Assembly: GCA_963662155.1 (NCBI GenBank)
Contig: OY759262.1
Span: 61,107,010 to 61,171,009 of the forward strand
Direction: 5' to 3'
Origin: Lamellibrachia columna
Lineage: Eukaryota; Annelida; Polychaeta; Sabellida; Siboglinidae
Length of the DNA stretch: 64,000 nucleotides
The translations under genes and the position numbers were made by a program. Within the stretch, counting starts at the first letter, position 1, and each line of letters begins with the position of its first letter. Shown here in pieces: positions 1-64,000 of the stretch. The notes under the pieces are model-generated. The model did not search any database. It was not told the DNA's origin and was given only the letters and a program-made list of their open reading frames with translations.

Positions 1-2376
1 TCTTGTTTATTTGTACTACTGCACTGTAAGTGGTGGCAATAAATATAGATTCCATAAATGCAGCTACAACAGTAATGGGAAAACTGACTGTGATGTCACC
101 CTTGCAGTGATGTCACCCTTGCAGTGATGTCACCCTTGCAGTGGTGCAGTGACCATGAATCAGCCACTGTGCCTTTGTCTCAGTACTGTCCAGCTGTCAC
201 CCTTGAAGTCCAGTCTTCTGCAGACCCTTGGCAAGTCTTAATGACATCAAGCTGTGGGAGAGAAGGGTTGTGATTAGATAATGTTCTGTGTTTTCTTTGC
301 CTCCCTGTGGAATATGTTGTCATGTTGACTGGACCTTCACAAAGACCAAGACAGTCCCCACCGACCAGCAGTGCTGATATCAGGCTCTGGCAGACAGACC
401 ATGTTGGATCAATATTTAGTTGACATTCTTGTTTCACTTGTCGTTAGCACCAGTTGTTGTCATTCCAATTAACAGCTTGTTAGTATCCCTACTAGTCTCC
501 CTTCATGTCTCCTAAGCTCCTCTGTTAAGTCTCTCCTATTCCTTTAATAGCTATCACCTCGTCAATGCTTCCTTTTTGGGCAAATTGTGTATCATTCTTC
601 CAACTCCTTACTGCTCTTTCCCACACCTCCCATCTAACATCTTTCCTCTCCTGTCTAGTGTTTCCCAACTCCCCCCTGACCTCATCCCTCCTCCCATGGG
701 TGGAGTAGAACTCACAAAGGCGGTTAATTGTTGGAAGATGGATGATGAAAACATTAGACTGACTTCTTCAGGGAAAAAACATCCCCTACTCCATTAATCC
801 AGCTCTGGTTTCTGACTAAGACGAATGACCAGAACATTGTATCAGCTTCACAGAGGATGGATTGAGTGGCCTGGGGAGTCATGGAAATACTCTCGGGTTA
901 CCACTAAATATGTCTGTACATATCACACATGATTCACTGTAAGGTTTAATGATACCCTAGATGGATGCAGCTATTTTTATTTTCTTGAAAGTTCCAGGGT
1001 TTGACAATAAGCTTCATCTCCACTTTCCCCATGGACAGGTTCTACTCTACTTTTTTAATCTCTGTCAGGTGCAGTGTCTGGTGGCATTGTCAATCCTGGC
1101 CCCACCAGTAATCCTGTCCTTTGTTTCTGTCAGCAGCTTGATGTCATTGGCTGGTCTTTCAGGCCACTTCTTTACACTGTTAATGGACTTTATTCTTTGC
1201 CCGTCTCCAGCTTGATGTCATTGGCTGGTCTTTCAGGCCACTTCTTTACACTGTTAATGGACTTTATTCTTTGCCCATCTCCAGCTTGATGTCATTGGCT
1301 GGTCTTTCAGGCCACTTATTTACACTGTTAATGGACTTTATTCTTTGCCCGTCTCCAGCTTGATGTCATTGGCTGGTCTTTCAGGCCACTTCTTTACACT
1401 GTTAATGGACTTTATTCTTTGCCCATCTCCAGCTTGATGTCATTGGCTGGTCTTTCAGGCCACTTATTTACACTGTTAATGGACTTTATTCTTTGCCTGT
1501 CTCCAGCTTTGTGTCATTTCATCATTTTCCTTCAATTCTGTTTTTTTCCGATCTTTTTACTCATTGCATATGCTGGAAATTGTACCTGTCTGTTTCTTAT
1601 CGTTTCCAGTAATTGTCTTTGATGTCTTTGTACAACCTCTTCATTTGTGATATGTCGTGTCAAAGGAATGTTTTTTATTCTCCCTAGGAATCATGATTCT
1701 GCTCCGTAGCCTTATCTATTTTCTGGGTTTCTCTTCCATGTTACAATATAGACCAGGCATAGCACTTGAGGTCACTTATCCTTTGTTAGTACATTGTATA
1801 TATCTTTGTAAAATAAATACACAGTAGATACATTATAATATATGTGCATATATGTGTTGTGTATATGTGACATGTGTAGAATGTGTGATACTGATAATCC
1901 AGTGTAATACCTTTTTTCGAAGAAAATGTGTATTCCAGGAGCTTGTAAATATGTTCTATGACCCTTAACCCTGACCCTGCTTCTTGTGATGACATATCCT
2001 CTGTGACCCTCTTATCAATGTTTGCATAGGTTACTTGGTCGGGATAATTGACTTTGTTTTTATCAAAAGCAAGATCTTAAATTTGACATGACTATTAATG
2101 GCTGCATTTATCATTTTAATTTTATTTATGTCAATTTTATTTCTCGCTCATGATAAGGATGGTGTACATATCACAATGGGTGACAAAGGGCATTGTTTAA
2201 CACGCTGTTGATGTTGTTAATGTGTTTAAAGTATTTTTACAAGCACATTTGTGACACATAAATTTACCCATTACATCACTCTCTGCTGCCAAGAAACACA
2301 GCTTTGTCTTTAGAAATGGAAAGGAAATGTGTGAAATAAACATGCTATATTATATTATTATTTTGTTTGTTTTAAG
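1..2376 (+). other. PTK7 intron upstream of exon a
   Basis: No Ig1 or signal-peptide exon is visible here. It contains three near-identical 17-base copies (gtgatgtcacccttgcag) at 93-142, a 74-bp tandem array at 1135-1518 and otherwise unremarkable AT-rich sequence. Confidence 0.6.
1135..1518. repeat. 74-bp tandem repeat, 5 copies
   Basis: Units starting agcttgatgtcattggctgg at 1135, 1209, 1283, 1357 and 1431, with a partial sixth at 1505. The copies are nearly identical, alternating cccgtctc and cccatctc in a two-unit pattern. Confidence 0.95.
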
Positions 2377-2515
2377 GGATCAGTAAAACAGCCGAAGTAC
2401 AGCTGAAACACCCAAAGGAAGTATCGGGGATCGCTGAGAGAGTCAATCTCACATTGAAATGTCACGCAGAGGGAAATCCAGAGCCACATTTTGAATGGTA
2501 CAAGAACAAAATAAG
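2377..2515 (+). CDS. PTK7: PTK7 exon a: Ig2, first half
   Basis: Acceptor ttttaag, donor ataag|gtgag. It enters two bases into a codon-completing position (phase 1 before it) and ends after two bases of an Arg codon. It encodes the Ig B-strand cysteine (TLKCHAEG) and core tryptophan (FEWYKNK). The preceding exon is outside the window. Confidence 0.9.
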
Positions 2516-5500
2516 GTGAGAACTGATGTCATTAGCATCGGGTCTGTTTCTTCCTGTTTGTTGACGTTTTGTATGGGTATAATATATTGTAGTCTTTAGT
2601 GTCAAGGTATAATGACTGCTCACAGCAGTTCAAACAAATAAAACAGTATCTGAGCAAACGTCACAGGTTACAAAGACACACAGAAGGTTTACTTTGTCTG
2701 ATTCAGGATGTGTGTGGAGTCTTGCTGGATCTGATCCAGGATGTAAATTGTCTCTTGTGTTTTTAAGTCCATGAAAAGGTCTTTAAAACGAGAACTTTTA
2801 AAGAAAAGTCTTAAAAAGGTCTTATATTTGATTTCACCAAACTATGCCTAGGCCATTGTTCTACAAAAGTAGAGTGGACTGCATGTTGCTGAGCGATATG
2901 CCTTAATCAAATTATACAGTTTGATTACCAAATATAAAAATGGCTTCTAGAGGGTGTTTGAATGAAATTTCTTTATTATTTTGTATTGAATTTGTCATGG
3001 AAAAAGGTCTTACATTTTAGAAGTTCTGGTCTTAAAAAATGTCCAGTGATTGAATTAATTTGTGCCGAACACTTAAGCAAATTATTTAAAAACTGAATCA
3101 TAGTGAATATTGCAGGTCATACAGATTAAAAACAACATTAAAAAAAACTGAAATATCTCCCTTGGATGGATTGACGTTCCGGCTTCATGGCATGTAATAC
3201 TTGACATGGAGATTACCTCTCAAGAAACTGTTGGTATTCATTCCAAGCATATTCATTCTGTAGTGACGTCGGTGTCATCAGTTTGCAAATGACATCTGAA
3301 TGAGTTGGTCAGAATATATTCGGAATGAATATAAAAAATTCTTGAGATTTTCATCTCGTCAAACTAAAATATCAGCTAAAAGTAATTTTTTTTATGCAGT
3401 TAATGTAAAACCAAGAAAAAAAATATCTCCAATATGAAGTTCCTTGGCACAGTATAAGAATGTGTGTTTAGACTTTAGACGTGTGATTTAATGCTACCTA
3501 CCTGCTGGCTTGTACTCAGTCCACTTTGTAGTGTGTTCACACTTGTCAGAAGCATAGATTCATTGCCCAAGTAGCATAGTAAATTACAGTAAAACCTGCT
3601 TTTATGTGTGACATCTGAAGTGTGAGATGAGTACCTCTGTGGGGAAGTCATACATTCACTGTCAGCGTTCCTGTCCAGGGTGTGCTTGGTGCTAAAATTT
3701 GTAATTGTTACTGCAATTCTTGTGATATCAGGGCTTCAATCGAGGTGAATGTCGTACATCAAGTCCATCTGTTAAATCGAACCTAAATTGTTCTCCAAGT
3801 AATTGATGTTGTTCGTAAGGCAGTTCAATCAGAAATGTTAAGCATACCTATCAAGTTGCCCTCTTTTGATAGTAGGTTTGCACCTTTTGACCCAATATCC
3901 CCTTTCTCACCCAGCTCTAAATTTCATGTTCTGTCAAATTGCCAAACTTCAGCATCTGACGATCAAAATTTCGGTGACATTTTTATATTTACCCCTTTTT
4001 ATCTATAGCAAATTGATGCTTGAGGAAATTCCTGTCAGTCAGTGGTGAGCCAGCTTTCTCCTATATCTGGACCAGCTGACTGTGTCCAGTGGTCAGATTA
4101 TGTCCACTTATGATTTATAAATGGCCATAATCAGACGTTCATTCAGTTCATGTAAACACTGACTTGGCCTCTCACACAACAAGGCAGGCAACCTCAGGCT
4201 GTCCTCAGTTGCTCAGTAAACCATCAACAACTGAGAGAACTGCTCAGCTGGATACTCAGTGAATCAAGAACAGCTGAGAGAACCACTCAGCCAGTTGCTC
4301 AATCAACAATAGCTGAGTGAACTTCTCAGCTAGTTGCTCAGTGAGCCAATCACTGCTGAAGGGGCTGCTCAGCTATTTGCTCAGTGAGCCAATAACTGCT
4401 GAAGGGGCTGCTCAGCTAGTTGCTCAATGAGCCAATAACTGCTGAAGGGGCTGCTCAGCTATTTGCTCAGTCACTGATGACAACTGACAGAGCTGCTCAG
4501 TAGGTTGGTTATCACAGAAGGTGCTGTGACTGTCAAGTCAACTGTCAAGTCAACTGTCAAGTCAACTGTTAAGTCAACTGTCAAGTCAACTGTCAAGTCA
4601 ACTGTCAAATCAACTGTCAAGTCAACTGTCAAGTCAACTGTCAAGTCAACTGTCAAGTCAACTGTCAAGTCAACTGTCAAGTCAACTGTCAAGTCAACTG
4701 TCAAGTCAACTGTCAAGTCAACTGTCAAGTCAACTGTCAAGTCAACTGTCAAGTCAACTGTCAAGTCAACTGTCAAGTCAACTGTCAAGTCAACTGTCAA
4801 GTCAACTGTCAAGTCAACTGTCAAGTCAACTGTCAAGTCAACTGTCAAGTCAACTGTCAAGTCAACTGTCAAGTCAACTGTCAATTCAACTGTCAATTCA
4901 ACTGTCAAGTCAACTGACAACACTTTACAAACACAGCTCCATTCTGGTTGTGTTGTGTTGTGTTGCGCTCTGCTGCGGTTGTTTTCTCTGCTGGAAGTTT
5001 TCTGCATTAACATTCTCTGCATTATATGGCAGGCCGATAGAGCCATAGACGCAGTAAACGTTACGTGTTGAATTATATCTCAACACGTTGAGATATCAAT
5101 CAATGAGGACTCGGAGAAATTAACACATTGAATTATCAACCAATGAGGACTTGAAGAAATTAATGCGTTGAATTATCAAATAATGAGGACTTGAAGAAAT
5201 TAATGCATTGAATTATATCTTAACGCGTTGAATTATCAACCAATGAGGACTCAAAGAAACTAACGCATTGAATTATCAACCAATGAGGACTCAAGGAAAT
5301 TAATGCATTGAATTAAATCTCAACGCATTGATATATCAACCAATGCAAACTCAAAGAAATTAACGTGTTGAGTTATCAACCAATGTGCATAGCTAAATGA
5401 GTCCTCATTGGTTGATAATTTAATGCGTTAATTTCTTCATGTTCTTATTGGTTGATATCTCATTGGTTGATATCTCAGCGCATTGAGATATAATTCAATG

Positions 5501-8500
5501 CGTTAGTTTCTTTTAGTCCACATTGACTAATAATTCAATGCATTAATTTCTCTGAGTCCTCATTGATTGATATCTCAACGTGTTGAGATATAATTCAACG
5601 CGTAACATTTACTGTGTTTATGGCTCTATTGGCCTGCCATAGCATTAGCACTACAATGCTCAGTTCTGAATCACAGAACTGTGCAAACAATGGATGCTAT
5701 GATTGGGTTCTATATAAAGTACACCTGTAACTGATAGCCAATTAGGCCATCCAAATATTTATCTGCTCAATACTCCATTCACACACTTGTTAAAACCAAT
5801 GCATGGCATGATATTTCAATGCCATTTATCATTGCACTGGATTCAGTATCTGTTATGAAACCACAACAAACTAATCTGCTTTCATTAGGTGCAGTGATTA
5901 ACACTGGGGGTCCATATTCCCACTGTCACACTTCTGTGAGTGTGATTGTAACTATAAAGCATCAGGTTACTCATTATCTCTCAACCCAGCTGTGAATGAG
6001 GTCTTGTCTAAGCACTGTTAATTGCTGTATCACAGCTGTGCAGAGACTAACCAGGGAAGCCCTAGCTTTTTTATTCCCATGTTGGTGAAATGGAATGATT
6101 TGAGCTGTTTACCTCCTAATTGTTGGTGTTGGGTTTTGTGTATTTGATACCAAAGTGAAACGAAGCAGGGTTGAAATATCATCATTGCCCACGTAAGTAG
6201 AACAGTGGGATATGTATGAAAGACCCACAATACTGTATGGTTTTTGTTGCACCTCTGGCGGTAGGGACATTTCATCTCAAGAAGATTATAAAATCAGCTG
6301 TAAAATAAGAATCTGGGACATTTTGCTAATGGGTTTTTAGCCAGCAGACATTTCTCCAATGGACACTTCCCCAATGGACACTTCCCCAATGGACACTTCC
6401 CCAATGGACACTTCCCCAATGGACATTTCATCAAAGGACTTTTTGCCAATAAATGAGGGACATTTCGCTAACTATAGTTTTTTTTATAGTTTTCACATTT
6501 ATTTTATTTGTATTTTTAAGAATTATTATATTTTTTTATTGAAATTAATTTCTTAATAAGTGGTGAATGTATCAAGATGTTGGGACATTAACAGTTATAG
6601 GGAAAGGAGGGATTGGGTGGAGGGAGAGAGGGAGGGATTGGGTGGAGGGAGGGATTGGGTGGAGGGAGAGAGGGAGGGATTAGGTGGAGGGAGAGAGTGA
6701 GGGATTGGGTGGAGGGAGAGAGGGAAGGTTGGGTGGAAGGAGAGAGGGAGGGTTGGGTGGAAGGAGAGAGGGAGGGATTGGGTGGAGGGAGAGAGGGAGG
6801 GATTGGGTGGAGGGAGAGAGGGAAGGTTGGGTGGAAGGAGAGAGGGGGGGAAGCAAGAAACCTATTGATTGCTGAATGTGATGTTACAGAAATCGTAATA
6901 ACAAAAACATGATGGCATGTATACTTGACAGCTGTCATTACTCTCGCATACAGTCGCTATTAAACTTGCCTCTGGGCTGACAATGTCTACAAAAAGCTGG
7001 CTGTTATATCGGCAATATGTTACGTGAAATGGAAAAATAAATGTCATGTGGTCTATTACAGTTTGACGTGACATTGCCTGGGCACTGACAGAGGGCTGTC
7101 ATTAGTGATTACACACACATTCATAACAATACTAATGCAGGATTTCACGTAAGATATATTGCCCTTATTTATCATTTATGAAAGGCTATGCTTTTTACAA
7201 CAAGCATTTATGTAAAATGCAATTAAGTACTCTTACATCTCAAGTGCAGTGGTGTCACAATTGACATGATCTGTAAGCACGTGGATGCCTTTTTGATGGA
7301 TAACCATTTTCATACATGTATGAATATAATTTTGCTAATGATATATACAAATAATTGAGCAGTTTATCTTATTGAAGCAGCATAGAGGTAATATTTCGAA
7401 TACTATCTACGTATTGCCATCTTATAAATTCTCACAGCAAGAACCGAAGCAGTACAAGAACTACTCAACATAACACCTAAGTGAACTATCAGGAAGAATA
7501 ACTGGTTATTTGCAAAGTTTACAATCCAACATCATGTTGACATTGCATACCGCATGGCAAGGTCAATATTCATAAACAGATAATGACCAAACCATATTAA
7601 AACATTTAGGTTCATTAAGATGTTAAAATAGATAATATAGTTGATGCTACACAGTGCAGTGGTTGAATGTAGCATGCTTTTGCAATAACAAAACATCAGA
7701 TTTGTACCTTTGACACAATATTTTCATACTTAAATGTTATTCATTGTTCGTGCGTTTTACAGATTATTTTCGAGCGACAGACTGAAGTTTCCACGGAGTC
7801 GCCTGAAGTTGACAGGTATCACAGCCGTTGACAATGGCGTCTACTCGTGCAAGGCCAAGAACACAGCTGGGCAGGTGGTCAGCATCGACAACTTTCTGCT
7901 CAATGTCCCTGGTAGGTGGCACCACTAGTTCATCACTGTTTGCTTCACAGTGATAGGTCATGAATTGTTTAGCCATTGGCGAACATGTCAATATTTTTTC
8001 GTCATGTGCGCAAAATAATGATTTGGATTCTGTCAAAACTTTTTACTTGTCATGTGACATTGTCGTGCTGTTGAATTATCATTAGATATTAGTTATAATT
8101 TTGAGGAAATGAACGTGAGAGATGCTTCCCATCATGCATCACCAACATTTGGTTGGTTCCCATGCAAGGAGTCTTTTACTTTTCAACTGTCTAAATGCTG
8201 GTAACCAACCACTAGAAATTTAAGTTTTCAACCAGCAAAATTGTTCTAGTACTAAGATAGGGCAATGTTTTTGTCATGCACTTTACTCAGCTAACATTAA
8301 ACCCAGAATTTATATTGGAATCAACCCATAGAATACCCAGGGAACATTGCCTGTAAGAAAGACAGGATTTGCAGGAGTTTTGTTTGGAGGCAATCCACCA
8401 TGTTCTGTTTTTCTTTCTCTATTTTTCATTTCTTGGTAAAACATTGGGCTCACGCATCTATGATGAGAGCCCAGAGTAGCTGGCATGTTCAGTGCATCAT

Positions 8501-8817
8501 CACCAGTTTCCTGGTGCAATTAGCAGCGTTTTGTGCAACTGGGTCATTTCCGAAAAATGTGGCATGTATAGTGCAAGAGGTTGAGGGGAGACAGTGCTCC
8601 CAGATCCCATCTGTCTGAATCATGTGGCAGTTGAAGTGGAAGATCCTGCACATGGGGTAACTGTGTAGCCTGTTAGGGGGTCCCAGTCTTCTGCACTGTG
8701 CCACTGGCACAAGGATGTTCACCTTTCAGTCGAATAGAACTGGATACATGATTTATTTGTAGCAGGCTTCAAACTAGGCACAGTTATTTTTTTATTTGAC
8801 TAAAACATTAATTATCC

Positions 8818-8848
<31 letters not shown>

Positions 8849-11800
8849 GTTGTTGTCTGGAGGACGGGTCCCATGACAGTTGTTGTCTGGAGGACAGGTC
8901 CCATGAAAGTTGTTGTCTGGAGCATGGGTCCCATGACAGTTGTTGTCTGTAGGACGAGTCCCATGACAGTTGTTGTTTGGAGGACGGGTCCCGTGACAGT
9001 TGTTGTCTGGAGGACGGGTCCCGTGACAGTTGTTGTCTGGAGGACGGGTCCCGTGACAGTTGTTGTCTGGAGGATGGGTCCCGTGACAGTTGTTCAGTTT
9101 TTCTCCATATGTCATACCCTTTACAAGTTCAGGAATTCTCATCCCAAATTTAGACTCAAGTTGTTTAGGATGCATCATGCATGATCCCAAATGTACTTGC
9201 ATAATACAATATTTTGCATTACTAACTGACATAATTGAGGTCTGAATTCGCATTTGTTTGCAAAATGTGATACCCCTGAGCTTGGATTGATAAAGTAACC
9301 AGCTCTTTCACTTCAGTCTGTCTACATTTTAGTCAGCTCCAGTAATAATAAATTCATTTTCATGAGTTATGGCTGGTTTAGACTGTGTGTTAGGGAAATG
9401 CGTTTGCACCTGGCTGAAAGGCTGGTTGTACATCATTCTCATGTGCAGAAGTAGTGGGCAGAAAAGACTAGGACTTCCACTGGTTGGAGGAATATTGATT
9501 GTAGAAGGTTCTCCGGTATGAAGCACAGTAATCGTTGCCACATCTTCACTGGATGGCAGCAGCATCGGAGATATCAGCATATTTTAGAGTCTGTAAATAT
9601 TAATTAATTAATTAAATTAATGGGTGTATACCCTTAGAGGGTAGAACTGGCACCCTTAGAGGGTAGAACTGGCATAGTGAACCATATTGAACATGCGTGA
9701 AGTGTCATTTTTTTCTCGAGAAGAACACATTACACATGAAAGAGTTTCATGTTGTGTGAGGGCGTATTCCCCTGTCTCCTTCCATTCAATGTGGTCTACT
9801 GTTTCTGTTGAGAAATCTGATCAGCCCTGTTGTCAGCTGTTCACTGGTTCACACAGTTTTTATGGCCCACCCAAGTAACATCGAAAGCACAGACCAAGTG
9901 TTGCTTCCCATAGGGGAGATAGCAACAGGGATGAAGGGCGATTACCCAAACCCGCTCTTAGTGTAGAGTTCAAGCACATGGAGGATGGTTTCAGACTCAG
10001 TCAGTGCATAGACTGTTGTGGGGTAGGGTAGAGGTGGTGGGGCGATGGTGGGGTTATTTGACATGTAGCCTTAGGGGTAAAATATGGTGCAATTTGAGAT
10101 GCACTGTACTAATGACTTTCTGGGAACCTGTTGGGGCAACAAGGGTATGTGTTCAACACACCCTGGAAATGGCATTAATAATTTATTTTAACCTTAGGGC
10201 ATGACCCTCACTGGGGCCTTGCCTCACCGGGGCCTCACTTCACTGGGGCCTCATGTTCTGATCACAAATTTGTGTTTGAAGTTACTCAGGGTTGGCAGCA
10301 TTGCACGCAGGCCAAATTGTGGATGGTTAGTAAAATAGTTATGTTAAGCAATAAGTTATATTCAGTTTCTATGCCAACCCAGGGAACATCCAAGTATCAA
10401 TGCCACCCTCTAACCTTTACCTTCTTGTTATTACCCCTTCTTGTCATTGACTTTCTTCCACTAATTAACCCTCTTTTAATCCTAGTTCCTCCTCTTGTTC
10501 CTCATACTAGCTATTCTTTTCCTTCTGCCACAAACACTTGTTATTCTAGTCATCATACCCCTGTAGGGCTTGTCAGCCTCAATCCAAATAGAAACCTTAC
10601 CCTGCTGTCATTCTTGGGCCTGTCAGCACCAATATACCCTGCCTCTGATAGACACCCCGAGTCTGTAGTCCTCTTGTCTTCTGGGTGGTCAAAAGTTCAT
10701 GGTTCACTGGTGTAATTTAAGTTGTTGATTGTTGTAAACATGGTTTACATTATGTTTTTGGTCTGACTAGGAATACTAAGTCTTAGTCCAATTTGCAGAA
10801 ATTCTTGATTGACATTGTTAGAGAACTTATATCAGTATTATATTTAGAAGTTGACATTGAAATCCTTTCCTAAACATTTCTTATGCATAAATGCAGTTGT
10901 AAGCAATACTTATATTACTCTTAATCCTTTGGTGCCACTGTCGTGCACACCTGCTAACAGACTGCTAACAGAAATCCATAAGATTGCAAACAAACCCGTA
11001 AGATTATCTATGTCTGCTGTCTGCCACACAAGCTCAGAAGTATCCCATCATGCAAACTGGGATATATTGATTGGATCTCGCCAGACTTTTGCACAGCTAA
11101 TTGCACACAGCTCAGATATTTGCGACAGTCACTCTACAGATGTGTTTTAAACTGATGATCTGTTCTTTGAATGCCATTTGGCAAATTGCGGCCGTATCTC
11201 GTAATACAAAAAAGCCTTGTTCCAAATGCACAAAATCACAGGGAATGCATCCTATGTCAAATTCAGAAAATCTGTAAGATTTGTGGATGTCTTTGATGTT
11301 GTAGGCATGGATGCTGCACACCTTGATCTCAAAGCCTTCACTAAAGTCCTGCTGGGGACTGAAGGGTCTGTTGCCTTCATGCACTGTCGCTATGACAATG
11401 CGATCGCAACAGACTGGTACTTCCACGAACGCAAACTCATCAATACAACCAATGGCAGGTAGGTGTATGCACATAGTACGAGTGCTTTTACCATTGGCAG
11501 GTAAGTCTAGAAGTCCCCTTGGCAAGTAGGTGTATGCACATAGTACGAGTACTTTTACCATTGGCAGGTAAGTCTAGAAGTCCCCTTGGCAAGTAGGTGT
11601 ATGCACATAGTACAAGTACTTTTACCATTGGCAGGTAAGTCTAGAAGTCCCCTTGGCAAGTAGGTGTACACACATACTACGGGTACTTTTATCATTGGCA
11701 GGTAAGTCCAGAAGTCCCCTTGGCAAGTAGGTTTACACACATACTACGGGTACTTTTATCATTGGCAGGTAAGTCTAGAAGTACCCTTGGTACTTCGATG

Positions 11801-14800
11801 AGACTCAGTAGACTGTCAATGAAGAGGAGCTGTGTTCAAATCTACTTGCTGCCAAGAAGACTCTCAATCCAAACCGTTGCTGTAGGAATTGTGACGATGG
11901 TACTGATAGCATTTCTAAAAATCGTGATGGCAACCCAAAATTATTCTTAACGTTAAAGCCCCTAGCAACTTGTCTCCGGAAGCAGACACTAATATTAGAA
12001 GATCAGGCAGCAATACCAGGTAAAGAGACACTTCCCCATGACAGGTTGATGACAGGCTGGTCTGCTGAATCAAGGTGAGTTTACAGGTACTCCACTTACA
12101 GTAGGGGAGATTAGAGTTAACTCTATGTTTGAGGTAGAATACACTAATGATTCATCAATTGAAACCAATGCTAAAAGTGAGTCAGGCGATTCCTCACCAT
12201 GCAAAAAATTACGATTCAGTTTTAATAAAAACTACAAACTTGTCGCCCAAGCCAACCGGATTCAGTCTTCGTACGCGGAGATCCCTCCATCACTGACATG
12301 TGCTGAATCCTGCCAACCAGCAACTAGAAATTGACACACAAAAAAGCCATGTTGCACGTGTGCCATATTTGCAAGTGTACCCCTTTCTCTATTCACAAGT
12401 ATCTTTTCAGGGTGCAAAACATCCTTGGAAGGTCTCAGAATCACTGCCACTTTATTTGTCTGCCATAAACCTGGAACTAATGTAGTGATGGTTACTGATC
12501 TGTCTCCAGTGGAAGGTGAACTTATCGCGTAAAACCAACATACAGTACATGGTTCATAGTTGCTTGTACTGCCACCTGGTGTACTCTTGAAGTGTCACAA
12601 GTGTTTGTCAGTTCACTACTTTGTTGATTGTTTATTCTCAGCAACAGCTTCATTCACTTCTTGTTAAATCTCGTTAAAAAGCCTGCCTGATTTTATGATT
12701 GATATGAAAATAGAGATTTGTTTATCACTGGAAGTCAGGGGAAAGCATGGACTAACGTTTTATGCAGTACTTGTGTGTGTCATGTTGTGACACACCTTTC
12801 ATCAACGTTTAAGTCATGTTGTCTCCCAGGGACGTTTCTTTTTCACTTCACTTGACTAAGTCTGTCCCATGTCATCAAGTCTAAGATTGGCTCTTTTGTC
12901 CAAGATTGTCCCTGGTCCTTTTGTCTTTAAGATTTGTCATCATGTCCAACATTGTCCATGATCCTTTGTCTGTGACTGTCCCAGGTCATCAAATTCTCCC
13001 TGCTGGTCACTCGTCTGACCATTGTCCCTTCATTTGAGTGGTCATTAGAGTGGCCATTATGGGCACAAAGGACAAGACTCCTCAAATGTGTGACAGCTGG
13101 ACACATGGAGTCAACCGATGACCATAATTACATTGTCCAGCAGACTGTCATCTATCATCCCTCTGTCCCCTGTCACCAGGCCCATGCACAAAGCCATAAG
13201 TCACCTAGTGGTCAGATGGTCAGAGACTGGTCAGTGAGGATAACATTGACCTGATGTGTCTATTGGCCATGTGAACCCATGTATGACCAGACACAGGCTT
13301 GTGCTCTGTGTCCTGTTGTTGAGCTGGCCAGTGTTGCCTGGGTTGTAAATCATCTTCCTCAATTATCTTGTCTTGTGGCATGTATTCCTTAGTAATTAAA
13401 AATCCATCCTCAATTGATTTTGCCCATCGCGAATTGGGTTCGTTGATGCTCAGATCTGTAGTGTGTGAATATACGCAGTTGGTTTAAGAAAAGTGTGCAT
13501 ACTTTGGTGGTTAAAATTATTAAAAGAATTAGACTTGCGTGAATAGCCTTGATTAGATCGCAAAAAGTGCACTGTCGCCTTTTTCCACAGTTTCAGTTCA
13601 GTCAAACCAGAATTAATTTAATAGTTTGATAGTTTCATCAAACGTAAATAACAAGTTTTCACAAATGAGCTTTGAATGAACTATTCCCTCTCAATGTACT
13701 ATTCCCTCTGAATGTGCTATTACCTCTGAATGTACTATTCCTTCTCAATGTACTATTCCCTCTCAATGTATTATTCCCTGTGTTCATCTATTGTAGGGTG
13801 ACCGTTTTAGCCAATGGCACTCTCGTCCTTAACCCTGTCAGACAGGAAGACAAGGGAATCTACAGATGCGATGGCATTAGTCAATCAGGACCTGACCAGA
13901 CATTCACCTCGGAACTTGTCCTATCCTGTAAGTATTCTGATTTTGAATATGCGATTTTTAATAACTCATGATATGCATTACAAATAAATAAAAAGTAAAA
14001 TAATGTTGGTTGGTGTGGGTGAGTAGAATGTGGTCACATACTTAATGTGGACCCTAAAAACGATGGACTACGAACTAGTGAAGCTGGCAGCGTAATGAAT
14101 GTTGGTTGGAAGGAATCGTGATGGGAGTGGCGAGACAAGAGAAAGGTTATGGATGAGACACAGCTGAAGTGTGCTAGAGGAGTGGTAGATCTACTGAATC
14201 CACACAAGACTTTAAGATTAATAACACAGAATGGGGAAATGACTGAGAGGGAGGAAGTGGGGAAATGACATGGGAGTCTACAGACAAGGAAGTTGTGTCT
14301 AGAACTATTTCGAGTAGTCCCCCACATGTGGCCGATCGATTAAGTTGTACATTTGTAAATCTGTAAATGTACATGCAAAATCTTAAGTTTTACCCATAAC
14401 TCTTAATGGATTTTCTAAAATTTGATGGTCTAAGGGGCATACGAGGCATTCCTTAGGATTTTGTGTATTTTGAACAAGGTTTTTTGCATTATGGGATATG
14501 GCTCGCATTTGTCAAATAGCAGCGAATAACAACTCATCTGTTCAAAATACGTCGGAAGACCAAATGTCACAAAGTTAAGTACTCCGTGTCCCCCAAGAGA
14601 TTTAGTTCTTGACTTTGTTCTTCAATGAGAATTTTTCTTGACATCTTCAGTGGGAGGCCTTCATTTTTTTTAATATGACATTAGTTAGCAGAAATATTAG
14701 CCTTGCAGTGTTTTTTCATTGTTTTCCTGTTTTTGTTTTGAAACACCGCATGCTATTCTGTCTTATTCTTATTTTCATTTGTCTCGTAGACAATAAGTTT

Positions 14801-17800
14801 GAGTTAGCCTGCCATTTACAGATGATTCATCAACATTGCTAGAGGCCCAGGTTGGCATTGTCTAGTCTAGTCAGGCTGCTGACATTCAATCTTATGAAGC
14901 AGGTGCAAGACGCAAGCGGCATACTGAGGTCATTTAAAGTCTGTAATGGCCAGGCCTATTTACATGTAGCAATTTCAGTTGTGGTCCTAAATCTCCGGCT
15001 AATGAAGAAACCAGGAGGCAGGAGTGACGCAGTGATGTAAAAAGTTTGCCGATACCTCAGGGCTGACGTGTGATGTCAGGCGCAGCTGATAGGAGGAGCC
15101 ACCAGAAATTGTCTGGCGCCAATTGATGGATCAACATTCAAAGCAGAGTTGGCATCATGGCAGAAATGTCTTCATAGTTTCCTATGAAGTCTGCTGCATT
15201 CTGCGTAGTTCTGTGTGTTTCAGGCACCATGTCCACTCTTCTCTGTTCCTGCTAGTTTCCATGAAAAAGTCACCATTTACCATAAAGAGAAACTAACTGT
15301 TAACACCAATATAATTAGATTCAGCCATCCAGAACTTGGCCACCTGGCCATTTCGGTGAAAGTGTGCTGATAATATTTGTAGTGACATGACTGTTTTTGA
15401 TTAATGACAACACGGTGATTATCAAGAGTTGAAAGCCGGCTCTCAAGCTGTGAACATTTCAGTTAAAACATAGTCGCCACATCTTCATCAGTGGTGCTTA
15501 ATGGCACAACTGAACCCTATGGAACTGCACGCTTCCAATCTTGGTGCAGATTGGGTCCATGCACAAAATGCATCGTTTTACACCCAAAAGTCACACTTTC
15601 GTCCCTTATAACTTGGTTCAAATGACATCCTTACCAGTATTGTTTTGTATAAATGTTGAAATATAAAGTTAAAATTCCTTTGCCATTTGATTAAACACAT
15701 TGCGAATCAAGTTTGTTGATATTCAGGTTTGTAGGGCATGAATAGTTTAAGTAATATGTCAATAGTTTAAGTAATATGTCAATAGTTTAAGTAATATGTC
15801 AAAAGTTTAAGTAATATGTGCAATCAGTTGAATAAAAGAAAGACTTTTGTTAAAATCATTGAAAGAATTTACTTTGATCGTTATGTCAAGTAACTTTTCT
15901 TCAAACTTAAAGATGGTTATATAACACAAGACAGTATAAGCAGACAGACAGTGTAGATTGGATATATGAAACAGATTCATTCTCCCAAGGATCATAAATA
16001 GCACAGGTACAAATTACCTGCTGACTGTGTAGATGTAAGCAGCATAAAGTTGTTGTAACACGCAGTAGATGACTTTCAGCCAGAGGGTGTGCCACACATA
16101 GAGATGGGGTAGATTGGAGTGTGCAGGTGTACATGTAATGTAAGACTCCATAAAGCAATGAGGTCTGTGTTCACAGGTTATCTGGGACGTGCAACTTTGG
16201 ATGGCAGTCTTGTTAAATAACTGGGAGTAAATGAATCAGAAGTGGAAACACATGTGCAGTTAACAGTATTTATCAAGCATGTTGTATCGGCAACTTCTTG
16301 TAAATTAAAATGGCTTGTTTATAGACCTATAGGGTGTAATTACTTGGGTATGTTTGTGGTAGTTATAAATACCCGGTGTGAGATCAATTAATGACATGCT
16401 CTCAGTGGATTTAGGTAGTTATGCTTTGTACATGTGTACCTTGTACTTTGTACATGTGTACCTTGTACTTTGTACATGTGTACCTTGTACTTTGTACATG
16501 TGTACCTTGTACATGTGTACCTTATACTTTGTACATGTGTACTTTGTACATGTGTACCTTGTACTTTGTACATGTGTACCTTGTACTTTGTACATGTGTA
16601 CCTTGTACTTTGTACATGTGTACCTTGTACTTTGTACATGTGTACCTTGTACTTTGTACATGTGTACTTTGTACATGTGTACCTTGTACTTTGTACATGT
16701 GTACCTTGTACCTGTGTACCTTATACTTTGTACATGTGTACTTTGTACATGTGTACCTTGTACTTTGTACATGTGTACCTTGTACTTTGTATATGTGTAC
16801 CTTGTACTTTGTACATGTGTACCTTGTACTTTGTACATGTGTACCTTGTACTTTGTACATGTGTACCTTGTACTTTGTACATGTGTACTTTGTACATGTG
16901 TACCTTGTACTTTGTACATGTGTACTTTGTACATGTGTACCTTGTACTTTGTACATGTGTACTTTGTACATGTGTACTTTGTACATGTGTACCTTGTACT
17001 TTGTACATGTGCATCTTGCTATAATAAAATACAGCCATGTAGCAAAATATATTGAAAATTTTACTATTTCGGAATACCTTAAATAATATGTCCATAAGTA
17101 ACTTGTTTTCACAGATATTACCTCATGTATTTGTGATATTGATTTTACACACCTTTTTGTATACTGGCTGTTTATTTTAAACTCTTGTCAGCAATGTGCA
17201 TAAATGAAACTAAAACACAAATTGAGTGAAGATGTTCAACAGACTGGACAGTTCAAATTAGTAATATTTTTAATTATTTCATAGTCAATTTACTATTTTC
17301 TTTCCATGACGTTTCTTCGACTGTTATCAGCAATCTTCTTTAGATGACTACTGCTGTCGCCATCTAGCGGTAGTCATCTGAAGAAGATTGCTGATAGCAG
17401 TCGAAACATCACGGAAAGAAAAAGGTAAACTGAATGAAATAAGTAAAAATATTACTCATTAAAACACAAATTGTTTAATCAATTAATACAAAAATAGATG
17501 GTACGAAGACAGTGCAAATTTGATAGAGGGTGTCAATATTTCATTATGAAATCCACACCGGGGGTGTTTATATTATGAAATATTGACCCAAGGGTAAAGA
17601 TTGAAGGGGTGAAAATTTCATCTCACACCAGTCAATGCTCATTTATTCAGGCATTCCTAGTTCAGCTCACAGGATATAATCAACTATAGTGTCTCTCTTT
17701 GTCAAACTGTGGCGTTCTTGCTTTGAAGCTATCCCGTCCGTCTAACAGTTCACATCAATAAATGATGTATTCATTAAATGTCAAAACAAATGTTCCATGA

Positions 17801-20800
17801 AAAAACATGTTTTTTAAGTCACTTTTATAGCATGATCTCTGATTTGGTGGCTTTCTTGAGGCAATGTAGTGCAATTGTTATGCACCAGGTGGCAGCTGCA
17901 GCTGGCTAGCCACATAATGAAATGAAAAGCCATGTTGATGCATGGACACTCTGTCTTCATATAGGAGACAGTGTCCTGTCAACAACTAAAGGTCAGTTGA
18001 CTGGATCCTGTCATCAGAATGCCACAGCTCATGTAGAGGGCACTCTCGGTAAACTTGGAGGATAGATCCTGTCCGCAACTTGTCTTACAGCTTCTAGTTC
18101 CTGACCCCATTACTCAGTTGTGGTCTTCTTGGATTTGTAATACATCATTGGATTATATGGCAGCCAACAGACTGTGTCAACAAGCCATTTCTTGTACCAG
18201 TAGTTTCTTCAACACACCTCGTGTCGCTTTTTATGCGCCTTGGCTTTTTTATAGAACATCTCACATTTCTAGATCCACGTTTCTATTGGCTATGTTCTGT
18301 CAGAAATGTGGGATGTCTCGGTGTAAGATGCGCCTGACTTGGACATTTTGGTCACATGTGTTTTGCTTGAGTAGTATTTCACACGCCGGACGGATGCGTT
18401 GGCGTAAACTCAATAAAATCTCCTTGTTCAGTTTTCAGTAGTCGAGCTTAAATAGCAGAACCTGATACCATGTTCTGCCTTTTTTTGTTAGTGACAGTGC
18501 TTTAGACCACTTCTGTAGACAAAGCAGTTTGTTTATGTTTACATGTGTATGTAATATATGCGCACAATCCTATTAACGTAACAAACATGTGAGTTAATGT
18601 TATAATCAGAATTATTCTTACATAAATAGTAAGTTGAACAAAATGTGTTCAGTGTTTGATTTCTCACCAAGATGACATTTCATGTTCCGAACAAACAAAG
18701 TATTTCCTTTCAGACATTCTCAGTAACAAGTTATTTAACACAATGTCACTTTAGTCTAGACAAGAGAAAGCATGGAAATGACTTGTGCAAACATTGGCGC
18801 ACTAAATTGGTTTCTCAATCATTTGTGACACATATAGCTTTCTGTGTGTGACTGGTTAGTATCAATGGGAAGAAGAAATAAGACTAAGTTTGAAAGTACA
18901 TCCTACATTGAATACTTAGTTGTGATACAATTACAACAGCTCAAGGAGCCATCTGAATAGAGGATTATAGAAATATGTATTTTTAATCACTACATAGCAA
19001 ATGGTCCCAGTGCAAAGCATGCTGGGATAGTAGTTGACCTGATGTACTTGTACATCTAGTTAATATTTTTATTCATGTTTTAGGAGCTGTGGTTATGCAG
19101 ATATTTACTGTTATACCATTGTTTATCCATTGACAGAAGTCTATTTTATAGAAAATCAAATTACAAATTAAATTACTTGGTCATGTGTAAAGATACATGT
19201 ATTTATCATGTGTGTCGGCCGAGTTGGGCACTGTAATGTGATGATGGAAACATGTATTTATCATGTGTGTCGGCTGAGTTGGGCATTGTAATGTGATGAT
19301 GGAAACATGGCAGTTAGAGCTGCTGACTGTCAGTCGGGAAGACCAGGGGTTGTGTCCACATACTGCCATTTTGAAACTTGGGCAATATTGTTCACCCCAC
19401 TTTGGTCCCTTCCACCTGGTAATGGGAGAAAGGAAATGGAAAAAACTCACAGAGCCAATGGTCCCGATCTACAAAAACCCAGATGGATGCTGCTTCATGA
19501 TGAAGTAAGCGCCATGAGCACCTTGTCAAAGGCGGACACGAGTGCTGTATAAGACCACATACACATTACTATAAAAGGATCATATGTGGCAGACTATTCA
19601 CGCAAAGAAAAACAGACCTAAACTGAACCAAGTTGTTAGTCAGACTAACTAGAACTGTGAGTACAGCTGCAAGCAAGTGTCACATCAAACTTCACTTAAT
19701 CTGCGAGCGAGATGGCAAACAATTTGCAGAGGGATTACAACAGCCTCTCTGATATTGATTACTTTGATTGTTGACTGCAGACCCTCCTATCGTCTACAGC
19801 AGGTCATTTTTCCTGTTCATTATGACTCTGTGCAATCAGGTTTTTATCTCCTCTTTGTGAATGTTGAATCGATTCGGTGAAGTGTCAATTCAGGAGTCAA
19901 TTCACTGAAAAAGGAGCTTCCTGACCACATTTGCCTCTCAAAGGTTGAGCTAGTGTATTTCTTTAGATGTTGGTATGAGTGTGTGTTGATAAAAAATATC
20001 ACAACCATCATTCCAAGACTTTCCCCACATATTTAAACTTCATATTTAAACTTCATATTTAAACTTCATATTTAAACTTCATATTTAAACTTCATATTTA
20101 AACTTCATATTTAAACTTCATATTTAAACTTCATATTTAAACTTCATATTTAAACTTCATATTTAAACTTCATATTTAAACTTCATATTTAAACTTCATA
20201 TTTAAACTTCATATTTAAACTTCATATTTAAACTTCATATTTAAACTTCATATTTAAACTTCATATTTAAACTTCATATTTAAACTTCATATTTAAACTT
20301 CATATTTAAACTTCATATTTAAACTTCATATTTAATCTTCCTCAATTCATTAGTGACATTGTGAATCAGTTTCATTGATGCTCCAATCTGGGGTGTGTGA
20401 TTACTTAAGTAACATGTACAGTCAGAATAACAGTGTATACTCTGGTTAAAATCATCAAAACAATAGACTTTGATTGTTAGATTAGGTAACTTGAGAAAGT
20501 GTGAATAGCCTTATATGTTTAACAAGAGATTTAACAAGAGATTCAACAAGATTGTCATCTGAGGCAAAGGCCCAGATGACAAGTGGACAAGGAAGCCATT
20601 GATTTATTAAGAGTCCAACAGTTTTTTCATCTATGTGTAATGAGATATGCGGCAACCTTGTTTTTAAACATACTCACGCTGCTAGCATTTACACAATCTG
20701 TGGATAATTTATTCCATTCATTTATTGTTCTCAGTGAGAACGAATATTTCGTCATATCCAAGCTAAATGTTATATGTTATAGTATTGTTCTTTTTTCACC

Positions 20801-23800
20801 ATATTTTGATTGGAATTGGTTAAAAATAATGTAACAGTTTGTTCAATGATTTCATCAAAAATAAGTAAAAAAAATTGTACAACGAGCAAGCATGTCATAG
20901 TGGATGTCATAGTGAATGTTGTAGTGGATGTCGTAGTGGAAGTCATAGTGGATGTCGTAGTGGATGTCATAGTGGATGTCGTAGTGCATGTCGTAGTGGA
21001 TGTCGTAGTGGATGTCGTAGTGGATGTCGTAGTGGATGTCGTAGTGGATGTCGTAGTGGATGCCGTAGTGGATGCCGTTGTGGATGTCATAGTAGATGTC
21101 GTTGTGGATGTCATAGTGGATGTCGTAGTGGATGTCATAGTGGATGCCATAGTGGATGTCATAGTGGAGAGGTTAAATTTTTCATGAAATGAGTATGAAA
21201 TGAAACAAGCAAAAAATCTAATTGATGAATGACCTTTAAGTCTTAGAAACACATAATATTATCTATTCTTAGGTGTTGTGACTGCTGAAGACAAATGCTG
21301 ATGTCGTGACTTAGAACCACTGCGAAGTGTGAGCCACAGGCTGATCAATATTTAGATTGGTTCTCTTCTTCAAAAGAAATGTGTTTTCCGGAAGCTTCTT
21401 TGTTATTAGTGAAATGGCCCCCCAAGGCTAGTAGACTTGGCAGCAGTAGCCATAGACTTCAGCATTGGTTGAACTGATGAAGGGTGATGGAGGAGATATT
21501 CACCATCAACATTGTTGCCAACTGTTCTGTCATGTCCTCATACATTGTTGCCAACTGTTCTGTCATGTCCTCATACATTGTTACCAACTGCTGTGTGGTC
21601 CACCATTCTTTCCATAGCTTGTGTAGTTAATCATCTCATTTGTTTGTCCATCTGTCTGGCTGTCTGTCTGTCCAGTCTATCTATCCTTATGTCTGTCTGC
21701 CTGTCCATTTATCAACTTGTTCGTTTGTCCGTGTAACATGGGACGCTGTGGCACAGCAGTCAGAGCTTTGGACACTCAGTTGAGGGGTTCGTTCTACCTG
21801 GTATCTGTGTCAGGGGAAGTAAGAGATCCCACACATGGGGTAAATAAAAGATCCCACACATGGGGTGAATAAAAGATCCCACACATGGGTAAATAAAAGA
21901 TCCCACACATGGGGTAAATATGTAACCTGTCATGAACTCAGTAACTCTAGTATAACAAAATATTCAGCAAGTTCAAGGTGGGGTTAACTAAAAGAAGTCT
22001 CATGGTTTGCAAATGTGCCGTTTTCCCAGTTCGTAGATATAGATATTTTTTGTGGATGCACCCACCTGCCGTCCGTCCGTCCGTCCGTCCGTCCGTCCGT
22101 CCGTCCGTCCGTCCGTCCGTCCGTCCGTCCGTCCGTCCGTCCGTCCGTCCGTCCGTCCGTCCACCCCTGTGTTACATGTTATAGAAACTTAGGCTGAGAT
22201 GTTGTGGACATGCAACAGGGACAGATCATTGCGTTATTTCCTGGTTGATTAATGAATGAAGTATCAGCCTTGTTGAGATAGAGCCATCTTATGAAGATTT
22301 TGTGCACCGTGAAAAAAATATCTATATCTATGAACTGGGAAAATGGCACATTTGCAAACCGTGAGACTTGTGCTATGCACAAGTTTTAATGTCTGGTTGC
22401 TGGTTGACAGTAATTTTGCACACAGTGTGGGTCTGCCTGACATTGGTTTCAAAATTATGTGCCGTCCTCAACATAAGTGTTTCCCTTTTCTCCAGACCTG
22501 AATCCCCTGAAGGCGAGTTCGTTTGAGCCGAAGCCGCCGCGGAACCAGCCCAAGGTGGTGCCCGTGGACCAGCAGTACGAGGTGCGGTGTATCATCCCTA
22601 AAGGACTGCCCGCCCCAGCACTGCGGTAAGTAGTTCTGGGGGTTTATATGTAGCTGTGAGGTAGAGTACGAGGTGCAGTGTATCATCCCTAAAGGACTGC
22701 CCACCCCAGCACTGCGGTAAGTAGTTCTGAGGGTTTATATGTAGCTGTGAGATAAAGTACGAGGTGCAGTGTATCATCCCTAAAGGACTGCCCACCCCAG
22801 CACTGCGGTAAGTAGTTCTGAGGGTTTATATGTAGCTGTGAGATAAAGTACGAGGTGCAGTGTATCATCCCTAAAGGACTGCCCACCCCAGCACTGCGGT
22901 AAGTAGTTCTGAGGGTTTATATGTAGCTGTGAGGTAGAGTACGAGGTGCAGTGTATCATCCCTAAAGGACTGCCCACCCCAGCACTGCGGTAAGTAGTTC
23001 TGAGGGTTTATATGTAGCTGTGAGGTAAAGTACAAGGTGCAGTGTATCATCCCTAAAGGACTGCCCACCCCAGCACTGCGGTAAGTAGTTCTGAGGGTTT
23101 ATATGTAGCTGTGAGATAAAGTACGAGGTGCAGTGTATCATCCCTAAAGGACTGCCCACCCCAGCACTGCGGTAAGTAGTTCTGAGGGTTTATATGTAGC
23201 TGTGAGGTAGAGTACGAGGTGCAGTGTATCATCCCTAAAGGACTGCCCACCCCAGCACTGCGGTAAGTAGTTCTGAGGGTTTATATGTAGCTGTGAGGTA
23301 AAGTACGAGGTGCAGTGTATCATCCCTAAAGGACTGCCCACCCCAGTACTGCGGTTAGTAGTTCTGGGGTTTTATATGTAGCTGTGAGGTAGAGTACGAG
23401 GTGCAGTGTATCATCCCTAAAGGACTACCCGCCCCAGCACTGGGGTAAGTAGTTCTTGGGGTTTATATGTAGCTGTGAGGTAGAGTACGAGGTGCAGTGT
23501 ATCATCCCTAAAGGACTGCCCGCCCCAGCACTGGGGTAAGTAGTTCTGGGGGTTTATATGTAGCTGTGAGGTAGAGTACGAGGTGCAGTGTATCATCCCT
23601 AAAGGACTGCCTGCCCCAGCACTGGGGTAAGTAGTTCTGGGGGTTTATATGTAGCTGTGAGGTAGAGTACGAGGTGCAGTGTATCATCCCTAAAGGACTG
23701 CCCGCCCCAGCACTGCGGTAAGTAGTTCTGGGGGTTTATATGTAGCTGTGAGGTAGAGTACGAGGTGCAGTGTATTATGCCTAAAGGAATGCCCACCCCA

Positions 23801-26800
23801 GCACTGCGGTAAGTAGTTCTGAGGGTTTATATGTAGCTGTGAGGTAGAGTACGAGGTGCAGTGTATTATGCCTAAAGGACTGCCCACCCCAGCACTGGGG
23901 TAAGTAGTTCTGGGGGTTTATATGTAGCTGTGAGGTAGAGTACGAGGTGCAGTGTATCATCCCTAAAGGACTGCCCACCCCAACACTGGGGTAAGTAGTT
24001 CTGGGGGTTTATATGTAGCTGTGAGGTAGAGTACGAGGTGCAGTGTATCATCCCTAAAGGACTGCCCGCCCCAGCACTGCGGTAAGTAGTTCTGGGGGTT
24101 TATATGTAGCTGTGAGGTAGAGTACGAGGTGCAGTGTATCATCCCTAAAGGACTGCCCGCCCCAACACTGGGGTAAGTAGTTCTGGGGGTTTATATGTAG
24201 CTGTGAGGTAGAGTACGAGGTGCAGTGTATCATCCCTAAAGGACTGCCCACCCCAGCACTGCGGTAAGTAGTTCTGAGGGTTTATATGTAGCTGTGAGGT
24301 AAAGTACAAGGTGCAGTGTATCATCCCTAAAGGACTGCCCACCCCAGCACTGCGGTAAGTAGTTCTGAGGGTTTATATGTAGCTGTGAGGTAAAGTACGA
24401 GGTGCAGTGTATCATCCCTAAAGGACTGCCCGCCCCAGCACTGCGGTAAGTAGTTCTGGGGGTTTATATGTAGCTGTGAGGTAAAGTACGAGGTGCAGTG
24501 TATCATCCCTAAAGGACTGCCCGCCCCAGCACTGCGGTAAGTAGTTCTGGGGGTTTATATGTAGCTGTGAGGTAGAGTACGAGGTGCAGTGTATCATCCC
24601 TAAAGGACTGCCCACCCCAGCACTGCGGTAAGTAGTTCTGGGGGTTTATATGTAGCTGTGAGGTAGAGTACGAGGTGCAGTGTATCATCCCTAAAGGACT
24701 GCCCGCCCCAGCACTGCGGTAAGTAGTTCTGGGGGTTTATATGTAGCTGTGAGGTAGAGTACGAGGTGCAGTGTATCATCCCTAAAGGACTGCCCGCCCT
24801 AGCACTGGGGTAAGTAGTTCTGGGGGTTTATATGTAGCTGAGAGGTAGAGTACGAGGTGCAGTGTATCATCCCTAAAGGACTGCCCACCCCAGCACTGGG
24901 GTAAGTAGTTCTGGGGGTTTATATGTAGCTGTGAGGTAGAGTACGAGGTGCAGTGTATCATCCCTAAAGGACTGCCCACCCCAGCACTGCGGTAAGTAGT
25001 TCTGGGGGTTTATATGTAGCTGTGAGGTAGACTGCTGAGTTTGCCTGTAACTTGGTGGTAATTTTTCTCAAATCTCTATAACTCCCACAGGGGGCTTTGT
25101 AAATAGAAAATCCAAAAACATTTGGATGTGGGTGCGGGAGGTGAAGGGTCCACTGATTATTTAGTATTTTCCAAGTTAGGGGCTTTGTAAAAAAATTCAA
25201 ATTATAAAAAAAATTGGGTATGGGTGAAGGGTTCACATGGATAAAAAAATTATAAGGTATATTTTTTACAATACTTATATTTTACAACAATCGGCATTCC
25301 ATTCACTGCATTAGCAATGCGTATACAGTGCATCCAATTTTCCATTTTGTTGTTTTTGGATGGGGTGTTGGTGGATGGAGTAAATCCTATCCAATTGTTT
25401 GGAAAATTTGAATTTTTATATTTACAAATCCCCTTACAGTGACCACACTAGCTCCTGAACGAAGTATTAACATATCAAACTAAGCTGACAACATAGCCAT
25501 ACATTACCAGCCAACATAGCGTCTGCAACACAAACCAGCAGACGTAGCCACATGTTGCAGACAGGAGATGTCTGGAGACGGTGCAGTAATATGCAAACTA
25601 GATTCTAAAAATTGTTTCCTTAGGCATCAAACGTCAGCTATAATTAATGAAAGCTTTATTAAGTTGCACTGAGGTGGATTAACTGGGGATCATCCGTGTA
25701 TCATCCCAGCTTTAATCCAGCACAATATCAGCAAAATCCCTTGTGTAAATCTACATAATTAGTCATCTTCATGATTTATTCCTCGGCCTGAAGCAGTTGG
25801 TTTTTACACCATGCAGTGTTCGGGGAACTTCGTGTGTGCAACATTCCGTGCTTACAGATGAATATTTGTACATCAACAACATGACATGCCTCGCAGCCAT
25901 ACATTATCTACTGCCAATGCTTCATTAAGTGTGCATGCGTTTTGCATTATTTTATCTGAAAACCTGAATGCCATACTAATGAAAGTGTCCCAAACTTGCC
26001 ACGTCATCGTCATCGGAAACCTCATGTTTTACACAATTTGCATGCAGTTTTTATCTTCAAATATGTTGATAAGCTAAAAAGTAACTTTGATAAATTGGTA
26101 AAAAAGGTAAATTGGAATTAATTTAAGCTAGTAGGTAGTTTTAGTTGCTTTTTATGCATCTGGAATCAGTCTTCTTATGAACATATTTGATGAATAAACT
26201 GCTAAACTGAAGCTGAATTCAGATGTGGCAAAAGAAGTTGCAAACAACTGCATGATACAGCCGTGGCTAAATATTACAGTTGTATATATTTATATATATG
26301 GTTAGTTTTAATACAGTTTATTTGCATTTACTGTGTGTTATGTTTCATATTTTTATTTTATTTTTATAAAGCGCATCGAGGTTTAGAAGAAACTGTACTA
26401 TATAAAAATATATTGATAAGTATTATACAGCCTGTATGTGTGTTTTGGTGTCTCAGTTAATTGGTATCTTGATCAAGTGGTATCCAGTTGGGTTGTCATC
26501 AAAGTTTGCCAATTTTTTGGAAGTATTTGTCTTGGATGAGAAATAAAAACCGCACCTTCCACCTGGTGTCTATGAGGAAGTGAGTGATTCCACGTAGGGG
26601 GTGGACCCACATAGGGGGTGGACCCACATAGGGGGTGGAACCTAAGCTATTGTAGTCACCGCCACACCTAATGATACATCAGAGTAACATTCTTTACCTG
26701 TTACAGTGCCACAGGTAGTATAGTTAGCAAATGTTACACCTGTTACCTGAGTGGCAGTCTCTGCCGCAGGTGGGCTCTTTGATCTCACTTGATTGATGGC

Positions 26801-29800
26801 TTCCTCTAGTCACAGAGGCTTAACATTGCATAATCTGCCTTAATCACTGTTTGTGTGCGTGCATGCATTTGTGCGTGCGTGCATGGATACATGCATGCAT
26901 GTGTGTTGGGGGGCCATTTTGATCAGTGTCATTACATGATGGGTGATTAGTGTCAGTGACTGATGACTGGTAAATATGTGCATTGTTACAGTTATTTTTT
27001 GCCTGATTGATAAACGGCCGTTTTCTTGTTCTGACTTAAACAACATCAAAATACATTCTTTGGTGCAGAAAAACTTTTTGAACACAGAATTGAGTCCGAC
27101 ACACCCCTGCCCACCTTACTGGCCCTCAGGCGGCAATCAACTATTATGTTTTTAAACAAGCCATCATTTACACAGCCAGCTTGTAATTTGTACCTGTTTT
27201 ATTTATGATCCCCCTGGGAGAAGGAATCTGTTTATTATATGCAGTGTACCTTGTCTGTCTACTTGTACTGCCTTGTGATTGTAGAAACACTGTTTGATGT
27301 GTCTTTATCCTTGGTGCAGGTGGGAAGATCCGAGGGGAGTGGTGGTGTCGGATGGGGAAAGGGTGTCAGCCAGCGAGGGACTGCTCCGGATCAGAGGGGC
27401 GCAACCCTCCGACTCGGGCAACTACACGTGTGTGGTACACAACCTGGCAGGGGAACAGCGCAGGGCAGTCTGGCTCGTCGTGTCAGGTGGGTCCAACCTA
27501 GTTGGTCAGTATGGGTGCATGTTTCTCTCGTATGACATATACCTTTCGATTGTGTTTGCACCACCCAGACACCCAGGCACCCACCCACATCCAGTGTTTT
27601 GTGGATTATTAAATTTTTTATATTTAAGAAGCTTCTTTTTGCCTTTGGTTACAGACTTACCCATATGGACCTGTGCTATATGTGATCACAATTTTGCACT
27701 GATCTGAATGTCCCAGGAGGCCATTCAACTGGTGCTGTTTTTATTGCGTGGACCAACAGTAAGAATTGTGGAGAGTTAATGCAAGAGTCACTTATGTATT
27801 CGACACTGGTCCAGCTACAAGGGACATGATTCTCCGGAGAATGAGCCCGAAAAATAGTTCCTTGGATCTGGTTATAAACACTGCAGGTTACTGCTACTAC
27901 TAGAAAGACATGGATCGTTAAATGGCATCAACATAATTTCTAGGCATATGTGCTAGCATGAGGTTCACTGTTGTAGTACCCCCCACCATCTCAGAGCCCC
28001 CCCAGAGCACCCGGGTGGAGGAAGAGGGGACCGCGGAGTTCAGATGTAAGGTTCAAGGAACCCTCTACCCTGTGTCTATGGTTACCTGGAGCAAGGACGA
28101 CATCCCCCTTGCTGTGAGTAGTGGCATGGAGTGATCTGTGTGATCACATAGCCTGAGACTGTTAAGTAGTATGTGATCACACCACTCAAGCTGTTAAGCA
28201 GACTGTTTGATCACAGTACCAAAGCTGTGTTAAGAAGTATGTGATTTACCCATCCCAGACTGTGTTAATTAGTATGTGATTTTGCCATGCTGACTATTAA
28301 GCAATGTGTGAGATTATGGACACATACGTAGGACTGTGTTAAGCAGTGTGTGATCACACCAGTCAAGACTGTGTTAAGTAGTCTTTCACATTACACTACA
28401 CATGAAACAGTCCGTGATCACACCACCTGAGGCTGTTAAGTAATATGTTAAGCAGCCTGTGTGATCATCACGAGATGATGTGTATGTGTTGTGCTTTCAG
28501 CTGTCGCTGTCGAGGTTTGTGACAGACCAGCGCCAGGGGACTCTGAAGATCTACAAGGTGCGTCTATCTGACGAGGGCAACTACGCCTGTGTGGTGAACA
28601 CGACTGGACATCCGCCAGTCGTTTCCACCAATGCTCATCTCTACATCAAAAGTGAGTGCTTCTCAGTAGTGTCGCACACAGTGCTCATGCACTGTCATGT
28701 GTCTCAGATGATCAACGTATGGTCTCTTACAGTAACACTAATACTAATGATGCCATCTTATGTAGTGTCAGTATCCGTCTAGATAAGGGGCATGTGATAC
28801 TTACACCATCATCAGAACAAGTGCAACCCATTTCCATGTGTGGGGTATTTTACTTCCCCTCGCATAGACACTAGGTAGATGGGACCAACGGCTTTTAGTG
28901 TCTCTTCCAAAAGACACAGGCAACGTGGGGTGAATGAAATTGCCCAAGTTTCGGAACAGCGGTAGGTGGACTCCCTGGGCCTCTCAATTAACAGTCTGGG
29001 GCTCAAATTGCCGAGTTACTGCACCCCAGGTTGTCTAACACCACAATTGGTCTTTTTCCGCAACCACACTAAAGATGGACCCGTACCACTGTGAGGTCCT
29101 CATGAGGTCCTCATGCTACTGTTGCACTTCTGCTTCAGTTGGATCCGTGCCACATCTGGACTAATGCTATCGCATTTCCCCACTTGTTATATATCCCAGT
29201 AGGTCGTTTGACTGGTGCTACTATTACTACCTGGGCCAACCGTAAGAATTGTGGAGAATTAATGCAGGACTCACTTATGTATTCAACCCTGGCCCTTACA
29301 GTCAAATGATTCCCCAGAGATTGAGCTGAACTAATAATTCCTCATCTGTGGTTACTGCTGCTGCTGGAAGATCTTTCAATGGCATTGGCATCTTGCCAGG
29401 CATATGTGCCTTTCATAGAATGTTCCTTTTATGGCTCTGATGCTGCATGGAGAGAACAGATGCATTCATTTGCAGCCATAAACTTGTTATCTTGGTCATA
29501 CAATAAACATCAGGAATGTCATTATGAAAATAACATTTGAATGGGATGGCCTTAATTGTCACCAGGCAGGCTGATATTGCCAACATATTAAATAGGATGG
29601 CCTCATAACTAAACATACTAATATTACCTGCATATTATGTATATGGGATGACCTTATAACAACAAAGGGACAGAGGGAATAATCCAGGCATATAACAGGG
29701 GAGATAATCCAGGTAAATAACAGTGGAGAAATCCAGCCAAATAACAGTGTGGATAATCCAGGCAAATAACAGCAGGATAATCCAAGCAAATAAAAGCAGG

Positions 29801-32800
29801 GAGAATCCAGACAAATAACAGCAGAGATAATCCAGGGAAACAAAAGTGGGGATAATCCAGACAACTAACAGTGGGGATAATCCAGGCAAATAACAGCGGA
29901 GATAATCCAGGCAAATAACAGCAGGGATAATCCAGGCAAATAACAGTGGAGATAATTCAGGCAAATAAAAGCAGGGATAATCCAGGCAAATAACAGTGGG
30001 GTAATCCAGACAAATAATTAACGAATAATACACTGTTAGTTGATGTCACGAGAGTGTTACCAGCCAGATAACATCACGAGTGCCGGGCCAGTTTCACAAA
30101 GCATTTGTACCATACAAAGGAACTGATGCAGATATTTGATTGCAGATTACGTAAATCAGAACAATAACTGAAAACACACAATGCATTCGAACAGTCGTAT
30201 GCCAACGTGCGTAGTTGGTCACGTTCGAAATTATTCAAATGTTAGCTGGATTCCAATCAGGTAGTCTTATTACAGTGATATATCCATCCAGATAATGCAT
30301 GGTTGTCTCGTTCTGAGAATCCTATGTTAAACATATGATTGTGAACATTGAGTGGATATCGGCATGGCTAGTCGTTGTATAACAGAGTGGATAATCCAGA
30401 CAGATAACAGTGGGGATAATCCAGACAGATAATAGCAAGGGTAATCTAGACAAATAACTGCGGGAATAATCCATGCAAATAACAGTGGGGATAAACCAGG
30501 ATATTTAAAAGAACAGGACTGCTATTGTCTATAAACCGAAGGGACATAGGTGTAGCAGGTCAAGTGAACCGCTAATTGTCAATATGTCACCTTCCATGTC
30601 ACATGTCAATTACAGAGAAACTCAAGTTTCGTCCACCACCGGTCAACAGAAAACTAGAACTCGGTTCCATCGCAAAGATCCACTGCAAGGCCGAGGGTCA
30701 GTCTGAACCGGACATCCGCTGGCTGAAGAACGGCAAGCCAGAGCTGCCGTCCCACGTGGACGACATCCAGGGAACTCTCATCTTCGATAAGGTGTCCCGC
30801 TCCGACACAGGGACGTACACTTGTGTGGCTTCTAACAGCCAGGGTGTCATCAATAAGACTATATCAGTGGAGGTGGTAGGTGAGTCGACTCTGGCCCTAA
30901 AACTCACAAATCAGGCCCTAAAACTCTAAAATCTAACCATGAGACTGTAGTTTCTGCTTTTCGCATAAGACACAGCTGATTGGCTCTAACACATAATTCA
31001 TGCTTTGAAGCACATGCTGTGTGTTGCAAACTGACTTATTGTGTACATGTTGAATAATATGATGGTAAATACTTTATTGATTTTGTATAAAGCGCCAAAA
31101 AGCAATTGCTGTAAATGTGTATATATGTATTGAGTCACCAGCTTGACAAGTAATTACTTATTCCATTTCTACTGACACCATTTGTATTTTGTAAATAGGA
31201 TGAATAAATTATTATTGCTGCAGTGAAACCCCAGTTCAAAGTGCGGCCACTGAACACAACAGCCTATGAAGGCTACCCAGTGATGCTGCACTGTGTAGCC
31301 ATTGGGGAACCCAAACCCACGATACAGTGGGACAAGAACAGCTACTCCCGCATTGACACCCGGCGCTTCAAGGTAATCATAAAATAGCAATAATAGAACT
31401 TCTATAATGCCAAATTCAGGGACCTGAGGTCAGAGGTGCAACATCTGTGGCACAATTCCTACACTCATTATACTAACAACACCATCTAGAGCTAATGCAG
31501 GACACAGACCACTACCAGGGCAGGCTACTGGCCTGGGTGGGCTACCGGCCTGGGTGGGCTACAGGCCAGGGTGGGCTACCGGCCTGGGTGGGCTACCAGC
31601 CTGAGTGGGCTACTGGCCAATTCTTCAATTGGGGTAGTTCATGTAATATTTAAGTTTAGGTGTATAATTTAATGTTGGTCAACATTCTTTGGGTTCTCAT
31701 TATGAGCAAAGGGGTCTTTGTTCATTGTTTGATTGGATATATGGACATTTTCCGTGGCAGTGTGGGATATCCTGAGATCTCTGTTTCAGATCCTCAGCAA
31801 TGGCTCCCTGTACGTGTCTGAAGTCTACATGGAGGACACAGGAATGTACGGCTGCACCGCTGGCAACACAGGCGGGCTCAAGAGGACTGAGGTCTACCTA
31901 CATGTCGCCAGTAAGTCTTGACATATTGCTACTTAGTGTGAGCATTTTTACTTGAAATTATTTACTTAAAAAGCGCTATTATGGTATTATATGGTATTAT
32001 TATTATTATTACTTCATAGACATGCAGTTAATGCAACTAGGATGGCACTTGTGATTATAATAATAATTAACATTACTTATTCATGATAAACTTTATATTG
32101 CATTATTTTTTAAATCTGCACAATTACCTATCACTTTCATCCAAACAACCAGCATATTTGCTTTCTCTGCTCACACCTGCAAGACAGCCCAGACAGCTTC
32201 GATCATCTGATTCTAATCTCTAATCCCATTGTTAAAACAAATGACGGAACTAGAGCTTTTTCAATTGCTGCACCGACTCACTCCCTGTTAATGTTAAGTC
32301 TGTAGGAAACATAACAACATTACGCCGTAAACTAAAACCCCACCTGTGTAAACTTGCTTATCCCCCATAGCTGCCCAGCGTACCAATCCAACTGTTTACA
32401 ATTGGAACTACTTATCCTCTATAGCTGCCCAGCGTACCAATCCAACTGTTTACAATTGGAACTACTTATCCTCTATAGCTGCCCAGCGTACCAATCCAAC
32501 TGTTTACAATTGGAACTACTTATCCTCTATAGCTGCCCAGCGTACCAATCCAACTGTTTACAACTGGAACTACTTATCCTCTATAGCTGCCCAGCTCACC
32601 AATCCAACTGTTTACAATTGGAACTACTTATCCTCTATAGCTGCCCATCGTACCAATCCAACTGTTTACAATTGGAACTACTTATCCTCTATAGCTGCCC
32701 AGCTCACCAATCCAACTGTTTACAATTGGAACTACTTATCCTCTATAGCTGCCCATCGTACCAATCCAACTGTTTACAATTGGAACTACTTATCCTCTAT

Positions 32801-35800
32801 AGCTGCCCAGCGTACCAATCCAACTGTTTACAATTGGAACTACTTATCCTCTATAGCTGCCCAGCGCACCAATCCAACTGTTTACAATTGGAACTACTTA
32901 TCCTCTATAGCTGCCCAGCGCACCAATCCAACTGTTTACAATTGGAACTACTTATCCTCTATAGCTGCCCATCGTACCAATCCAACTGTTTACAATTGGA
33001 ACTACTTATCCTCTATAGCTGCCCAGCGTACCAATCCAACTGTTTACAATTGGAACTACTTATCCTCTATAGCTGCCCAGCGCACCAATCCAACTGTTTA
33101 CAACTGGAACTACTTATCCCCCATAGCTGCCCAGCGTACCAATCCAACTGTTTACAACTGGAACTACTTATCGATTAGGAACTGCTTAACCATTTTTGTT
33201 TTGGTGCGATGCTGAGCTTGGGTCTCCCGAGGATTTTAGCGCAATAGAAGTGTTTTGTATTGTATTGTATAAAATATATAAATTATGTTTGTGAGTTGTG
33301 AAACAGAAGCATACAAATACATATAGATGCATACAGATGCATACAGATGCATACAGATGCATACAGATGCATACAGATGCATACAGCAGCTCTTAAAATT
33401 AAATAACTACATGCTTTGAAAGCAAATTACGTTATCTCGTTTTCTCAAAAGAAAACGCTTATGTGAAGAGAAATATTTCCAGCTTCTGGTTGAAGAAAAT
33501 AAATTGGTGTGCCTGTGCAGCTTCAAAACATCTCTAGACAACTGTAGAAATCACTGATGCGGGCGATGTACGTGCACAGCCAAAACTGGAACCTATTTTG
33601 CCAATTGAGAAGGAACATAAAATAGATGCTGTTTCATTGAAACATTAAAGAGTAAACGTATCGATGAGACACACGTCATGATCCTGCTTGTGACATGTTT
33701 CCACCGTTGTCCACCAGGTGCCGAGATGTACGGACGACTCGCACCAGGGGCTCAGCCAGCGGAGAACTTCAACATGATGCGCACTATAGTGATCGCGGTG
33801 TGCTGTGCTGTGGCCTACCTGGCAGTGGTCATTGGTCTGACCGTCTACTGCAGCATCAGACTGATACGGGCAAAGAACCTGCGTAAACAGGAAGATGACC
33901 CATGTGAGCCGCGGTCGCATAGTGAGTTCAACTGCTCCACTACTCTCATCTCAACTATAACTAACTTCTGCAAAAAGCCCAAGATATTTTTTTTTTAAAT
34001 TGTAGATAGTCCCTCGCTCTGATGATGACTTGTCCGTCCCTGTTCGTGATGTCATGCTTAACAATTCTGGTCTGTTGCACCTCTGACCTCAAATTTCTTA
34101 AGACTTAGGCACTATACATATAGGAGCTTTATTAGTATGTAGATGTTGATGTAAGTGCTTTTTATTGTAAAAAGTAATAGAACTAGAGGGCAAAAAGTAG
34201 TGTTGATAAAAACCAGTGCAGATTGGATACAAGAAAGTACTTGTTCTCACAGAGGACAATAAATAAATTGAACAAATTATCTACTTATTGTGTAAATGCT
34301 AGCAGTGTGAATATGTGAAAGAAATTGACTGATATACCTGTATATGAAAATATAGGTATGGAACACATTCATATTGAAGAGTTTAGTTACCTTTTAGAAT
34401 CTGTTTATGGTCGACAGAATTTGACACTGACTAAAATGGTCACAGAAACTCCGTCAAACATACATAGAGACTTTGAAATGTAACTTAATTTTCATCAGTA
34501 GGCTGTCCAGAGATGAAAAAATTTGTTGGACTCAATGCAATGGTTTCCTTGTCATCTCGAGCTGGTTGCATTGAATGACAAGTTTGTTGAATTATGTTAA
34601 AATCTGGTTAAGTTATGTTAAAATTTTCATACTCTCACCTATTGTATCTTGGTGTCCCAGGTGTGGAGAACGGAGCGGTGCCAACGGAGCGTACGGAGCT
34701 GATGGACAAGAAGGAGCGCGACTCCTCCATCATAAAGAGTGATGACACCCGCTCCCACGTCTCAGGAGTCAGCTCCCATCCCTCCCACTCCTCCCACAGT
34801 TCCCGCAGACTCGGCTATGACAAACTCTCCTTCCCCAGACACGACCTCCAGACTCTGCGCGTTCTAGGTGGGTACATGGGTCAGATGTAGGGTGACCCAA
34901 TATATGACTTAGTTGGGTCTCATTATAACATCTCAATTAACTATTACAGTAGATAATTTCTGTTGCCACCATCCAGAATGTACGATTAGAGGAATTCATT
35001 TAGGATTATAATAATAATAGATTTAATTAATTTTTATATAGCACAGTTTCATTGAAGCTTCAATGCTCTTTTACATAAAAAGCATTACATAAAATTATAC
35101 ATAGAAAATACATATATCCTAGGACATACTGTGTTAAAACTAGTGAAATAAATTTGAAGGTAAAACTAATTAAAAATTAGCAATACTATCAATAAAGCTA
35201 CACACAATTAATTGAATAAAATGTTATTGATAAGTTAAATTAAAAGGAACTTGGCAAGAATGCAAACTACTCATTATCTTCTATGTAAAATTAGTATTGT
35301 TGTGATTGTTCATAGGATTACAATTAATAAGTATCAGTGCCATTTCTCATTTTTAATGTACATAATGTTCTGCCAAATAAAGGGGTGAGGCTAGTTCATG
35401 TATCCCTTTCCACATCTCACTATCGGCAGCCTTCTTCCTTGTCTTCCTCCTCTGCTTTTTCACACCCCTCTTAATGCAGTCTCCCCATCTTAATTGTGGT
35501 CTATCCCTTTTATTGTGGCGTTGCTGTTTCATTGCCTCTGCTTTTTGGTAGTCAGCTTCTTACTGTTCTTCCTGTTGTGCTGTCCTGTAAATTTAGCATT
35601 AAAAAATCTCTTGCAGGAGTGAAAATTTACATTTTACTCAGAAAAAATCTGATTGTTTCCAGGCAAGGGTCACTACGGCGATGTGTTCCTGGCAAAAGCT
35701 CATGGGATATGTGATGGAGAGATCGAGACGCTGGTTGTAGTTAAGTCGCTGCTCACCAGGGACGAGCAGTATGTGGGCGAATTCCGGAGAGAGGTCGACA

Positions 35801-36819
35801 TGCTGAACAAACTGAACCATGCCCACATTGTTCGACTGCTTGGTATCTGCCGGGAGATGGAGCCACAATTCCTCATCACGGAGTACTCCGAGTGGGTGAG
35901 TACTCCAGACACTTGAGTGGGCAGCAGCCATGTTTCTGTAGTTTCTATATTCACATCTAGTGAACATTGAGCGTTATAACAGCTTCTGCACTGTGTTTTT
36001 TTTACAGATTCTCATGAAGGACAATAAATGAATGGAATAAGTTTTCTACCTACTGTGTAAATGCCAGCAGTGTCGATAATGTTTACAACAGATTGATATG
36101 GATGGGCCACACACAGGTTATGACTTTTTATATTCTGGATTGCATTGTGGTTAAATCTTGTGTATCTCACAAGATGTTTCTTCTCAGCTACCGATTCCTA
36201 CACTAACTTGAAGGATTTCTTGCATTGTTATTTACAGGGAGACTTGAAACAGTTCCTGTGGGCGATGCGTAAAGACAACAGTAACCGCAACATGAGTCTG
36301 CCCCCACTGACCCTTGCCCAGAAGACAACCATGTGCAGTCAGATGGCCCAGGCGCTCGAGTACCTCAGCAACCAGCACTTCGTCCACCGCGACGTGGCCA
36401 CACGGAACGTTCTCCTGTCGTCACACCTGGACCTCAAACTGTCAACCCTGTGTCTGTGTCGGGACATCTACACCACCGAGTACTACCCATTCCACCAGCG
36501 CCTCATTCCCCTGCGCTGGATGCCCCCAGAGGCAGTGTTGGAGGGTGACTATTCGACCAAGAGCGACGTGTGGTCATATGGGGTGTACATGTGGGAGGTA
36601 TTCACCCTCGCTGACTTGCCCTACGCCCACCAGGCAGACGACGACGTGTTGAAGGGTCTGCAGCGGTCACAAAGTATGACCTTATCGCTGCCCTCTGACT
36701 GCCCACTAGATATCGCTCAGCTCGTCCGCAGGTGTATGTCCAGCGAACCCACTGACCGGCCATCATTCACCGAGATCACCGCCACGATAGGGCAGATGAC
36801 AGTCGATAGCGACGTCTGA
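2377..36819 (+). CDS. PTK7: PTK7/off-track receptor pseudokinase, 5'-incomplete, 15 coding exons
   Basis: Single-pass membrane receptor of the PTK7 family (off-track in flies), a catalytically impaired receptor tyrosine kinase acting in Wnt/planar cell polarity signalling at the plasma membrane. Fifteen exons with GT-AG borders and matching phases give about 965 residues: six Ig domains, a transmembrane helix, a Ser/His-rich juxtamembrane segment and a kinase domain. The first exon aligns with vertebrate Ig2 (VQLKHP against VVLKHP), so the signal peptide and Ig1 must lie upstream of base 1; human PTK7 has 1070 residues. The glycine loop (GKGHYGDV), beta-3 lysine (VVVKSLL) and HRD are present, but DFG is replaced by T-L-C, as expected of this pseudokinase family. 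The Ig order and this motif loss together exclude ordinary RTKs. The coordinates span introns; exons are listed separately. Confidence 0.95.
2516..4190 (+). other. PTK7 intron a, first part: nothing distinct
   Basis: AT-rich intron sequence. No exon, RNA gene or repeat array was recognised. Confidence 0.5.
4205..4506. repeat. ~42-bp diverged tandem repeat
   Basis: About six to seven units of the type gctcagctagttgctcagtg followed by agccaataactgctgaaggg. The copies decay towards the left. Confidence 0.8.
4529..4916. repeat. 12-bp minisatellite (actgtcaagtca), ~32 copies
   Basis: Almost perfect array with a few single-base variants. Because 12 is a multiple of 3 it is open in several frames on both strands; the resulting 190-residue frames are artefacts. 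Confidence 0.97.
5025..5641. mobile_element. 617-bp MITE-like foldback element with 6-bp target duplication
   Basis: Ends are inverted: TATGGCAGGCCGATAGAGCC at the left and ggctctattggcctgccata at the right, flanked by direct GCATTA at 5019-5024 and 5642-5647. The interior consists of repeated modules (ttgaattatcaaccaatgag plus gactc) in one orientation on the left arm and inverted on the right, so the whole can fold on itself. There is no transposase frame, hence a non-autonomous DNA transposon. The family is not recognised. Confidence 0.85.
6356..6430. repeat. 15-bp tandem repeat, 5 copies
   Basis: Unit ggacacttccccaat. The flanks carry diverged relatives (ggacatttcatcaaa, ggacattttgctaat), suggesting an older, longer array. 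Confidence 0.9.
6604..6852. repeat. Purine-rich (GGGA-like) ~26-bp minisatellite
   Basis: Units of gggattgggtggagggagag plus agggag, all purines and T on the + strand. The long reading frames across it are artefacts. Confidence 0.9.
6900..7762 (+). other. PTK7 intron a, last part: nothing distinct
   Basis: AT-rich intron sequence with a pyrimidine tract only at the end (cgttttacag). No further feature seen. Confidence 0.5.
7763..7911 (+). CDS. PTK7: PTK7 exon b: Ig2, second half
   Basis: Acceptor ttttacag, donor cctg|gtaggt. Its first base completes the Arg codon of exon a. It carries the F-strand motif DNGVYSCKA and the linker to Ig3, and ends one base into a Gly codon. Confidence 0.92.
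8560..8745 (-). mobile_element. SINE-like fragment
   Basis: Carries the motif series gaagatcctgcacatggggt, also seen at 21,800 and, inverted, at 28,850. Strongly diverged; family membership is inferred from the shared tail. Confidence 0.4.
8818..8848. repeat. (ATC)n microsatellite
   Basis: About ten uninterrupted trinucleotides directly abutting the 30-bp array. Confidence 0.95.
8851..9090. repeat. 30-bp tandem repeat, 8 copies
   Basis: Units start tgttgtctggaggacgggtc every 30 bases from 8851 to 9061. The copies differ at one to three positions. Confidence 0.95.
9100..11304 (+). other. PTK7 intron b: mostly featureless
   Basis: Contains a short TTAA-type repeat (9600-9622), a doubled 22-base unit (acccttagagggtagaactg) at 9640-9675 and tripled ctggggcctc motifs near 10,213-10,250. 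No exon is needed, because exons b and c match in phase. Confidence 0.5.
11305..11458 (+). CDS. PTK7: PTK7 exon c: Ig3, first half
   Basis: Acceptor gatgttgtag, donor ggcag|gtaggt. It encodes AFMHCRYD and TDWYFHE, the B-strand Cys and core Trp. The donor lies inside the start of a 67-bp tandem repeat that carries further donor-like sites. Reading through the native donor meets TAG at once (11460-11462). Confidence 0.92.
11459..11805. repeat. 67-bp tandem repeat carrying 5' splice-site sequence, 5 copies
   Basis: Begins at the donor of PTK7 exon c. Every unit contains ccattggcag|gtaagt, with GTAAGT at 11,501, 11,568, 11,635, 11,702 and 11,769. This resembles the exon end ccaatggcag|gtaggt, so the exon-intron junction has been copied into the intron. 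Confidence 0.93.
11806..13674 (+). other. PTK7 intron c, middle
   Basis: No exon. A Thr/Ser-coding open stretch at 12,125-12,334 has no recognisable homology. At 13,390-13,560 lies one copy of an interspersed repeat (listed separately). Confidence 0.5.
13390..13560 (+). repeat. Interspersed repeat family A, copy 1
   Basis: Shares ttcgttgatgctcagatctg, tagtgtgtga, tggttaaaat and gtgaatagcc with copies at 15,690-15,905 and 20,340-20,520, at about 70-80% by eye. No coding capacity; the element class is unknown. Confidence 0.6.
13675..13782. repeat. 18-bp pyrimidine-rich repeat before a splice acceptor, 6 copies
   Basis: Units of aatgtactattccctctc ending 12 bases before the acceptor AG of PTK7 exon d. 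Each carries a TACTAT branchpoint-like motif and a short pyrimidine tract. Confidence 0.9.
13797..13927 (+). CDS. PTK7: PTK7 exon d: Ig3, second half
   Basis: Acceptor ctattgtag, donor tcct|gtaagt. It encodes [12 protein letters not shown] and DKGIYRCDG, close to the vertebrate PTK7 segment TVFANGSLLL...GIYRC. A sixfold pyrimidine-rich repeat ends 12 bases before the acceptor AG. Confidence 0.93.
13928..15689 (+). other. PTK7 intron d, first part: nothing distinct
   Basis: No exon or array recognised. The short reading frames on both strands lack conservation clues. Confidence 0.5.
15690..15905 (+). repeat. Interspersed repeat family A, copy 2, with internal 20-bp tandem
   Basis: Same motif order as copy 1 (cattgcgaatcaag, ttgatattcaggtttgtagg, gttaaaatcattgaaag). 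At 15,741-15,820 the unit aatagtttaagtaatatgtc is repeated four times inside it. Confidence 0.65.
15925..16060 (+). mobile_element. LINE 3'-end fragment, degraded
   Basis: Resembles the fragment at 34,215-34,330 (agattggatatatgaaacag against agattggatacaagaaagta). Broken; identity is by similarity to better copies only. Confidence 0.3.
16424..17013. repeat. 590-bp GTACATGTGTAC minisatellite
   Basis: Mix of 21-base units (ttgtactttgtacatgtgtac plus c) and shortened 12-base units. GTACATGTGTAC is near-palindromic, so both strands can form serial hairpins. Open in several frames, none credible as protein. Confidence 0.95.
17257..17455. mobile_element. ~200-bp foldback element
   Basis: Two arms of about 95 bases in inverted orientation around 17,355: tatcagcaatcttcttt...gatgactac and its near-complement gtagtcatctgaagaagatt plus gctgata. 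The outer parts (agtaatatttttaattattt against its complement at 17,435-17,455) also pair. A few mismatches and one 3-base indel. MITE-like; no target duplication identified. Confidence 0.75.
17460..19190 (+). other. PTK7 intron d, middle: nothing firm
   Basis: A 128-codon open frame at 18,055-18,441 shows no recognisable domain and is treated as chance. No array. Confidence 0.45.
19195..19308. repeat. 57-bp direct duplication
   Basis: Two copies of catgtatttatcatgtgtgt followed by cggc(c/t)gagttgggca(c/t)tgtaatgtg. Confidence 0.85.
19300..19480 (+). mobile_element. tRNA-derived SINE-like element
   Basis: tRNA-like head catggcagttagagctgctg ... gaccaggggttgtgtccac (A- and B-box spacing), then a core gaaacttgggcaatattgtt, caccccactt and a tail ccacctggtaatgggag. 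The same core occurs inverted at 28,820-29,035. Confidence 0.6.
20028..20339. repeat. 13-bp minisatellite (catatttaaactt), 24 copies
   Basis: Perfect but for the last unit: 312 bases is exactly 24 x 13. 13 is not a multiple of 3, so there is no frame across it. Confidence 0.97.
20340..20520 (+). repeat. Interspersed repeat family A, copy 3
   Basis: Starts at the edge of the 13-bp array: ttcattgatgctccaatctg, gggtgtgtga, ctggttaaaatcatcaaaac, gattgttagattaggtaact, gtgaatagcc. A short relative (cattgcgaatcaggttcgtc) is at 51,517. Confidence 0.6.
20525..20765 (-). mobile_element. LINE 3'-end fragment (reverse transcriptase C-terminus)
   Basis: Reverse complement reads, across stops, like the end of a non-LTR reverse transcriptase (NEWNKL...[10 protein letters not shown] pattern), then a non-coding tail ggcttccttgtccacttg shared with 55,786-55,870. 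Broken and incomplete. Confidence 0.5.
20893..21170. repeat. 12-bp minisatellite (gtcgtagtggat), ~23 copies
   Basis: Units vary as gtcatagtggat, gtcgtagtggat and gccgtagtggat. Open in three frames by periodicity alone. Confidence 0.95.
21510..21602. repeat. 33-bp tandem repeat, ~3 copies
   Basis: Unit attgttgccaactgttctgt plus catgtcctcatac; the third copy is truncated. Confidence 0.85.
21738..21925 (+). mobile_element. tRNA-derived SINE-like element with duplicated tail
   Basis: Head gctgtggcacagcagtcaga (A-box-like) and ggggttcgttctacctggta (B-box-like, GGTTCGTTCTA), followed by four copies of a ~23-base tail unit agatcccacacatggggtaa. Best preserved SINE head in the window. Confidence 0.65.
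21996..22371. mobile_element. Foldback element enclosing (CCGT)n
   Basis: About 60-base inverted arms: aagtctcatggtttgcaaat...gatattttttgtgg on the left and its complement ending aaccgtgagactt on the right. In between is a perfect (CCGT)n of about 92 bases (22,070-22,162). Confidence 0.8.
22496..22625 (+). CDS. PTK7: PTK7 exon e: Ig4, first half
   Basis: Acceptor cttttctccag, donor ctgcg|gtaagt. It encodes [16 protein letters not shown], matching vertebrate RVTCLPPKGLPEPS. Its last 50 bases are copy 1 of a 27-copy, 91-bp repeat that includes the donor. Only this copy has the acceptor and the codon CGG in GAGGTGCGG; the later copies read CAG there. Confidence 0.93.
22576..25032. repeat. 91-bp tandem repeat of an exon end plus its 5' splice site, 27 copies
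   Basis: Period exactly 91 from 22,576 (tacgaggtgc) to the last unit at 24,942. Each unit has 50 bases equal to the end of PTK7 exon e, then gtaagtagttct and the first 41 intron bases. Copy 1 is the real exon end (gaggtgcggtg); all later ones have gaggtgcagtg. Most carry an intact donor (gcg|gtaagt or ggg|gtaagt); copy 9 has gttagt (23,354). Subtypes (cccacc/cccgcc, ctgcgg/ctgggg, gataaag/ggtagag) run in blocks, showing stepwise local amplification. Confidence 0.97.
25090..25436. mobile_element. Foldback family B, copy 1
   Basis: Ends ggggctttgtaaatagaaaa and its inverse tttacaaatccccttac. The interior attccattcactgcattagc matches, inverted, the copy at 59,328. An extra internal end (ttaggggctttgtaaaa at 25,177) suggests a nested duplicate. 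No coding capacity. Confidence 0.7.
25440..27319 (+). other. PTK7 intron e, last part
   Basis: Includes a SINE-tail-like piece (ccacctggtgtctatgagga, 26,560) running into a threefold 18-base repeat (acccacatagggggtgg, 26,590-26,640) and a GTGC/CATG-rich stretch (26,850-26,910). No exon is needed by phase. Confidence 0.5.
27320..27486 (+). CDS. PTK7: PTK7 exon f: Ig4, second half
   Basis: Acceptor ttggtgcag, donor tcag|gtgggt. Its first base completes Arg, followed by the core Trp (WEDPRG); it also carries [18 protein letters not shown]. Vertebrate PTK7 has the equivalent NLAGQRR. Confidence 0.93.
27977..28113 (+). CDS. PTK7: PTK7 exon g: Ig5, first half
   Basis: Acceptor actgttgtag, donor cttgct|gtgagt (phase 0). 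It encodes [20 protein letters not shown] and VTWSKDD. Confidence 0.92.
28120..28480. repeat. Diverged ~40-bp repeats between Ig5 exons
   Basis: Roughly eight degenerate units of ctgttaagtagtatgtgatcac filling the intron between exons g and h. Confidence 0.7.
28501..28651 (+). CDS. PTK7: PTK7 exon h: Ig5, second half
   Basis: Acceptor gtgctttcag, donor tcaaaa|gtgagt. It encodes QGTLKIYKV and [13 protein letters not shown], with one N-glycosylation sequon (NTT). Confidence 0.93.
28820..29035 (-). mobile_element. SINE-like element, inverted
   Basis: The minus strand has the same core as 19,300-19,480 (gaaacttgggcaatttcatt, caccccacgt) and the tail ctatgcgaggggaagtaaaa then taccccacacatgg. Confidence 0.6.
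29680..30020. repeat. ~24-bp minisatellite (gataatccaggcaaataaca), ~14 copies
   Basis: Variable copies (gtggg, gcagg, gtgga endings). A second block of the same unit is at 30,388-30,500, separated by about 350 bases of unrelated sequence. Confidence 0.9.
30616..30879 (+). CDS. PTK7: PTK7 exon i: complete Ig6
   Basis: Acceptor caattacag, donor ggtag|gtgagt. This is the only Ig domain held in a single exon: [10 protein letters not shown] (vertebrate EKLKFTPPP), [15 protein letters not shown] and [14 protein letters not shown]. Confidence 0.94.
31224..31372 (+). CDS. PTK7: PTK7 exon j: Ig7, first half
   Basis: Acceptor ttattgctgcag, donor ttcaag|gtaatc (phase 0). It encodes [20 protein letters not shown] and IQWDKNS; vertebrates have FKVEPERTTVYQGH at this point. 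Confidence 0.93.
31515..31615. repeat. ~17-bp repeat (ctggcctgggtgggcta), ~6 copies
   Basis: GC-rich short array in the intron between the Ig7 exons. Confidence 0.9.
31790..31910 (+). CDS. PTK7: PTK7 exon k: Ig7, second half
   Basis: Acceptor tctgtttcag, donor cgcca|gtaagt. It encodes [12 protein letters not shown] and [14 protein letters not shown]. Confidence 0.93.
32369..33173. repeat. 54-bp minisatellite, 15 copies
   Basis: Units of agctgcccagcgtaccaatc ... ggaactacttatcctctat. Since 54 = 18 x 3, one frame is open for 274 codons; there is no protein evidence. Variants cgtacc, ctcacc, cgcacc and catcgtacc are shuffled. Confidence 0.97.
33318..33388. repeat. 10-bp repeat (gcatacagat), 7 copies
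   Basis: Short perfect array in the intron upstream of the transmembrane exon. Confidence 0.95.
33718..33903 (+). CDS. PTK7: PTK7 exon l: stalk and transmembrane helix
   Basis: Acceptor ttgtccaccag, donor cccat|gtgagc. A short stalk is followed by about 22 hydrophobic residues starting at [12 protein letters not shown] and a basic stop-transfer stretch ([11 protein letters not shown]). Confidence 0.92.
34215..34605 (+). mobile_element. LINE 3'-end fragments
   Basis: The first part (34,238-34,330) translates with breaks to [20 protein letters not shown], the typical C-terminus of a CR1-like reverse transcriptase. A second part (34,530-34,605) has the tail caatgcaatggtttccttgt seen at 55,790. 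Degraded and non-functional. Confidence 0.5.
34661..34867 (+). CDS. PTK7: PTK7 exon m: juxtamembrane segment
   Basis: Acceptor ggtgtcccag, donor ttctag|gtgggt. It encodes a Ser/His-rich stretch ([13 protein letters not shown]) and then [13 protein letters not shown], which begins the kinase N-lobe. Phases agree on both sides. Confidence 0.92.
34868..35662 (+). other. PTK7 intron m: nothing distinct
   Basis: AT-rich; no array or exon. A weak A/T-rich stretch runs from 35,020 to 35,260. Confidence 0.5.
35663..35895 (+). CDS. PTK7: PTK7 exon n: kinase N-lobe
   Basis: Acceptor gattgtttccag, donor gagtgg|gtgagt. Glycine loop [13 protein letters not shown]; beta-3 lysine at 35743-35745 (VVVKSLL); helix C glutamate region [19 protein letters not shown]; hinge ITEYSEW. 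Confidence 0.94.
36004..36110 (+). mobile_element. LINE 3'-end fragment in the kinase intron
   Basis: Reads [20 protein letters not shown], the best preserved reverse-transcriptase C-terminal stretch in the window, 130 bases before PTK7 exon o. Truncated on both sides. Confidence 0.55.
36238..36819 (+). CDS. PTK7: PTK7 exon o: kinase C-lobe and stop
   Basis: Acceptor tgttatttacag. Catalytic loop [10 protein letters not shown] with HRD at 36385-36393. The DFG position is T-L-C at 36445-36453, so the Mg-binding Asp is absent. Then [22 protein letters not shown] and DRPSFTEI follow, with TGA at 36817-36819. The phase joins exon n exactly. Confidence 0.95.
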   Translation, partial: GDLKQFLWAMRKDNSNRNMSLPPLTLAQKTTMCSQMAQALEYLSNQHFVHRDVATRNVLLSSHLDLKLSTLCLCRDIYTTEYYPFHQRLIPLRWMPPEAVLEGDYSTKSDVWSYGVYMWEVFTLADLPYAHQADDDVLKGLQRSQSMTLSLPSDCPLDIAQLVRRCMSSEPTDRPSFTEITATIGQMTVDSDV

Positions 36820-38650
36820 TGTGTCACCATTGACAAGATGATTAACTGTGATGTGTGAGACATCTGTCACCACTGACAAGATGACAATCAACCAAGGTAT
36901 CTGCGCCCGAACTGACACAACGCTGAAGTGACTGTGGCTTCGTGTGACAGACACAGTCAACACGAGCGAGTTGGTGACATTTCTGTCAAGGTGACACTGA
37001 TGCTTGTCAGTAACACTTGTAACATGACATGGTGCAGTGTCATTCAGTTGTGCATATCACACAAGTACAAGTTATCTAGTCGTCACATGATGTGCAGATG
37101 TATGACAAAGTGACCTATATGGCGTTGAAAAAGTGTCAAATGTGACATAACATGTGCACATACTGGACATGTTAGTCAGTTCATAAATGTCAAAATTGTA
37201 TTACAGACGAAATGTGGTATTATTGAAGACAATCACTAGATGCGGATGTAAGTAAGGGAAAGGACCTTATCTGTAGTACATGGGGACCATGTGTAGTACA
37301 TGGGGACCATGTGTGCCAACAAGGTCCCCTTGAACCATCAGTGTTTCTACTGTTGTATTGTGACAATTACATTGTGTCACTTCCCAGTGACCCTAATTTT
37401 GTTCTGCTAAGCAATCTCCGTCTCCGAGTCCTGTTAGTAATAAAAAAAATACTCAGTTACCCACAATGTTTTACTGGTAAAGCCAGGGTTCTGTAATATG
37501 TAGAAAGCTGAATCAGACAGACAAGAGTTGTTTGTTTTGTGCAAGCTGTGTACATTTTGTGTCATGGATCATGTTTTCGTTTCCTAGACACCTGGTAGAG
37601 AGGACACTGCGAGTGATTTCAAGGGCTTCTCAAGCATCTTTCTGCTATAGACACCCACATTGGTGGAAACCAAACAATTTCATACGGTGTGACTAATTCT
37701 CAAGAGGGTAAAAGATATGTGGCCACTATGTAGAGAAGTGCAGCTTGGATTCAGTGACGTGAGCTTTCACTGCTGCGATGTGTGTTGTATAAATGTCTTA
37801 TTGAACTTTTCATGTGAACATGCAAGGCCTTAGATGTGTCTGCTTAAGTCAGTATTATGAAATAACACAGCAGACGTTATTCCTTGTGGACAGTGGCAAT
37901 GACCACTGCGCTTGACCGATGGTGTGTACACATCGTCCATTTGTTTGTACAGCTAATGTTGTCTCTTGTGTACATAAGTCTTATATTATTGCTGTAGAGG
38001 GAATGTCGTAGAGTAAGTTCCCGGCCAGGAATATACTGCTGTGAACAATAATTTATTTATTATTAACTAGTGAAGCAAATGTATGTTATGATGAAATGTT
38101 ACTATGTGACACATCAACGTCTTATACAGCTGCTGATTCGAACACATGAATGTGATGTGTTAGTTATAACGCTTCTGACATGGTGTGTATTGAACAGTGG
38201 TTAAATGATATATTTACGGATATTGATCATGATTCACATATAGCATGATGCTAGCCACCAGGAAATCACAGTTCAAATTTGCCAAGAAACCTAATGTTAA
38301 TGGCGACTGTAGCATCGATGAACAAGGACACTGTTGTATGGATGAATGTTTCAGTATGAGTTGCTACGTTGTATTAGAAGCAGCTGCTATGTGTTGTGTT
38401 TAGCGAGGCTGGATGTCGATTATAAAATACCAGATTATCATTTAAATTTGAAGCAAAAAAGCGCTTTTTTGAATTTTTTATTTTCATTCATTGTTGTTAA
38501 ATACTTTATACACTCTGTGTTGAATATTTATGCAGGAAGAACTTGCAAAAACCACAAAAAATGTTCTGCTTCGAAACTGTTGTTTTATAGTAGTATACTC
38601 TGTACACAGAACTGTGGTGTTTTGTAATAAACATGAACAAAACACACAAC
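36820..38650 (+). other. PTK7: PTK7 3' untranslated region
   Basis: About 1.8 kb with no convincing reading frame. It ends near an AATAAA signal at 38,626-38,631. A 22-bp direct repeat (gtagtacatggggaccatgt) lies near 37,273-37,315. The extent is inferred from the first good poly(A) signal before the convergent gene. Confidence 0.65.
38626..38631 (+). terminator. PTK7 poly(A) signal
   Basis: Canonical AATAAA 1.8 kb after the PTK7 stop, followed by an A-rich and then T-rich stretch. POLR1C ends 0.9 kb further on, on the other strand. Confidence 0.6.
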
Positions 38651-39569
38651 AATTTCACTCTAATATTTTATGAACATATGCATTGATAGATGACAAGGGT
38701 GCTCAATATTATTTATCAATAATTATTTCTCTCTGTAAACTCACAAGTTTGACCCAAATCAAATCATCCTCCCTGGCAGATCAACCTGCCACCAGGGGCG
38801 TCTCACTACATCAGTACCACTGTCCCCTGGCAGATCGACTTGTTAAAATGCTGATTAACCAATAATATTGCTCGCTGTGATTTATGGGGCTCACATACAG
38901 GTGCTTAACTTTAATGGACAGTGGACCCCTCCTCACTGGTTGAATGAGTAGTGAGGGGCATTTCAACACGTCGACCAAGGAAGGAAGGGGGTCGAAGTAT
39001 AAATGATTCAGCGTACATCCGCACGTGGCATGGAATAAACTGACAAATCCACGGTTTAACAGATTGATCTACTAGGGGTACTCTAGTACTACTACCACCC
39101 CTGGCTAACAAGGATGACCCAAATGATACCCTGGAATCATTTGCCAATTGAGCCAACTCACGGATCGGATCTGTTAATGAAATTAAGCAGAGACTATGTA
39201 CAGATGCATTTCACTTAAATATATAATAAAACTTAAAGGATATTGGTGTACAAATTTAAATGCTCTTGTATGTAATTTGCTGTTATTCTTAAACGTTTGT
39301 CCATTGCCTGCTGCAGTACTGCCAAGTTCGTATGGTGGATACAACCAAGATGGCATAGCACACAGTGGGAATAATCCATCACTTATTTCCAATGAAAGTC
39401 AAAAACAGCTGTCACATTCTGTCCATGAAAAAAATCATCCTTTCTAAATGTCATGATCTCTTGGTCTTCCGGAGGAACCCCTTCCTGCGTGCCACTCGAG
39501 GTAAGACGTCTTCCGAACAGGACTACACAGTACAATGCCTCAGAAACAGTCCTCCAAGGTGCCATGACA

Positions 39570-39688
39570 TCACTGATCATTGGCGTTGGCTTCCTCCAAC
39601 TCCTGAAGGACTCGCCGACACTTCGTCTTGAACACTTTGATAGCCTCCGTCACAAGGACATCTGGTGGCAACGCTCCTGTTGACTCTA
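39570..39688 (-). CDS. POLR1C: POLR1C exon 11 and stop
   Basis: Acceptor tcagtttcag. It encodes [20 protein letters not shown] and a KCRR...LEE tail, with TGA at 39,572-39,570. Human has F-S-V before ESTG, but only Leu is formed here. The upstream AG gives a stop, so this acceptor is the best available. Confidence 0.88.
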
Positions 39689-42600
39689 CTGAAACTGAAC
39701 ACAGCACTGCTTACTACAAGCTTCCACAACATCTACCCAGATGACAGAATATCCATCAGCACAAACATTATTGCCTACACAAACCTTTTATGATTATTAT
39801 ATTTGGAAAGTGATCTTTTATGATTATTATATTTGGAAAGTGATCTTGTTGTAACACTTACAAGTACGTCTTAGATGTTCTGCATAAATTGGTATTTAAA
39901 ATTTGCATACATATGAACCTGCAAATAGCAATAATATTTATTTTATAAATTTCACCACATCCCATTACATAGAATCTGATTGTGGTAAAACAATACTTGT
40001 AATATTAAAAATAATGTATATTACTGGTAAATGTTTTTTTTAAATAATTAACAAATGTACGTAAGTATAATTATGAGCCATATAAAGGCTATTAAAATGG
40101 CAGCATGAATGATAAAATATCATTAAAAATGTATGTTAGGTTGAATATATAACAAAGCAGTAAAGTATGATAATTATAAACATCAAAAGTTAGACTAAAA
40201 TGTTGCAGAAGTGGACTATGCATATGCAGCAGTACATTTTTGATGCCGTTTTCACACGCTGCTACCAAACTTGCACAAACTGACTAATATAACCATGACC
40301 CATTTAGTTGGTTATGGCTATTCCACATAAATAACACATTCTGAACATGCAGAACATCTGCGTAACGTACAGATGAAGTGGTCCCGAACCCGAGTCAGTT
40401 TGACGCAATCTTTCAGGTCTTCATGTCTGAGAACCTCGCGACTACATGTGTCCTTGCGAGCGGCAGCCACTCTCGCCCGCGGTACACCTACAGGCAGGCA
40501 ACATTGCTACAGCACTGGCAACACTCAAACAGTACACCTACACAGGCAGGCAACACTGCTACAGCACTGGCAACACTCAAACAGTACACATACACAGGCA
40601 GGCAACACTGCTACAGCACTGGCAACACTCAAACAGTACACCTACACAGGCAGGCAACAATGCTACAGCACTGGCAACACTCAAACAGTACACCTACACA
40701 GGCAGGCAACACTGCTACAGCACTGGCAACACTCAAACAGTACACCTACACAGGCAGGCAACACTGCTACAGCACTGGCGACACTCAAACAGTACACCTA
40801 CACAGGCAGGCAACACTGCTACAGCACTGGCAACACTCAAACAGTACACCTACACAGGCAGGCAACACTGCTACAGTACTGGCAACACTCAAACAGTACA
40901 CCTACACAGGCAGCACAACACACTCAATATTCTGACAACACACACAACACAGCAACAATAACTCTTGCAACACTATATTGTAATCAGATTTCAACAATCT
41001 TATGTAGCCTGGTGCATTCTCAAAACGTCATACAGTCCCCTCCTAAAGAAAAGAAATCATCACCTCATACTAGCACAAGCTATTGAAGCATCAGCATGAT
41101 ACCAATAGCAGCTCAGATTTACAACCGCCTCTTGCTAAACAGAGAACCAATTCTGACATGGAATCAAAATGGCTTCCGTAACAGTTGCTCTACAACTGAT
41201 CATCACATTTTCAGAATAAAATTATTGTCAGCATTACTGCTTCACAGAAAACAATACCACTCTGGTAGAACGCATTAACAACTACGTCAATGTTACAGAT
41301 CAACGTGACAAAACTGAGCGGGAAGTCAGCAATATAATCCATACATAATATTAACTGACAACAGTAATTGTTCACACGTACATTCATACATTGTCATAAT
41401 GTGCATGTTACAATCACTGGGTGCAATGTTACATGTTACAATCACTGGGTGCAAAATATCTGTCAGTTCACTGATACGCACCATCGATGTTGTCTACTTC
41501 TATCACCCCGGGAGCGAAGCACTGTTTCAGTTCTTCTGCAAGAGCACCCTCTACTGGCCGGGTAAGTGTGATCTCGGGAAGGAGTCGGTACGACGCTGTG
41601 GCTGAAGAATGGCGATACTGCATTTTTAGTGGTTATATGTACGTCACGAATGATGCACACTGAAAGATTGTGGGGCCTGCGATTGTAGCAACCACCTTGT
41701 GTTCACGTTACAGCCATTTATAGTTTTACTGTCTTTTATAACCATTAACAAAAATACCCTCTGGGGATAACTTGGTAGTTTGTGACTGTCAAGCTAATAA
41801 AAAAAAAAATTCAGGACCCACAACATTATCACAGAAATACCCATCTCTGCCTTGGTACGTGGTGCTGCCAGTCAATATCTTGATGGCTTCTTGGAATCCA
41901 ACTCTCGAAATTATGACATAATACTGGCAGTTACAATAATGCCTACTGACAGTTTATGTAACTTGGAAAAATCATAGAAAAGGGGTAAGATTTAGCAGTC
42001 GCCCGGTCGCCAATGGCACCCAAAAATGGCTTCAAGCGACTTAAATTTTTGACTACAGTGGCCTGCATGGCGACTCAAAATATTTATGGAGCTGCAATAA
42101 TTTAGATGCAGCAAAACTAAACATCTGACTGTCAAGCTAATAATATAGAAATTTTTTTTTACCCACAACATTATCACAGAAATACCCATCTCTGCCTTGG
42201 TACGTGGTGCTGCCAGTCAATATCTTGATGGCTTCTTGGAATCCAACTCTCGAAATTATGACATAATACTGGCAGTTACAATAATGCCTACTGACAGTTT
42301 ATGTAACTTGGAAAAATCATAGAAAAGGGGTAATATTTAGCAGTCGCCCGGTCGCCAATGGCACCCAAAAATGGCTTCAAGCGACTTAAATTTTTGACTA
42401 CAGTGGCCCGCATGGCGACTCAAAATATTTATGGAGCTGCAATAATTTAGATGCAGCAAAACTAAACATCTCAGAAGTGTTGTCCTGGCTCTATCACATT
42501 TATGTTAACTATGACTAATGTGTTTGTGACATGTTTGACATTGCAAGAAATGTTGCCTAACCATAGCCGAAGTGCTATCAATAGGGAGTATTCATTGTCT

Positions 42601-45600
42601 TTTTAATCAACTACATTGACTCTCAACATGTAACTGAACGGTCATTCTACACTGAAATAATAACCAGTCATGTTGTCTTGGCGCTGTGTGGTGCGCAGAG
42701 TGCTTTTGGTGAATTAATTGGGAACCTGGTTAGTTTCTCTAGGCTGGTGCTGCATGGCGCCACTTATATATACATGTATATATATCCACGTGGTGGGGCA
42801 TGACATCGCTTCAGTAATATTTGGAGGTAAAATCAGGTCCTGTGAAAAAACAGCAGGTCCTGTAAACTGTTCAGTTCACAGGACCTGATGTCCGGTGATG
42901 CTAGGAGACTTTTCGATTTGACTGTTGGTGTATGATGTTACGAAAACAAAACAATCTGTCACATGTGTTCAATTGTATAGTGTATTTTATTACCCTGGTA
43001 AGTGTTATGTATTACATTGTATTGATCTTGCCTTGTCCTTGAAAATAAATGTCTAAAAACTGTTTGATTTTGATGTTTTTATTTGTTGTTGATTCTATCT
43101 TCAAAGTATTTGCTTTCTATCATCAAAGTATTGATTAGAAAGTGGGCTACCGAAGAAGCTGTCGGGCTACTTCACTTTGCAAGGTTGGTAGCCCGATTAG
43201 CTACCTTCCATGACTTGCTAAATCTCACCCCTGATGACATTGCGAACAATTGTACTTAACTCTTTGCACTTCGCACAGTGTTGCGAACAATTGTACGTAA
43301 TAACTACAAAGGGTAATTCGATTGTTCACATAAACGGTAATAATGGAGTGAATTTTGAAAAAAAATAATAGTTTTATGCTTCCTTCGTGGGGTTGTAGAT
43401 GAGACCAGGAAAGTTTGGCGCCCGAGATGCAAAGCCTTTATGAGTAGCATAACATATATGCATACATACATACTCAAGTTGTATTATAGAAAGATTCCAG
43501 ACATTCAAATATATTTTTCTCTTAAGATATAGTAGCAAGTTATTAATAAAGCATTTTCATAACATACCTCAGGAACAACAGAAAAATGAGGGCAGCATGT
43601 AACATAATACTTTGCTTTTATCCAATCCATAAAAAGGTCATTAAAAAAATGGAATGTCAGAAGACATAAATATACAAATATTCTTATCATTTTAAATAGT
43701 ACATGTAGTCATGTACACAAAATGTACAAATATTCTTATCATTTTATATAGTTAAATACATGTACACATTTTGGCATTTTAATGTACTTAAGGACTTAAA
43801 TATGCACACATATATATAAATACATGTATAAAAGATACTTCAAACACTTAGATGCTAAACAAGAGGTTTACCAGTAGTCTAGTCTAGAATAAAAAGAACA
43901 CAAATAGATTTACTTGCATTTAAGGAAATCATTAAAAAATTCAAGAGTAAATTTAAACATTTGGTACTATTATGATGGGTTCATAATGGACAGGCATAGA
44001 ATTTTTTTACTTACCAACAGGAGAAAATTTGGCATGATCTTTTCCTATTCCTTTAACACAGTGCAATTTTATGTCGATTTCCTGTAGTAAAATAACATAC
44101 GTATGTTACATGAGACAGAGCAACGACATGACAGCTACCTGGCAAGCTAGTAGCTACAGAGCAATGACATGATAGCTACTTGGCAAGCTACAGAGCAATG
44201 ACATGATAGCTACTTGGCAAGCTAATGGAGGAGACTTTTTAATATATATCTGCTTTTGGATTGAACATTTGCCTTTAAGGCAATTTTTTTTTTAATACAT
44301 ACAGGATAATAAGTATTACATTTAAATGTTGTTTGTAGCCAATAACTTTCACAGGACTGGCAGGTTTTCGACAAAATGTAAAAATCAGTGGATTAATCCA
44401 CGGATTTTGATCATGTCAAACATTTTCAACGACCCTGGTTTCAATGGTTTTTGACAATGTTATGTCAAATATATCTTATAGCCAATCAAAAAACCATCCG
44501 TAGTCTTTCACGTGTGCATTTCAAGGAGAGAACCGAGTAAGTTGCTAGTTACCTGTCCAGGCCTGAGCTTTGCTATGAGTACTTCTTCGTCAGCCGGACG
44601 AATGCCATCTTTGAACTAGAAAGCAGAAATTTCAATTATTCCACATTTAGCATAATGCCTGGAGGTGATCTCAAAATATCAATGTGTGACATTTCATGAA
44701 ATTTGTTTCATGGGAGATTGGGGGGTTAGTAGCTTTTTCGTTTAACAGTGTACATCAATATATTAAAAAAACATTATTTTCCTATCACAGCTGATAAAGG
44801 CGCCGACTCTGAGTGCCTGCCGGCATTGTTGTGTTATGACGGCTGAATATGACCCATATGGGATGGTCATATGGGATGGTCATAACAAGCAGGACAAGGA
44901 ATTGTTCACAGGTCAATGTCATTCAAAGTTTCATGTAGCAGGGAAGGGAAGTCAGAGGTTAAATGATATCAGTTTTGAGATCACCCCTTAGAAAAATGCA
45001 ACACAAACAAATAAATAAAATTTTATAAAATGAAACAAAAGATACTCACAAGGGCTGCCTGGTTGCCCAGGGGGAGCCACTTTAGGTCATCCGTTGTTAC
45101 TGCCGACAAAGAGAACATTCTTTTAATGTGCACAATTTCATCTCAACTATATCTAACATACATATTCTATCAAATGACACAATAATTATAAGTAGTTTAC
45201 TCCAGTATTTATACAAGGTCAAATCTAAGCTTAACCGCCCAAAACTCTGACACATTCATTCACACAAATGTATAATTTTTAAACATAATATGCATCAAAT
45301 TAATTAAAACGCAAGACATAAATAGTTTTTGATAAGTCACTCATGTCACTAACATGTGTTGAAATGAATTATATTTACAAGACCACATTCCTTAGTGTTT
45401 CACTATACATGATTACAGGATAGGTAAAGCATTAGAATATTCAAATTCACAGCATGAGTGCAGTGCATCTGAGTTTAGCATTGCAATGCGCAATGTTACA
45501 ATACAATACAAAAACGTCTGTCCCGCCATAACCCTCGGAAACCTGAGCTCAGAGATCTATCAAAACCAAACGGTTGGGCAATCTCAAAATTGGTACACAA

Positions 45601-48600
45601 TGTTAAAGTTGTCAACAGACGGAAGAATGCGCTATGGACCAAGATTAAAAGATAAGTCTTCAGATGACAACATTAATTTATTATGTTTCCTACTGACCTA
45701 ACTGTCCCTACACCAACAGACGTAACTGTCCCTACACCAACAGACCTAACTGTCCCTACACCAACCGACCTGTCTCTACACCAACAGACCTAACTGTCCC
45801 TACGCCAACAGACCTAACTGTCCCTATACCAACAGACGTAACAGACCTAACTGTCCCTACACCAATAGACCTAACTGTCCCCACACCAACAGACCTAATG
45901 CTCTATACACCAACAGACCTAACTCTCTCTACACCAACAGACCTAACTCTCTCTACACCAACAGACCTAACTGTCCCTACACCAACAGACGTAAATGTCC
46001 CTACACCAACATACCTAACTGTCCCTACACCAACAGACCTAGCCGTCCCTACACCAACATACCTAACTGTCCCTACACCAATAGACCTAACTGTCCCCAC
46101 ACCAACAGACCTGTCTCTACACCAACAGACCTAACTGTCCCTACACCAACAGACCTAATGCTCTATACACCAACAGACCTAACTCTCTCTACACCAACAG
46201 ACCTAACTCTCTCTACACCAACAGACCTAACTGTCCCTACACCAACAGACGTAAATGTCCCTACACCAACATACCTAACTGTCCCTACACCAACAGACCT
46301 AGCCGTCCCTACACCAACAGACCTAACTGTCCCTACACCAATAGACCTAACTGTCCCCACACCAACAGACCTGTCTCTACACCAACAGACCTAACTGTCC
46401 CTACACCAACAGACCTAATGCTCTATACACCAACAGACCTAACTCTCTCTACACCAACAGACCTAACTCTCTCTACACCAACAGACCTAACTGTCCCTAC
46501 ACCAACAGACGTAAATGTCCCTACACCAACATACCTAACTGTCCCTACACCAACAGACCTAGCCGTCCCTACACCAACAGACCTAACTGTCCCTACACCA
46601 ATAGACCTAACTGTCCCCACACCAACATACCTAAATGTCCCTACACCAACAGACCTAACTGTCCCTACACCAACAGGGAGTGAATTCCAAAGAGGAACCA
46701 AAAGTAGATACATACTAGACGATAGAAGCTGTCTGGGCTATCTTGCAGGAGGGAGCAGTAAATATAAATATGTAATTTACTTAGACGAAAGTGTCTGATA
46801 GTTAATAATACAGATCATTAAACCACCTTTATGGTGAACATAGAGGACATCAGGATCAGTGGTGTCTTTTGTGGCATTCGGATTTTTCTTGCATCGCACT
46901 TTCAGTTCCAGTACAACAGTGTCTTCTGACGTCCCATCTGTGTCATCTACAACAACATTTTCACTTTCAGTACAAAGGTGTCTTCTGACGTCCAACCGTG
47001 TTGTCTACAAAACAACACTTTTACTTTCGGTACAACGGTGTCCTCTAATGTTCCATCTACAAAACAACATTTTCACTGTCAGTACAACAGTGTCCTGTGG
47101 TATCCCTTCCGTGTCATCTACAAATCAACACTTTCACTTTCAATACAACATACATTGTTGTGCTTCCATGTCATCTACAAAAAGACTACAAACCAACACT
47201 TTCACTGTCAGTGTCATTTATATCTTCCGATCATGTTGTTTTATAGCAAGACCATTTATATTACCCTGAAAATTACACATTTTTCATTACCAATAGTTGT
47301 GGAAATAATTGATAAGGGACTAGATCAGATTGGGCATCAGCACAAAACAACAATTACAAGGTCACCTTCAGACTATACAATGTGAAAGTGTGTGTGTGCA
47401 TGTGTGTGAGTGCATGCGTGCATGCATGCGTGATACCTTCAGTCCTGTATTCGAACAGTCGGGGGTCGACCTTGATGGGAATGAGCCCGAGTCTGTGAGC
47501 CAGGACCTCGTCTTGGATGATGGACGTGTTGTTGTAGATGAAGACCTTGTCGATGGCCATTGTTGGCACCTGCACAAAACTCACATTTCAACATAGATGC
47601 AGACCTTTCTGTTTTTAATCTGAAAACTCTCAATGACAGCAAATTTCCTGGCTCTCATGATCTACAACACTTTCTCAAACGGTCAAAGAATGTTCAACTA
47701 TAATGTTCATACTTCATTAAGGGGCCATTCAGTAAGGGGCTGTACAGTAAGGGGCCGTTCATAATCATCAACATTAACCTATTCATACAAATCATACAAA
47801 ATTTAGGTCGCGTGCGAAATATGATCATCAGAGCATTATGCAGTGCTGCCCGATGAATTAACTACTATTGTTCTAAATCGTGTAACCATTCACAGCACTG
47901 CAATACAGTCAGACATCTTGGCAATTCAAAACATTGTGGAGAACAATTATCAATATGACACCAGGGAATTGTTAGAAAAACACAAAGTTGTAACATAAGT
48001 ATTAAAGATAAATGTTTGTAAAGGTTACTACTGTATATCTTATACATACACCGTGCCATAACATTGACTTATTGGTGTGTTTCAATCTGAAAAATTATCA
48101 ACATCTTAAGTATCAATTCTGAGAAAATGGATTTGAGAAATAATATGCATTGTACGAATAGGTAAATATTGACAATTGTGAATGGCCCTGAAGTTACAAT
48201 ACCATAACACCACTATTAGTATCAATAACACCACTAGTTGTATCAATAACACCACTATTAGTATTAATAACACCACTAGTAGTATCAATAACACCACTAG
48301 TTGTATCAATAACACCACTATTAGTATCAATAACACCACTAGTTGTATCAATAACACCACTATTAGTATTAATAACACCACTAGTTGTATCAATAACACC
48401 ACTATTAGTATCAATAACACCACTAGTAGTATCATCGTCATGACATGTACTGTCTTGCAAGAGCACAGTCATTCAGGGTTTAGTATCCGGGTCACTGAAG
48501 ATTTGAAATAGTCACACAAACATGACATTAGATACCTATATGTTTTTACCTTGCACCATTTTAGATGTTGATTTGCGAGTTCTGGGTTCAAGACCTGGAC

Positions 48601-51600
48601 CACACTGAGTATGCCTGGTGTAGACTCCTGTCTAAGAGTTCTGGGTTCAAGACCTAGACTAGACACAGTATGCCTGGTGTAGACTCCTGGCTATCAGTTC
48701 TGGGTTCAAGACCTAGACCAGACACAGTATGCCTGGTGTAGACTCCTGGCTATCAGTTCTGGGTTCAAGACCTAGACTAGACACAGTATGCCTGGTGTAG
48801 ACTCCTGGCTATCAGTTCTGGGTTCAAGACCTAGACTAGACACAGTATGCCTGGTGTAGACTCCTGGCTATCAGTTCTGGGTTCAAGACCTAGACCAGAC
48901 ACAGTATGCCTGGTGTAGACTCCTGGCTATCAGTTCTGGGTTCAAGACCTAGACTAGACACAGTATGCCTGGTGTAGACTCCTGGCTATCAGTTCTGGGT
49001 TCAAGACCTAGACCAGACACAGTATGCCTGGTGTAGACTCCTGGCTATCAGTTCTGGGTTCAAGACCTAGACCAGACACAGTATGCCTGGTGTAGACTCC
49101 TGGCTATCAGTTCTGGGTTCAAGACCTAGACCAGACACAGTATGCCTGGTGTAGACTCCTGGCTATCAGTTCTGGGTTCAAGACCTAGACCAGACACAGT
49201 ATGCCTGGTGTAGACTCCTGGCTATCAGTTCTGGGTTCAAGACCTAGACCAGACACAGTATGCCTGGTGTAGACTCCTGGCTATCAGTTCTGGGTTCAAG
49301 ACCTAGACTAGACACAGTATGCCTGGTGTAGACTCCTGGCTATCAGTTCTGGGTTCAAGACCTAGACCAGACACAGTATGCCTGGTGTAGACTCCTGGCT
49401 ATCAGTTCTGGGTTCAAGACCTAGACTAGACACAGTATGCCTGGTGTAGACTCCTGGCTATCAGTTCTGGGTTCAAGACCTAGACCAGACACAGTATGCC
49501 TGGTGTAGACTCCTGGCTATCAGTTCTGGGTTCAAGACCTAGACTAGACACAGTATGCCTGGAGTAGACTCCTGGCTATCAGTTCTGGGTTCAAGACCTA
49601 GACTAGACACAGTATGCCTGGTGTAGACTCCTGGCTATCAGTTCTGGGTTCAAGACCTAGACCAGACACAGTATGCCTGGTGTAGACTCCTGGCTATCAA
49701 CATTGAGGACTGTATATCCCTCAGTGCTTGGACGATCATCTGAAGTGATGAGCAATTAATGAGAAGGTGAGTTATTCGAAATATTAAAAAGGAGCTTTGT
49801 GACAAACCTCAGAATCCTGCGGAAGGCATTAGCAATGGCACAGTCAATTCCAACCATGTCAAACTCAAGTTCCCGGTCTGTCAGTTGTACTATGTCAATG
49901 CGGAATCTCTGTAAAAAAAAATGTTTCAAGGTAATGAATCCAATATCTGATTTTTTATGCAAAAAATATGGTAATGTATCACACTGTCTAAAATTAGCAA
50001 AAAAATTAAATGACCCACATTTTTTTTAACTGGCTCAGTTCTATTTTGAACCAGCCTAGGTAAATTTGAACTGGCCCCACAAAAATATATAAATAATATG
50101 TATATGTATATGGGAGGGAGGGAGGGAGGGAGGGAGGGAGGGAGGGAGGGAGGGAGGGAGGGAGGGAGGGAGGGAGGGAGGGAGGGAGGGAGGGAGGGAG
50201 GGAGGGAGGGAGGGAGGGAGGGAGGGAGGGAGGGAGGGAGGGAGGGAGGGAGGGAGGGAGGGAGGGAGGGAGGGAGGGAGGGAGGGAGGGAGGGAGGGAG
50301 GGAGGGAGGGAGGGAGGGAGGGAGGGAGGGAGGGAGGGAGGGAGGGAGGGAGGGAGGGAGGGAGGGAGGGAGGGAGGGAGGGAGGGAGGGAGGGAGGGAG
50401 GGAGGGAGGGAGGGAGGGAGGGAGGGAGGGAGGGAGGGAGGGAGGGAGGGAGGGAGGGAGGGAGGGAGGGAGGGAGGGAGGGAGGGAGGGAGGGAGGGAG
50501 GGAGGGAGGGAGGGAGGGAGGGAGGGAGGGAGGGAGGGAGGGAGGGAGGGAGGGAGGGAGGGAGGGAGGGAGGGAGGGAGGGAGGGAGGGAGGGAGGGAG
50601 GGAGGGAGGGAGGGAGGGAGGGAGGGAGGGAGGGAGGGAGGGAGGGAGGGAGGGAGGGAGGGAGGGAGGGAGGGAGGGAGGGAGGGAGGGAGGGAGGGAG
50701 GGAGGGAGGGAGGGAGGGAGGGAGGGAGGGAGGGAGGGAGGGAGGGAGGGAGGGAGGGAGGGAGGGAGGGAGGGAGGGAGGGAGGGAGGGAGGGAGGGAG
50801 GGAGGGAGGGAGGGAGGGAGGGAGGGAGGGAGGGAGGGAGGGAGGGAGGGAGGGAGGGAGGGAGGGAGGGAGGGAGGGAGGGAGGGAGGGAGGGAGGGAG
50901 GGAGGGAGGGAGGGAGGGAGGGAGGGAGGGAGGGAGGGAGGGAGGGAGGGAGGGAGGGAGGGAGGGAGGGAGGGAGGGAGGGAGGGAGGGAGGGAGGGAG
51001 GGAGGGAGGGAGGGAGGGAGGGAGGGAGGGAGGGAGGGAGGGAGGGAGGGAGGGAGGGAGGGAGGGAGGGAGGGAGGGAGGGAGGGAGGGAGGGAGGGAG
51101 GGAGGGAGGGAGGGATGTTAGCCAGTGCTAATTGAGAATAAAAGTGGAATATATATGAATTGTCTGGGCAGTGTATGCAAAAAACAAATATTACAGATTT
51201 TATAATTGTTACTAATATTACTTATGTGACCATTTCCAATATGTAACATTACATCTCGCAGCCGCTCACATACATTCAGAATGGTTGCGTGCATGCATGT
51301 GTGTGTGCTTGAATGTCCTTAGGGAAAGTTTTGGAGTGGTACAAATTTGATCCTGCATAAAGCCCTAGCTTAAGCAAGAATCATATTTCCTGCTGTAAAT
51401 GTTACCTTTTCAAACTTAGCTTGATTCCAAGAGTCATCGTAGCCTGTGTAGGAGCCTGGGAAGTCTGTCGTATGTCCCTAAAACAAACTCACATTTACAC
51501 TTTGAACTCCCACAATTCATTGCGAATCAGGTTCGTCAAATGAGGAATTTCATATTTACTATATAAAAATATGTCAACAAATTGGGTCACTAGTATCACC

Positions 51601-52082
51601 TAGGAGCAGAGACTGGTTCTAATCTAACTTCTGTAATGCCACTGTGCCTGCCCTGTGCCAGCTGTGGCACTGTCATTGCTTTTTTTTATCACATCACATG
51701 GATTTGTTATTGGCAGTTAGTCCAAGGTTTGCAGTGCCAGGGCAGTGGTCAAAAGCGCATCGTGGGTCCAACATTGTGCGAAAATCCAACTGGATTTTAG
51801 TGCTGAGCGATCGACCAACATTGGTTAAAGGCATCTAACATAAAGACAACATTAGCAAACTTGACACTGACAGATGATTGAACACACACATTATCGCTCA
51901 CATACTTTTATAACGTTAGGATTTCAACCAGATATTTTAATCATGACAGTTCGATTATGTTTAGTAGCCAGTTATATGCTAAACATTCACACAGTAAAAG
52001 CACAATTTCTCATGCAGCATACATTTGTTACTTCGAATTCTCCCAGTCGGACCCGAGTACGAATTTCCTCGATGTTCGCCAT
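39570..52082 (-). CDS. POLR1C: POLR1C (RPAC1/RPA40), RNA polymerase I/III shared subunit, 11 coding exons
   Basis: Alpha-like subunit shared by RNA polymerases I and III. It pairs with POLR1D in the nucleus to seed core assembly, as the bacterial alpha dimer does. The exons encode in order [154 protein letters not shown] and [11 protein letters not shown], co-linear with human POLR1C (346 residues). The predicted length is about 341-343. The start has the human length and no in-frame upstream Met was found. Two oddities: exons 3 and 4 do not match in phase, and the exon 10/11 join lacks two residues expected before ESTG. The coordinates span introns; exons are listed separately. Confidence 0.94.
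39785..40370 (-). other. POLR1C intron 10
   Basis: AT-rich. A 24-base direct duplication (cttttatgattattatattt) lies near 39,786-39,844. No clear microexon restoring the missing F-S-V was found. Confidence 0.45.
40371..40487 (-). CDS. POLR1C: POLR1C exon 10
   Basis: Acceptor gcctgcctgtag, donor catct|gtacgt. It encodes [20 protein letters not shown] and [10 protein letters not shown], with the same spacing as human. The acceptor and the first six bases of the exon form the edge of a 52-bp tandem repeat that fills the adjacent intron. Confidence 0.92.
40483..40917. repeat. 52-bp tandem repeat carrying a 3' splice site, ~8 copies
   Basis: On the coding (minus) strand every unit has cctgcctgtgtag|gtgtact. 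The last unit supplies the real acceptor of POLR1C exon 10 (gcctgcctgtag|gtgtacc). The copies are almost identical. Confidence 0.95.
41482..41601 (-). CDS. POLR1C: POLR1C exon 9
   Basis: Acceptor cattcttcag, donor gatg|gtgcgt. It encodes [20 protein letters not shown] and then [19 protein letters not shown]. Confidence 0.93.
41784..42470. repeat. 343-bp direct tandem duplication
   Basis: Two units (41,784-42,126 and 42,127-42,470), about 97-98% identical by eye, in POLR1C intron 8; differences are mainly the A/T-rich run after gactgtcaagctaata. Recent. Confidence 0.93.
42476..44014 (-). other. POLR1C intron 8, remainder
   Basis: A small hairpin at 42,831-42,890 (caggtcctgt ... acaggacctg). 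The rest is AT-rich with no exon. Confidence 0.5.
44015..44081 (-). CDS. POLR1C: POLR1C exon 8
   Basis: Acceptor ttactacag, donor ctgttg|gtaagt. It encodes [20 protein letters not shown] followed by PV, nearly identical to human over [10 protein letters not shown]. Confidence 0.94.
44112..44226. repeat. ~45-bp repeat, ~3 copies
   Basis: agagcaatgacatgatagct plus acttggcaagcta, three diverged units next to POLR1C exon 8. Confidence 0.85.
44553..44615 (-). CDS. POLR1C: POLR1C exon 7
   Basis: Acceptor tgctttctag, donor ggacag|gtaact. It has 21 codons, [21 protein letters not shown], against human [20 protein letters not shown]. Confidence 0.92.
45050..45099 (-). CDS. POLR1C: POLR1C exon 6
   Basis: A 50-base exon: acceptor ttgtcggcag, donor cccttgtgagt split at ctt|gtgagt. 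It encodes [17 protein letters not shown]; human reads MTWIPLGNQADL. It ends in phase 0. Confidence 0.92.
45100..45686 (-). other. POLR1C intron 5, first part: nothing distinct
   Basis: AT-rich intron; a 71-codon open frame at 45,486-45,701 is not credible. Confidence 0.45.
45687..46680. repeat. ~21-24-bp minisatellite with 260-bp higher-order repeat
   Basis: Basic unit ctaactgtccctacaccaac plus aga. From about 45,898 a block with fixed variants (gctctatacacc, gtaaatgtcc, agccgtccct) recurs at 46,158 and 46,418, i.e. exactly every 260 bases, three times. Confidence 0.95.
46827..46946 (-). CDS. POLR1C: POLR1C exon 5
   Basis: Acceptor gttgttgtag, donor ataaag|gtggtt. It encodes [19 protein letters not shown] and [20 protein letters not shown]; human reads [20 protein letters not shown]. 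The acceptor and exon start recur as diverged tandem copies upstream. Confidence 0.92.
46894..47215. repeat. Diverged ~60-bp copies of POLR1C exon 5 start plus acceptor
   Basis: The minus strand of 46,894-46,950 is the real acceptor and exon start. Further up the intron, about four degraded copies follow, each with cagtacaac(a)gtgtc...catctacaaa (plus strand), i.e. exon-like sequence preceded by a gtag acceptor. No copy keeps the full frame. Confidence 0.82.
47437..47569 (-). CDS. POLR1C: POLR1C exon 4
   Basis: Acceptor ttttgtgcag, donor gaag|gtatca. It encodes [16 protein letters not shown] and [20 protein letters not shown]. The normal acceptor starts at a codon boundary. An alternative AG ten bases upstream (gtgag|ttttg) would keep frame with exon 3 and insert S-F-V-Q. 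Confidence 0.9.
47570..48190 (-). other. POLR1C intron 3, exon-4 side
   Basis: No exon seen. I searched this intron for a 7-base microexon ending GAR|gt and found none with canonical sites. Confidence 0.4.
48195..48432. repeat. 21-bp minisatellite (aataacaccactattagtat), ~11 copies
   Basis: Two alternating versions (attagtatc and agttgtatc). Open on both strands by periodicity only. Confidence 0.95.
48580..49698. repeat. 59-bp minisatellite with B-box-like motif, 19 copies
   Basis: Unit ctgggttcaagacctagacc ... tgtagactcctggctatcag, period 59. GGTTCAAGACC is close to the tRNA B-box consensus GGTTCGANNCC. The copies differ mostly at gacc/gact. Confidence 0.95.
49808..49908 (-). CDS. POLR1C: POLR1C exon 3
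   Basis: Acceptor tttttttacag, phase 0. It encodes RFRIDIV...[21 protein letters not shown], the alpha-motif core. The best donor is ctgag|gtttgt, which leaves two bases over and does not agree with exon 4. A weaker donor, ttt|gtcaca at 49,803, would restore frame. Confidence 0.85.
50112..51115. repeat. (GGGA)251, perfect tetranucleotide array
   Basis: 1,004 bases without one interruption, in POLR1C intron 2. The 345-codon GREGG-type frame across it is an artefact. Confidence 0.99.
51120..52022 (-). other. POLR1C introns 1-2 flanks of exon 2
   Basis: Apart from exon 2, only a fragment of interspersed family A (cattgcgaatcaggttcgtc, 51,517) and ordinary AT-rich sequence. Confidence 0.5.
51406..51477 (-). 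CDS. POLR1C: POLR1C exon 2
   Basis: Acceptor ttgttttag, donor gaaaag|gtaaca. It has 24 codons, [17 protein letters not shown]...FEK, matching human HTTDFPGNYSGYDDAW. Phase 0 at both ends. Confidence 0.93.
52023..52082 (-). CDS. POLR1C: POLR1C exon 1 (start codon to phase 0)
   Basis: ATG at 52,082-52,080. It encodes [20 protein letters not shown]; human reads MRSRVVLGEFGVRN here. The donor aat|gtatgc is used because the next exon continues GHTTDFPG in frame. Confidence 0.9.
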
Positions 52083-52091
52083 GTCCAGCGT

Positions 52092-52100
52092 GCTTCCGGT
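52092..52100 (-). promoter_or_regulatory. ETS/GABP-like site at the POLR1C start
   Basis: ACCGGAAGC on the coding strand, 10 bases before the ATG, matches the ETS (GABPA) core, common in promoters of transcription and translation genes. Inferred from the motif only. Confidence 0.4.
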
Positions 52101-52141
52101 GCTATGTGCGAATGGGTGGTACGCATTTTCACTGAAAACGT

Positions 52142-52780
<639 letters not shown>

Positions 52781-53149
52781 GCTGATATCTGATGCAGTGG
52801 TCAGCCCTGGGCATGCTGTTTTAGTTGATATTGCCAAGAAGTTCGTTTTGTGTAGCATGCCTATAATTGCTTATTCTGAAACATCTATTCCATCCATGAC
52901 TGAGATCATTATCGAGTCAACCACAGGACACCATGCAGGGTCATTCTGCTTTGTACCGGTTGTTGTTGATGATTGCGACTGTTGTTGTTTTAGTCCTTTT
53001 AATGTGATTCATAATTGTGATAAACATTTGTTTTGAACTCCTTATTAAACTTTGTTAATCTTGATCTTTCTGTGTGTCCTTCACATCTTTCTTAAAAGAT
53101 TTTTTTATTTTCATATACTGTAATAAATTATTACAGTGGCCTATTTTAA

Positions 53150-53150
53150 G

Positions 53151-53181
<31 letters not shown>

Positions 53182-53221
53182 TGTATGTATGTATGTATGT
53201 ATGTATGTATGTATGTATGTA
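53150..53221. repeat. (GTAT)n microsatellite
   Basis: About 18 perfect tetranucleotides. Confidence 0.97.
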
Positions 53222-53326
53222 TATGTATGTATCCATGTTTGTGCATGTGCGTGCGTGTGTGAGTGTGTGCACAACCAGCATAAAGGACTTTGGGAGTTTT
53301 GGTTGATGACATTAACTAGTGCATTC

Positions 53327-54630
53327 ATAAATTTTGTAGTGTCAAACTTCAACCCATTTTATCGACACGTCCCTTATGAAACTATGCCATGGTATACCAT
53401 GGTATACTGGTATGCCATAGTATTACATGGTAAACCATGACATTACATGGTAAACTGTGGTATACCATGGTTTCCATGGTATATCATGGTGTTTTGCCAT
53501 GGTTTACCGTGATTTACCATGGTTTACCTGTTTCAAAACACCATGGTATACTATGGCATTTACCATATGGTATATTCTCACAAGGGGTTTGGAATTCACA
53601 TGCAGAAAAAACCTTCCTTGACAAAACAGGCTTCATAAATAAATGCGGGGAACAATTAATTATATTTTATATATATACATTTCTAAATCAAAGAAAGTGA
53701 ATTATGATGCGGAATGAAAGTAATTAATGGTATATTTTTTAAATAGTTTTTCATTGGGGAAAGACAATATATAGTATATAGCTACAACGTCGGACTCTCG
53801 GGTTTTGAGCTGTATACATGATTACAGCTGGTTATAAAAAGTGATGGAATTACGTGAATGAACAGAACGAAATATACTGTATGCAGTAATTGCAACGTGG
53901 CTGAGTGTTTTCAGAGACATTTAAGTAAATTGGGTGACATACACCTCTTTGAGTATAGTCATATGAACTGCACTGTTCTACATAAATTTTGTAGTGTCAA
54001 ACTTCAACCCATTTTATCGACACGTCCCTTATGAAACTATGCCATGGTATACCATGGTATACTGGTATGCCATAGTATTACATGGTAAACCATGACATTA
54101 CATGGTAAACTGTGGTATACCATGGTTTCCATGGTATATCATGGTGTTTTGCCATGGTTTACCGTGATTTACCATGGTTTACCTGTTTCAAAACACTATG
54201 GCATTTACCATATGGTATATTTTCACAAGGGGTTTGGAATTCACATGCAGAAAAAACCTTCCTTGACAAAACAGGCTTCATAAATAAATGCGGGGAACAA
54301 TTAATTATATTTTATATATATACATTTCTAAATCAAAGAAAGTGAATTATGATGCGGAATGAAAGTAATTAATGGTATATTTGTTAAATAGTTTTTCATT
54401 GGGGAAAGACAATATATAGTATATAGCTACAACGTCGGACTCTCGGGTTTTGAGCTGTATACATGATTACAGCTGGTTATAAAAAGTGATGGAATTACGT
54501 GAATGAACAGAACGAAATATACTGTATGCAGTAATTGCAACGTGGCTGAGTGTTTTCAGAGACATTTAAGTAAATCGGGTGACATACACCTCTTTGAGTA
54601 TAGTCATATGAACTGCACTGTTCTACATAA
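53327..54630. repeat. 655-bp direct tandem duplication with palindromic CCATGG/GTATAC motifs
   Basis: Copy 1 from 53,327 and copy 2 from 53,982 to 54,630, nearly identical; copy 2 lacks about 12 bases (ccatggtatacta region). The first third is built of serial accatggtataccatgg-type palindromes. Confidence 0.93.
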
Positions 54631-55260
54631 CATCATACTTTTGCATTGTTTTCTTTGTAAGCATTGAGGTGATAAGTACATAAAATGTAATACACAGTTC
54701 AAGGAAGAGGAATTAAGTGTCTATATTGGCTTTTTCCGGATCTCTTTGTAACACACCGGGCCGCACCTTTGTCAATGTTGTCATCTGAATGTTTTTGATG
54801 CACAATTTTTAAGATCAGAATGTTGTAACATAAGTGCTAATTTTCGTATATTGCATTTCTGAACAACATTACAAGAATTCCCTATAACACAAAACAAATA
54901 TATAACTGACATATTTTTTATTTATGTGACTCAATTAGTAAAAGGGGATTTTTTTAAATGCATAATTAAGAAAATTATCGAAAACTAGGTGCATTTTATC
55001 CATTTTGATTGTACTAAATGCATAGGATTGGAACAATTGACAAAATAAACACATTAATAATACACACGTTTTTGTGATTTTCTTTAGAGATAATCTTTTG
55101 AGATAATTTGATACATATACGGTAATAATTAATTAGGATATTGGGGAGATACATACACTGAGGTGAATAATTTATCTATCTATTTTGAAAATCCATGGAA
55201 AGTGTATTTGTTTTTGAAGTGAACAGAAGTGTAACGTTTTTCCTCCACTGTATACAAACT
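54631..55260. other. Intergenic, upstream of AP2S1
   Basis: AT-rich; no gene or array. CpG-containing sequence begins near 55,260 towards the AP2S1 start. Confidence 0.5.
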
Positions 55261-55322
55261 CTAGACGGGAAAATGCGACACTTCTGTTCGCTACAAAACC
55301 CGACTGGCGTAACACGTATTAG

Positions 55323-55334
55323 CACGCATGCGCA
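55323..55334 (+). promoter_or_regulatory. NRF1-like site in the AP2S1 promoter
   Basis: CACGCATGCGCA differs at one position from the NRF1 consensus YGCGCAYGCGCR and lies 54 bases before the ATG, a typical position for a TATA-less housekeeping promoter. The site is seen; its function is inferred. Confidence 0.45.
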
Positions 55335-55387
55335 GAAAATAAGTAGGCGGATGCGGTATAATTTACAGCGGAAGGCAGGAAACCATC

Positions 55388-55390
55388 ATG
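55388..55390 (+). CDS. AP2S1: AP2S1 exon 1 coding part: ATG only
   Basis: ccatcATG|gtaaat: the start codon is followed immediately by a consensus donor. Exon 2 starts in phase 0 with the second residue, Ile, so this ATG is required to complete the protein. The 5' UTR lies upstream in the CpG-containing stretch from about 55,260. Confidence 0.9.
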
Positions 55391-58267
55391 GTAAATGACA
55401 TTATTTACTTTTTAAGCATATAGTTCGATAGAAATTACCAGTCTTATGCAACGTAAAACCTGTCGATTCTTCTAAAAGAATATCAACCATCAGTTCCCAC
55501 AGCAAAAAGCAGATGTCCGGCACATGAGCACTGCCACTGGGCTTCCCCCAGTCTTGGGAAGGAGGAACCTCCCCACAAATCACAATAATCCCAAAATGGC
55601 ACAAATCACAATAATACAACAAATAGGAGTGTGCCACCAAGAGTCAAGACGACATGCCTATACCATGGATATATTATGTTTGTTTCTTTGTTCTCTCCCG
55701 ACAGCAGCGTGAATATGTTTAAAAACAAGGTTGACACATATCTCAGGAGGGCGGGTTATAAGTAGATGAACATTGTTGGACTCTCGATAAGCCAATGCAA
55801 TGGCTTCCTTGTCCACTTGCCATCTGGGCCTTTGGCTTAGATGGCAAATCTTGTTAAATCTTGACTCCTGGACAAATAGAACAGGCCAGTGCAGTGGCAG
55901 TGCTGAAAGGGGGTATCCCTGAAACTTCGTAATGTACTAATGATCATATCACTGTCACATTATGACATACACTGCGGGTGTCGGATGTTTCGGGACATGA
56001 CGGGTTCAGTCCATGCTGTGAACCATTTTGCTCACACGGCCGGACCCACCGTTTATGCAACTAGTACCAGCAGGCTCCTTGGACTGAAAACGACTACTTA
56101 TTACATTCGCTATTTCGATAATGTTATCAACTGTTTATAAATTGCGTATTCTAACTGGGAAATGTTATACACTAAATTCAAGCAGTTATTCTAACGATTC
56201 TTTATACAATTGCTGATTTGCCACAGTTGAATTTATTTTTATTAAACATTAATATATTTAATTGATTTTAATGTAATTGTTATTTTATGGATTTTGTTCT
56301 ATAAGATTTATATATTATTAATATATTAGTGTGTGAGCATATGTGTATCTGTGTGCAATCATAATTTCTCTTTTTAATTGAAGCACACCAAACATAACGT
56401 TGACCAAAACGAACTTTCTTAGAATTCCGCTACTAGCATGGGCCAAAACAAGCTGAATTAATTACCGCCGCGCATTTCTATGAAGTGGGCCGAACCATCC
56501 ATTTGCATGGACTGACTCAATTGGGCCGAACTCGTCATTGGCCGAACCATCAGTGAAGCACATGCAGGGAGAGATCCAGAGAACCTCTCCGGTTCTCTCC
56601 GCTGTAGAGAAAAAAAAGATATGAAACCCAACTGAAAGTATATCCTATTTGACTGAGAACTACATGCACTGACCCCGAAGTATATCCTATTTGACTGAGA
56701 ACTACATGCACTGACCCCGAAGTATATCCTATTTGACTGAGAACTACATGCACTGACCCCGAAGTATATCCTATTTGACTGAGAACTACATGCACTGACC
56801 CCGAAGCATCTGGGTGAATTCACTATGGTTGATGATGATTTATCAAACAGATGTTTGTGTTGTTGTAGATCCGGTTTATCCTGATCCAGAACCGTGCAGG
56901 GAAGACAAGGCTTGCTAAATGGTACATGCATTTTGATGATGATGAGAAGCAGAAGTTGATTGAGGAAGTGCACGCTGTTGTGACAGTGAGAGACGCCAAA
57001 CACACCAACTTTGTCGAGGTCTGTTGATGTAGCCCACACTTCTGGTGTGATCTGATAACCATGATCCTTGAATTATTGTCTACCGTGTTCTGAAACAGTT
57101 CAGTAACTTGTGACTTTGTGACCACATTAGAGTCAACATTCCTTGGTATACAGGAATAAGGTCTCAGTATGAGGTCTAAGTACGAATTTGGTGGTTGCCA
57201 TATGCAATGTTTTGTCTCCAATTTTTATGTGGCCTCTGGTAAGATGTATGGATAACTAGGTATATAGGTGACTTGTGTACAAAAGCTTTGGTGAGACCAA
57301 ACTATTTTTCATCACCTTTTAACAAAACACTGTAAAAAGGCAAAGATACGTTCTTATATAGCATGGCATCCAGTCCACAGGATTGCTGAAAGCACTTTAC
57401 ACTTCACCCCTGGCATACCTGTTCATTCCAATACCAAACTTGACTTCTCTGGGAAGCATTAAGCCAAGCTGCAATTACTGTGCGAAGACTATTCGTTCAC
57501 ATAGCCAGGTACTCATTTATGCAGCTGAATGAACTGGGGCAATGTGGAGTGAAATAAATTGGCCAAGCTTCAAAGCAGCAGCGAGACAATTCTAACTTGG
57601 GTTCTCTCGATTGAAAGTCCTGTGTTCTAACCACAACGCCACCATGCCCCACTGTGTTAGCCACTTCACCTTAAAATATGTATTAATTTATTCATCAGTG
57701 CATGGCTTCACCTCAGCATACCTATCATCAACAGTAATCTATGATACACTGACTAATAGAGTGACTGTTGTGTGTTACAGTTCCGGAACTTCAAGATTGT
57801 GTACCGGCGGTACGCTGGTCTCTACTTCTGCATCTGTGTCGACATCAGTGACAACAACCTCGTTTATCTTGAGGCGATTCACAACTTCGTAGAAGTGCTC
57901 AATGAATACTTCCACAATGTCTGTGAACTCGATCTGGTCTTCAACTTCTACAAGGTGAGTCAGACACAAACGTCAGGGATTCCAGACCAGTGCTCAATGT
58001 TAGTGATCCCTCAAGGTATAAGGTGACGGGGAGCTCATTCCCAATTTTGGGAACAGATACAGGGAAAGCGAGCTTGCCCGTGTTTAGCTTAGTTTTACGA
58101 AAAACTGTTTGGAGATGGATGATTTGAGCTGCCTGAAAATGTACATCTTTTTTATGGTGTTGCAGGTGTACAGTGTCGTGGACGAGATGTTCTTGGCTGG
58201 TGAGATTCGCGAGACAAGTCAAACGAAGGTGTTGAAACAATTACTCATGTTGTCATCATTAGAATGA
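55388..58267 (+). CDS. AP2S1: AP2S1, AP-2 clathrin adaptor sigma subunit, complete, 4 coding exons
   Basis: Small (sigma) subunit of the AP-2 complex, which links clathrin to dileucine-containing cargo in endocytosis at the plasma membrane. The exons give exactly 142 residues, the conserved family length: M, then [80 protein letters not shown] and [20 protein letters not shown], ending LEQ-like as SSLE. This is close to identical to the human protein. Exon 1 codes only the initiating Met, split from the rest by an intron right after ATG. No other sigma adaptin (AP1S, AP3S) matches as well. Confidence 0.97.
55640..55875 (+). mobile_element. LINE 3'-end fragment in AP2S1 intron 1
   Basis: [15 protein letters not shown] (55,719-55,763) is the reverse-transcriptase C-terminal motif, followed by a stop and the tail gccaatgcaatggcttcctt gtcc... 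shared with 20,525-20,600 (inverted) and 34,540. 5'-truncated, as usual for LINEs. Confidence 0.6.
56635..56803. repeat. 42-bp tandem repeat, 4 copies
   Basis: Unit gaagtatatcctatttgact gagaactaca tgcactgacccc, in AP2S1 intron 1, ending 65 bases before exon 2. It does not include exon sequence. Confidence 0.95.
56869..57018 (+). CDS. AP2S1: AP2S1 exon 2
   Basis: Acceptor ttgttgtag, donor gtcgag|gtctgt. Fifty codons, [20 protein letters not shown] through KHTNFVE. Confidence 0.96.
57380..57655 (-). mobile_element. tRNA-derived SINE-like element, inverted
   Basis: Minus-strand head ggcatggtggcgttgtggtt (A-box-like) and gagagaacccaagttagaat, then core gaagcttggccaatttattt and a tail. Between AP2S1 exons 2 and 3. 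Confidence 0.6.
57781..57954 (+). CDS. AP2S1: AP2S1 exon 3
   Basis: Acceptor tgtgttacag, donor tacaag|gtgagt. Fifty-eight codons, [20 protein letters not shown] through LDLVFNFYK. Confidence 0.96.
58166..58267 (+). CDS. AP2S1: AP2S1 exon 4 and stop
   Basis: Acceptor ggtgttgcag. Thirty-three codons, [20 protein letters not shown] through LLMLSSLE, then TGA at 58,265-58,267. Confidence 0.96.
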   Translation: MYSVVDEMFLAGEIRETSQTKVLKQLLMLSSLE

Positions 58268-58900
58268 TCACAACCTGTGGGTTGTGTTTGTGACGTAGCA
58301 ATAACACGGACTTGTGTACAAACCTATACATGGACCAATATACAGCCACTCAGTGTTCTAGGAACGCAGCATGCCTGGCTGCATAATAGTGGTGGCACTT
58401 CTCGATGTCCTGTCAAAATTGGTGCTCCATGAGCCCAATTGTTGAGAAGTATTCACAAAGACAGCAAGAGTCGACTCATTCTTCATTCACGTTGTCCTGC
58501 TAGTTATATCATTTGTAACTTGTGTACATTGTATCTTATAATCGTAGATGTTGTTATAGGAAATGCTATACTTTATTGTACATAATTTGTTTTGGGTAGC
58601 AACTCATTTAAGAGACATTGTAGTGGAGTCTGTGAGATTACATTAGAGAATCGAAGTGATACTATCGCTAGGATGACATTATTTTTTGCAGTTAAATATT
58701 TGTCATAGAAGTTTGATTACCTGTGTAAAAATGATGTGATCCCAGTGATGGTGTCACAGCCACCAGATATATACACCACTCTAGTAGACATCTTTACATT
58801 CCACTATGTGTTCTAGACCCGTCTCTGCCATTGTAGAAGCAGCACTGTTCATGCTGTCATATCTAGTACAATGTCACAAATAAACAGTTAAAACAAGTTG
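58268..58900 (+). other. AP2S1: AP2S1 3' untranslated region
   Basis: No coding signal. It ends near AATAAA at 58,879-58,884, which is followed by a T-rich stretch about 30 bases later. Confidence 0.6.
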
Positions 58901-60060
58901 TTCACAATCACTTTACTGTTTAGGTGAACTATTTCTGTTGTGTGTGTATGTGATTTGTGGTTTTACCAATTTTATTACTGGCAGTGCGGTTACTGTTGGA
59001 AATATGATTTTCAGTGGCTGTGTTAGTTTTAGAAGTGAAACGCTTCATTCTGTGACTCGACTCAAATCACAACTATCTCAAGACCCAAAATTAGTAGCAA
59101 GATTACCACATTGAAAATTGTCCTAATCCTTTGATCTTGAGGCATAACACTTCAGAAGACAAAATACAGGTGTATGCAGGCACCAGACAATCACATAACA
59201 AAACTGTTGTATAACAAAAAGTGGCAGTAGTTTATTTGGACTAATTACAAGCTAAATAATACTTGTAGCTCTGAGCACTTACCCTGGTGGATCATTACCC
59301 ATACGAGGGCAACAACATGTACAACCTTTGGCTTTGTAAATAAAAATCCAAAACAATTTGGATTGTTTGACCCCCACCAACACAAAAATAGAAAAATGGA
59401 GACGCTTGACATGCATTGCCAATGCACTGAATGGAAAGCTGATCGTTGAAAAATTTCAACTGAGGAAAAAACCTTTACAAAATTATATCTTTCCATTTTT
59501 TGTAATCCAAGTAACGCACCCACATCAATTTTTTTCAATTATTATTGGACTGTTTTTAATTTACAAAGCCCCTTAACATGCACCTATGAAAAGAAAACCT
59601 AGTTTGAGTATAATAAAGAAATCTTAATTTTCTTGGACTGGTTTGGTCAAGACTGTTGATCCAATCAATCCTTGTGAAGATGAAACAACTCTCAAAACAA
59701 GCATCACTGATTTCATATTACATGATTTAATGTTTGCTTGAACATTCAATTTGTCAGCATAAAACAGCCCATGCCAAACAGCCAACTGTAGCCATGAAGC
59801 TCTTCATTTGAACATGATTTATAGATACAACTGTTATCCAAAGTTCATTCAGCATTCAAACATACTGTGCTTTTGAATGTGTACACCTTGTAAAGTGCCT
59901 GCATCATAGAAGACACATTAAGATTTCATGATATCCTTAGTCTACTGTATACAATAAATCAATATTATGTATCTAAAATAGCTATGTACAGTAAATACGA
60001 TAAGCCGTCCACAAGCTTACAATTCCATCAACGTCCAGTAAATTGTAAAGATAGCATCAT
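58900..60060. other. Intergenic between AP2S1 and the Ser/Pro-rich gene
   Basis: No gene seen. Contains foldback family B copy 2 (listed separately). Confidence 0.5.
59328..59575. mobile_element. Foldback family B, copy 2
   Basis: Ends ggctttgtaaataaaaatcc and aatttacaaagccccttaa. The interior gccaatgcactgaatggaaa is the inverse of 25,294-25,320. Shorter than copy 1 and without the nested end. Confidence 0.7.
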
Positions 60061-60134
60061 AACATTTATTACTCAGTGACATTTAAATTTGCCAATTGTT
60101 CAAGAACATTAAAGGTATATTGTTTTGAGGTGTC

Positions 60135-60560
60135 AAGCATGGTGACAACAGAGCAGTGTCACCAAAGCATGGTGATAATAGACCAGTGTCACCTGCAATG
60201 TCAGACAAACATGGTGACAATAGACCAGTGTCACCAGCATTGTGAGACAAACATGGTGACAATAGACCAGTGTCACCAGCATTGTGAGACAAACATGGTG
60301 ACAATAGGCCAGTGTCACCAGCATTGTGAGACAAACATGGTGACATAGACCAGTGTCACCAGCATTGTGAGACAAACATGGTGACAATAGACCAATGTCA
60401 ACAGCATTGTGAGACAAACATGGCGACATAGACCAGTGTCAACAGCATTGTGAGACAAACTTGGTAACATAGACCAGTGTCACCAGCATTGTGAGACAAA
60501 CATGGTGACAATAGACCAGTGTCAACAGCAGTGTCAGACAAGCATGATGACAACATACCA
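60135..60560. repeat. 42-bp minisatellite, ~10 copies
   Basis: Unit gtgacaatagaccagtgtca ccagcattgtgagacaaaca tg; variants lose one or two bases (gtgacatag). Probably in the 3' UTR of the minus-strand gene. Confidence 0.93.
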
Positions 60561-60999
60561 GTGTCACCAGTATTTGCAGATACATTATGACATCCAGTTT
60601 GAACCCATAGAAATAGAAATATGTAGACTACTACACACTGGTACAGGTGAAATTTCCTGTATAAAAATGTACAATGTAAATTACTCACTCCTAAAGTCCA
60701 CACTCTGTTTCTGAGACTCGACAGACCATCTTAGTGAACTGAATCGTGACATCTCAAGTTTATGGCAAGTTCAATAAAAATAGTAAAACCAAATTTGAAT
60801 CCCCAACAAGCACGCCCAGTCACAAACATACAAAGAGTGTACTATGTACAGTAACTGTTGAACACAAACATTAGTGTCACTATTGAGCAACAAGCCGTCT
60901 TGTAACTACCAGATTACATCTGCCATAAAATACATGCAAAAATGTAAACTTTGTGGATATAATGAGCTACTAAAAAACCAGCAATAGCAATGCCTGACA

Positions 61000-61190
61000 G
61001 CAGTGTATGTGTCACTGACAGCAGTGCGAGTATGTGTCACTGACAGCAGTGCCAGTATGTGTCACTGACAGCAGTGCGAGTACGTGTCACTGACAGCAGT
61101 GCGAGTACGTGTCACTAACAGCAGTGCGAGTATGTGTCACTAACAGCAGTGCGAGTATGTGTCACTGACAGTAGTGACACTGAGTGCAAG
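61000..61190. repeat. ~26-bp minisatellite, ~7 copies
   Basis: Unit gtgtcactgacagcagtgcg agtat, with cactaacag and gccag variants; ends 35 bases beyond the minus-strand stop. Confidence 0.93.
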
Positions 61191-61224
61191 TATGCGACAT
61201 GTGAGTGCAAGTATGCTGACTCTA

Positions 61225-63435
61225 TCATACGTTCCAGTCAGTGACGTGAGCGGGAAGGATACTCGGGGCTCCAGGGCTGTAGGCCGGGGTATGTTTGACG
61301 GGGGAATTCTTGCAGCGTCTGGGAGACCTCCCATATCTGCGGGGGGAAGACGGGGAGCTGGATCCCTGCAGACGCTTCACAGGTTTAACAGGGGAGTGAC
61401 ATCGCCTGTGAGGGGTGACCAGGGATTCCCCGGGGGTGAGCAGCCTCTTATTTCCTGCTAATAATGGCGGCTTGATCCTTGGCGTCATCGTTGTGAGCTC
61501 ATCAGTGTTCAAAATCTTGGAAGAGGCACATTCTTCCCTGTTCAGGGAGTCACTCATCCTCAGAGGGATGCGAAGGGAATACTCATCAGCAGTGTTTTGG
61601 TGTTCCACAATGTGTCGGCTGACACGAAGTGGGGTGTGTCCTGCCAGTGTGTCAGTTCGTGGCACCAACTTCCCGCCACCAGTGCTGCCCTCTGCCAGGC
61701 GACACCGCGCTGATTCGATGGTGTGCAAACGTAGGAGGTTTGTGGATATGGGCAGACTGGGCTGCCGGCTGTGCCTGGGAGACGGCCCCGTCCGTAGGAC
61801 TGACTTGGCCAGCTCCCTGTATCGGCTTGCTTCCTGGTCTGCCTTTGCAAAGATGGTTGGGATGCGGACGGGAGAGGCTCCTCTCCGGGGCCGACGCAGG
61901 GGAGAATTCGGGAACCTCAGGGGAGACCAGTATCTGTCCCCGCTCTCAGCCCGACATCTATTAGGGGAGCCTGATTTTGTCCCAGTGTCATCCCTCTCTA
62001 TTTTTGCACTGTACTCATTGTTATGAAACAACTGCTGGGTCATGGTGTCTTTCTCAGTTGACAGATCTTGCTGACACTGGACATCGGGACGGACTGACCA
62101 GACAACTGACTGGACACTGTCACCACCCTGAGGACTACAAGGTTTAACGTGCCCCGGCTGGACACCTCCCAGCCCAATGCCACTGTCACAACTCTTGACG
62201 CTGGCTGTGCTCTGAGACTTGTCACGACTGTCACCAGCCAGCGGGGCATTTAGACTGGCGTCGATGACATGCGAATCAATGCTGGCAGTGTCAGACGACA
62301 GACACGTGACACTGTCGACACTGGCAGTGTCGGACGACAGACAGACAGCACTGTCGAGACTGCCATCGCTCAACTGAACGTGCAGGGTCGATGTCGTCTC
62401 ACTGCTGTCAGCACCCTCTGATGGACGTAATCCAACGTGGTCAGTGGTTGAGTGTGTATGTGATGTCTCGGCAGTGGTGAACCTGGAATCACATGTGTCA
62501 TCGTGCCCACTTGACACCGCATTGTCGAGACTATTTTCCTCTGGAGAAGCTGACAAAGTATCATCTCCGGGTGCAGAACTCTCAACGCTGTCAGTAGTTA
62601 AAGCCATCTCAGCATGCTCCATGGCACCATCCATCTCATCATGAATCTCTTCAGGGGCCGTCTCAGCATGGTTCACGTCAGGGGTAGTCTCCAAACATGT
62701 AATTTCCAGAGCCATCACAGGGGCCGTCTCAGCACACAAAATGGAATCCTGAATGAATGCATTGTCATGATCAAGGGGCAGTTGGTCAACATTGCTTGAT
62801 GACTCGTCAATCTCCATCGTAACATTGTTGACATGTTGCTCCGTGTCAACCAGTGGCGTATCCGACATGGTGCTGCCCTCTGGTGGCAAGCAGCCTTCAC
62901 TGGTGACCATGTCCTGTGCAATGCTCGCTATGGGGCTGGTGTCAAAAGCATCAGGGCCACAGTCGAACATCTCACACTTGACTGGCGACACAAATGTGCT
63001 ACCGCCACGTTTCAATGCATCTTGCTCGATGGACAGGCGTTTGTGACGCGGTGACGGCAGGCCAGACTTGATGGTGTTGGGTCGGCCACGTCGCAATGAC
63101 GTGTCACCAGAGTAACCACGTTGATGGTGACGTGAGCTGGTGTGATCGAGCTGACTGTCACTGATGCTTTCCTCAGCCCTGTCCATCGATGTCATGTGAC
63201 TGCCGTTCATCTCCCAGTCGCTCTGGTTGGATACTGATGTGACAAGGCGGGCTGGCGAACTCGGGGTCTTGGCATGACGTCGGAACAAACCCTTCTTGCG
63301 ATTCTCCGAAGGCTCAATGATGACAATTCCTCCCTCTCCTCCGCGCCTCACAGCACCTCCCTCTCTCCCTAGACCCACTCCCGTGTCATCTGATCTCTGA
63401 CTTAGGTCAGACATGTTGTGTGACGACTGTGACGA
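61225..63435 (-). CDS. Last exon of an unrecognised Ser/Pro-rich protein, 5'-incomplete
   Basis: A 2.2-kb open exon of 736 codons ending ...AHVTDWNV and TGA-type stop at 61,225. It starts at a good acceptor (tctactttcag) in phase 0, and in-frame Met occurs at 63,414. The protein is largely disordered and acidic in the middle, with basic patches and many S/T-P sites near the ends: KKGLFRRHAKTPSSPARL, SPRHKRLS, SPVRIPTIFAKAD, RTGPSPRHSRQPSLP, SPVKPVKRL and SPRRYGRSPRRCKNSPVK. Such sites suit a CDK-regulated cell-cycle or cytoskeletal protein. A RhoGAP11-like tail is one idea, but I do not recognise the family. The exon is GC-richer than its surroundings and uninterrupted over 2 kb, which supports coding. 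Confidence 0.75.
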   Translation of the reverse strand, partial: SSQSSHNMSDLSQRSDDTGVGLGREGGAVRRGGEGGIVIIEPSENRKKGLFRRHAKTPSSPARLVTSVSNQSDWEMNGSHMTSMDRAEESISDSQLDHTSSRHHQRGYSGDTSLRRGRPNTIKSGLPSPRHKRLSIEQDALKRGGSTFVSPVKCEMFDCGPDAFDTSPIASIAQDMVTSEGCLPPEGSTMSDTPLVDTEQHVNNVTMEIDESSSNVDQLPLDHDNAFIQDSILCAETAPVMALEITCLETTPDVNHAETAPEEIHDEMDGAMEHAEMALTTDSVESSAPGDDTLSASPEENSLDNAVSSGHDDTCDSRFTTAETSHTHSTTDHVGLRPSEGADSSETTSTLHVQLSDGSLDSAVCLSSDTASVDSVTCLSSDTASIDSHVIDASLNAPLAGDSRDKSQSTASVKSCDSGIGLGGVQPGHVKPCSPQGGDSVQSVVWSVRPDVQCQQDLSTEKDTMTQQLFHNNEYSAKIERDDTGTKSGSPNRCRAESGDRYWSPLRFPNSPLRRPRRGASPVRIPTIFAKADQEASRYRELAKSVLRTGPSPRHSRQPSLPISTNLLRLHTIESARCRLAEGSTGGGKLVPRTDTLAGHTPLRVSRHIVEHQNTADEYSLRIPLRMSDSLNREECASSKILNTDELTTMTPRIKPPLLAGNKRLLTPGESLVTPHRRCHSPVKPVKRLQGSSSPSSPRRYGRSPRRCKNSPVKHTPAYSPGAPSILPAHVTDWNV

Positions 63436-63459
63436 CTGAAAGTAGACAATATACATGAG

Positions 63460-64000
63460 AACATCCTTCATCCCTGGCCAACCCACACTTCCTGTCTTCA
63501 TCCCTGGCCAACCCACAATCACTGCCTTCATCCCTGACCAACCCACAATCCCTATCCAACCCACAATCCCTGCCTTCATCCCTGGTCAACCCATAATCCC
63601 TTCCTTCATCCCTATCCAGCCCACAATCCCTGCCTTCATCCCAGGTCAACCCACAAACACTGCCTTCATCCCTAACCAACCTACAATCCCTGCCTTCATC
63701 CCTATCCAACCCACAATCCCTGGTCAACCCACAATCACTGCCTTCATCCATAACCAACCCACAATCCCTGCCTTCATCTCTGGTCAACCCATAATCCCTT
63801 CCTTCATCCCTATCCAGGCCACAATCTCTGCCTTCATCCCAGGTCAACCCACAATCACTGCCTTCGTCCCTGACCAACCCACAATCTCTGCCTTCTTCCC
63901 TGACCAACCCACAATCCCTGCCTTCATCCCTGGTCAACCCACAATCCCTGCCTTCATCCCTGGTCAACCCATAATCCCTTCCTTCATCCCTATCCAACCC
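63460..64000. repeat. ~28-bp minisatellite running off the window end
   Basis: Unit caacccacaatccctgcctt catccctgg, about 19 variable copies (repeat boundaries drift by a few bases). It lies in the intron 25 bases from the acceptor of the Ser/Pro-rich exon. On the minus strand it is open (GRDCGLTRDE-type), which is a periodicity artefact. Confidence 0.93.

Follow-up and report, generated by a model that had tools for sequence, protein, structure and literature searches.

A 91-bp minisatellite at the exon 4 donor of PTK7 in an annelid genome, probably a tolerated counterpart of the amphioxus mirages

Tandem repeats that span an exon-intron boundary are a structure of a kind already described, namely the mirages of amphioxus. 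The portions of the literature available to us place them in Adh3 (Canestro et al. 2002, cited in PMC3087553), in the globin genes BflGb6 and BflGb9 (PMC3087553) and in PGBD5 (PMC3902484), with units of 150-160 bp in BflGb6, 157 bp in BflGb9 and 10-72 bp in Adh3, and with 6 and 3 copies in two haplotypes of BflGb6 (PMC3087553). According to the same portions, RT-PCR suggests that regular splicing is undisturbed (PMC3087553, PMC3902484). The human minisatellite of IFI6 (6-16) is cited as giving multiple splice donor sites in the transcript (Turri, Cuin and Porter 1995), and passages of PMC2812944 describe variable internal tandem repeats in genes of human segmental duplications, some at an exon-intron boundary and with possible novel introns. 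Boundary repeats find no mention in the passages of the tubeworm genome paper PMC9921365 at hand, and a literature search on splice-site competition found no paper.

Here we describe a boundary-spanning repeat in PTK7, found in a window of 64,000 nucleotides, by which we mean the whole stretch of DNA analysed. What is new is how large the array is, that its host is an annelid, probably related to Siboglinidae, and that one genome holds several companions of it. COX1 gave 94% to one record and 88% to a Siboglinidae cluster; the 94% record and a kinase record at 84% represent close relatives. The locus is composed as follows:

7781..36819, plus strand: PTK7 gene model from kinase matches and homologues, 14 exons in the window, N-terminal part missing
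22496..22625, plus strand: PTK7 exon 4 of 130 nt, coding for the first half of an Ig domain and ending ..LPAPALR in phase 2
22576..22666, plus strand: unit 1 of the 91-bp array, with the final 50 nt of exon 4, the native donor GCG/GTAAGT at 22,626 and 41 intron nt, R codon kept
22667..25031, plus strand: units 2-27 of the 91-bp array, with GTAAGT at 25 donors and GTTAGT at one (23,354)
27320..27486, plus strand: PTK7 exon 5, acceptor AG ending at 27,319, in-frame with donor 1 (CG/G TGG)

All introns of the model (13/13) are GT-AG and a single frame of 913 residues runs through it, the first exons lying outside the window. Tandem Repeats Finder reports the array at 22,574-25,031 with period 91, 27.0 copies, 97% matches, 0% indels and a score of 4510. 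The unit-by-unit count, which starts at 22,576 so that the final base of unit 27 (25,032) is flank already, gives 27 head-to-tail units, each made up of the final 50 nt of exon 4 and, from the donor on, 41 nt of intron. The repeat unit thus straddles the edge between exon and intron in a real gene (50 nt of exon and 41 nt of intron in the PTK7 model) and its copies carry the splice signal: GT is present at 22,626 + 91n in 27/27 units and GTAAGT in 26/27, with GTTAGT in copy 9 (23,354). The contexts are GCG/GTAAGT (n = 18), GGG/GTAAGT (n = 8) and GCG/GTTAGT (n = 1). A search of the 880-Mb assembly with 161 bases covering the end of exon 4 gave at least 27 matches, a lower bound set by the repeat count of that search, and every one lay at the PTK7 locus. 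A dispersed satellite or transposon as source of the unit was rejected, as the search of the 880-Mb assembly found no copy outside the locus.

Only donor 1 joins exon 5 (27,320) in-frame. Reading on past donor 1 gives CGG TAA, i.e. LPAPALR and stop, and by translation of the array any later donor brings this stop at once. An earlier note on this DNA had named the gene and its coordinates, the 91-bp period, 27 copies with one degraded donor, a single upstream acceptor for the array, and donor 1 as the only one to keep the frame while later donors bring a stop; Tandem Repeats Finder, the unit count, the 14-exon model and the join to exon 5 bear out all of this. The stop itself is unremarkable: every phase-2 intron that opens with GTAA, GTAG or GTGA produces one, and read-through of exon 2 likewise ends at once (NGR and stop). 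P0001 (99%) was rejected as an own-species transcript because part of its residues translate the intron that precedes exon 14, which makes it genomic; the 120 matches listed of 1,455 homologues, all at ≤53% identity, include no own-species transcript.

Column 11 of the unit is G in copy 1 but A in all of copies 2-27. Among 17 aligned homologues the codon at this column encodes R in three (Lineus, Tubulanus, P0123), K in seven and other residues in seven. Since Q occurs in 0/17 while copy 1 keeps R, the Q codon shared by copies 2-27 appears to be the derived state, in support of the earlier proposal that these copies grew from one changed duplicate. The array holds 19 distinct unit sequences and five groups of identical units whose members are not all adjacent (5 = 8 = 19; 13 = 17 = 22 = 24), and the mean difference between units is 3.9 at lag 9 and falls again to 2.58 at lag 14, where the range of lags compared ended. 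Judged from this sequence pattern, the array has grown in blocks. The groups of identical units and the block similarity, together with unit 1 being the only one with G at column 11, show concerted evolution from which the edge unit is excluded.

As far as the passages of the cited papers go, the PTK7 array shares with the amphioxus mirages the minisatellite-like tandem duplication of an exon-intron boundary with its splice signals, the occurrence at both boundary types and in several genes per genome, and the concerted evolution inside the array with the edge unit left out. It differs in its annelid host, in its 27 units compared to 6 and 3 in BflGb6, in its 91-bp unit and in that its splicing from donor 1 is a prediction. 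Length instability between alleles or cells is a further trait of the mirage class of PMC3087553; the assembly shows one haplotype of the PTK7 array. Human IFI6 (6-16) is cited with multiple donors in the transcript, whereas in PTK7 use of the first donor is predicted. The array is also unlike the human segmental-duplication repeats, which in the passages of PMC2812944 average 30-bp units x 4 and are seen as differences between recent human paralogues.

We consider it likely that the 91-bp array is a minisatellite that began by chance inside the exon, and that as a mirage it is tolerated rather than functional, with splicing from the first donor. This account builds on what is observed of the anatomy, the frame, the likely polarity, and, as given below, the chance-level position, the neutral-looking copies and the genome companions. 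A 91-bp segment across the junction of exon 4 with intron 4 would have been duplicated in tandem and then expanded to 27 units, presumably through unequal exchange and wholly on the intron side. The native donor would thereby have remained first and adjoining an intact exon, so that exon 4 could still be defined as a 130-nt exon, splicing would run from donor 1 to 27,320, copies 2-27 would be removed with the intron, and the remaining donors would have little effect. The U1 duplex is predicted at -10.9 or -11.9 kcal/mol for the array donors, with one copy at -7.0 and the native donor at -10.9; U1 pairing is as good for the array donors as for the native one, so strength cannot be what decides between them. 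Against the tolerated-mirage account, the described globin mirages have few copies, which makes tolerance of 27 an extrapolation, and the human 6-16 minisatellite, in the portion of the source available cited with multiple donors, indicates that such arrays can be used.

Two further arrays lie close to exons of the same gene:

11305..11458, plus strand: PTK7 exon 2, native donor CAG/GTAGGT at 11,459
11453..11790, plus strand: second donor array, 67 bp x 5.0, starting 6 nt inside exon 2
13675..13779, plus strand: 18-bp x 5.8 array, stopping 18 nt short of the exon 3 acceptor, which it does not include

The exon 2 array holds five perfect CAG/GTAAGT sites (11,501 + 67n) and four weaker CAA/GTAGGT sites. 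Arrays cover 25.3% of the intron bases of PTK7 compared to 58/2,743 exon bases. When the PTK7 arrays were shifted circularly at random, at least 2 of the 13 donors were spanned in 77% of the shifts (observed 2), and the position of the arrays at donors therefore needs no special cause. Enrichment of arrays at PTK7 donors was rejected on this chance-level result.

In the same genome we surveyed 83 exon matches (64/154 PF07714 matches and 19/19 PF00005 matches, PTK7 included) in partly overlapping stretches, with boundaries set by weight tables; 8/68 donors and 16/71 acceptors dropped out unscored. Seven of 60 scored donors are inside a tandem array, at 4 independent loci (2 of the donors belong to PTK7 and 4 to ABC-transporter paralogues), compared to 2/55 scored acceptors, both in one kinase gene with one array of about 62 units. 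The acceptor-side repeats of L059 and L061, which start at profile position 1, and the arrays of L033 and L056, which start right at the donor and take in hardly any exon or none, were left out of the count. Selection could make arrays enter exons more at donors, where the native donor is transcribed first, than at acceptors, where duplicates precede the native one. Array coverage of 8.6% in the last 30 exon nt compared to 3.0% in the first 30, for unrefined profile-match ends, and the counts above agree with this idea, but the difference in rate is not significant (Fisher P = 0.17), 4/7 donor cases are paralogues, one gene has two acceptor arrays including the one of ~62 units, and amphioxus mirages are found on both boundary sides in the passages of PMC3087553. 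We therefore regard such selection as rather doubtful, and a strict donor/acceptor asymmetry was dropped given the Fisher result. Genome-wide, three copies of AGGTAAGT with gaps of 42-72 nt, a pattern that also picks up AAGT microsatellites, gave 2,073 matches vs 2,018 for the backwards pattern, and three copies of CAGGTAAGT with gaps of 30-60 nt gave 563 vs 467; overlapping matches are not arrays, and no clear tandem enrichment of these two donor words is seen against the backwards patterns.

A bolder reading is that in this annelid exon-edge minisatellites are so common (~1/9 scored donors, with paralogues and PTK7 counted) that introns with tens of length-variable, near-identical splice sites are a regular trait of its genes. 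PTK7 with 27 donors and the kinase gene with ~62 acceptor-side units would then form natural dosage series, splice choice and mRNA output shifting measurably with the number of units; we hold this to be unlikely.

The copies themselves look neutral. Copies 2-27 have 11 variants in the 50 columns of the exon-like half and 7 in the 41 columns of the intron half, so the exon-like halves vary as freely as the intron halves, and 8/11 of their variants are nonsynonymous; a coding function of later copies is unsupported. The 9-base donor shows 9 changes vs 5.5 expected, of which eight are an identical C-to-G at -2. The earlier note had seen in the array a decoy or copy-number-tunable dampener, in which later donors compete with donor 1, the stop-bearing mRNA decays and array length sets PTK7 output. 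There are 25 extra GTAAGT donors with a U1 match equal or slightly better, each later donor gives an immediate stop, and the portion of the literature available cites the human 6-16 minisatellite as a source of multiple donors. However, the extra donors carry no clear sign of selection (1 change in GTAAGT vs 3.7 expected, P = 0.12), the array position is at chance level in the shift test, like structures occur in unrelated genes and at acceptors, and amphioxus mirages are reported, in the passages at hand, not to disturb splicing (PMC3087553, PMC3902484). The dampener role is thus unsupported, and we judge it very improbable.

In each unit TATGTAG/ to /GTAAGT delimits a frame-keeping stretch of 63 nt, a possible cassette open in 25/26 copies. 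It seems extremely unlikely that the units serve as raw material for new exons or introns, a role put forward for the mirages of amphioxus, since this openness is mostly owed to 50 nt of real coding sequence, the copies show no coding constraint, the pyrimidine tract is weak (8/17) and the intron between adjoining cassettes would be 28 nt, so that copies must be skipped. Animal introns are not known to be as short as 28 nt. A comparable model for new exons or introns appears in the available part of PMC3087553. Just as improbable is the expansion of a short array by the assembler, for which the regular period might speak, but against which stand 19 distinct unit sequences in a block pattern, a window without N in an 880-Mb assembly of 30 pieces, and similar arrays of differing length at other loci.

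With the tolerated minisatellite as the preferred reading, the PTK7 array extends the mirages known from amphioxus to an annelid, and it suggests that bystander amplification of splice sites is frequent where a genome is rich in minisatellites. It sets 26 near-identical copies of the native 5' splice site, in almost unchanged surroundings, downstream of the original and within a single intron for which the model has one acceptor. Whether the first exon-defining donor is chosen whatever the number of its rivals is an old question, which such alleles make directly measurable; use of donor 1 only would be strong natural support for exon definition. Exon 4 is assigned to an Ig domain because exons 4 and 5, once joined, give matches to Ig_3 and I-set, and among the PDB matches Robo2 is on top and the fly-type otk (6s9f) lower in the list.

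The end of PTK7 exon 4 (50 nt), its donor and 41 intron nt are repeated in tandem as the earlier note had described. Tandem Repeats Finder places the 91-bp array at 22,574-25,031 with 27.0 copies and no indels, and a unit-by-unit comparison puts its donor GTs at 22,626 + 91n, reading GTAAGT in 26 of 27 units and GTTAGT once, at 23,354. An exon 4 end query gave at least 27 matches in the 880-Mb assembly (30 pieces), all within the PTK7 array locus. The PTK7 model (7,781-36,819) has 14 exons, GT-AG at all 13 introns and a single frame of 913 residues; PF07714 matches in its kinase part, and among the full-length homologues listed the top ones, annotated as inactive tyrosine-protein kinase 7-like, come from two nemerteans, Tubulanus (53%) and Lineus (52%). 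Mitochondrial COX1 from this genome shares 94% identity with its nearest record and 88% with a Siboglinidae cluster, and further annelids follow among the named hits; the host is hence an annelid and probably a relative of Siboglinidae.

The PTK7 donor array is not one of a kind in its genome. Our survey comprised 83 exon matches with fetched DNA (64 of 154 kinase and 19 of 19 ABC-transporter matches); with PTK7 included, it gave 68 donor ends (60 scored) and 71 acceptor ends (55 scored). The following further arrays lie at or near exon edges in PTK7 and at the surveyed loci (L numbers):

11,453-11,790: second PTK7 donor array, 67 bp x 5, starting 6 nt inside exon 2
13,675-13,779: 18-bp x 5.8 array (AATGTACTATTCCCTCTC) in PTK7 intron 2, stopping 18 nt upstream of the exon 3 acceptor
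L040: donor array of a kinase exon, 55 bp x 3.1
L060-L063: donor array shared by four ABC-transporter paralogues at one and the same exon, 77-78 bp, 4.1-12 units
L055, 4,387-6,773 of the reversed locus, minus strand: 38-bp array of ~62 units in a kinase gene
L033: kinase exon match with an array starting at its donor, 37 bp x 2.0
L056: kinase exon match with an array starting at its donor, 16 bp x 8.2

Seven of the 60 scored donors lie within arrays, namely those of PTK7 exons 2 and 4, the L040 kinase exon and the four ABC paralogues; since the latter are paralogous, the seven represent four independent loci. Because the arrays of L033 and L056 start at the donor itself, their repeats of GTATGT include hardly any exon sequence or none. 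Of the 55 scored acceptors, two are within arrays, both at L055 (32 bp x 3.2 and 38 bp x 61.9); the higher share among donors does not reach significance (P = 0.17). The 38-bp array ends 7 nt within the likely exon, its units carry an acceptor-like TGCAG|GTGYCAA, and a strict acceptor word matched at 47 places. With match ends left unrefined, arrays cover 8.6% of the final 30 exon nt on the donor side, 13.9% of the 30 nt that follow the donor and 15-17% farther in; at acceptors the figures are 8.3% for the 30 intron nt before the exon and 3.0% for its first 30 nt.

Within PTK7, exon 2 ends CAG|GTAGGT at 11,458, and the 67-bp array provides five perfect CAG|GTAAGT donors downstream of it. With the 18-bp array near its acceptor, intron 2 is thus array-framed at both ends. 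When all 13 donors and 13 acceptors in the model were tested for 14-mers shared with the adjoining intron, over at most 3 kb, copied boundary sequence was detected at donors 2 and 4 only.

Chance placement was considered as well. Tandem arrays (60 merged) make up 24.9% of the window versus 17.1% of 269 kb of partly overlapping fetched loci, and within PTK7 they occupy 25.3% of the intron bases, compared with 58 of the 2,743 bases in exons. At least two of the 13 PTK7 donors, the number observed, were spanned in 77% of circular array shifts. Genome-wide, triple donor words and the same patterns read backwards are of similar frequency, 2,073 versus 2,018 for one pattern and 563 versus 467 for a second, these counts being overlapping hits and not arrays.

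How is a donor chosen among 27? For the native donor and 17 further units the predicted U1 duplex is -10.9 kcal/mol, for eight it is -11.9 and for one -7.0. Since all array copies but one match U1 as well as the native donor or better, donor strength cannot decide the choice. The likely rule is exon definition, in which the first-transcribed donor would close a 130-nt exon 4. In the gene model this exon ends in phase 2 and is joined to exon 5 (27,320) as CG|G TGG. Sequence beyond donor 1 translates as LPAPALR*, and a stop is therefore carried with every later donor; exons ending there would measure at least 221 nt. The array may dampen PTK7 output, as the earlier note proposed, but nothing in the sequence favours this.

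Splicing from the first donor would agree with the known mirages of amphioxus, minisatellite-like copies of donor-side and acceptor-side boundaries with splice signals in many copies, where RT-PCR suggests that regular splicing is undisturbed (PMC3087553). The 91-bp array shares three traits with them: a boundary-spanning unit, a copied splice signal, and concerted evolution from which the edge unit is excluded. Further cases are noted for lancelet PGBD5 and troponin C (PMC3902484), the human 6-16 minisatellite is cited for giving multiple splice donors, and tandem repeats at exon-intron boundaries are reported for human paralogues (PMC2812944). A limited literature search found no case outside amphioxus and humans. 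Mirages were also proposed as a route to new introns (PMC3087553). In the 91-bp array, the 63 nt from TATGTAG| to |GTAAGT keep the frame, and 25 of 26 copies of this stretch are open; neighbouring stretches lie 28 nt apart, however, and the pyrimidine tract is poor, both of which argue against present use.

Units 2-27 deviate from their majority sequence at 2.4% of positions. Among all 27 there are 19 distinct sequences, some identical units are non-adjacent, and similarity rises again at lag 14, the largest lag examined; such a pattern would be expected from block duplication and unequal exchange. Column 11 is G in unit 1 alone, and the corresponding codon in 17 aligned homologues encodes R in three, K in seven (five being named molluscs), another residue in seven and Q in none. 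Hence the Q codon of units 2-27 looks derived, in line with the supposed growth from one early duplicate. Exon-like halves are as free to vary (11 variants in 50 columns, eight altering the amino acid) as intron halves (seven in 41). Over 26 copies, GTAAGT shows one change versus 3.7 expected (P = 0.12) and the 9-base donor nine versus 5.5, eight of them one common C-to-G; unit variation of the array does not clearly indicate that the additional donors are being kept intact or disabled.

The L060-L063 arrays, differing in unit number, offer a ready paralogue series. If edge arrays are as common as this small survey suggests, the genome would hold a natural collection of alleles that differ in splice-site copy number.

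Elsewhere in the window, minus-strand exons at 46,777-50,025 resemble RNA polymerase subunit POLR1C by eye; of three such stretches, one matches RNA_pol_L weakly, below the cut-off, and the other two lack a match. A 345-bp unit x 1.9 at 41,816-42,471 (99% matches) is a recent tandem duplication, and 50,112-51,115 is a perfect 1-kb microsatellite, (GGGA)251. At 53,383-54,183 the same repeat rows return after 655 bp, which suggests tandem duplication of ~655 bp.
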